Shown here one piece after another: positions 1 through 32,132 of a DNA stretch of 32,132 bases (positions are counted from its first letter, which is position 1; each line of letters begins with the position of its first letter). The stretch comes from Streptomyces sp. NTH33 (GTDB taxonomy: Bacteria > Actinomycetota > Actinomycetes > Streptomycetales > Streptomycetaceae). The DNA is taken from NCBI RefSeq assembly GCF_003236365.1, contig NZ_POTZ01000020.1:1-32132 (forward strand), written 5' to 3'. Position numbers and translations under genes: made by a program. The notes under the pieces are model-generated. The model worked only from the letters and a program-made list of their open reading frames with translations, did no database searches and had not been told where the DNA came from.

Positions 1-943
1 CCACCGTCTCCCGCTCCTCCCCCACCGCGACCGCGAGGGTGGACAGGCCGACCGGTCCGCCGCCGAAGAGGCCCAGCAGCGCGCCCAGCACCGTCCGGTC
101 GAGCCGGTCCAGGCCGCGGGCGTCGACCTCGTAGACGGCGAGGGCCGCCGCGGCGATCTCGCGCGTGATGAACCCGTCGGCCTTGACCTGGGCGTAGTCC
201 CGCACCCGGCGCAGCAGCCGGTTGGCGATGCGGGGGGTGCCGCGGGAGCGGCCGGCGATCTCCGCGGCGCCCCCGGGCTCGATCGCCACGTCGAGCAGCC
301 GGGCGGAGCGGTGGATGACACGCTCCAGCTCGGCCGGTGCGTAGAACTCCAGGTGGGCGGTGAAGCCGAAGCGGTCGCGCAGTGGGGCCACCAGCAGCCC
401 GGCCCGGGTGGTGGCGCCGACGAGGGTGAACGGGGGCAGCTCCAGGGGGATGGCGGTGGCGCCGAGGCCGGTACCGACCACGACGTCGACGCGGAAGTCC
501 TCCATCGCCATGTAGAGCATCTCCTCGGCGGGACGGGACATCCGGTGGATCTCGTCGAGGAAGAGAACCTCACCCTCGGTGAGGGAGGAAAGGACGGCGG
601 CGAGGTCTCCGGCGTGCTGGATGGCGGGCCCGGAGGTGATGCGGAGCGGGGCGCCCATCTCCGCAGCGATGATCATGGACAGGGTGGTCTTGCCGAGGCC
701 CGGAGCTCCGGAGAGCAACACGTGGTCGGCGGTGGCCCCGCGTGCGCGTGCGGCGCGCAGCACGAGGTTGAGCTGCTCGCGAACCCGCTCCTGGCCGATG
801 AACTCGTCGAGGTCCGTGGGCCGCAGCGCGGCCTCGACGGTCCGGTCCTCGCCGTCGGCGCCGGCTCCGACCAGCCGGTAGACCGGCTCGATCGTGCCGG
901 GCCGGTCAGGGGTTGTCTCACTGCCGGTGTCGTTCTGGCTCAT
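1..943 (-). CDS. ruvB: RuvB-like Holliday junction branch-migration helicase, stand-alone copy (3' end outside window)
   Basis: RuvB is the AAA+ motor that, with RuvA, drives branch migration of Holliday junctions. Read leftward from the ATG at 943, the protein has a variable N-terminus of about 35 residues and then RuvB-like sequence. It includes [15 protein letters not shown], the Walker A stretch GAPGLGKTT (residues about 79-87), the Walker B region LFLDEIHRM, the sensor segment VGATTRAG, the arginine-rich [18 protein letters not shown], and the start of the C-terminal winged helix ([14 protein letters not shown]). It leaves the window after about 314 codons, so the stop is unseen. Streptomyces ruvB normally lies directly behind ruvC and ruvA. 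Here the upstream side is a non-coding gap and then divergent ku, so this is a relocated or second copy. No good Shine-Dalgarno is visible before the ATG. A LexA-like box lies about 22 bp upstream. Confidence 0.93.
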
Positions 944-964
944 CGTCGTACGACCATTACATAT

Positions 965-980
965 TCGTATGCATGTTCGA
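965..980. promoter_or_regulatory. Candidate LexA (SOS) box upstream of the ruvB-like gene
   Basis: The 16 bases TCGTATGCATGTTCGA match the actinobacterial LexA operator pattern TCGAAC-N4-GTTCGA at 10 of 12 defined positions; one half-site is perfect and the other has two mismatches. The site is 22 bp before the ruvB-like ATG on the opposite strand, where a repressor could block initiation. The surrounding 60 bp are unusually AT-rich for this genome, as expected for a promoter. The match is seen directly; regulation by LexA is inferred. Confidence 0.55.
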
Positions 981-1231
981 AAAAGGCTAGAATCACACTA
1001 AATGCAGATGAAGGGACAATCAATATCTTTTAGGCGGAAACTTGCTCAGGTGGCGGTGACCAGCGCCGTGAGCGGCACAAGACTCCATCCGCCTGCCCGT
1101 GCAGGACGTCTTTCAGTGTCCTGTGCGCCCCACGGCCCGCGGCGTCTTGCGGGGAGGGCTGAGGGCCGCCCCGCCACTGCCTCCGCAGCCTTCTCCGACG
1201 TAGCCTAGTAAATCCTGATAAGGGGTAGAAA
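981..1231 (+). promoter_or_regulatory. Intergenic region before ku, with a short inverted repeat
   Basis: This 251-bp gap between the divergent ruvB-like and ku genes holds no convincing gene. It is AT-rich at its left end. A 6-bp inverted repeat, CAGGAC (1102-1107) and GTCCTG (1118-1123), could be an operator or small hairpin. The sequence AGGGG about 8 bases before the ATG at 1232 is the likely ku ribosome binding site. No recognisable -35/-10 pair was identified with confidence. Confidence 0.35.
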
Positions 1232-2230
1232 ATGCAGGTGGTCTGGAGGGGGGTCATCTCCCTCGGCATCATCGACATCCCCGTGGTCCTCTACAAGGCC
1301 ACCGAGACGGACAGCGGTCTCGCCCTGCACCAGGTCCACGCCGAGGACGGCTCACGCGTGCGTCACAAATTGTGGTGCGAGGAGGAGGACCGGGAAATCG
1401 AATACCGGGAAGTCGCGAAGGGCTATCAGCACCCCGACGGCCGGAGGGTTGTTCTGAGCGACAAGGAGCCGGCGACCCTTCCCCCGCCGGACAAGGAGCG
1501 GATCAGCGTGTTGGCCTCTGTCGACGACGGCAGCATCGATCCGATGGTGCTCGGGCAGGCCTACCACGTCGGAGGATCGGACCCGATGACCGACCGGTTC
1601 TACGTCCTGCTCCGGGACACGCTGAGGGAGTCCGGGCGGGTCGCCGTCACCAAGGTCGCCCTCGGAACCCGTGAGTCCCTGGCGGTGCTGCGCGCCCACG
1701 ACGACCTCCTTGTCCTGCAGACCATGAGCTGGCCCGAAGAGGTCTGCCGCCCGACCGGCATCGCCCCCAAGAGCGACATCGCCGTGAGGCCGCAGGAGCT
1801 GAAGATGGCCATGCACCTCATGGACATCCTCTCCGAGGGCTTCGTCCTGGAAGAGCTCCACGACGACTACCAGCAGGCTCTGCAGCAGGTAGTCGCCGAC
1901 CGCTTGGAGGAGATGGCGCCCCCGCGTCACGCCGACGTCACCGACCTCATGGCCCTGCTGCAAAGCAGTTTGGAAGCGGTGAGGAGTGGCCGCGCCGATG
2001 CCACACCAGCCAGGAAGACTGCGGCCAGGAAGACCGCCTCGGCCGCGAAGCGGGCCGCCGTGAAGAAGAAACCAGCAACCGGCGCCGCCGCGGCCCAAAA
2101 GACCACCGCCAAGAACACCACCGCCAAGAACACCGACGCCAAGAACACCGACGCCAAGAAGACCACCGCCAAGAACACCGACGCGAAGAAGAGCACCGGG
2201 AAGAAGACAACGCCCCGCCGAGCGTCCTGA
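1232..2230 (+). CDS. ku: Ku, DNA double-strand-break end-binding protein (bacterial NHEJ)
   Basis: Bacterial Ku is a homodimeric ring that loads on broken DNA ends and recruits a LigD-type ligase for non-homologous end joining. The 332-residue protein opens with VVWRGVISLGIIDIPV, the usual first strand of the Ku core (family form W-x-G-x-I-S-F-G). The core runs to about residue 250, with typical PEEVCRP and QELKMAMHLMDIL segments. After that comes a lysine/alanine/threonine-rich tail of about 80 residues, in which a short NTDAK/KTTAKN-type motif recurs. Basic tails are known in actinobacterial Ku and help DNA threading and ligase stimulation. The ATG has AGGGG about 8 bases upstream. No ligase gene is present in the window. 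The neighbours (ruvB-like, sbcD, sbcC) also act on DNA ends or junctions. Confidence 0.95.
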   Translation: MQVVWRGVISLGIIDIPVVLYKATETDSGLALHQVHAEDGSRVRHKLWCEEEDREIEYREVAKGYQHPDGRRVVLSDKEPATLPPPDKERISVLASVDDGSIDPMVLGQAYHVGGSDPMTDRFYVLLRDTLRESGRVAVTKVALGTRESLAVLRAHDDLLVLQTMSWPEEVCRPTGIAPKSDIAVRPQELKMAMHLMDILSEGFVLEELHDDYQQALQQVVADRLEEMAPPRHADVTDLMALLQSSLEAVRSGRADATPARKTAARKTASAAKRAAVKKKPATGAAAAQKTTAKNTTAKNTDAKNTDAKKTTAKNTDAKKSTGKKTTPRRAS

Positions 2231-2446
2231 CCGCTCCACCCGGATGGGCACCGTTCCCGGACGGCCGGTCGGTGTCGGCCGCGGCACGGGCGCCTGCCAC
2301 GGACGGCACCGCCGCCGGTACGGGAGCGCGGCCACAGTGCCGGGTGCAGGTCCGTGGCATCAGCGACGCGCAGCCCTGCGTAGACCTCACGGCCGTGCGG
2401 GGTCTGGCGGACTTCCGTCCAGGGCGCAAGGAACCGGACGACGCCG

Positions 2447-2720
2447 GTACCGCGGCTGCGCGGCGCCGTGCGGTGCCGCCTGCAGTTGGTCTGTCTCGGC
2501 AGCGGGGAGGTGCTGGGCTGCGAGCCGGCAGAGGGCGGTCTGCGGGCCGTGGAGCGCAAGCTGCTCGCCCTGGGGGAGGCGGTCCGGCCGGCCACGGCGA
2601 CGGGCGACTGGCGGCCGTGGCCGGGCCGGCTGTGCGACTGGTGTCCCCATCGGGCGCTGTGCCCGGCCTGGGGCGGCACCCCGCTGCCCTGCCCCCTGGC
2701 CACGGCCACCGGCCCGGCCG
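2447..2720 (+). pseudogene. Remnant of a RecB-family (PD-(D/E)XK) exonuclease, C-terminal part only
   Basis: In one forward frame the sequence reads CRLQLVCLGSGEVLGCEP, then an ATERK-like helix (LRAVERKLLALGEAV), then GDWRPWPGRLCDWCPHRALC and PAWGGTP. This is the C-terminal signature of actinobacterial RecB-like exonucleases, including the CxxC...C cysteines (LCDWCPHRALCP) that ligate an iron-sulfur cluster in related Cas4/AddB-type nucleases. The upstream catalytic PD-(D/E)XK core is missing: before about 2447 the frame resembles nothing and soon meets a stop. No natural stop follows; the frame drifts open into unrelated sequence. I read it as a 5'-truncated relic. It lies between ku and sbcD, so it may be part of a once larger end-processing cluster. 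Confidence 0.6.
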
Positions 2721-2860
2721 CGGAGCACGATGAGCGCCCGGCCGCCGGCGCCCGCCGAGGCCGGATCGCTCACCCGCGGCAACTCGCCTGGAACAGCACC
2801 GTGCAGCGGCCGAAATACCGCCGCGCCCACTGGAGCACGGAGGCCGGTGGCGGTGGGCGG

Positions 2861-3025
2861 CTATGTGGCGGGGGTGAAGCCCCGTTCGACCAGTGCGTCG
2901 ATGGTGGCGCCGCCCTCGCCGTATACGAGGGTGCCGGAGTCCCAGTCCAGCGCGACGTCATCAAGCCCTCGAGCGCGGACGAGCCAGTCATAGTTCCGCA
3001 GCGCGATGATCGTCTCCTCGGTCAT
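2861..3025 (-). CDS. Small hypothetical protein, 54 residues
   Basis: A short leftward frame starts at the ATG at 3025 (MTEETIIALRNYDWLV) and ends at TAG at 2861. The composition is protein-like: a hydrophobic-acidic start, then RGLDDVALDWDSGTLVYG, then a short helix IDALVERGF. Third codon positions are mostly G/C. I do not recognise the family. No strong ribosome binding site precedes the ATG. The ORF at 3035-3208, ending 10 bp upstream on the same strand, could be the 5' half of a frameshifted parent gene. Function unknown. Confidence 0.4.
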   Translation of the reverse strand: MTEETIIALRNYDWLVRARGLDDVALDWDSGTLVYGEGGATIDALVERGFTPAT

Positions 3026-3034
3026 GAAACGAGG

Positions 3035-3208
3035 CTACTGCTCTTGGTCTGGATCTCCCCGTCGTGCACCTCTGGTCCGCCATCCCTGCCACGCGTCCGG
3101 CGGAACGGCGGCCGACGAGCGCAACCCTGACGGCCTCGATGTGGCTGTGACGATCTCGCGCAAGGTCTCGGTGCGGACATACAAGGCTTGAATTTCCACA
3201 AAGCGCAT
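3035..3208 (-). CDS. Small hypothetical ORF with strong RBS, possibly a decayed gene start
   Basis: The leftward ATG at 3208 is preceded by GAGGGAGGGGG, one of the best Shine-Dalgarno sequences in the region. The first 20 residues (MRFVEIQALYVRTETLREIV) look like genuine protein. The rest is rich in arginine, proline and serine with poor codon bias, as expected after a frameshift. It stops at 3035, only 10 bp before the next small ORF on the same strand. The gene was probably real and is now frameshifted or truncated. No family recognised. Confidence 0.35.
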   Translation of the reverse strand: MRFVEIQALYVRTETLREIVTATSRPSGLRSSAAVPPDAWQGWRTRGARRGDPDQEQ

Positions 3209-3443
3209 TGACCCCCTCCCTCTTCCGATCCAGGTCGACCGCAGCAGCTGATGGAACAGTTGTGCGAAAATGACGGTGGCCCTACGGAGGCGCTGCCGCC
3301 ACCTGTCCCGCCCGCGGTGCCGGGCTCCCCGGCGCCTTCCCCGGTCAGCGAGGGCGGCGAGGACCCACGACCTCGCACCTGTGGGCAAGGAGGCCGGCGG
3401 CATGCCACCGTCGGCAACCGCCACGGAAAAGCGAGGCGCGTCC

Positions 3444-4616
3444 ATGAAGTTCTTGCACACCTCGGACTGGCACATCGGCAAGGTGCTCAAGGGCCACAGC
3501 CGGCTCGACGAGCAGCGGGCGGTCCTGCGTGAGATCGTCCAGATGGCACGGGATCACCGCGTTGACGCCGTCCTCGTCGCCGGCGACCTGTACGAGTCGT
3601 CCGCCCCGTCGGCGAATGCCCAGCAGCTGCTGGTGCAGACGCTGCTCGCGTTGCGACGCACGGGCGCCGAGGTCATCGCGATCGCCGGCAACCATGACCA
3701 CGCCGCCACTTTCGACGCCTACCGGCCGCTCATGGCGAGCGCGGGGATCACCTTGGCCGGCACCGCCCGCCCTGCGGCCGACGGCGGGGTGGTGAAATTC
3801 ACCGCGCGCTCGACGGGGGAGCCGGTCACCGTCGCCCTGCTGCCGTTCCTGGCCCGACGCCACGCGGTACGGGCCGCCCAGTTGGTCACCGAGACGCCTC
3901 GGGAGGCCGCAACCGGCTATGGCCGGCTGGTGCGGGAACTGCTTGCCGCGCTCACGGCCGACTTCCACGACGACACGGTCAACCTGGTGATGGCACACCT
4001 GACGGCGGCCGGGGGAAAGCTCGGCGGGGGTGAGCGGTCCGCCCAGTCGATCCTCGAGTACTGGGTGCCGACCAGTGCCTTCCCACCTGACGCCCACTAC
4101 GTCGCGCTCGGGCACCTGCACCGCCGCCAGTCGCTGCCCGCACCGTGTCCGGTGCACTACTGCGGCAGCCCGGTCACCCTCGACTTCGGCGAGGAGAACA
4201 ACTCCCCTGTGATCCTTGTCGTCGAGGCCGAGGTCGGCACGCCCGCCCGCATCACCGCCGAGGTGCCCATCGGGTCCGGACGGCGGCTGCGCACCGTACG
4301 CGGCACCGCCGACGAGCTGACCCGGCGCGCCGAGGAGTTCGGCGACGACTACCTGAGAGTGTTGCTGTGCGAACCAGCGCGCGCAGGGCTACGGCAGGAC
4401 GTGCAGCGGCTGCTGCCCAACGCGCTGGAGGTGCGCATCGATCCGGGGTTCGCCGCACCGGTGCACACCACCAGGCCGTCCCCCTCGGCCGACGGCGCGG
4501 ACCGCAGCCCCGCCGAGCTGTTCCACGCGTATTGCACCGCCCGGGGAATCGCCGACGAACGGGTCGAAGCACTGTTCACCAGGCTCCACGACCAGGCCAC
4601 CGCCACGCACGCCTGA
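3444..4616 (+). CDS. sbcD: SbcD, exonuclease subunit D (Mre11-type nuclease)
   Basis: SbcD is the manganese-dependent nuclease of the SbcCD (Mre11-Rad50) complex, which opens hairpins and trims blocked DNA ends. Starting at the ATG at 3444 the protein has 390 residues, a normal length. The phosphoesterase motifs are in order: MKFLHTSDWHIGK (D8, H10), VAGDLYES (D48), AGNHDH (N83-H84), a later VMAHL histidine, and ALGHLH near the end of the catalytic domain. The C-terminal capping domain follows. The frame is open further upstream, but MKFLHTSDWHIG is the family start. The stop is 19 bp before sbcC, so the two are surely co-transcribed. Confidence 0.96.
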   Translation: MKFLHTSDWHIGKVLKGHSRLDEQRAVLREIVQMARDHRVDAVLVAGDLYESSAPSANAQQLLVQTLLALRRTGAEVIAIAGNHDHAATFDAYRPLMASAGITLAGTARPAADGGVVKFTARSTGEPVTVALLPFLARRHAVRAAQLVTETPREAATGYGRLVRELLAALTADFHDDTVNLVMAHLTAAGGKLGGGERSAQSILEYWVPTSAFPPDAHYVALGHLHRRQSLPAPCPVHYCGSPVTLDFGEENNSPVILVVEAEVGTPARITAEVPIGSGRRLRTVRGTADELTRRAEEFGDDYLRVLLCEPARAGLRQDVQRLLPNALEVRIDPGFAAPVHTTRPSPSADGADRSPAELFHAYCTARGIADERVEALFTRLHDQATATHA

Positions 4617-4635
4617 ACGGCGGGAAGGAGCCCCC

Positions 4636-7068
4636 ATGAGGCCGGTACTACTGGAGATGGACGGCTTCGCCTCGTTCCGGGAGCCGGCCGCGGTGGACTT
4701 CCGCGAGGTGGACTACTTCGCGCTCGTCGGCCCGACCGGATCGGGCAAGTCCACCGTCATCGACGCGATCACGTTCGCGCTGTACGGATCGGTGCCGCGC
4801 TGGAACAACCGACGCACGGTCGCGAACGCACTCGCACCCACCACCGACCGGGGCACCGTCCGGCTCGTCTTCGACCTCGCCGAACACCGCTATGTCGCCG
4901 CCCGAGAACTGCGCCGCGCCGCCGCCGGCGGCGTCGGTGTGAAGAACGCCCGGCTGGAGCGACTCGCCGACCCGGACGCGCTCGGCACACCGGACGACAT
5001 CACCGAAGTGCTCGCCTCCGATTCCGAGGTCACGCCCGCAGTGGAAAAACTGCTCGGGCTACCGTTCGAGCACTTCATCACCTGTGTGGTGCTGCCGCAG
5101 GGGGACTTCGCCGAGTTCCTCCACGCGCAACCGGCCAGACGGCAGGAAATCCTCGTCAAACTGATGGGTCTGGAGATCTACCCCCGGATCGCGCAGGCGG
5201 CGAACACGGAGGCCGAGCGCGCGAGGCAGCGCGCCGAGCTCCTCGCCCAGCAGCTCGAGGAGTTCACCGATGCGACCGAGTGCGCGGAGCAAGCGGCACA
5301 GGACCGGGTGGCCACGCTGGAGGAAGTCGCCGAGCGGGTCCGTGCGGCGCTACCCGAACTCGCCGAGCACGGCGCGGCGGTCACCGAGGCACGGCAGGCG
5401 TGCGAGACGCTGACCGCGGAGCGGGACCGGTTGAGGGCGGTCGCCGTGTCGGCCGGGCTCGAAGAACTCGGGAAGAGGGAATACGACATCAAAGCCGCCG
5501 ACGAGGCGGCCGACGAGGAACTCGCCGCGGCCGAGGCAGCCGACACGGCTGCCCGTGAGCAGCTTGCGGCGGCACCGCCCCGGGCCCCGCTCGAGCAGGC
5601 CCGCCGCGACCACATGGAGCTCGACACGCTGGAGAGGAGGCTGCCCGCCACGCAGGCGCTACAGCGGCACCGCGCCAGGGCACTCTCCGACGTGACCGCC
5701 GCCGAGGAGGAGGCCGAGAGGCTCGCCCTGCAGGCGCGCCGGACGCAGGAGGTCACGGCACGGTCCCATCTGGCCGCGGCGCTGCGACCGCACCTGCGGG
5801 ATGGCGCAGCGTGCCCGGTGTGCGGGCAGCGGGTCACGACGATACCCGGCCCGCCGGCCGCGCCCGACCTGGACAGGGCCGAGCAGGCACGAGTCCAGGC
5901 CGACCGGGAGGTGGAGCGGCTGCGCGAGGCGTGGACGAAGGCGTCCAGAGCCGAACAGCAGGCCACCGGCGAACTGAACGCGCTCACCGGCCGGATCGCC
6001 GCCCTGCGTTCCGTCCTCGCCGACGCCCTCACCCGGGAGCAGGCGACCGCCGCACTCGCACGCCGAGAGCAGCTGGAAAGAGCTGCCGACGAGGCGGACG
6101 CGAGGCTGCGGCGTGCGCGAGCCGCCAGGGCGAGCACCGAGCAGGCCACGACGAGCGTTCGCCAGGAGGTGCAGGCGGCCTGGTCGGCGCTCGAGCATGT
6201 GCGCGACCCGCTCGTCACGCTCGGGGCTCCGGTGCCGGACCGTGATGACCTGACCGCGGCGTGGACCGCCCTCGTCTCCTGGGCGGCGGCGGCCGCCACC
6301 ACCCGCGAAACGGCGCTGTCCGGCGCGTACGAAAGGCTGGCGAGGGTCCGTGGAGAGCTCACCGCCGCCGAGGGCCGACTCGCCGGTGTGCTCGCCACCC
6401 ACGAGGTGACCCTCCCCGCAGGGCGGCCGCTCACCGAGACGGCCGAGCCGGCGGTCGCGGCGGCGCTGGAGGGGGCCCGGCAGGAGGCGCGGCGTCTCAT
6501 CGAACGGCGGAAGCAGGCCGCGAAGCTCGACATGCAGCGGCAGCACAAAGAGCAGACGCACCAGGTGGCGAAGACGCTCGGCCACCTCCTGCGCGCGGAC
6601 GGGTTTCCCCGCTGGCTCGTCGCGACAACCCTCGACACCCTCGTCGCGGAAGCCTCCGGGACACTCGCCGAACTGTCCGGCGGGCAGTTCGAGCTGACCC
6701 ACGACGACGGGAGCTTTCTCGTCGTCGACCATGCCGACGCGGACAGTCGCCGACCGGTCAGGACACTGTCCGGCGGTGAATCGTTCCAGGCCAGCCTCGC
6801 CCTCGCCCTGGCGCTTTCGGCGCAGCTGCCGGCCATGGCCGCAGCCGGTGCCGCTCAACTGGAGTCGATCTTCCTCGATGAGGGGTTCGGCGCACTGGAC
6901 GAGGCGACACTCGAGACGGTCGCCGCCACGCTGGAAGAGCTCGCGACGCGCAGGGACCAGGTGGTCGGCATCGTCACGCACATCGACGCTCTGGCTGAAC
7001 GGGTACCGATCCGCTTCGCCGTTCGCCGCGGCCAGGGAACCTCTTCGATACAGCGGGAGACACCGTGA
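4636..7068 (+). CDS. sbcC: SbcC, exonuclease subunit C (Rad50-type SMC ATPase)
   Basis: SbcC is the ATPase partner of SbcD. Its head domains clamp DNA ends and its coiled-coil arms dimerise through a zinc hook. The 810-residue protein begins with the N-terminal ATPase half (Walker A GPTGSGKST, residues 32-40; PQGDFAEFL as Q-loop region). It continues with long alanine/glutamate/arginine-rich coiled coils. The hook CPVCG is near residue 393. A second coil leads to the C-terminal half, with ABC signature LSGGESFQASLALA (about 710-724) and Walker B LESIFLDEGFGALD (about 742-756), then D-loop and IVTHI. GGAAGGAG upstream of the ATG is a good ribosome binding site. The gene directly follows sbcD and appears intact. 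Confidence 0.96.
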   Translation: MRPVLLEMDGFASFREPAAVDFREVDYFALVGPTGSGKSTVIDAITFALYGSVPRWNNRRTVANALAPTTDRGTVRLVFDLAEHRYVAARELRRAAAGGVGVKNARLERLADPDALGTPDDITEVLASDSEVTPAVEKLLGLPFEHFITCVVLPQGDFAEFLHAQPARRQEILVKLMGLEIYPRIAQAANTEAERARQRAELLAQQLEEFTDATECAEQAAQDRVATLEEVAERVRAALPELAEHGAAVTEARQACETLTAERDRLRAVAVSAGLEELGKREYDIKAADEAADEELAAAEAADTAAREQLAAAPPRAPLEQARRDHMELDTLERRLPATQALQRHRARALSDVTAAEEEAERLALQARRTQEVTARSHLAAALRPHLRDGAACPVCGQRVTTIPGPPAAPDLDRAEQARVQADREVERLREAWTKASRAEQQATGELNALTGRIAALRSVLADALTREQATAALARREQLERAADEADARLRRARAARASTEQATTSVRQEVQAAWSALEHVRDPLVTLGAPVPDRDDLTAAWTALVSWAAAAATTRETALSGAYERLARVRGELTAAEGRLAGVLATHEVTLPAGRPLTETAEPAVAAALEGARQEARRLIERRKQAAKLDMQRQHKEQTHQVAKTLGHLLRADGFPRWLVATTLDTLVAEASGTLAELSGGQFELTHDDGSFLVVDHADADSRRPVRTLSGGESFQASLALALALSAQLPAMAAAGAAQLESIFLDEGFGALDEATLETVAATLEELATRRDQVVGIVTHIDALAERVPIRFAVRRGQGTSSIQRETP

Positions 7069-7264
7069 CCGTGTGGGCGCCGGGAACCCGGTTCTTGCGG
7101 GATTTTCGCGATGGGGTGACGGACCGTCGCCGTGGTGCCGTCCTTCGGAGTGTGTGACGAGATTGACGGCACTGCCTGCACAATGGCAGAAGACGCAATC
7201 GATCCGCCCGGACCCGCAGACCATTTGAAATCCTATGCCGATCACTAGCCGTTGCAGCTCGCTG

Positions 7265-7676
7265 CTACCAACGCATGTTGAGCGCGTCCAGGCCCGCCCT
7301 CCGCTGCTCTCCGTCCCATCCACGATCTCCATGTGCTTGCGGGGGACCATCGGGTGACCTTCACGAGCGCGGAACTGCTTCGCGGCCGTCGGATTGGCCG
7401 TCCACCGATCGTCCTGCGACCGTGTCACCGGCCGCACCGGCTCGTCCTCGACAGGGTCGACGCCGACCGTTTCCAGGAGGTACTGCTGTGCCGGGACGAG
7501 CCGGTCCCACGCGGTGCGTTGCGCGGCGATCCACACGGCGAGGTCTTCGCCCTGCATGACGACCTCGTTCGCGGCTGCCGGGAGTGTCCTGCCGGCCTTC
7601 ACATGCGCGTGCGCGAGCCGGAACGCTCGCTGCCAGGTCTCCGCGCGGCGCGAATCGATGCGGTACCAACGGGTAC
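7265..7676 (-). pseudogene. Remnant of a helicase-associated-domain (HA) protein, internally deleted
   Basis: On the reverse strand a frame reads ETWQRAFRLAHAHVKAG, then VMQGEDLAVWIAAQRTAWDRL, VQ-like YLLETVGVDP, RSQDDRWTANPTAAKQF, and AREGHPMVPRKHMEIVDG. This repeat pattern is typical of the C-terminal helicase-associated (HA) domains of large actinobacterial accessory helicases. After HMEIVDG the expected final module of about 35 residues is missing. A short tail LDALNMRW and a TAG at 7265 follow in another frame, which matches the usual last residues of these proteins. So both ends of the C-terminal domain are present and the piece between them has been lost with a frameshift. Nothing of the helicase motor precedes it. 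It overlaps no intact gene. Confidence 0.65.
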
Positions 7677-7704
7677 GGGGGAGGACAGGCAGGTGTCGAG
7701 GAGC

Positions 7705-8352
7705 ATGACGCCGCCGGAACGGGAAGGCGCGATGTCACCCGAGATGAGGACCCACGCATGGTCGCCGGCCTCCTTCCTCGCGGGGCGGCTGATCGAAGCG
7801 GTCCCGCGGATCCCGGTCCGCGATCTGAACACGTTGCGTCGGCAGTTCCCCGGCCTGGGCCCGGAGGAGATCGCCGACCACCTGGTCACCGGTGCGGTAC
7901 GGGGCACCGAGGCCGTAGGAGCGGGCGTCGGGTCTGCCGCGGCGCTGCCCACGCCCCCGGCCATGCCCGCGGAGCTGGCCGCGGGCATCCTCGGAACGGC
8001 GGCCGTCGAATTCAAGCTCATCGCCGAACTCCACGAGGTGTACGGTCTGCGGGCCCCTGGCACCGCACGACAGCGTGCCGCGCTGTATCTCGCGGAATGG
8101 ACCGAGGGACGCGGCCTGAACGTCACGAAACCGGCCACCGCCGCCGGTCTCATGCTCAGCGTCCGAGTCAGAAGGGAACTGCGCCGACGGCTCTTGAGTC
8201 TCACCGTCCGCCGGATCCCCCTGCTGATGCCCTTCATGATCGGCGCGGCCATCGGCGCCTCACTGAACCGCTACGACACCCAAAGGCTCGCCCAGCGCAT
8301 TCGTGCGGACCTGCGCGCCCGCCAGGTGCCCTGGGAAGTCCCGCTCGCCTGA
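7705..8352 (+). CDS. Conserved Streptomyces-type hypothetical protein with C-terminal hydrophobic segment (EcsC-like)
   Basis: The protein has 215 residues from the ATG at 7705, chosen because GAGGAG lies just upstream. It contains LAGRLIEAVPRIPVRDLNTL, an alanine/glycine-rich middle (TEAVGAGVGSAAALPTPPAMP), FKLIAELHEVYGLRAPGTA, and near the end LLMPFMIGAAIGASLNRYDT followed by a basic helix. The glycine-rich GAAIGA segment after a proline and before N-R resembles the C-terminus of EcsC-family proteins, which associate with membranes. I recall similar hypothetical proteins from Streptomyces genomes, but none with a known role. GC-rich third positions support real coding. It stands alone downstream of the HA relic. 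Confidence 0.75.
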   Translation: MTPPEREGAMSPEMRTHAWSPASFLAGRLIEAVPRIPVRDLNTLRRQFPGLGPEEIADHLVTGAVRGTEAVGAGVGSAAALPTPPAMPAELAAGILGTAAVEFKLIAELHEVYGLRAPGTARQRAALYLAEWTEGRGLNVTKPATAAGLMLSVRVRRELRRRLLSLTVRRIPLLMPFMIGAAIGASLNRYDTQRLAQRIRADLRARQVPWEVPLA

Positions 8353-8725
8353 GCGGGAATCCCCGGATGAGGAGTCCTGAGCTTGTGGTGGCGCCGACAG
8401 TGTACTGAGCGGTACGGTCCGTGACGACCGGGCCAGACCCACTCCACTGCTGAGTGAATGACGCAAGAGCCCTCCGGGCGCGGCAGAGGCAGGGGCGTCC
8501 TGGCCGACTCCCGCGAGCCACTGCCGCCAGGTCCGCGCCCTGCAGGGGCAGTCGTGCACCGGCGCCCGGACCACCACACCCGAGCAGGAGGAGGAGATCC
8601 CGCTCTGCGACAGGCGGTGGATCGAGGAGCGGGGCGAGGGCCCCCGGTGGGGCAGCTCGCCAAAGCGATCGGGATGCGCAGCACGGCATCGGCCGCCCGA
8701 ACCGCCGCGGAGCTGGCGGCCGCCG
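8353..8725. other. Stretch without a recognisable gene
   Basis: About 370 bp lie between the hypothetical gene ending at 8352 and the IS5-like fragment. Several overlapping frames are open on both strands, as is normal in such GC-rich DNA. None has a good ribosome binding site, consistent codon bias or a recognisable family motif. It is probably decayed sequence belonging to the mobile-element debris that follows. Confidence 0.4.
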
Positions 8726-8900
8726 TCAGGCGAATCGCCTACGTGGCTGGAGCGCGAGGTGCGGCCCGAGGTCTTCGATGATGCGTCCGGCTGCCGACTT
8801 GGAGATCCCGAGGAGCGGGGCGAGCTGTCGAAGCGTCAGGTTGGTGCGCCAATAGGCGACGCACAGCAGTGCCCGGTCTTCCGGCGGACGTCCGGCCGGC
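8726..8900 (-). pseudogene. IS5-family transposase fragment, N-terminal helix-turn-helix part
   Basis: The reverse strand encodes RPPEDRALLCVAYWRTNLTL, RQLAPLLGISKSAAGRIIED, and LGPHLALQPRRRFA followed by a stop at 8726. This is the N-terminal HTH region of IS5-family (DDE_Tnp_4-type) transposases, which in full copies continues into VLIVDGTLVP. The catalytic half is absent here. A catalytic half with no N-terminus occurs at 27.7-28.2 kb in the same orientation, so the two may be parts of the same or related elements. Non-functional. Confidence 0.6.
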
Positions 8901-8929
8901 CACGCCGCACCTGACCGGCGCCTTTTCGC

Positions 8930-9090
8930 CTCAACGCAGTGACCGAATGGCTCAAGACGCCTGCCGCCGGCTCGCCGCCGACGGATTCCCCGTCACCGAT
9001 GATCTGCTCGCCCGGCTCTCCCTGCTGCAGTACGACCTACATCGACTTCCTCGGCCGTTACGCCCTCGCCCGGTCACCGGTGTCGCCTCC
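8930..9090 (+). pseudogene. Tn3-family transposase remnant, extreme C-terminus, frameshifted
   Basis: One frame reads RRLAADGFPVTDDLLARLSL then LQYD. A one-base shift gives YIDFLGRYALA. Together they match the end of Tn3-family transposases (family form: vertical-bar region P-V-x-D-x-D-x-A-R-L-S-P-L...HIN-x-L-G-R-Y-x-F). A frameshift at about 9038 breaks the frame. Just downstream, the sequence ending GTAGCCCC at 9151 would, read on the other strand, start with GGGG as Tn3 terminal repeats do, but this is only suggestive. No resolvase or other Tn3 part was found. Confidence 0.55.
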
Positions 9091-9494
9091 GTCCGCTGCC
9101 CGATCCGCACACCAACGGCGTTGAGCCGGACACTCACGGTGGCGTAGCCCCTCTTACGTCCGTCAGGACCTTTCGGCCACGGGGACCGGATGGATTGATG
9201 GAAGGCACCACTCGCTCGGCTCCTGGCCGGCGGGCGGCGTGCTGGTGCCTGCCCGTCGGCCGGTGCCGTCTGTGCGGCGCACACGGTCGGCAGCCGTAGG
9301 AGTGCCCGGTCGACTTCGGCGGGAGGCAGGGCTGACGAGATCCGTACCGCGGTTTCTGCGGCGCGGCGTGCCGGGCCGTGCAGGTGCGGCCACGCCGGCA
9401 CGCTCCCCTCCCGTCGGCGGGCCTCAAGCCGTGCGCGGGCCGTGTCGCTCCGGCGATGGGAGGATCACCGTGCCCTATCGAGGAGGGGTCCGAG
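9091..9494. other. Stretch without a recognisable gene, possible transposon end
   Basis: Roughly 400 bp follow the Tn3 remnant. Frames on both strands are open, but codon bias is mixed and no family motif stands out. A possible Tn3 terminal repeat (about 9112-9151, starting GGGG on the reverse strand) is the only structured item. The final 40 bases contain GAGGAGGGG, the ribosome binding site of the next gene. Confidence 0.35.
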
Positions 9495-9953
9495 GTGCCG
9501 TCCGCCGAACTGAAGCACACGTTCCAGATCGCCGCGCCGCCGCAGGAGGTCTTCGCGCACCTGGCCGAACCATCGCACTACGTCGGCCTGTCACCGCTGC
9601 TCGCCGCCGTCCGCGACGTGCGCCGCAGCGGCAGCACCGTGCACTACACGGCCGTGGAGCGCTTCCGGTTCCTGGGCGTCCTGCGGCACGACAACGTCAT
9701 CGACGTCACGCTCGTCGCCGTCCCGGACGGCCTCCCGCACTCCGCCGAGATCTCCGGCGAGGTCCGCAGCCCCGCCCGGGTCCGCATGAGCTACCGCTTC
9801 GCGATCGACCGCCACGAGGCCGGCAGCGTCGTCACCGACACCCTGCACCTGTGGACGCCCCCGGGCCTGCTGCGCTTCGCCGCCTCCCAGGCGGGAGCGG
9901 TCCAGCAGACCCGGGCCCGTGTCCTGACGGCGCGCCTGGCGCGGCCCGCCTGA
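9495..9953 (+). CDS. SRPBCC-family (START-like fold) protein
   Basis: The 152-residue protein has the opening of polyketide-cyclase/SRPBCC proteins: ELKHTFQIAAPPQEVFAHLA, then EPSHYVGLSPLL. A run of beta strands follows (GSTVHYTAVERFRFLG, VRMSYRFAIDRHEAGSVVTD) and then a long C-terminal helix. These proteins form a deep cavity for a hydrophobic ligand; the ligand cannot be told from sequence. I chose the GTG at 9495 because AGGAGGGG lies about 8 bases before it and the family pattern begins there. An in-frame ATG at 9456 would add 13 unlikely residues. It sits 217 bp before the codirectional DUF1990 gene. Cytoplasmic: no signal peptide. Confidence 0.8.
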   Translation: MPSAELKHTFQIAAPPQEVFAHLAEPSHYVGLSPLLAAVRDVRRSGSTVHYTAVERFRFLGVLRHDNVIDVTLVAVPDGLPHSAEISGEVRSPARVRMSYRFAIDRHEAGSVVTDTLHLWTPPGLLRFAASQAGAVQQTRARVLTARLARPA

Positions 9954-10170
9954 CGGCCGCCCGGCGGGCCGCCGCCGGGGCGCTCCCGAAACCGGCACGA
10001 CGGCGCATGCGGTTGGCCACGGCCGCGACGGCGGCCGCCGTCTGACGACCAACCTCACGGACATGCCGCCTGCTTGAGCAGCCGGTTCTTCGCTGCCCGC
10101 CTCTATCAAACCCGGAGCGGTTCAGTCACGTTAGGCTCATGGGCCGTCCACCCTTCCGAACAGGAACGCC

Positions 10171-10746
10171 ATGCCCAACAGCCGTACGAGTCGCGGCCCG
10201 TCGTCGGGCGAACTCACTTACGGGCCGGCCGGTGCGACCCGGCCCGCCGAAGAGCCCTGGCCGGTGGGGACAACAGGTCTGCGCCCCTACGCCCGTACCG
10301 TCGTCATCGGGCGCGGGGACGCTGACTGGCACGCCGCGGCGGACGCGGTGCTGCGCTGGGGCGTCAAGCGGCGCAGTGGCTTCACAGTGACGGACCGTGA
10401 CGGTGCCGGGGGCCGGGTCGTCGAGGGGGCCGAGTACCGCATCACCGCGGCGTTCGGTCCGTTTGCGGTGCGGGAGCCCGTCCGGGTTGTCGCCGTCGTC
10501 GACACCCCGGACCGCTGCGGCTTCGCCTACGGCACCCTGCCCGGCCATCCCGTGAGCGGCGAGGAGGCCTTCGTCATCCACCGGTTCCCCGACGGCACGG
10601 TCGCGCTGACGATCCGTTCCCTGACCCGTGCCGCCCCGCACGGGCCGTGGCGCCTGGTGTTCCCGGTGCTGCTGGTCGCGCAGCGGTTCTTCCGGCGGCG
10701 CTATCTGCGCGCCCTGCTGCCTGCTCGTCGAGCGGGCGTGCGGTGA
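10171..10746 (+). CDS. DUF1990-family protein
   Basis: The 191-residue protein contains LRPYARTVVIGRGDADWHAA, then ADAVLRWGVKRRSGFTV, then FGPFAVREPVRVVAVVDTPD, then GFAYGTLPGHPVSGEEAFVI. These are characteristic of DUF1990, a family related in fold to SRPBCC proteins and common in actinobacteria and plants. The G-T-L-P-G-H-P-x-S-G-E-E block is the strongest signature. The C-terminal part has a short hydrophobic segment (WRLVFPVLLVAQRFF) followed by arginines. Function unknown. The ATG is preceded by AGGAA. It may be expressed with the SRPBCC gene upstream. A perfect hairpin starts directly after its stop. Confidence 0.88.
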   Translation: MPNSRTSRGPSSGELTYGPAGATRPAEEPWPVGTTGLRPYARTVVIGRGDADWHAAADAVLRWGVKRRSGFTVTDRDGAGGRVVEGAEYRITAAFGPFAVREPVRVVAVVDTPDRCGFAYGTLPGHPVSGEEAFVIHRFPDGTVALTIRSLTRAAPHGPWRLVFPVLLVAQRFFRRRYLRALLPARRAGVR

Positions 10747-10777
10747 CCCGCCGCCCCGCAGGGCATGGGGCGGCGGG
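10747..10777. terminator. Strong hairpin directly after the DUF1990 gene, likely bidirectional terminator
   Basis: An 11-bp perfect stem (CCCGCCGCCCC at 10747-10757, GGGGCGGCGGG at 10767-10777) encloses a 9-base loop. It begins at the base after the DUF1990 stop and lies 15 bp from the stop of the leftward relic at 10793, so it could end transcripts from both sides. There is no T-run, which is common for actinobacterial terminators. Confidence 0.75.
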
Positions 10778-10792
10778 CCGGGGTCGGCCCGG

Positions 10793-11075
10793 TCAGCGGG
10801 TGGGCCGGCCGTCGAGATGACGATGGAGGGTGACGGTGGGCCGCTCGTCGCCCTGAGGCGCGTTCGCGACCGCGTACTTGAGCACCGTGTTCACTTCGGC
10901 GGCCAGGGCGCACGCCCGCGTCTTGACGTCGATGGCCGGAAGGGGGGGGAGCGGGTCAGGACGTCCAGCCGCCGATGGATGTCGGCGAGTTGCCGCTGGG
11001 TCCGCTGGCCCAGCTCGAAGGCGCGCGGCGTACCGCTGGCCGTGGCCGAGGAGGAGCAGTTGCTGCCGCGATGCG
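10793..11075 (-). pseudogene. Frameshifted hypothetical gene interrupted at a run of eight G (reverse strand C8)
   Basis: Two adjacent reverse frames have strong coding bias. The first (about 11075-10950) reads SSSATASGTPRAFELGQ then RTQRQLADIHRRLDVLTRS. The second (about 10935-10793) reads AIDVKTRACALAAEVNTVLK, YAVANAPQGDERPTVTLHRH, LDGRPTR and a stop. Third positions are G/C almost throughout each, and the switch falls exactly at the homopolymer G8 at 10942-10949. One base gained or lost there would restore a continuous protein of about 90 residues. No start codon lies between the upstream in-frame TGA (near 11110) and the coding-like part, so the 5' end also looks lost. Family unknown. Confidence 0.5.
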
Positions 11076-11195
11076 GCTGGGTCCGCCGTGGGCGCTCCGC
11101 TCAGCAAATGATCGGGGCAGTCATCACCCACGTTCGCGCCGGTGACCTGGCCGCCGAGGTGTTCCCCGCCGCGATCTTCGACCTAAAAGGTCATC

Positions 11196-11600
11196 TCAAT
11201 TGGTGAGCCTGCGGTAGCAGATGAGGATGCAGGTGATGCTCGCGAAGGCGAGGAGGTGCTCGGCCTGGCGTTCGTAGCGGCGGCGGAGGCGGCGGCAGCC
11301 GGCGAGCCAGGCCATCGTGCGTTCGATGGTCCAGCGGTGACGCCCCAGCCGCTGCGAGGACTCGATTCCCTTGCCGGCGTGGAGCTTGCCGGGCCTGCGC
11401 CGACGGGGTCCCCGGCGGGAGCGGATGGGAGGTATGCCCTTCGCCAGCGGGATCAGGGCCCGGCTGTCGTGGACGTTGGCACCGGGGCTTCCGACGGACA
11501 GGGGCAGCCCCGTCCGTTCGGTGATCAGGTGGATCTTCGATCCGTACTTGCCCCGGTCGACGGGGTTCGGGCCTGGCAGGCCCCCTTCTCGGCGCCGCGC
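11196..11600 (-). pseudogene. IS5-family transposase relic with internal deletion
   Basis: The reverse strand reads GAEKGGLPGPNPVDRGKYGS, KIHLITERTGLPLSVGSPGA, NVHDSRALIPLAKGI, SRRGPRRRRPGKLHAGKG, then IESSQRLGRHRWTIERTMAW, LAGCRRLRRRYERQAEHLL, ending CYRRLTN and TGA at 11196. This is the DDE catalytic region of IS5-family transposases. In complete members about 25-30 residues lie between KLHA and the KGIESS-like segment; here they are fused, so part of the catalytic core is deleted. The N-terminal half is missing as well. Inactive relic. It lies directly downstream (on the same strand) of the ABM gene. Confidence 0.7.
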
Positions 11601-11731
11601 ACCCGAAGCCGTGCCGGAGCCGAGTGGCGAGTAGGGCTACTGCGCTTGCTGTTGAACGGGCTGGATGAGTGAGGTTGATGTTCTGCGACTCGGCCAGGCT
11701 GTCCGGCGCATACGGGACCGGTCCCCAGGGG

Positions 11732-12064
11732 TCAGCTCTCCTGCGGCACGGCCATCTCACCGAGGCGTGACCAGTCGTCCTGGGGGACGGTCACGTTCAC
11801 GATGCGAGGCGTCCGGGCGAGGTGACGCGGCAGTGCCTCGCAGGCCGTCCGGAAGTGGTCGGAGCCGACGTGCGCCGCGCCGGCCTCGTCGTCGCGGAAC
11901 GCCTCGGTCAGGACGTACTCCGTCGGGTCGTCGACGCTGCGGGACCACTCGAACCACAGGCAGCCCGGTTCGGCGCGGGTCGCCCGGGTGAACTCCCCGG
12001 TGATCTCGGGCCAGGCGTCCGCGTGCTCGGGCAGGACGCGGAACTTCGCGGTGATGAAGATCAT
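11732..12064 (-). CDS. Antibiotic-biosynthesis-monooxygenase (ABM/YgiN-type) domain protein
   Basis: A 110-residue protein with a single ABM domain: MIFITAKFRVLPEHADAWPE, a helix, GCLWFEWSRSVDDPTEYVL, then EAFRDDEAGAAHVGSDHFR and a final strand RIVNVTVPQ. This dimeric alpha/beta-barrel fold covers small cofactor-free monooxygenases, quinol monooxygenases and heme-degrading enzymes. The substrate cannot be told. GAGGAA lies 6 bases before the ATG. It is the last gene of the leftward operon, 59 bp after the alcohol dehydrogenase. In the gap GCCCGG-CGGC-CCGGGC could form a small hairpin. Its pairing with redox enzymes suggests handling of a small organic or quinone-like compound. Confidence 0.85.
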   Translation of the reverse strand: MIFITAKFRVLPEHADAWPEITGEFTRATRAEPGCLWFEWSRSVDDPTEYVLTEAFRDDEAGAAHVGSDHFRTACEALPRHLARTPRIVNVTVPQDDWSRLGEMAVPQES

Positions 12065-12123
12065 CGATGTTCCTCACAGACGGTGCGTGTGCCCGGCGGC
12101 CCGGGCCCTTGCGGTGTTCCCGC

Positions 12124-13149
12124 TCAGGGGACGAGGATCGCGCGTCCCCGGACCCGGCCCGCGTCCAGGTCGGTGAGGGCGTCCTGGAAGCGGTCGAGCG
12201 GATAGGGGGTGGTGTGCAGGCGGACCCGCCCCTGGGTGGCGAGCACCATCAGCTCGCACAGGTCGTTGTAGGAGCCGACGAGGTTGCCGATGAAGTTGAT
12301 CTCGTTGGAGATGATGTCGATGGTCGGCACGTCGATGTTCTCGCCGTACCCGACCACGTGGTAGTCGCCCGCGCGGCGCAGCATGCGCACCCCGTCCCGG
12401 GTGGCGCCGCCCTCGCCGACGAAGTCGATCACCACCTCCGCTCCCCGGCCGCCGGTCAGCTCCAGCACCTGCTCGACCTGCCCCCCGTCGGCGACGACGC
12501 CGTGGTCGGCGCCGATGGAGCCGGCCAGCTTCACCGCGTCGGGGTTGCGGTCGACGACCACGATCTCGGCGGCCGTCAGGGCTTTGAGCACCTGCACGCC
12601 GATGTGCCCGAGCCCGCCGGCGCCGATGACCACGCAGCGGTCGCCGGGCCGCAGCTTCCGGGCCGCCTTGGCCACGGCGTGGTACGCCGTGAGGCCGGCG
12701 TCGGCCAGGGCCGCGACGTCGGCCGGCTCCAGGGAGTCGTCGATGCGGACCACGCTGCGGGCGGAGGTCTTCAGGTACTCGGCATAGCCGCCGGCCGTGT
12801 CGATGCCGGGGAAGAGGCTCTGCTCGCAGTGGACGTCGTCACCGGACCGGCACGCCCGGCACAGCCCGCAGGTGATCAGCGGGTGGACGATGACCTTGTC
12901 GCCCTCGGCGACGTTGGTGACGGCGCTGCCGACCGCGTGCACCCAGCCGGCGTTCTCGTGCCCGATCGTGTAGGGCAGTGTCACCCCGGACTTCTCCGCC
13001 CACTGCCCTTCCAGGATGTGCAGGTCGGTCCGGCACACGCCGGCGCCGCCGATCCTGACGACCACGTCGTACGGGCCGGTGACCGAGGGCTCCGGCACGT
13101 CGGTCATCTCGGGGTTGCGGCCGTAGCCGACGACCTGGACTGCTTTCAC
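12124..13149 (-). CDS. Zinc-dependent NAD(P)-dependent alcohol dehydrogenase (MDR family), mim/prm-cluster type
   Basis: This 341-residue medium-chain dehydrogenase would oxidise an alcohol to an aldehyde or ketone. The catalytic zinc ligands are C39 (GVCRTDLH) and H64-E65 (TIGHENAG). The structural zinc has four cysteines (C94, C97, C100, C108 in CGLCRACRSGDDVHC). The nucleotide-binding motif is GAGGLG (176-181) and an acidic VVVDRN suggests NAD+ preference. The GTG start overlaps the DUF59 stop (GTGA), and GAGGAGAAGG inside that gene is its ribosome binding site, so the two are translationally coupled. The order amidohydrolase-DUF59-ADH is the one I recall downstream of the mimABCD/prmABCD monooxygenase genes, where the ADH oxidises isopropanol-type products. 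Confidence 0.92.
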   Translation of the reverse strand: MKAVQVVGYGRNPEMTDVPEPSVTGPYDVVVRIGGAGVCRTDLHILEGQWAEKSGVTLPYTIGHENAGWVHAVGSAVTNVAEGDKVIVHPLITCGLCRACRSGDDVHCEQSLFPGIDTAGGYAEYLKTSARSVVRIDDSLEPADVAALADAGLTAYHAVAKAARKLRPGDRCVVIGAGGLGHIGVQVLKALTAAEIVVVDRNPDAVKLAGSIGADHGVVADGGQVEQVLELTGGRGAEVVIDFVGEGGATRDGVRMLRRAGDYHVVGYGENIDVPTIDIISNEINFIGNLVGSYNDLCELMVLATQGRVRLHTTPYPLDRFQDALTDLDAGRVRGRAILVP

Positions 13150-13901
13150 CAGGCCTTCTCCTCGGGAAGCGTGGCGGGCCGCGGATCCGTGGCCCGGGGG
13201 GACTGGTCGGCCGCGGACTCCGGGTAGCGGGTCCGCAGCAGACCGCGGCAGAAGTGGGCGTTGCCGTCGATCGAGATGCGGACCGCGCGGGCGAACCGCA
13301 GTCGCAGTGGAATCTCGTCCGGCGGGAAGGGGCGTCCGTCATCGTCGACGAGGACGGGCTCCGAGGGTGCCGTGCCGAGACCGAGCGCCTCGCGCCGGCG
13401 CAGCAGCGCGCGGGTCGCGGCGGTGTCGGGCAGGTCGCCGAGCACCACGTCGTGCAGTTTCCCCTCGGTGAGCGCGGGGTCCTGCCGCAGCAGCGCGGTG
13501 AGGGCCCGCTCCATCGCCGCGGAGTGGGCCTTGCGCCGGAAGACGAGCCGCAGTTCCCCCAGGCTCTCCTCGGCCTCGGCGCCGAACGTACCCCGGTACC
13601 CGGCGTCGGCGGCCAGGCCGCGGTTGATCAGGTCGGAGTCGTGGTGGTCGTCGAGCAGGACCGTGACCGGGCCGGCGTCCGGCAGGGCGGTCAGGACGTC
13701 CTTGGCGTCGGAGGCCATGAGGTAGGCGAAGTTCGGGGAGCAGAAGGAGGTGGGCAGCCGCAGGTGCACCGTCAGCCCGCGGTCGGGGCCGGCCTCGACG
13801 GAGCGGACGAAGCCGAGGTCGGTGATGGGTTCGTCCAGTTCGGGGTCGAGGACCGCGTCCAGCGCCTCCCTGGCCCGCTGCTCCAGTGTTCCGGTGGGCA
13901 T
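13146..13901 (-). CDS. DUF59 (iron-sulfur/metal-centre assembly type) protein of the mim/prm accessory cluster
   Basis: A 251-residue protein. The N-terminal 100 residues form a DUF59/MIP18-type domain: ALDAVLDPELDEPITDLGFV, RSVEAGPDRGLTVHLRLPT, SFCSPNFAYLM, where the cysteine sits in the place of the conserved DUF59 cysteine. The remaining 150 residues are an uncharacterised extension ending ISIDGNAHFCRGLLRTRYPES. Small DUF59 proteins help mature iron-sulfur or diiron enzymes, and in mycobacterial mim clusters a similar protein lies between the amidohydrolase and ADH genes. AAGGAG precedes the ATG at 13901, one base after the amidohydrolase stop. A role in cofactor insertion is inferred from context; the hydroxylase it would serve is not in the window. 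Confidence 0.82.
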   Translation of the reverse strand: MPTGTLEQRAREALDAVLDPELDEPITDLGFVRSVEAGPDRGLTVHLRLPTSFCSPNFAYLMASDAKDVLTALPDAGPVTVLLDDHHDSDLINRGLAADAGYRGTFGAEAEESLGELRLVFRRKAHSAAMERALTALLRQDPALTEGKLHDVVLGDLPDTAATRALLRRREALGLGTAPSEPVLVDDDGRPFPPDEIPLRLRFARAVRISIDGNAHFCRGLLRTRYPESAADQSPRATDPRPATLPEEKAW

Positions 13902-13902
13902 G

Positions 13903-14967
13903 TCACTCCTTCGTGGGCTGCGCCGCGACGGAGGCGGCCCCGGCCGGGCCCGCGGCCTCGCTCGCGGCCGGGCCCGGGGCGGTGGCCGCGACCTCGGCCC
14001 CGGCGGGCACCGGGATGTCGTACATGGCCGCCGCGTTCAGGCCGAGGATCTTCTTCTGCTCGACGGTGATCGGCGGGTACTCGTCCTGCAGGTCCTCGGG
14101 GATCTGGAAGTCGACGAACCGCTCGATCAGCCATCGGGGCGTCCACAGCGCGTAGTCGCTGGAGAACTGGATGCGGTTCTCGTCCAACCAGTACAGCAAC
14201 TCTCCGATGATCTGCGCGAAGTAGCGGGGGCGGGTGTGGATGAACGGGATGGCGACCGCGAGTCCGGCGTGCACGTTGGGCTCCTGGGTGGCGATCCAGC
14301 AGAAGTCCTCCAGCCGGGGCAGCCCGCAGTGCTCGACGACGAAGTTCAGCTCGGGAAAGTCCGTCGCGGCCTTGTCGACGTCCGCGACGTCGAAGGCGTC
14401 ACGGTCCAGCGGCCGGATCGTCGGCCCCTTGTGGACGTGGATGTTCTCGATGCCCAGCTCCTGGGCCATCTCCAGGTAGCGGTAGGACCACGGGTCGTCC
14501 AGCTTGTAGCCGCGCGAGTCGCCGTGCCACTCCGCGGTGTAGAGCTTGGCTCCCTTGAGCTGGAACCGGTCGGCGTCCCGCCGGAGCTGGTCGAGGCCCC
14601 GCTCCTCGTACCGGGGGTCCCAGCAGTGGTTGTAGGTCAGCTTGTCGGGGTGCTGCCGGGCCAGCGCGAAGGCCTCCTCGGTCTGCCCGAAGCCGTTGCG
14701 GTAGAAAGCGCTGAGCAGGGCGGGCTGGAAGATCGCGTGGTCTACGTACCCGTCGACGAAGAGGTCCTTCATCAGCCGCTGCCCGCCGTAGTAGAGGTAC
14801 TCCTCGTACGGCCACACCTCCGACTCGGGGCTGAGATTGCGGTGGTAGTCGTAGAAGCAGTCGATGAACTGCTTGCCGTGGATGTTGAGCTGGTTCTCGG
14901 GGCGTGCGTCCCACAGCGCGATGTGCGCGTCCACGATGAAGTAGTTCTCGCCGTCCTTGCTGTACAC
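13903..14967 (-). CDS. Amidohydrolase-2 family TIM-barrel protein of the mim/prm accessory cluster
   Basis: The protein has 354 residues from the GTG at 14967. I chose this start because GGAGG lies 5 bases upstream and family members begin near DGENYFIVDAH. Motifs include YFIVDAHIALWDARPEN (metal-binding D-x-H of amidohydrolase-2 proteins), FIDCFYDYHRNLSPESEVW, GAKLYTAEWHGDSRGYK, IENIHVHKGPTI (metal-binding His), NFVVEHCGLPRL (metal-binding His) and IQFSSDYALWTPRWL (catalytic Asp). An ATG at 15012 would add 15 residues but has no ribosome binding site. The last 40 residues are an alanine/proline-rich tail. Very similar proteins are encoded in propane/acetone monooxygenase clusters and are required there for active hydroxylase. 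It is the first gene of this operon. Confidence 0.88.
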   Translation of the reverse strand: MYSKDGENYFIVDAHIALWDARPENQLNIHGKQFIDCFYDYHRNLSPESEVWPYEEYLYYGGQRLMKDLFVDGYVDHAIFQPALLSAFYRNGFGQTEEAFALARQHPDKLTYNHCWDPRYEERGLDQLRRDADRFQLKGAKLYTAEWHGDSRGYKLDDPWSYRYLEMAQELGIENIHVHKGPTIRPLDRDAFDVADVDKAATDFPELNFVVEHCGLPRLEDFCWIATQEPNVHAGLAVAIPFIHTRPRYFAQIIGELLYWLDENRIQFSSDYALWTPRWLIERFVDFQIPEDLQDEYPPITVEQKKILGLNAAAMYDIPVPAGAEVAATAPGPAASEAAGPAGAASVAAQPTKE

Positions 14968-15066
14968 GTCGGCCTCCGTCCCTGTGAACGCCTCGTGCCA
15001 CAAAACCGACATTAAGCACGGAGCAGGGAGCCTGCGAGTCGTCGGCTGTCCCACTCCGAGACGGCC

Positions 15067-15130
15067 GGCCGGGAGCGCTTCCCGGCCACCGCGATCAGCC
15101 TGCGGGAAGTGGGAGAGCGGGCTCTTCCCG
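15067..15130. promoter_or_regulatory. Hairpin and inverted repeat between divergent genes
   Basis: Between the leftward amidohydrolase operon and the rightward membrane-protein gene lie a perfect 8-bp stem (GGCCGGGA 15067-15074, TCCCGGCC 15080-15087) and a second 7-bp inverted repeat (CGGGAAG 15103-15109, CTTCCCG 15124-15130, spacing 14). Either could be an operator for divergent promoters. The second overlaps the ribosome binding site of the gene at 15140. No protein partner is evident. Confidence 0.3.
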
Positions 15131-15139
15131 GAGGTCGAC

Positions 15140-15493
15140 GTGGACCATGAGAGCGGCGCGGCACCGCCTCCCGCCGAACGCGCGGCGGACGGCGGGGCCG
15201 CTGTCCTGCCGCCGCGCTTGCGCGCGTCCTGGCTGGGCAGCCGGCGGTACGGGGTGGCCCCGGACGAGATGCGGCCCGTCTTCACGGGCTCGGTCGACGA
15301 GGACTGCCTGCTGTACGAGCGAGGGCACGAGGTACTGCGGGGCTCCATGGACGCCGACACCCGCTCTGCCCGCGTCAAGGCCCTGTCCGCCATCGCCGTC
15401 GCCGAGTACCAGCGGCTCGCCCGCGCGGTCGACACGATCCTCGCCTCCCTCGCCCTGCTCCTGGTCGCCGCCGTCCTCGCGGTCGCCGGATGA
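15140..15493 (+). CDS. Small hypothetical protein with one C-terminal membrane segment
   Basis: A 117-residue protein starts at the GTG at 15140, with GGAGG 5 bases upstream. The N-terminal 30 residues are disordered (alanine, proline, glutamate). Then come PRLRASWLGSRRYGVAPDEM, RPVFTGSVDEDCLLYERGHE, and VLRGSMDADTRSARVKALSA. A final hydrophobic stretch of about 18 residues (ILASLALLLVAAVLAVAG) is a clear membrane segment ending at the stop. The topology suggests a tail-anchored cytoplasmic protein. The stop overlaps an ATG (ATGA at 15490) that begins MSSWPYALALALAP, an apparent second coupled gene that is cut off after about 14 codons. Family not recognised. Confidence 0.6.
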   Translation: MDHESGAAPPPAERAADGGAAVLPPRLRASWLGSRRYGVAPDEMRPVFTGSVDEDCLLYERGHEVLRGSMDADTRSARVKALSAIAVAEYQRLARAVDTILASLALLLVAAVLAVAG

Positions 15494-15531
15494 GCAGCTG
15501 GCCGTACGCGCTCGCCCTGGCCCTCGCCCCC

Positions 15532-15974
15532 GTGCGGGGACACCCTGCGCAACCTCACACCCATGGGCCTGAAGGCCGCCTCCTACGAGCTGGGACGTCC
15601 GGTGGGGGAGAGAGGGGCGGCCCGGCCCGTGGCGCGGGCCGCAGCGGCGCCTCCCACCCGATGGCGGTCAACGACGTCCTGTTCGCGCTGCTGCGTCCGA
15701 AGCCGGGCCCTGCTCGATGGCGAGCCGGTCGAAGTCCTCGCCGCGGCTCAGGCCGCCGTCGACGCTCCGGCCGGGCTGGGCACCGTCGCCTCCTCTGCGA
15801 CCGAGGCGGCGCTGCCCGCGACGGGCACGTGGTCCGCCCCCGGCAAGGGCGGCGCCCAGGCGGACATCGTGCTCACCGCCCCCGAGGACGGGGTGCCGCT
15901 GCTGTTCGTGGAGATCGACAACTGCTACGAGTCCGCGCAGGACCTCGCCGCGAAGATCGACAAGCACATGCGGT
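15532..15974 (+). pseudogene. Replication-relaxation-family protein relic, frameshifted and cut by an IS6 element
   Basis: Pieces in different forward frames read TLRNLTPMGLKAASYELGRP, then MAVNDVLFALLRPKP, then ALLDGEPVEVLAAAQAAVDA, PAGLGTVASSATEAALPATG, APGKGGAQADIVLTAPEDG, VPLLFVEIDNCYESAQDLAA, KIDKHMRW. This is the middle of Streptomyces replication-relaxation-type proteins, often carried by plasmids and integrative elements; FVEIDNC and K-x-D-K-x-x-R are the typical core. At least two frameshifts are present. The match stops exactly where the IS6 end begins at 15975, so the C-terminal half has been lost. At its left it abuts the truncated coupled ORF MSSWPYALALALAP (15490 to about 15530), marking an older junction. 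Confidence 0.6.
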
Positions 15975-16849
15975 GGCGCTGTCACGTTGTTGGGTGTGTG
16001 AGCGTCTGGTTGGGTGTGTGAGTGTCTGATGGCGCCGTCGGGGCGTGGTGGGCTTGCGCTTCGGGCCTGGTGTCAGGCTGTGGTGGACCGGTCGGCAGCA
16101 CCGGTGATCTGGTCCCGGATGGCGAAGCGGACGGTCATCTCGGCTCGGTGGTCGGGGGCTGTCATCAGGTGGCGGGGCCGGAAGCGGGGTGAGATGCCGC
16201 TGAACGCGGACAGGAACCGCTGGGCTGCGCCGGCGGAGCGGAAGCCCCTCATCGCGCGTTCGCGCCGGCGGGTGGGCTGGTGGCTGTTCCCGGCCCGGTT
16301 GTTGAGGCCCTTGTGCGAGCGGTGCCCGACCGAGGGCACGACCTCGCGGTGGGCCGCGCCGTAGGCACGGAGCTTGTCGGTGACGATCACCCTGGGCACC
16401 GCCCGGGTCTTCCGCATCAGGCGGCGGAAGAAGCGTCTGGCGGCGGCCTTGTCCCGGCGGCTCTGCAGGAGGATGTCGAGCACGTTGCCGTCGGCGTCGA
16501 CGGCCCGCCACAGGTACTTCTGCTCCCCGTTGAGCTTCACGAAGACCTCGCCCAGGTGCCACTTGCCCCCGGGCCGGGGCCGGCGGCGTAGCCCGTTCGC
16601 GCAGGTCTGGCCGAACTTGGCGGACCAGCGGCGGACGGTCTCGCAGGAGACGATGACGCCGCGCTGGAGCATCAACTTCTCGACCTCGCGGGAGCTGAGC
16701 GGGGCGGAAGCACAGCCACACGCAGTGGGAGATGACCTCGACCGGGTACCGGTGCCCCTTGTACGACGGCGACGCGCTCCCCACGGACGATCCCCCCACC
16801 ATGATCAACTCAAAGATCCTCCCACGCCATTCGCCAACATGACAGTGCC
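15975..16849 (-). mobile_element. IS6-family insertion sequence, about 875 bp
   Basis: The ends are imperfect inverted repeats. The left end (15975) is GGCGCTGTCACGTTG; the right end, read inward from 16849, is GGCACTGTCATGTTG, giving 13 of 15 matches. IS6-family elements typically start GGCACTGTT. The length is usual for the family, with one transposase gene on the reverse strand. The 8 bases outside the two ends (CATGCGGT left, GAACCGGC right) are different, so there is no target-site duplication. The left flank is a broken replication-relaxation gene and the right flank is a broken IS630 transposase. The element therefore marks a deletion or recombination joint rather than a simple insertion. 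Confidence 0.82.
16073..16802 (-). pseudogene. IS6-family transposase, frameshifted and lacking two catalytic residues
   Basis: The N-terminal part starts at the ATG at 16802 (SPSYKGHRYPVEVISHCVW, LCFR). The rest, in another frame, reads EVEKLMLQRGVIVSCETVRR, KWHLGEVFVKLNGEQKYLWR, AVDADGNVLDILLQSRRDKA, VPRVIVTDKLRAYGAAHREV, HKGLNNRAGNSHQPTRRRER. The frame change is within the GGGGCGG run at about 16701-16707. The family's DDE triad is D in WHLDE, D in VTDK and E in NNRAEN. Here the first and third are glycine (WHLGE, NNRAGN); only the middle Asp remains. With the frameshift this makes the transposase inactive on its own. Several further differences from the family form (Y to C twice, E to G, K to R) would each be A-to-G changes on the coding strand. 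Confidence 0.8.
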
Positions 16850-17189
16850 GAACCGGCGCCCGATCAGCGTCTTGATTCTCTCCAGGCTCCAGGTCTGGTC
16901 CGGCCAACCGCGCGCGGCCGGCCCTTCGGCCAGCTCCTGTTCCAGCACCGCGAACAGGTCCTCGCTCAGCTTGGGCCGGGCGGCCGAGCCCTTGGACCGC
17001 AGCGCCGGCCGGTCGGCCGTCCCGCCAAGCGCGGTGCCAGCGCTGCACCGACCGCACACCGACCCGCAACTGCTTCGCCACCAGTGTGTTGTCCTGCCCG
17101 GCCGCGAACATTCCCGCCGCTTCCAGCCGGAACCCCTGACGGAAGGTGCGGCGCTCGGCGGTCAGACCACCGTCTTGCGGATACCTCAT
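16850..17189 (-). pseudogene. IS630-family transposase relic, N-terminal half, frameshifted
   Basis: The reverse strand starts at the ATG at 17189 with MRYPQDGGLTAERRTFRQGF, RLEAAGMFAAGQDNTLVAKQ, LRVGVRSVQRWHRAWRDG. Then, in a shifted frame, it reads RPALRSKGSAARPKLSEDLF, AVLEQELAEGPAARGWPDQT, WSLERIKTLIGRRFGTV. This is the double helix-turn-helix DNA-binding half of an IS630-family transposase. The DDE half is missing because the IS6 end at 16849 cuts it. The frameshift is near 17015-17045. Inactive. Confidence 0.68.
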
Positions 17190-17285
17190 GGTTCGGACAC
17201 ACCACGACCATCGTCAGCCGTCAGCCCCGACGACATCACGCCCACGAAGTCAGTAGTCACCGGACAGCGGTCGCGCGACTCGCCG

Positions 17286-17325
17286 ACTCGGCACCGTGAT
17301 GGTCAACTCGGCACCGCGATGGTCA
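17286..17325. repeat. Two tandem copies of a 20-bp unit
   Basis: ACTCGGCACCGTGATGGTCA (17286-17305) is followed directly by ACTCGGCACCGCGATGGTCA (17306-17325), differing at one base. A third copy begins (ACTCG) and then diverges. It lies about 120 bp upstream of the DyP-encapsulin operon and about 100 bp outside the IS630 relic. It could be a duplicated operator for the operon or part of an IS end. Confidence 0.8.
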
Positions 17326-17445
17326 ACTCGCCGTCCAGGCGCGGTGGCGGCTGCTCAGGTCGCGTCATACGGTGGACAAGGAAGCGTTCCCGCAGTCACT
17401 CGAGTTGGTCGGCCCGCTCGTGACGGTCAGGAAGGGGCGCGCCCC

Positions 17446-18498
17446 ATGCGCGCACACTCCCAGGGCCCTGTGCCCCAGCCGGTGCTGTCCCCGTTGACGA
17501 ACGCGGCGATCTTCCTGGTGGTGACCATCGACCAGGGTGGCGAGCCGGTTGTGAGGGAAACGCTGTCGGACCTGAACGGCCTGCAGCGGGCGGTCGGCTT
17601 CCGGGCGACACCGGACGGGAAGCTCAGCGTGGTGGCGGGTATCGGCTCGGAAGCGTGGGATCGGCTGTTCGCCGGCCCCCGCCCGGCGGATCTGCACCCT
17701 TTCCAGGAGCTGGTCGGAGCGCGGCACCGGGCCGTCTCGACACCGGGTGACCTGCTGTTCCACATCCGCGCGGTCCGGCCGGACCTGTGCTTCGCACTGG
17801 CCGCCGAGATCATGGAACGACTCCGTGGTGTCGTCACCGTGCGTGACGAAGTGTACGGTTTCAAGTACTTCGACGTGCGTGACCTGCTCGGCTTTGTGGA
17901 CGGCACCGAGAACCCGACGGGCCCGGCGGCGGACGCGGCGGTCCTGATCGGCGACGAGGACTCGCAGTTCTGCGGGGGCAGCTATGCGGTCGTGCAGAAG
18001 TACCTGCACGACCTGCAGGCCTGGAACGCGCTTCCGGTAGAGGCCCAGGAGATGGTCATCGGACGCCGGAAGCTGTCCGACATCGAACTGGACGACGCGG
18101 TGAAACCGGCCGACTCCCACGTGGCACTCACCACGATCGAGGACCCGGACGGGACGAAGCACCAGATCCTGCGCGACAACATGCCCTTCGGCACCGTAGG
18201 ACAGGGCGAGTTCGGCACGTACTTCATCGGATACGCCCGCACACCGACCGTGACGGAACAGATGCTGGAACGCATGTTCCTGGGCGACCCCCCGGCGTCT
18301 CACGACCGGATCCTGGACTTCTCCACCCCGGTGACCGGGTCGCTGTTCCACGTGCCCACCAGTGACTTTCTCGACGACCTCCCCGATCCGCCGGCCACGC
18401 GTGAGAGCGACGAGAGCGACGAGAGCGAGGCGGTACCGACGGCGGTCCGGCTTCCGGTCGCGGACGGCTCCCTCGGGATCGGCGATTTGAGGATGTGA
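17446..18498 (+). CDS. DyP-type (class B) heme peroxidase, encapsulin cargo
   Basis: This 350-residue dye-decolorizing peroxidase uses heme and hydrogen peroxide. The class-B pattern is complete: LSPLTNAAIFLVVTID start, GDLLFHIRA, the GxxDG motif in LLGFVDGTENP (about residues 148-158, catalytic Asp), the proximal-heme His in VKPADSHVAL, the distal Arg in ILRDNMPFG, and GTYFIGYARTP. The last residues, after an acidic low-complexity linker (ESDESDESE), are LPVADGSLGIGDLRM. DGSLxIGxL is the well-known cargo-loading peptide of encapsulin-targeted DyPs, so this enzyme should be packaged in the shell encoded next. The ATG at 17446 has AGGAAGGGG upstream and matches the family start. First gene of a three-gene operon, 19 bp before encapsulin. 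Confidence 0.95.
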   Translation: MRAHSQGPVPQPVLSPLTNAAIFLVVTIDQGGEPVVRETLSDLNGLQRAVGFRATPDGKLSVVAGIGSEAWDRLFAGPRPADLHPFQELVGARHRAVSTPGDLLFHIRAVRPDLCFALAAEIMERLRGVVTVRDEVYGFKYFDVRDLLGFVDGTENPTGPAADAAVLIGDEDSQFCGGSYAVVQKYLHDLQAWNALPVEAQEMVIGRRKLSDIELDDAVKPADSHVALTTIEDPDGTKHQILRDNMPFGTVGQGEFGTYFIGYARTPTVTEQMLERMFLGDPPASHDRILDFSTPVTGSLFHVPTSDFLDDLPDPPATRESDESDESEAVPTAVRLPVADGSLGIGDLRM

Positions 18499-18517
18499 CG
18501 GAAGGCGAACACCCGCG

Positions 18518-19354
18518 ATGGACAACCTGCACCGTGAACTGGCACCCATCTCCGCCGCCGCGTGGGCCGATCTGGAGGACGAGGCACGACGTACGTTCAA
18601 GCGGCACGTCGCAGCCCGCCGCATGGTCGATGTGCCCGAGCCGGCTGGTCCGGAGTCGGCTGGTGTGGGGACCGGGCACGTGCGGGCCGTAGCGGCGCCG
18701 GCCGAAGGGGTCGAGGCCCGCGTACGCCGGTTCCAGCCCCTGGTCGAGTTGCGGGTGCCCTTCACCGTCGACCGGCAGCAGGTCGACGACGTCGCCCGAG
18801 GCGCCAAGGACGCGGACTGGCAGCCGGTCAAGGACGCCGCCCGGCAGATCGCCTTCGCCGAGGACCGCGCGGTGTTCGAGGGGTACGCGGCCGCCGACAT
18901 CTCCGGCCTGCGGGCCGGTTCGTCCCACTCCGCACTGACCCTGCCGTCGGAGGTGCGCGCGTGCCCCTACGTCGTCAGCAAGGCCCTGACCGCGCTGCGC
19001 CTCGCCGGTGTCGGCGGCCCGTACGCCCTGGCGCTGAGCGCCGAGGCGTACACCGCTGTCAGCGAGACGTCCGACTACGGCTACCCGGTCATCAAACACA
19101 TCGCCCGCGTCCTGGACGGTGACATCGTCTGGGCACCCGCCATCGACGGTGCCTTCCTGCTGTCGAGACGGGGCGGCGACTTCGAACTGCGCATCGGCCA
19201 GGACGTGTCCATCGGCTACCTGTCGCACGATGAGAGCAGCATCCGGCTGTACTTCCAGGAGACGCTGACCTTCCTCGTGCACACCGGTGAAGCCGTCGTC
19301 CCCGTGGAGGTCGAGACACCCAGGACCGCCGGGCCGTTGGAGACACAAACGTGA
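18518..19354 (+). CDS. Family 1 encapsulin shell protein (linocin-M18 type)
   Basis: The 278-residue protein has the HK97-fold encapsulin pattern along its whole length: NLHRELAPISAAAWADLEDE, ARRTFKRHVAARRMVDV, VRRFQPLVELRVPFTVDRQQ, FAEDRAVFEGYAAADISGLR, SYDYGYPV-like SETSDYGYPV, GDIVWAPAIDGAFLLSRRGG, DFELRIGQDVSIGYLSHDES, YFQETLTFLVHTGEAVV. Encapsulins self-assemble into nanocompartments that hold enzymes bearing a C-terminal targeting peptide, here the DyP upstream. The C-terminus extends about 15 residues beyond the usual end (VEVETPRTAGPLETQT), on the shell exterior if the fold is normal. Its stop overlaps the GTG of the dehydrogenase gene (GTGA), indicating translational coupling. Confidence 0.96.
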   Translation: MDNLHRELAPISAAAWADLEDEARRTFKRHVAARRMVDVPEPAGPESAGVGTGHVRAVAAPAEGVEARVRRFQPLVELRVPFTVDRQQVDDVARGAKDADWQPVKDAARQIAFAEDRAVFEGYAAADISGLRAGSSHSALTLPSEVRACPYVVSKALTALRLAGVGGPYALALSAEAYTAVSETSDYGYPVIKHIARVLDGDIVWAPAIDGAFLLSRRGGDFELRIGQDVSIGYLSHDESSIRLYFQETLTFLVHTGEAVVPVEVETPRTAGPLETQT

Positions 19355-20313
19355 AGGTCGGCATCGTCGGGGTGGGCGCGGTCGGGTCTGCCACGGCCCT
19401 GTCCCTGGTCGAACGCGGCGGAAGTTGGCGTGAGATCGTGCTGCTGGACCGCGACACAGCGCGCGCCGACGGCGTCGCCACCGACCTGCACTACGCCGCG
19501 CCGTTGTCACCGACGGTCGACGTGCGCTCCGGCGGCTACGACGACCTGGCCGATACCGCGGTCGTCGTCATCACCGCCGGGGTGAACGAGAAGGCCGGCG
19601 GCGCAACCGACCGGTCCGACCCCAAGGGATGGCTTCGGCTGCTTGAGACCAACGTCAGGGTCTACGCCGACATCGTTCCCCAAGTGGTGGCGGTAGTGCC
19701 GCAGGCGGTGCTCATGGTGGTCACCGACCCACCGGATCCGCTGGCCGACCTCACCCGGCATCTCGCCGGGCACAACCCGGTGTTCTCGACCGGAACCCTG
19801 ATCGACAGCCTCCGGTTCCGCGTGCAACTCGCCGACCGCCTCCGGGTCCGGCCGCGGGACGTGCAGGCGCAGGTGGTGGGTGAACACGGCACCTCCGAGG
19901 TGCTGTTGTGGTCCTCGGCGACGGTCGGTGGCATCGCCGTGACCGACCTGCTGGGGAAGGACGGCCAGTCGGTCGAGGAGTTGCGCCGGGAGGTGGAGAA
20001 CGATATCCGTTACGCCAACATCACCGTCATCGAGGGCATCGGCGCGAGCCAGTACGGCATCGGCGCCGTCTCCGCCCGACTCGTCGAGGCGGTCCTGCGC
20101 GACGAGCGTGCAGTGCTGCCCGTGGCCGCCTACTCCTCCGCCCACGAGGTCACGCTGTCCCTGTCCAGCGTTCTCGGCGCGGGAGGGGTCCAGCAGACGT
20201 ACGTACCCGCCATGTCGCCCCAGGAGCAACAGGCCCTGGACGACAGCGTCCATGTCCTGCGCGAAGCCGCCGAACTGGCCATTGCCGTAGCAGGGCGAGG
20301 TTGCTCGCCATGA
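19351..20313 (+). CDS. Lactate/malate-dehydrogenase-like NAD-dependent oxidoreductase coupled to the encapsulin operon
   Basis: A 320-residue member of the LDH/MDH family. Visible features are the Rossmann motif GIVGVGAVGSATA, the acidic NAD-binding LLDRD, ITAGVN, the Asp-Arg pair in GTLIDSLRFR (catalytic Asp, substrate-carboxylate Arg), and the catalytic His in VGEHGTSEV (about residue 179). Two places are atypical. The conserved VVTNP asparagine is aspartate (VVTDPPDP). The mobile loop after ITAGVN, normally QKPGETR-like, is EKAGGATDRSDPKG, so the substrate may not be lactate or malate. The GTG start lies within the encapsulin stop. The last six or seven residues (GRGCSP) may come from adjoining sequence, because a DUF1275 fragment begins there on the other strand. 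No cargo-loading peptide is seen, so it probably acts outside the shell. Confidence 0.85.
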   Translation: MKVGIVGVGAVGSATALSLVERGGSWREIVLLDRDTARADGVATDLHYAAPLSPTVDVRSGGYDDLADTAVVVITAGVNEKAGGATDRSDPKGWLRLLETNVRVYADIVPQVVAVVPQAVLMVVTDPPDPLADLTRHLAGHNPVFSTGTLIDSLRFRVQLADRLRVRPRDVQAQVVGEHGTSEVLLWSSATVGGIAVTDLLGKDGQSVEELRREVENDIRYANITVIEGIGASQYGIGAVSARLVEAVLRDERAVLPVAAYSSAHEVTLSLSSVLGAGGVQQTYVPAMSPQEQQALDDSVHVLREAAELAIAVAGRGCSP

Positions 20314-20395
20314 CCCCGGCGAAGACGCGGTCCAACGCAGTGAAGGAGATGGCTTCCACCGCACCGGAGGCCGCCACCAGCAGCACCACTGCAAG
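20296..20395 (-). pseudogene. Fragment of a DUF1275 (YoaK-type) membrane protein, first transmembrane region
   Basis: The reverse strand reads SRLAVVLLVAASGAVEAIS, FTALDRVFAGVMASNLALL. This fits the N-terminal region of DUF1275/YoaK membrane proteins (family form LLL..VTG.VDAVS..LG.VF.A.MTGN.V.L). It covers only about 35 residues. It stops at about 20296, where the dehydrogenase gene ends on the other strand, and abuts the IS1182 relic on the other side. It is a leftover of a lost gene caught between two rearrangement joints. The assignment rests on a short match. Confidence 0.42.
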
Positions 20396-21195
20396 GCGCG
20401 ACGATCCGCAAGGCCCCTTCGGTCTGTCCGTCCTTCTCGGTGCGCGGACGTAACCTGCCACGGGCATCGATGACGAAGTCCTGTACGACGATCTGTCGCA
20501 GCGCTTTCGCGTGAGGGCCGCGCCGGTGGGGCGGCAAGCGCTCAAGGAATCGGCGGGCATCCGCTCCCGCCTGCTTGAGCCGGGGGCAGGGGAGGCGGAC
20601 CGGACGCCCGTAGCGGGTGGCCCACTCGGCATCCACCCGGCCGTCCAGGATGTCAGGCGCCCGCCGGGTGGCTTCCTCCAGCGGCTGCACGTACCGCTTC
20701 GAGGGCCGGCTCCAGGCGGGTGAGGTCCCGCGCGGCGGCCAGAACCCGGGTGGAGTCGGTGCGCTGCTTCCCGCGTTCGGCGACCATGCCGGCGTCGCGC
20801 GTCCGTTCCAGCGACAGGGAGGGCAACTGGTCCGCGCGGGCGTTCTCGCACAGGCGCTCACGGAAATCCGTCAGCACACTGTGAGGGAATCCCGGGTCGT
20901 CCAGGGCCAGGACCAGGGCGTACTTGGAGTCGATGCGGCATCGCACCGCCTCGGCCGCCTGCCGGTCGGAGAGGTCGAGCAGGAACTGCAGCACACAGAC
21001 CGTGGCGAGTCGCGCAGGAGAGAGTCCGGGGCGGCCGTCGCGCTGATACCAGGAGACGAAGTCCGTGTCGTCCCCGAGCCCGTCGAGATGATCACGCACT
21101 CACATCGCAGTCGTACCGCCAAGGCTGCCGGCCCGCGCTGTCCGAGCGGTGAGCTCCGGCACCACCGCACCGGACCGGGAACGAACAGACACGGA
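20396..21195 (-). pseudogene. IS1182-family transposase relic, interrupted by a stop and a frameshift
   Basis: Reverse-strand pieces read VVPELTARTARAGSLGGTTAM then an in-frame TGA at about 21100. Next come VRDHLDGLGDD, GRPGLSPARLATVCVLQFLL, DLSDRQAAEAVRCRIDSKYA, LDDPGFPHSVLTDFRERLCE, GKQRTDSTRVLAAARDLTRL. After a frameshift near 20690 follow EEATRRAPDILDGRVDAEWA, TRYGRP, ALRQIVVQDFVIDARGRLRP, RTEKDGQTEGALRIVAP. These match the N-terminal and middle parts of IS1182-family transposases (LSPARL...QF...L.DRQAA..V..RIDWKY). The DDE C-terminal half after RIVAP is missing and replaced by the DUF1275 fragment. Inactive. Confidence 0.75.
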
Positions 21196-21389
21196 CCACC
21201 TCAGGAAGACAGGACACCCACCGAACCACCCGAAGCGTTCCAACCGCCGACTGCCCTGTCCCGGGAACTTCAAGATCCCCGACAGAGTCCTGATCCTGTG
21301 ACACTCCGGCTGCCCTGCGACAGCGGCTGCCCCTCGGTGAGGACGACGAACGAGCCGTACCAGTACCCCAGGCTGTCGGTGAAACGGCG

Positions 21390-21878
21390 TTACGCCGAGG
21401 CGGGCGCGGGTTCCTCCAGCGCGACCACGACCATCACCGGAAGGTCGGTGTCCTGCTGTACCACACCGGCGGTCAGACCCCGTCCGTCGAGGGCCCACTT
21501 GCGGGCGGCGACGAACTCGTCTTTGTCCGTGGCCGTCAGCTCAGCCTCGACAAGGTGGCCGGCGAGCGGGGAGTTTTCGATCTCGGGGAGGAACGCGCCC
21601 AGCGCCTGCTCGCCCTGCTCGTAGACGGCGTCCAGGTCGTCGAAGTAACCGGACTCGTCGACATCGCGGATCCAGACCGCGAACGAGACACGGACCGCCC
21701 CGCTGCGGAACTTCTGGATCCACCCCCGAATGCCGTCCTTGCGCCAGGACGTCTCCACACCGTCGCGGGACTTGCCCCCGGGCGTCCACTCCTGGGCCGC
21801 GAACCTTCCCGCCGCGCCCTCGGCGGTCAGCGGGACCAGGTTCCGGAGCTCTTCCAGCATTGCGGTCACTGCAGCCAT
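21390..21878 (-). CDS. Probable immunity protein for the Rhs toxin
   Basis: A 162-residue acidic cytoplasmic protein starts at the ATG at 21878, inside the last codons of the Rhs gene (13-bp overlap in a different frame). Segments include MLEELRNLVPLTAEGAAGRF, VETSWRKDGIRGWIQKFRSG, VRVSFAVWIRDVDESGYFDD, LEAEL-like HLVEAELTATDKDEFVAARK. I recognise no named immunity family. Its tight overlap behind a polymorphic toxin, small size and acidity are the standard signs of a cognate immunity gene. The frame also extends upstream, but that part overlaps Rhs and is not protein-like. The stop lies in a small hairpin (CGGCG-TTA-CGCCG, 21385-21397). Confidence 0.72.
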   Translation of the reverse strand: MAAVTAMLEELRNLVPLTAEGAAGRFAAQEWTPGGKSRDGVETSWRKDGIRGWIQKFRSGAVRVSFAVWIRDVDESGYFDDLDAVYEQGEQALGAFLPEIENSPLAGHLVEAELTATDKDEFVAARKWALDGRGLTAGVVQQDTDLPVMVVVALEEPAPASA

Positions 21879-24800
21879 GAACTCATTCCACTCATGCCGT
21901 TGCCGGGCACGTGATACGCCTTCAGCTGTCCGCTGGCGTAGGCCTCGGGGAAGGCCTTGGACAGCACCTCGTTCACATGCGCGGCGCCCCATTCATTGGA
22001 CACCATATAGCGGACCCCCTTGCCCCTGAGGTCCTCGTTGAGGGCGAGCAGCTTCTCGGTCTGCGTGGTGAGCCGGCTCTCGTCGTAGAACTCGAAAGCA
22101 GGATTGTAGGGGGATTTTTCCCACTCGCCGTAGTTGTCGCCGCCGGTCCACTTGGCTTCGGTGACCCAGCCGTCCCGTGGACCGCCGTCGATATGGACCT
22201 CTCGGCCGTCCGGCAGGATCCACTGTTGCTCGTACTTCTGGTCGGTGACGAGTCGCTGGTATCGGAACGACGGGCGTTCGAGTTGCTTCTCGGTCAGCCA
22301 GCCCAGTCCCTTGAATCGCGAGTAGGGCGACAGGCCGAGCGGGTCGCAGACGGTGAACGGGTTGTGCACATAGGCGACCGGGTTCGGCGCGGGGCCGAGA
22401 CCGAGAGGGTCTGGGGAGGTGTAGCGGCCGGTCCCCGGGTCGTAGTGGCGGAACAGGTTGTAATGGAGGCCGGTCTCGGGGTCGTAGTACTGGCCGGGGA
22501 AGCGCAGGGGGGTGTAGGCGGTACTGGAGCGAGTCCAGGCGGTGGTCCCCCAGAGGGTACTCCTGGCACGCCAGGCGATTTCGCCCGATTCGTCGATCAG
22601 CTCGGTGGGCGTGCCCACTAGGTCGGTGGCGATGGCGAAGAAGCGCCGGTCGATCTCCTCCTGGCGGATGTCCGGGGTGAGGAGGCGTTCCGTCTGGGAC
22701 AGCGGAACCAGGCCACGGTGGTCCCAGGTGAAGGCGACCACATGCGGCAGGTCCGGCGTGTGGACCGTCTGTTCGCACAGGGTCCTGCCGTCCCAGGTGA
22801 AACGGATCTCCTCAGCGACGCTCCCGCCATCGTCGGCGAGGCGCTGCTTGGCGGTGCGGCGGCCCAGGGGGTCGTAGCGGTAGCGCCAGCGGGTTCCGTC
22901 CGGGGTGGTGACGGAGGTGAGGCGGTTCTCGACGTCCCATGCGTAGCGCCAGGTGTCGGGCTTGCGGGACAGGCGGGTCTTCTGCCGCAGGGTGATGCGG
23001 CCGAGGGCGTCGTGCTCGAAGCGGACGGATCCGGCGCGGGTGATCGCTGTGCCGACGTAAGTCCGCGGTCCGGTGGCTTCGGTGCCGGGGTGGGAAGCGG
23101 GCCAGGACGCCTCGGTCTGGTTGCCGCTCGCGTCGTAGGCGTACCGCTCGGTCCAGCCCTGCGCGTGGACGGCGGTGACTCGGCCGGCCGCGTCCAGGGC
23201 GAAGGTGCGGGAGCCCGACAGTTCGTCGGACAGGGAGGCGAGATGGCCGTCGGCGCGATAGGAGTAGCGGCGGTGGTTGAGGGAGCGGTCGCTGATCGTC
23301 AGGTGCTGGGCGGAGAGTCTTCCGGCCTCGTCCCAGGCGGAGGTCAGGGTGAGTGCGCCGCCGAAGACGCGCTCGAGTTCCCGGCCGGCCGCGTCATGGG
23401 TGAAGGCGACCTCACGGCCGCCGACGGTCATCCGAGCGGGGCGGCCGACGGTGTCGTAGCCGTATTCGGTGACCGCGCCGGTGGGGGTGGTGCGGAGGAT
23501 GCGACGGCCCAGGGCGTCGTAGGCGTAGTTCATGGCGCGGCCGTCGACGAGTTCGGTCTTGATCCTCCCTCGCCGGTCGTACACATAGGCGACCTCGCTG
23601 TCCGGTCCGACTGCCTGCAGCAGGCGTCCGGCCCGGTCGTACGTATAGGTGGTCACCTTGCCCGCGGCGTCTTTGCGGACTGCTTGGCCGAGCTGGTCGT
23701 AGGCGTAGGAGACGACACCGCCGAGCACGTCGGCCCGGGCGGTGAGCTGCCCGGCGGCGTCGTAATGGTAGGTGAGGGTGCGGCCGTCGAAGTCGGTCTC
23801 GGAGACGAGCCGACCGGCTTTGTCGTACGTGTACGACCAGGTAAGCCCTTGGGGGGCGGTGACCTGGGTGAGCCGCAGGTCGGTGTCATGCTCGAACTCG
23901 TAGCGGGCGCCATCGGGGTGAGTGCGGGCGGCGAGGAGGTCGAAGTGGGTGTACTCGAAGCGGGAGACGCCGCCGGCCGGGTCGGTGTGGGTGAGGCAGT
24001 TGCCCTCGCCGTCGTAGGCCCATGACTCGGTGGAGCCGTCCGGGGTGACACGGCGAACGAGATTGCCGTCCGCATCCCATTCGAGACACGTGGCGCCGCC
24101 CACCGGGTCGACGATGCGGACCGTCCGGCCCAGAGCATCGCGTTCCAATCGAGTGGTGCCGCAGGCCGGGTCGGTCACCTCCACCGGCAGGCCGGCGGCG
24201 TCGCAGTGCACGGTGGTGGTGGCGCCGAGGGCGTCGGTGACAGTGATGAGCCTGCCCCGGTCGTCGTAGGCGTATCGGGTGGTGGAGCCTGACGGATCAG
24301 TGACGGCGGTGCGGTTGCCGCGTTCGTCGAACTCTTGGAGCCAACGGGTGCCGTCCGGCCCGTGGAACTCTGTGGGCAGCCCGAACGAGCCCCGTACAGT
24401 GCGCAGTTTGCTTCCGTTGGGCCGGGTGACGGCGAGCAGGCGGCCGTCCTCGTCATAGGTGAAGGCGGTGGTACGGCCCAAGGGGTCGGTGCGGGTCAGC
24501 AGGTTGCCGCTGGTGTCGTAGGTGAACCGGGCGGTATGCCCGAGCGGATCGGTGGTGGCGAGGACGCGACAGCCGGGGCCGATGAGGTGACGGGTGGCGC
24601 GGCCGTCGGCGGTGGTGAGCGTGGTGGTGCGGTGGCCGGTGGCGGGGTCGGGTTCGGTGTAGGTGAGGGTGACCTGGACGTGGCCGGCCTCGCCGCCCTC
24701 GGCGACGACCCGGTCGCGGTCGTCGTAGACGTAGTCGTAGCGGCGTTCGTTGGAGTCGGTCCAGGCGGTGACGCGGCGGCGGTCGTCGTAGACGAAGGTG

Positions 24801-26665
24801 GTGGTGGCGCCCGACGGCTTGGTGACGGCGGTGAGGTCGCCGTCCTGGTAGCCGTAGCCCATCAGGGGCAGGTCCGCGCCGCCCTGGCCCGCGCCGGCCA
24901 GGGACAGGGCGGTGATACGGCCGTCGCTCACGGCGATGGTCACCTGCTGGCCCGCCGAACAGGTCAGGGCGAGCGGGATGCCGTCCTCGGTGCGCTCCAC
25001 GGCCCACCAGTTGCCGTGAAGATCCTCGGTCCGTTCCAGCCAGGCGGTGCCGTCGTCCCCCGGCTCTCTGCCGGACGGGGCGGTGAAGTGGCGGACCAGG
25101 CCGGTGTCGGGGTCGGTGACCGTGTAGTCGCCGCCCGCGTCCCGGGCCAGCAGGGCGCGGAAGGCGCCCGTCTCCGGCCTGGTGGGAACGCCGGGCACCG
25201 GATGCGGATAGGTGATCAGCAGGCCGTCGGCGGTGACGTGGACGACGCCGACGGCGTCGATCTCCAGCCGCTCGTCGACCGTGGAGGCCCAGGAGGGCCC
25301 GAAGAAACGGCCGACCGTGCAACCGGACTCGGTGCGACGGGTGAACACCAACGGCAGAGTACCGGGCAGCGCGAAATCGGTCTGGGGCAGGAACATCCGG
25401 CCCGTGGCGAGGTCGACGGGGTCGGTGCCGGCAACGGTACGGGTTGCGTCCGGACGGTTGTGGGTGCCGTGGGGGACGTCGTCGACCAGTCTGCGCACCC
25501 GCGCGGCGTCGGCGGCGTCCGCGGCGAGACGCACGCCCTTGACCCCGGCGCCGCCGCCGCCGGTGGCCACGGTCAGCGCCAGGTCGGGGATCAGCCGGCC
25601 GAAGCCCTCGGCCGGGTCCTTCATGAAGTCCTTGACCATCTGGGTGCCGGTGCCGACGGGGTCGTTGGCGGCCACCACCAGGCCCGCGGCCAGGCTGTTG
25701 AGGGACGTCGCGTACTCGGCCGGGTGCGTGAGGTTGTACGGGTCCAGGAAGTTGACCGAGCGGACAAAGTTCAGGAGGCCGGCCGTGCCCTTGATGATCC
25801 CGCCACCGACGTGGTCGCCCATGAACTGCAGCTCCTGCAGACCGTCGCCCACCTGCTGCGCGTACGACGGCTTCTCCGGGGCCATGTCCCGCGCCGCCCG
25901 GACCGCGGAGCGCGCGGTCTCCGCGGCCGAGTTCCGCTGCTTGCGGGCCTCGGCGAGGAGGTCCTGCGCCTCCTGCATCAGCTTCTTGCCCGGGTCGTGG
26001 AACGTCGCCGCGGGACGCGGCGGCAGCGTGGACGGGTCCCGCTGGTCGGCGGGCTGGGCGTTGTACCGGTCGACGGCCTTGTTGTAGCCCTCGACCTTCT
26101 TGCGGTGCGCGTTTGCGGCGTCCTCGGAAGCCTTCACGCCCTCCTTCCACATATCGATCGCCGTCTGCGCCTGATTTTGAGCCCATACCACGGTGCCGGC
26201 GAACGCCTCCAGCGCGGCGGCCGCCTTCTCGACCGCGTCGGCGCCGGTGAACCACTTCGGCGGCTGGGTGCTCACGGCCTTCCGCAGCGCCTCGGCCGCC
26301 TCGCCCTTGAGCTGCGAGGAGCCCAGGCCCTTCAAGCCCTCGCCGGCGTCGTCGAACGCCGTCTGGAAGGAGCGGAGTTTCCCGGCGGTCGAGCGGATCT
26401 TCTCCGGGCTGCCGTAGATGAGTTTGGTCTTGTCCTCACTCTGCCCCAGGTCCATCTCGTCGACCTCGGCGCCCATCCGGTTCGCGACCGAACGGGACTG
26501 CTCGCGCACCCAGTCCGCGCCGGACTCCCAGCCGACGTCGTCCAGCCGGTCCGCGGTCCAGTTGCCCGCGTTCTCGACCCGGTCGCCCACCCACTCGACA
26601 CCGTCCTCGACCGCTTTCTCCACCGAGTCCGGTGTGATGTCCCTGATGAAATCGCCGACGCCCAT
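21866..26665 (-). CDS. Rhs/YD-repeat polymorphic toxin with ESX-type N-terminus and putative PD-(D/E)xK nuclease tip
   Basis: A 1599-residue protein in four parts. Residues 1 to about 300 are helical and resemble the putative T7SS (ESX) secretion-signal domain of actinobacterial toxins (LIYGSPEKIRSTAGKLRSFQ, QTAIDMWKEG). About 410-490 is a DUF6531-type domain (TDPVDLATGRMFLPQTDFAL, LVFTRRTESG). About 500-1400 holds around twenty YD repeats (YDDRGRLITV, YDAAGQL) that build the Rhs cocoon. The core ends with the Rhs signature YDPGTGRYTSPDPLGLGPAP. After AYVHNPFTVCDPLGLSPY comes a toxin tip of about 160 residues, with WILPDGREVHIDGGPRDGWV then TEAKW; the D...E-x-K spacing suggests a restriction-endonuclease-fold DNase. 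Its ATG is two bases after the preceding gene's stop, and its 3' end overlaps the immunity gene. Likely an interbacterial toxin. Confidence 0.93.
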   Translation of the reverse strand: MGVGDFIRDITPDSVEKAVEDGVEWVGDRVENAGNWTADRLDDVGWESGADWVREQSRSVANRMGAEVDEMDLGQSEDKTKLIYGSPEKIRSTAGKLRSFQTAFDDAGEGLKGLGSSQLKGEAAEALRKAVSTQPPKWFTGADAVEKAAAALEAFAGTVVWAQNQAQTAIDMWKEGVKASEDAANAHRKKVEGYNKAVDRYNAQPADQRDPSTLPPRPAATFHDPGKKLMQEAQDLLAEARKQRNSAAETARSAVRAARDMAPEKPSYAQQVGDGLQELQFMGDHVGGGIIKGTAGLLNFVRSVNFLDPYNLTHPAEYATSLNSLAAGLVVAANDPVGTGTQMVKDFMKDPAEGFGRLIPDLALTVATGGGGAGVKGVRLAADAADAARVRRLVDDVPHGTHNRPDATRTVAGTDPVDLATGRMFLPQTDFALPGTLPLVFTRRTESGCTVGRFFGPSWASTVDERLEIDAVGVVHVTADGLLITYPHPVPGVPTRPETGAFRALLARDAGGDYTVTDPDTGLVRHFTAPSGREPGDDGTAWLERTEDLHGNWWAVERTEDGIPLALTCSAGQQVTIAVSDGRITALSLAGAGQGGADLPLMGYGYQDGDLTAVTKPSGATTTFVYDDRRRVTAWTDSNERRYDYVYDDRDRVVAEGGEAGHVQVTLTYTEPDPATGHRTTTLTTADGRATRHLIGPGCRVLATTDPLGHTARFTYDTSGNLLTRTDPLGRTTAFTYDEDGRLLAVTRPNGSKLRTVRGSFGLPTEFHGPDGTRWLQEFDERGNRTAVTDPSGSTTRYAYDDRGRLITVTDALGATTTVHCDAAGLPVEVTDPACGTTRLERDALGRTVRIVDPVGGATCLEWDADGNLVRRVTPDGSTESWAYDGEGNCLTHTDPAGGVSRFEYTHFDLLAARTHPDGARYEFEHDTDLRLTQVTAPQGLTWSYTYDKAGRLVSETDFDGRTLTYHYDAAGQLTARADVLGGVVSYAYDQLGQAVRKDAAGKVTTYTYDRAGRLLQAVGPDSEVAYVYDRRGRIKTELVDGRAMNYAYDALGRRILRTTPTGAVTEYGYDTVGRPARMTVGGREVAFTHDAAGRELERVFGGALTLTSAWDEAGRLSAQHLTISDRSLNHRRYSYRADGHLASLSDELSGSRTFALDAAGRVTAVHAQGWTERYAYDASGNQTEASWPASHPGTEATGPRTYVGTAITRAGSVRFEHDALGRITLRQKTRLSRKPDTWRYAWDVENRLTSVTTPDGTRWRYRYDPLGRRTAKQRLADDGGSVAEEIRFTWDGRTLCEQTVHTPDLPHVVAFTWDHRGLVPLSQTERLLTPDIRQEEIDRRFFAIATDLVGTPTELIDESGEIAWRARSTLWGTTAWTRSSTAYTPLRFPGQYYDPETGLHYNLFRHYDPGTGRYTSPDPLGLGPAPNPVAYVHNPFTVCDPLGLSPYSRFKGLGWLTEKQLERPSFRYQRLVTDQKYEQQWILPDGREVHIDGGPRDGWVTEAKWTGGDNYGEWEKSPYNPAFEFYDESRLTTQTEKLLALNEDLRGKGVRYMVSNEWGAAHVNEVLSKAFPEAYASGQLKAYHVPGNGMSGMSSWLQ

Positions 26666-26667
26666 GC

Positions 26668-27333
26668 TCAGTTACCCCCGTCGCCGCCCTGACCGCCCTG
26701 CTGCTGCGCCTGCCGGGCGCGTTCCTCGGGCGACGGCCCGAACGCCTCGTCCAGCGCCCGGTTCCACTCGTCGTCGTCGATGCCCAGCTTCTCGTTGAAC
26801 ATCTGCGACTGCCGGCCGCCCTGCCCCTCGGTGAGAACGGTGCGGCCGGTGTCCTTCCAGGTCTGCTCGATCTCCTGGCCGGCCCGCTCGAACGACTCGG
26901 CGCTCCAGTCCGGTTTCAGCGAGTCCGGCGTGAAGATGTCGCCCCAGTCCTGCCGGGCTATCTCCTCCTCGGAAGCGTGCGGGTTGCCGCCGAACAGGGA
27001 GTTGACCCCCACCTTCAGCGTTCCCGCGACGTACTGGTCGTGTTCCCACTGCGTTCCCGCCGCCAGTCCGAGCCGGTTCGCTATCTGGCCGGCGTCGTTC
27101 ACCAGGGCGCGCACACCCCACTCCCAGCGCTCGCAGAAGTCCTCGAAGTCGACCGCCAGGCCGTGGTGCCCAACCTCCATCCCGGTCATGGACAGGGCGG
27201 AGAAGCCCTTGCCCATCACCGAACCGGTGGCGCCGCCCAGGTCACCCAGCCCGTCGATGGTGGCGCCCACACCCTTCGTGAACTTCGCGACCGACGCCCT
27301 GTCGAAGTTCAGATCCATCCCGTCACCACCCAC
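26668..27333 (-). CDS. Probable ESX/T7SS partner protein of the Rhs toxin (WXG100-like)
   Basis: A 221-residue protein from the GTG at 27333, chosen because AAGGAGGGG lies 7 bases upstream; the in-frame ATG at 27318 has no such site. It starts MGGDGMDLNFDRASVAKF and then has GVGATIDGLGDLGGATGS. A helical segment follows with WEWGVRALVNDAGQIANRLG, similar to WXG100-superfamily helices. The C-terminal part is acidic and low-complexity (QAQQQGGQGGDGGN). Such proteins typically precede LXG/Rhs toxins and act as chaperones or co-secreted partners for type VII export. Its stop is 2 bp before the Rhs ATG and its start overlaps the short SseB-like ORF upstream, so all are one operon. Confidence 0.72.
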   Translation of the reverse strand: MGGDGMDLNFDRASVAKFTKGVGATIDGLGDLGGATGSVMGKGFSALSMTGMEVGHHGLAVDFEDFCERWEWGVRALVNDAGQIANRLGLAAGTQWEHDQYVAGTLKVGVNSLFGGNPHASEEEIARQDWGDIFTPDSLKPDWSAESFERAGQEIEQTWKDTGRTVLTEGQGGRQSQMFNEKLGIDDDEWNRALDEAFGPSPEERARQAQQQGGQGGDGGN

Positions 27334-27523
27334 GGCCGCGCCCCTCCTTGGCCGCGTCGGCGTCGACGGCGGCCCCGCCCGAACGCACCGACCACAGACC
27401 TCCGTCGGCCACCGGCACCAGAAGGACCGAGCGTCGCATCTCGCCGACCAGAGCACGGGGGTCGCCGTCTCCCCTCCTCCGCTCGGCGATGCGCTCGGCG
27501 AGCGCTGTCCCTGCCTGCTCCAC
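27323..27523 (-). CDS. Short SseB-like ORF, apparently internally deleted, at the head of the Rhs operon
   Basis: A 66-residue frame starts at the GTG at 27523 after GAGGGAGGGG. Its first half, ALAERIAERRRGDGDPRALV then GEMRRSVLLVPVADGGLWSV, matches the start of SseB-domain proteins (GDP..LV..LR...VLVPL..GGLWS). After RSGG, where the domain normally continues WLYAFTD..ALARF, it jumps to AAVDADAAKEGRGRG, which resembles the usual C-terminal end. The middle 80 or so residues seem to have been deleted in frame. It overlaps the next gene by 11 bp. SseB-like genes are common upstream of actinobacterial ESX-type toxin genes. Likely non-functional but still coupled to downstream translation. Confidence 0.5.
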   Translation of the reverse strand: MEQAGTALAERIAERRRGDGDPRALVGEMRRSVLLVPVADGGLWSVRSGGAAVDADAAKEGRGRGW

Positions 27524-27700
27524 GGCCCCTCCCTCGTCCTGGGCGACTGACGGCACCTTAGTACTCCAGCAGCGGTTCTTGCCCTGAGCTGGTGTTTGTC
27601 GTTGCCTTGACACGGAGGGACGGATGAATTCGGCACCTAAACGACGTCCCGTAAGCGGGTGTTGGGTCGGGACTGAAATGGACTTGGGCCGGGGTGGGGC

Positions 27701-28190
27701 TTACCCGGCGAGAGCCAGGTTGTGCAGTCGGGCCATGCCGAGGACGGCGTGGTGGACGCCGTCGCCGAGCAGTCGGCAGTTGAGCAGGACCTTGTAGGTC
27801 CCCATCCTGACGAAGGCGTGTTCGGCACGGGCCCTGGCTCGGTGGTGGACGGTGTTGTAGGCGTGCTGCTCAGGTGTGAGTGGTCTGTCTTTGCGCGGCC
27901 AGTGCGGGATGAGGACAGGGGTGCCGCGATAGCCGACGTCACCGAGGACGGGCGTGTTCTTCACGGCACGGTCCACGCCGGATTCCCGGTAGGTGCGGGC
28001 GTCGTGGCGGTTGCCGGGCAGGGGTCGTCCGGCCGCTACGACCAGCCGGGTGTCGGCGTCGATGACGACCTGGTGGCTGGTGGAGTAGCGGTAGTTCTTG
28101 CTGGAGGCGGCCACGCTGCGGTCGCGGGCCGGGACCAGGGTGCCGTCCACGATCAGCACCGTGTCGGCCGGGTGCGGGTCTGCCAAACGA
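27701..28190 (-). pseudogene. IS5-family (DDE_Tnp_4) transposase relic, catalytic half without N-terminus
   Basis: The reverse strand reads HPADTVLIVDGTLVPARDRS, VAASSKNYRYSTSHQVVIDA, DTRLVVAAGRPLPGNRHDAR, TPVLGDVGYRGTPVLIPHWP, TPEQHAYNTVHHRARARAEH, AFVRMGTYKVLLNCRLLGDG, MARLHNLALAG and stops at 27701. This is the DDE nuclease half of an IS5-type transposase: D in VDGT, D in LGDVGYRG, E in RAEHAF. All three catalytic residues are present, but the helix-turn-helix N-terminus is absent. Upstream it joins an ISL3 end at about 28190-28200. No ATG or ribosome binding site begins the frame. The missing N-terminal type occurs at 8.7 kb. Confidence 0.8.
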
Positions 28191-28199
28191 ACGGGTCTG

Positions 28200-28776
28200 T
28201 CCCGTAGTCGGGTCCCGTAATCGGTGGTAGCGCTGTGTAGTGATCGCTGGAGGAGGATGCGGTGGTGGAGCAGGGGGGAATCCGGCTCGGCCGTGCATCT
28301 GCCTCATGATCCGCTTGGTTTGCGTGTTGGCGCCCTCGGTGCGGCCGTTGTGGTACGGGAGAGTGAGGCCGGTGTCGACGGCTGCGCGGTCGAGTTCGAG
28401 GCCGTTCACGAAGGAGTGCAGGTGGGGCAGGTCAGCCACGCGAACCGTGGTGATCCAGTCGGTGAGCTTGGCGTCGTTGCCCTCCACCGGGGTCAGTAGC
28501 TGAGCGAACGCACCGATGAGACAGGCGAGTTCGGTAACCTCGGGGCAGGCTTCGGCGAGTTCCCGCAGTGGTGCGGTGCCCTTGTCGCGCAGGTTCTCGG
28601 GGCGGGTGAGCAGTCGGCCGAGGGCGTCGAGGCGCTCGCCCCCGCTCAGTGCGGCGCGCCGGGAGACCGCCATCGGAGGGAGGGAGAGGGAACGTCGGCA
28701 GTGTCGGCTCTGCATGGCCCAGTCGAGGAAGGCCCTCAGGCAGGTGCGGCCGTGTTCGGTGTTCTCGGCATGCCAG
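28200..28776 (-). pseudogene. ISL3-family transposase C-terminus joined to a recombinase-like fragment
   Basis: In one frame, continuous with the NAD-binding fragment upstream, the reverse strand reads AWHAENTEHGRTCLRAFLDW then AMQSRHCRRSLSLPPMAVSR, RAALSGGERLDALGRLLT. This resembles the N-terminal arm of actinobacterial tyrosine recombinases. Then RPENLRDKGTAPLRELAEAC, PEVTELACLIGAFAQLLTPV, LPHLHSFVNGLELDRAAVDT, GLTLPYHNGRTEGANTQTKR, IMRQMHGRAGF follow, which is the DDE C-terminal part of an ISL3-family transposase (the final E is in GRTEG). After RAGF the frame shifts relative to the expected LLHHRILLQ ending. The ISL3 identity is strong; the recombinase identity of the first 55 residues is tentative. 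Confidence 0.65.
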
Positions 28777-29081
28777 GCGTCCACATACGGGATCCCGGCG
28801 CGCAGTGCCGCCTCGATCACGGGGGCGGCCGTCGTGGCGAAGGGTCCGGCACAGTTGATCACAGCCGCCGTGCCGGCCAGCGCGCGGTCGAGCGAGGCCG
28901 GGTCGTCGACCGACGCCGGGCGGGCGTCCAGCCCGGATGCCGACTCCGCCAGTACCTTCAGCCTGTCGGCGTCGCGCCCGGAGAGAACCGGGACGAACCC
29001 GCGATCCAGCAGCTCTGCCACCACAAAGCGCCCGGTGTGCCCGTACGCGCCGAACACCGCCACCTTGAGCCCCGATCCCAT
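28777..29081 (-). pseudogene. NAD(P)-binding (saccharopine-dehydrogenase-like) protein, N-terminal third, fused in frame to mobile-element sequence
   Basis: From the ATG at 29081 (GGGGGAG upstream) the first 101 residues are a good Rossmann domain: LKVAVFGAYGHTGRFVVAEL, LSGRDADRLKVLAE, then AVINCAGPFATTAAPVIEAA, LRAGIPYVD. This matches the N-terminal domain of saccharopine-dehydrogenase-like oxidoreductases, which should continue for about 250 more residues. Instead the frame passes without a stop into recombinase- and ISL3-like sequence and ends at 27939, giving a predicted chimera of about 380 residues. The substrate domain is lost, so enzymatic function is unlikely. It is divergent from the GlxA-type regulator, the usual arrangement for a regulator and its target gene. 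Confidence 0.75.
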
Positions 29082-29160
29082 GGGTTCTCCCCCCGCACTC
29101 GAATGATCTGTTGTGATCCGACACGGACATCCTGTCGAGGGCGGGCGTCCCGCACGAGTG

Positions 29161-29191
29161 TCCGGAACGACACGACCCGTACAATTCCGGA
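29161..29191. promoter_or_regulatory. Inverted repeat in the divergent promoter region, candidate operator of the GlxA-type regulator
   Basis: TCCGGAA (29161-29167) and TTCCGGA (29185-29191) are perfect 7-base inverted arms 17 bases apart. They lie directly before the GTG start of the regulator at 29193 and about 80 bp from the divergent oxidoreductase start. AraC-family regulators often bind paired sites in such places. Binding is inferred only from position and symmetry. Confidence 0.45.
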
Positions 29192-29192
29192 C

Positions 29193-30182
29193 GTGACCAC
29201 TGTTGCGCTGGCCGTCACTGACGGGATGCTGTACTTCGAGCTGTCCCTCGCGTACGAGGTCTTCGGCGCCGCCCCGGCCGGCGTGCCGGGCCCCTGGTAC
29301 GACCTCGCCGTCTGCGGACCGGGCGCCGTGCGGGCCGGCCGGTTCCGGCTGGAGTCCGACCACGGGCTCGACCGGCTCCCGCACGCCGACACTGTGATCG
29401 TCCCGGGCTGGGCCGACGTCGACGAGGACCCACCCGCCGACCTGGTCGACGCGGTGCGCGCGGCCCACGAGGCAGGCGCACGCGTGGCCTCCCTCTGCAC
29501 GGGCGCGTTCGTGCTGGCCGCCGCCGGCCTGCTGGACGGGCGGCGCGCGACCACGCACTGGGCGCACACCCGAGCCCTGGCCGCCCGCTACCCCCGGGTG
29601 ACGGTGGACCCGGACGTCCTCTACGTGGACAACGGCAACGTGCTCACCTCCGCCGGCAAGGCCGCCGCCATGGACCTGTGCCTGCATCTCGTCCGCCTCG
29701 ACCACGGCTCGTCGATCACCAACGCCGTCGCCCGCCGCCTGGTCGTGCCGCCGCACCGGGACGGCGGCCAGGCCCAGTTCGTCACCACCCCGGCGCCCGC
29801 CCCGGACAACCACCCGCTCGCCGAACTGTTCCCCTGGGTGATCGAACGGCTGGACCAGCCGCTGACCGTGGAGGACCTGGCCCGCCAGGCGCGGATGAGC
29901 TCGCGCAACCTGGGCCGCCACTTCAGGTCGGTGACCGGCACCACCCCGCTGCAATGGCTGCTCACCCAACGGATACGCCACGCCCAGGAGTTGCTGGAGA
30001 CCACCGACGACAGCGTCGACACCGTCGCGGCGGCCACCGGCATGGGCACCGCCACAACGCTGCGCCGGCACTTCAACCGCACGGTCGGCGTGCCGCCCGA
30101 CACCTACCGCCGCACCTTTCGCTCGCGGACCCGCCCGGTCCGAACGACAGCGGGCAACACCACCAATGCCCCTGAGCCATGA
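29193..30182 (+). CDS. GlxA-type transcriptional regulator (DJ-1/PfpI domain plus AraC-type HTH)
   Basis: A 329-residue protein. The N-terminal half is a DJ-1/PfpI (class I amidotransferase-like) sensing domain: VALAVTDGMLYFELSLAYEV, VIVPGWADVDEDPPADLV, VASLCTGAFVLAAAGLLDGR then RATTHW, where the cysteine of SLCTGAF sits in the nucleophile-elbow position. The C-terminal 100 residues are an AraC double helix-turn-helix: PLTVEDLARQARMSSRNLGR, HFRSVTGTTPLQWLLTQRIR, DTVAAATGMGTATTLRRHFN then VPPDTYRRTF. This layout is that of GlxA-family activators. The GTG at 29193 is the first family-like start. It is divergent from the oxidoreductase relic, which was probably its original target. Confidence 0.93.
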   Translation: MTTVALAVTDGMLYFELSLAYEVFGAAPAGVPGPWYDLAVCGPGAVRAGRFRLESDHGLDRLPHADTVIVPGWADVDEDPPADLVDAVRAAHEAGARVASLCTGAFVLAAAGLLDGRRATTHWAHTRALAARYPRVTVDPDVLYVDNGNVLTSAGKAAAMDLCLHLVRLDHGSSITNAVARRLVVPPHRDGGQAQFVTTPAPAPDNHPLAELFPWVIERLDQPLTVEDLARQARMSSRNLGRHFRSVTGTTPLQWLLTQRIRHAQELLETTDDSVDTVAAATGMGTATTLRRHFNRTVGVPPDTYRRTFRSRTRPVRTTAGNTTNAPEP

Positions 30183-30569
30183 GGAGCAGCGCTGCGGCGG
30201 CTTGCCGACAGGAAGTCACCGCTCTGGAGCCTTTCCGTCCAGTCGTGGTTCACATCCGCGCCCAATGATTACTCCATGCGACGATGTGCCATGTCTCAGC
30301 TCCGAACACGCGACACCTCGACACGCGATCTCACCAGTCCCCAGGCCGGTCCTGTTCTCCAGGACCCGGTAGGTGTCCCACGCCACGCGGACCGCCCCGC
30401 TGGCGACTGGACCATCACTGGTCATGCGACGACCGTGTCGACAAGAGGCCGGCCGGACCTGCGTTCCGGCAACTGCGCCCGAGCACCGTGGGTGTGAGTC
30501 GTGGGGGTGGGTGGTCGGGCCGCGGCGCGCTCGGAGGCCCCGTTGTCCTGTGTCAGCGAAGGCTGAGCA
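30183..30569. other. Gap with one possible decayed small ORF
   Basis: About 390 bp between the regulator and the phosphotransferase cassette. The only coding-like item is a leftward frame from the ATG at 30425 to 30216 (69 residues). Its first 25 residues (MTSDGPVASGAVRVAWDTYR then VLENR) have strong G/C third positions, but the rest loses this bias, as if the gene were cut. No ribosome binding site precedes it. Nothing else was recognised. Confidence 0.35.
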
Positions 30570-31606
30570 GTGCCATCGAAGTTTGAGTGACTCAGGTCGC
30601 TTCTTTGGCGCTGGGGCGGTGGATCGTCGCGGTGAGGCGTCGCAGCGCAGCGTGGGCAGGTGGGCCCCAGGTACGCTTGCCACCCGGACGGCCGTGGACG
30701 CCTGCCTCTCCGATGAAGACGCAGGCGAGGGCTTTCAACACCGCCCAGCCACGGGCGCGGCGAAGGGTCGCCGGGTCCGGGACTGGCTGATAGGCGGCGT
30801 GGAAGCGGTCGGCGGCGCCGCTCGGCAGCAGCATCCACGCGGCGGCGAGGTCGCAGGCCGGATCGCCCGCGCAGAGGTCGCCGAAGTCGATCACGCCGCA
30901 GAAAGTGCCGTCCTCGGTGAGGACGTTGGCCGGATGCAGGTCGCCGTGGAGCCACAGCGCCGGCCCCGTCCAGTCGGGGGCGGCGACGGCGTCTTCCCAG
31001 ACGGCGCGGACGGCGTCCGGGTCGGAGAGCAGCCCCAGTTCGGTGGCCGAGGCCAGCGCCTGGGCGAACGGCTCGGCGTGGTCGGCCAGCGGACCCCCAC
31101 GGTCGCGGCCGGCCGGCGCCCCTTCGGGGGCAGGTCGGTGAAGAGCGGTCAGGAAGGCGGCCAAGGTGTCGGCCGCCTCCGCGGCGCGCGTGGCGGGGGC
31201 GCGGTCGGCGGGCGTTCCCGGCACCCAGGTGGTGACGATCCAAGGCCGCGGAAACCGCTCGGAGGGTTCGCTGAGGCGCTGCGGGACGGGGACCGGCAAG
31301 GGAAGACGCGGGGCGAGAGCGGGAAGCCACTCGTGCTCTTTGCGCAGCAGCGCGTCCGCGGACAGCGTCGCCCAGGGCAGCCGGACAGCGAGGTCGTCGC
31401 CGAGCCGCCACAGCTGGTTGTCCCAGCCACGCGCGCCGAGCTTCAAAGGGAGATCGGCCAGGTCCGGGTGCTGGTCGTGCAGCAGATCCCGGACCAGCTC
31501 TGCGGTGATCTCGGTCTCGGTGCGGGTCATGCGGAGCCACGATAGTCGGACAGTGACCCGCCGTTCGTGACGCCAGCACCCAGTGCCGCTCGAACTTCGA
31601 TGGCAC
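30570..31606. mobile_element. Segment bounded by 18-bp inverted repeats carrying the phosphotransferase gene
   Basis: GTGCCATCGAAGTTTGAG at 30570-30587 is matched in reverse orientation at 31589-31606 (17 of 18 bases). The repeats enclose 1037 bp containing just the phosphotransferase-like gene, whose stop is 4 bp inside the left repeat. Bases outside the repeats do not match as a target duplication. The layout resembles a small mobile cassette or the ends of an IS whose transposase was replaced. No transposase is present. The repeats are seen directly; mobility is inferred. Confidence 0.5.
30592..31530 (-). CDS. Aminoglycoside phosphotransferase (APH) family protein
   Basis: A 312-residue APH-superfamily kinase. 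The start at the ATG at 31530 (MTRTETEITAELVRDLL) fits family members; upstream in-frame codons would run into the inverted repeat. Motifs are LGARGWDNQLWRLGDDLAVR (nucleotide-binding N-lobe with glycine-containing loop and strand), RKEHEWLPALAP, WIVTTWVPGTPAD (hinge), the catalytic LWLHGDLHPANVL (Brenner motif HxDxxxxN), CGVIDFGDLCAGDPACDL (DFG-like metal-binding Asp), and a C-terminal helical part. Such proteins phosphorylate aminoglycosides, macrolides or other hydroxyl compounds; the substrate cannot be read from sequence, and resistance should not be assumed. No clear ribosome binding site. Single gene between inverted repeats. Confidence 0.9.
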   Translation of the reverse strand: MTRTETEITAELVRDLLHDQHPDLADLPLKLGARGWDNQLWRLGDDLAVRLPWATLSADALLRKEHEWLPALAPRLPLPVPVPQRLSEPSERFPRPWIVTTWVPGTPADRAPATRAAEAADTLAAFLTALHRPAPEGAPAGRDRGGPLADHAEPFAQALASATELGLLSDPDAVRAVWEDAVAAPDWTGPALWLHGDLHPANVLTEDGTFCGVIDFGDLCAGDPACDLAAAWMLLPSGAADRFHAAYQPVPDPATLRRARGWAVLKALACVFIGEAGVHGRPGGKRTWGPPAHAALRRLTATIHRPSAKEAT

Positions 31607-31709
31607 GAACTCACCGATCATCAACCTCGGACGGTAAAGATCGGGGTTCGGTGGCACGGGCCACCCGTGCGCCGTTCATAGACCACAGCACTCCCTTCGA
31701 GCGCGGCCC

Positions 31710-31753
31710 GTACGCAATCTGTACGGTAAAAGTACGCATTCCGTACGGTTCAC
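31710..31753 (+). repeat. Four GTACG repeats at exact 11-bp spacing (iteron-like) upstream of the HTH gene
   Basis: Units start at 31710, 31721, 31732 and 31743: GTACGCAATCT, GTACGGTAAAA, GTACGCATTCC, GTACGGTTCAC. GTACGCA and GTACGGT alternate, so neighbouring pairs also form CCGTAC...GTACGG inverted repeats. Eleven bp is close to one helical turn, which places all copies on one DNA face. The array is AT-richer than its surroundings and ends 29 bp before the ATG at 31783. It could be an operator for the HTH protein or plasmid-type iterons. Confidence 0.85.
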
Positions 31754-31782
31754 GTGATAAGGTGTCGCTCAGGAGGTGCTTC

Positions 31783-32120
31783 ATGTCCGAGTTGTTCGAC
31801 GCGGTCGACGCCCTGGTCGCGTCCCGCTCTCCGCTGCCGCCGCCGGAGGAGCGCAAGCGGCTGCGCCAGGTACACGGCCTGACGCTGGACGAAGTGGCCG
31901 CCGCGCTGAAGGTGCGCCGGGCGACGGTGTCCGGCTGGGAGTCCAGCAAGACTCGGACCGAGCCGCGGGGCCCGGAACGCGAGGCGTACGCACGGCTGTT
32001 GAAGCAGCTCGCAGAGCTCTACCCGGCGGTCCCTGTGGCGGAGGAGCCGGCCGCCCCGGCCGCGGTGCCGGCCACGCCCACCGGCACGCCCGCCCCGGCG
32101 CCGGAAGCGCGGCCGCGGCC
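31783..32120 (+). CDS. Helix-turn-helix protein, N-terminal part (gene runs off the contig)
   Basis: The first 112 residues are visible. AGGAGG lies 6 bases before the ATG. The protein starts MSELFDAVDALVASRSPLPP, then an XRE-like helix-turn-helix: ERKRLRQVHGLTLDEVAAAL, KVRRATVSGWESSKT. Then RGPEREAYARLLKQLAELYP and a proline/alanine-rich linker that continues to the end. Large Streptomyces plasmid and telomere-associated proteins (Tap-type) and some replication proteins have this kind of short N-terminal HTH before a long body, so the full gene may be much longer; this is a tentative comparison. The iteron-like repeats upstream are its likely binding site. True sequence ends at 32120, where adapter bases begin. 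Confidence 0.7.
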
Positions 32121-32132
32121 CTGTCTCTTATA
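32121..32132. other. Probable residual Nextera sequencing adapter
   Basis: The last 12 bases, CTGTCTCTTATA, are identical to the first 12 bases of the Tn5 mosaic-end sequence used in Nextera libraries (CTGTCTCTTATACACATCT). They break the GC-rich codon pattern of the HTH gene. They should be treated as artefact, not genome. Confidence 0.88.

Follow-up and report, generated by a model that had tools for sequence, protein, structure and literature searches.

A Streptomyces DyP-encapsulin operon with an overlapping, probably optional lactate dehydrogenase-like gene

Is a dehydrogenase gene that starts inside the stop codon of an encapsulin gene a functional partner of the encapsulated peroxidase, or an addition that the operon can do without? 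The question is raised by a 32,132-nucleotide stretch from Streptomyces sp. NTH33 (the window), in which genes for a DyP-type peroxidase (DyP), a shell protein and a lactate dehydrogenase (LDH)-like enzyme form one tight unit. The three genes, the cargo peptide and the overlap can be read directly from the sequence, as can their coordinates:

16073–16675, minus strand: IS240-type transposase piece, upstream of the three-gene unit (PF13610, 7.6e-36)
17446–18498, plus strand: DyP-type heme peroxidase, encapsulated subgroup, 350 aa (PF04261, 1.8e-34; PF20628, 7.2e-61)
18463–18489, plus strand: C-terminal cargo (targeting) peptide DGSLGIGDL (sequence reading)
18518–19354, plus strand: shell protein, predicted family 1 encapsulin, 278 aa (NF041155, 340.7 bits)
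19351–19354, plus strand: GTGA overlap of the shell TGA (19352–19354) and the dehydrogenase GTG (19351–19353) (sequence reading)
19351–20313, plus strand: predicted NAD-type 2-hydroxyacid dehydrogenase, 320 aa, from an uncharacterised clade within the LDH/malate dehydrogenase (MDH) superfamily (PF00056, 1.2e-23; PF02866, 3.6e-22)
20653–21099, minus strand: DUF772 transposase piece, downstream of the three-gene unit (PF05598, 5e-15)

The coordinates bear out the original observation that 19 bases separate the DyP stop from the shell ATG and that the dehydrogenase starts within the encapsulin stop codon, where it is placed for translational coupling. The window DyP scores above the NCBIfam TIGR01413 cut-off (287.5 bits versus 100.5), and its closest solved structure is 4gu7, named SCO7193 (2.4e-151). 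Its GFVDGTENP stretch is presumably the GxxDG heme motif. The protein ends in ...ADGSLGIGDLRM, which contains the predicted cargo peptide, and DGSLGIGDL is identical in 7/7 DyPs of dehydrogenase-bearing loci. Compared with GSLxIGSLK, given as the published consensus in the available text of PMC10960027, GSLGIGDLR matches at 6/8 specified letters, with Ser replaced by Asp and Lys by Arg. DyP domains together with a C-terminal peptide of this type predict an encapsulated cargo. The shell gene, the sole PF04454 match in the genome, exceeds its family cut-offs (NF041155, 340.7 versus 100; PF04454, 320 versus 24.3); its product matches Cfp29 encapsulin structures (E ~5e-109) and aligns over residues 1–262 with residues 1–262 of the Klebsiella shell 8u50. 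Its translation contains Arg34 and Asp38, which the same text of PMC10960027 names as cargo-peptide site residues, and family score and site residues predict a family 1 encapsulin. As had been noted at the outset, DyP-encapsulin pairs are known. Like those of Mycobacterium (Cfp29-DyP), Brevibacterium linens and Klebsiella pneumoniae, the window has DyP upstream of the shell, a GSLxIGSLK-type peptide and Arg34 with Asp38; it differs in the GSLGIGDLR form of the peptide and in the overlapping dehydrogenase gene.

The third gene encodes Ldh_1_N and Ldh_1_C domains (Pfam), and the top fold match of its product is the LDH of Thermus thermophilus (43–44% identity, TM 0.85). By domains and fold, the predicted enzyme belongs to the LDH/MDH superfamily and not to the D-2-hydroxyacid dehydrogenase family, and only in the former sense does the predicted 2-hydroxyacid dehydrogenase-like third member hold. 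Alignment with LDHs located the following features:

19600–19623, plus strand: GATDRSDP, eight extra residues that follow Glu80 within the substrate-specificity loop (alignment)
19630–19632, plus strand: TGG codon for Trp94, replacing the catalytic Arg (LDH Arg109) (alignment)
19726–19728, plus strand: Asp126 of TDPPDP, aligned with the Asn of the TNPVD motif of LDHs (alignment)

The enzymes of the window (232.3), S. kebangsaanensis (249.1) and Sphaerisporangium (243.5) miss the L-lactate dehydrogenase cut-off (TIGR01771, 303.55), and the window enzyme also misses those for malate dehydrogenase (TIGR01763, 123.8 versus 351.85; PRK06223, 165.2 versus 283). Position 102, Gln in LDH or Arg in MDH, sets LDH-type specificity according to the part of PMC4109310 available; it is Glu80 in the window, and Glu is invariant across 18 aligned rows. 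The sub-cut-off scores and the different specificity residue ruled out a true lactate or malate dehydrogenase. The clade resembles the LDHs of T. thermophilus and Deinococcus radiodurans in fold (TM ~0.8–0.85, 42–44% identity) and in Asp168, His195 and Arg171, but has Glu at 102, the eight-residue loop insertion (modelled at low confidence in the window enzyme), Asp for the Asn of TNPVD and Ser for Thr at 246. TDPPDP was found in 37/37 aligned clade members. Trp at position 109 occurs in the window copy only; Arg109 is kept in the 36 other aligned members. The window enzyme keeps Asp168, Arg171 and His195, so its catalytic set is incomplete, although Trp94 could be a sequencing error. HicDH-type 2-hydroxyacid dehydrogenases, compared through their description in part of PMC4109310, likewise have a residue other than Gln or Arg at 102, an insertion between 102 and 109, and the other catalytic residues kept; the clade differs in its placement beside the Thermus/Deinococcus LDH rows, in a tree that held no HicDH sequence.

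Its position in an encapsulin operon could mean that the dehydrogenase is packed within the shell as a second cargo. A motif scan and a reading of the termini detected no GSLxIG-type targeting motif among 37 aligned dehydrogenases, and neither DyP nor shell lay near the clade dehydrogenase in 32/34 loci (L042–L075, up to 6 kb per side, with almost no upstream DNA covered for L067 and L070). Packing was rejected for lack of a targeting peptide, and we regard it as very improbable. A role outside the shell is therefore the surviving form of the original idea, in which the dehydrogenase would make or remove a DyP substrate or product, or balance NADH in oxidative stress.

Several features of related loci are consistent with such a partnership. 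The dehydrogenase gene lies directly 3′ of encapsulin in six further Streptomyces loci (seven with the window), and the ~2.9-kb unit recurs as a whole with different, unrelated flanks in related genomes, as expected if co-expression is selected. Of the six further loci, which hold the dehydrogenase gene whole or in part, five have ATGA at the junction, and in Streptomyces sp. 1-11 the junction is mutated; the overlap is thus kept in 6/7 loci. Pairwise dN/dS among full-length copies, a simple Nei-Gojobori estimate, was 0.16–0.34, which corresponds to purifying selection and therefore suggests that the dehydrogenase is useful somewhere. Against a partnership, 3/7 copies are broken while the DyP and shell frames in those loci are open, a decay that is likewise visible in the sequence, and the window copy lacks the catalytic Arg. 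The dehydrogenase of NWU339 (L076) has a frameshift, which might be a sequencing error; ~56 codons remain in S. colonosanans (L087) and ~58 in Streptomyces sp. 1-11 (L148), where the start and the shell stop are also mutated. The new branch that had been proposed is supported as a recurring unit, but not as a stable one.

The distribution of the two genes also bears on partnership. Encapsulin was found in 98/392 genomes of the genus and the dehydrogenase clade (E below 1e-30) in 10/392; because the genus and class dehydrogenase searches scored five candidates per genome, misses are possible. The dehydrogenase or its remains lay beside encapsulin in 5/98 encapsulin-bearing genomes of the genus. 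The class search matched encapsulin in 85/394 genomes, and at 29 other encapsulin loci from these 85, within ~1.5 kb on each side, DyP was present in 29/29 and the dehydrogenase in 0/29. At 29 further Streptomyces loci, inspection by eye of one best frame per locus showed no common gene downstream of the shell. The dehydrogenase is thus missing beside most other encapsulins examined, and the expectation that it would accompany encapsulin in relatives largely failed.

Co-occurrence within genomes leaves a weak residual link of clade and encapsulin (the p-values against the class are without further correction for shared ancestry). Encapsulin was present in 24/36 clade-bearing genomes versus 85/394 in the class; Mycobacterium and Planotetraspora contribute only 9 of these 24 and the linked genomes five more. 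Without the five linked genomes the count was 19/31 (p = 6e-6 versus class), and when the nine Mycobacterium/Planotetraspora genomes were also removed it was 10/22 versus 85/394 (p = 0.016), which still favors a partnership. Within the genus, encapsulin was found in 8/10 clade genomes versus 90/382 others (p = 0.0003), or in 9/11 clade genomes when an additional 48-residue dehydrogenase fragment in genome G757 (67%, E 5e-11), left out of the 10, is counted; without the linked genomes it was 3/5 (p = 0.09). In the Planotetraspora family, the sole family-level control, in which one set of 90 genomes was screened for encapsulin and the dehydrogenase alike, there was no association (encapsulin in 4/9 clade genomes versus 27/81 matched controls, p = 0.49). 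The dehydrogenase was rejected as a genome-wide encapsulin companion. DyP domains occurred in 19/22 clade genomes searched, a figure to which, for want of a background rate, we attach no weight.

DyPs consume peroxide, not NADH, which also argues against a partnership. There is nevertheless a precedent for a non-cargo dehydrogenase beside DyP-encapsulin. Enterobacterial DyP-encapsulin operons encode an NAD-dependent formate dehydrogenase for which a stress role was suggested (parts of PMC10960027 and PMC12140327), and which has no cargo peptide in the portion of PMC10960027 available. As in the window, a dehydrogenase gene adjoins DyP and shell and transposase genes flank the operon; a redox link is therefore possible. 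The formate dehydrogenase gene, however, lies upstream of DyP (PMC10960027, same portion) and is well conserved, whereas the LDH-like gene sits downstream with its start overlapping the stop codon of the shell gene, occurs in few genomes and shows decay. On balance, we find a functional partnership with DyP outside the shell rather unlikely.

The proposal that the dehydrogenase shares a substrate with DyP found no support, and the more frequent neighbor of the clade is a DUF1275 membrane-protein gene. This gene adjoins the clade dehydrogenase in 13/34 loci, despite only 33 DUF1275 matches in 23 genomes. It is convergent in six of the 13, among them L071, where it is the second neighbor, and co-directional in seven. 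Twelve of these loci were found by tblastn over all 34 and L074 was added by Pfam; the Pfam scan covered 51 neighbor genes from 31/34 loci, omitting L058, L059 and L073 (near-copies of L056) and some upstream genes of other loci. The clade occurs in Actinomycetota, Chloroflexota and Dormiibacterota, and the DUF1275-bearing loci span all three phyla. In the window, a remnant was detected:

20288–20413, minus strand: DUF1275 remnant, N-terminal part, convergent (tblastn, 76% identity, E 1e-14)

Positions 20289–20392 match 7496–7599 of NRRL F-5122 locus L047 (blastn), and the preceding match ends at L047 position 6890. Relative to L047, the window thus lacks ~600 bp at the remnant, and the last residues of its dehydrogenase are replaced. 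With Trp at the position of the catalytic Arg and its DUF1275 neighbor deleted, the window dehydrogenase is probably impaired.

DUF1275 may therefore be the real partner of the dehydrogenase, for example in uptake or export of an acid, with DyP and shell merely joined upstream in Streptomyces. The pairing occurs with no DyP-shell nearby in S. acidipaludis (L052) and with it in L047, and remnants persist in both the window and NWU339; yet no DUF1275 gene was seen in 21/34 loci, several of the 13 loci are close relatives, and DUF1275 is a family of unknown function, for which (as for YoaK) our literature search returned nothing on function. We give this reading nearly an even chance. Acidic Gln102 mutants of Bacillus LDH reportedly belong to LDH redesign toward cationic substrates, on which a literature search gave no usable result. 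A bolder version, which we consider unlikely, is that the enzyme, with Glu at the specificity position and Asp for the Asn on the substrate side, represents a new LDH/MDH-superfamily family for a cationic or large-side-chain 2-oxo acid, works with DUF1275 and was recruited to the Streptomyces DyP-encapsulin operon, where it would correspond to the formate dehydrogenase of enterobacteria; if true, it would give the first biochemical handle on DUF1275.

Partnership with DUF1275 is compatible with the explanation that we favor and hold to be reasonably likely: a standard DyP-encapsulin operon that captured a dispensable, co-expressed 2-hydroxyacid dehydrogenase acting outside the shell. Starting from a standard nanocompartment operon, the gene would have joined through the start/stop overlap in one Streptomyces lineage, donated by an unrelated, patchily inherited LDH-like clade of putatively cytosolic, NAD-dependent enzymes. 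By analogy with known homologues, the C-terminal peptide would pack DyP into the shell, where it would oxidize substrates with peroxide. The dehydrogenase would be co-translated with the shell protein but, because it lacks a cargo peptide, would stay outside; it may act on a 2-hydroxy or 2-oxo acid other than lactate or malate, as an optional accessory that DyP does not require. Persistence of the unit and its overlap among unrelated flanks argues against an optional accessory, as do the three intact, Arg-bearing copies (L043, L047 and L146). An overlap that looks like a pathway link, next to a third gene that relatives show to be optional and decaying, marks a limit on reading function from operon partners. 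The novelty lies more in the uncharacterised LDH-like clade, with its changed active site and repeated pairing with DUF1275, than in the encapsulin operon.

Optional accessory genes beside a DyP-shell pair also appear in the Streptomyces operons of PMC8346489, some with DUF1345 and others with DUF5709, 6-phosphogluconate dehydrogenase and diaminopimelate decarboxylase; the window enzyme differs in being of the Ldh_1_N/Ldh_1_C type and not a 6-phosphogluconate dehydrogenase, and the word lactate is absent from the main text of that paper. In the available parts of two further papers, encapsulin and lactate dehydrogenase are mentioned in unrelated places (PMC6733911), and S. lividans is dealt with, with no encapsulin gene (PMC11168072). 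No plasmid record matched the dehydrogenase clade at 60% identity; the encapsulin shell gene is also found on plasmids, including one Streptomyces plasmid at 73.9%. At a single clade locus, L048, the neighborhood contains heme genes, with matches to URO-D and GlutR_N.

We read the unit as a known nanocompartment joined by an optional, captured dehydrogenase; the parts that deserve follow-up are the enzyme clade and its pairing with DUF1275, a membrane-protein family. The three genes lie on one strand where the original prediction had placed them, and the dehydrogenase does start within the encapsulin stop codon, with a GTG inside the TGA of the shell gene.

17446-18498, + strand: DyP peroxidase
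18518-19354, + strand: encapsulin shell
19351-20313, + strand: dehydrogenase
20288-20413, - strand: DUF1275 gene remnant (126 bases), abutting the dehydrogenase 3′ end after a ~600-bp deletion

DyP and shell, separated by 19 bases, pass the scores that define their families and, judged by sequence, appear ordinary. The best solved-structure match of the peroxidase is 4gu7 (SCO7193; E 2.4e-151). The shell scores 340.7 bits as a family 1 encapsulin (cut-off 100), and PF04454 has no second match in this genome. The peroxidase ends in DGSLGIGDLRM, in which GSLGIGDLR has six of the eight specified letters of the cargo peptide consensus GSLxIGSLK given in PMC10960027. The peptide contacts named in that paper, Arg34 and Asp38, are both present in the shell. 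In PMC8346489, DyP systems number 1,505, and Streptomyces DyP operons are described as having optional accessory genes. DyP-encapsulin with a dehydrogenase has precedent, since PMC10960027 and PMC12140327 place a formate dehydrogenase next to DyP-encapsulin in enterobacteria; no LDH-like dehydrogenase with DyP-encapsulin was among the matches listed from the open-licence literature.

Encapsulin was found in 98 of 392 Streptomyces genomes and the dehydrogenase clade (membership at E below 1e-30) in 10, two of which hold C-terminal fragments only. The clade gene adjoins encapsulin in five genus genomes: the window, G672, G766, G542 (frameshifted) and G675 (N-terminal remnant). A scan of genome contigs (46 loci; L043 is G672 and L076 is G542) added NRRL F-5122 (L047) and S. 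colonosanans (L087, ~56 codons only). DyP and shell are open in all seven linked loci, and four of the dehydrogenases are full-length. The dehydrogenase lies within ~1.5 kb of encapsulin in four of 29 genus loci (L020, L088-L115). The proposal of a new DyP-encapsulin branch with a third gene is supported only in that the gene recurs in seven loci; it is broken in three of them and lies within ~1.5 kb of encapsulin in 0/29 other loci, all with DyP, fetched after a class-wide encapsulin search (matches in 85 of 394 genomes). The start/stop overlap persists in 6/7 linked loci, which favours some benefit from co-expression.

The unit acts like a small mobile block. DNA similarity between the window and six relatives begins 26-40 bases before DyP. 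In L043, L047, L076 and L146, which retain the dehydrogenase C-terminus, it extends as far as that terminus; in the truncated L087 and L148 it stops within the gene. The flanks (window 13000-25000) gave no match to these relatives apart from short pieces, and transposase pieces lie on either side of the unit. Full-length dehydrogenases have pairwise dN/dS values of 0.16 to 0.34, within the range of DyP and shell, so the dehydrogenase has been a working gene. In Streptomyces sp. 1-11 (L148, L149) the operon dehydrogenase is a remnant, and the same contig carries an intact copy ~78 kb from it.

The dehydrogenase matches Ldh_1_N and Ldh_1_C, and its structure model (mean pLDDT 87) is closest in fold to Thermus LDH (TM 0.85, 43-44% identity). 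The window protein and two relatives fall short of the NCBI L-LDH cut-off, and the clade is separate in a 53-row tree (midpoint root). It retains Asp168, Arg171 and His195 and bears three marks: Glu80 at the site of Gln102 in LDH and Arg102 in MDH, an insertion of eight residues between position 102 and Arg109, and TDPPDP in 37/37 members, in place of TNPVD in LDH. Residue 102 controls specificity, which is probably altered in HicDH-type enzymes that have a different residue there and extra residues inserted between 102 and 109 (PMC4109310). The enzyme is, we infer, a 2-hydroxyacid dehydrogenase whose substrate is something other than lactate or malate. Two acidic residues, one at 102 and one in place of the TNPVD Asn (Asn140), hint, speculatively, at a cationic side chain of the substrate. 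A Verrucomicrobiota relative (L077, 3022-3867) has the loop insertion and Glu, yet TNPLDP, intermediate between LDH and the clade.

The window copy is probably impaired, unless its Trp codon is a sequencing error. Among 37 aligned clade members it alone lacks Arg at position 109, with Trp94 instead, and it has two further changes at otherwise invariant columns, R143P and I226V. Five of eight other Streptomyces rows have no such changes (L043, L047, L116, L042 and L044), three have one or two, and the distant members L072 and L074 have six each. Aligned with L047, the match runs to the dehydrogenase end, then skips ~600 bases and resumes in the 5′ portion of a convergently oriented DUF1275 gene; the last dehydrogenase residues derive from this deletion. 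The window genome has no DUF1275 match over threshold.

Across 34 clade loci (L042-L075, up to 6 kb on each side), only L043 and L047 have DyP or shell, whereas DUF1275 lies beside the dehydrogenase in 13 (second neighbour in L071; six convergent, seven co-directional) from three phyla. Since genomes carry only ~1.4 DUF1275 matches each (33 in 23), the pairing is far above chance, although several of these loci come from close relatives (four mycobacteria, three related actinobacterial MAGs). S. acidipaludis has dehydrogenase and DUF1275 without DyP-shell in 12.9 kb, and NRRL F-5122 has all four genes together. The simplest history would be that DyP-shell joined a pre-existing dehydrogenase-DUF1275 pair. 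Some results count against this reading. Encapsulin occurs in 24/36 clade genomes against 85/394 in the class; the 24 comprise five linked genomes, nine Mycobacterium or Planotetraspora and ten from other lineages (10/22, p = 0.016 against the class). The genus gave 8/10 against 90/382 (p = 0.0003), or 3/5 without linked genomes (p = 0.09). In the Planotetraspora family, with the same 90 genomes searched for both, there was no association (4/9 against 27/81, p = 0.49), and three of the four are Planotetraspora. Lineage accounts for part of the overall excess, and a weak real link may exist as well. In a Pseudonocardia MAG (L048, 2314-7288; one locus) the dehydrogenase lies between hemE-like and hemA-like genes, with a hemC-like gene next; URO-D and GlutR_N each match one member there.

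The window carries further genes:

1232-7068, + strand: set of genes for double-strand-break repair (Ku-domain protein, SbcD-like phosphoesterase, SbcC-like ATPase)
11732-15558, - strand: run of amidohydrolase, Fe-S assembly (PF01883), zinc alcohol dehydrogenase and ABM-domain genes
21390-21869, - strand: small gene without Pfam match, overlapping the Rhs-like gene and downstream of it
21866-26665, - strand: Rhs/polymorphic-toxin-like protein with putative T7SS signal domain and RHS repeats

The run at 11732-15558 resembles the end of an operon for a propane-type monooxygenase, and the small gene could encode the immunity protein of the Rhs-like protein.
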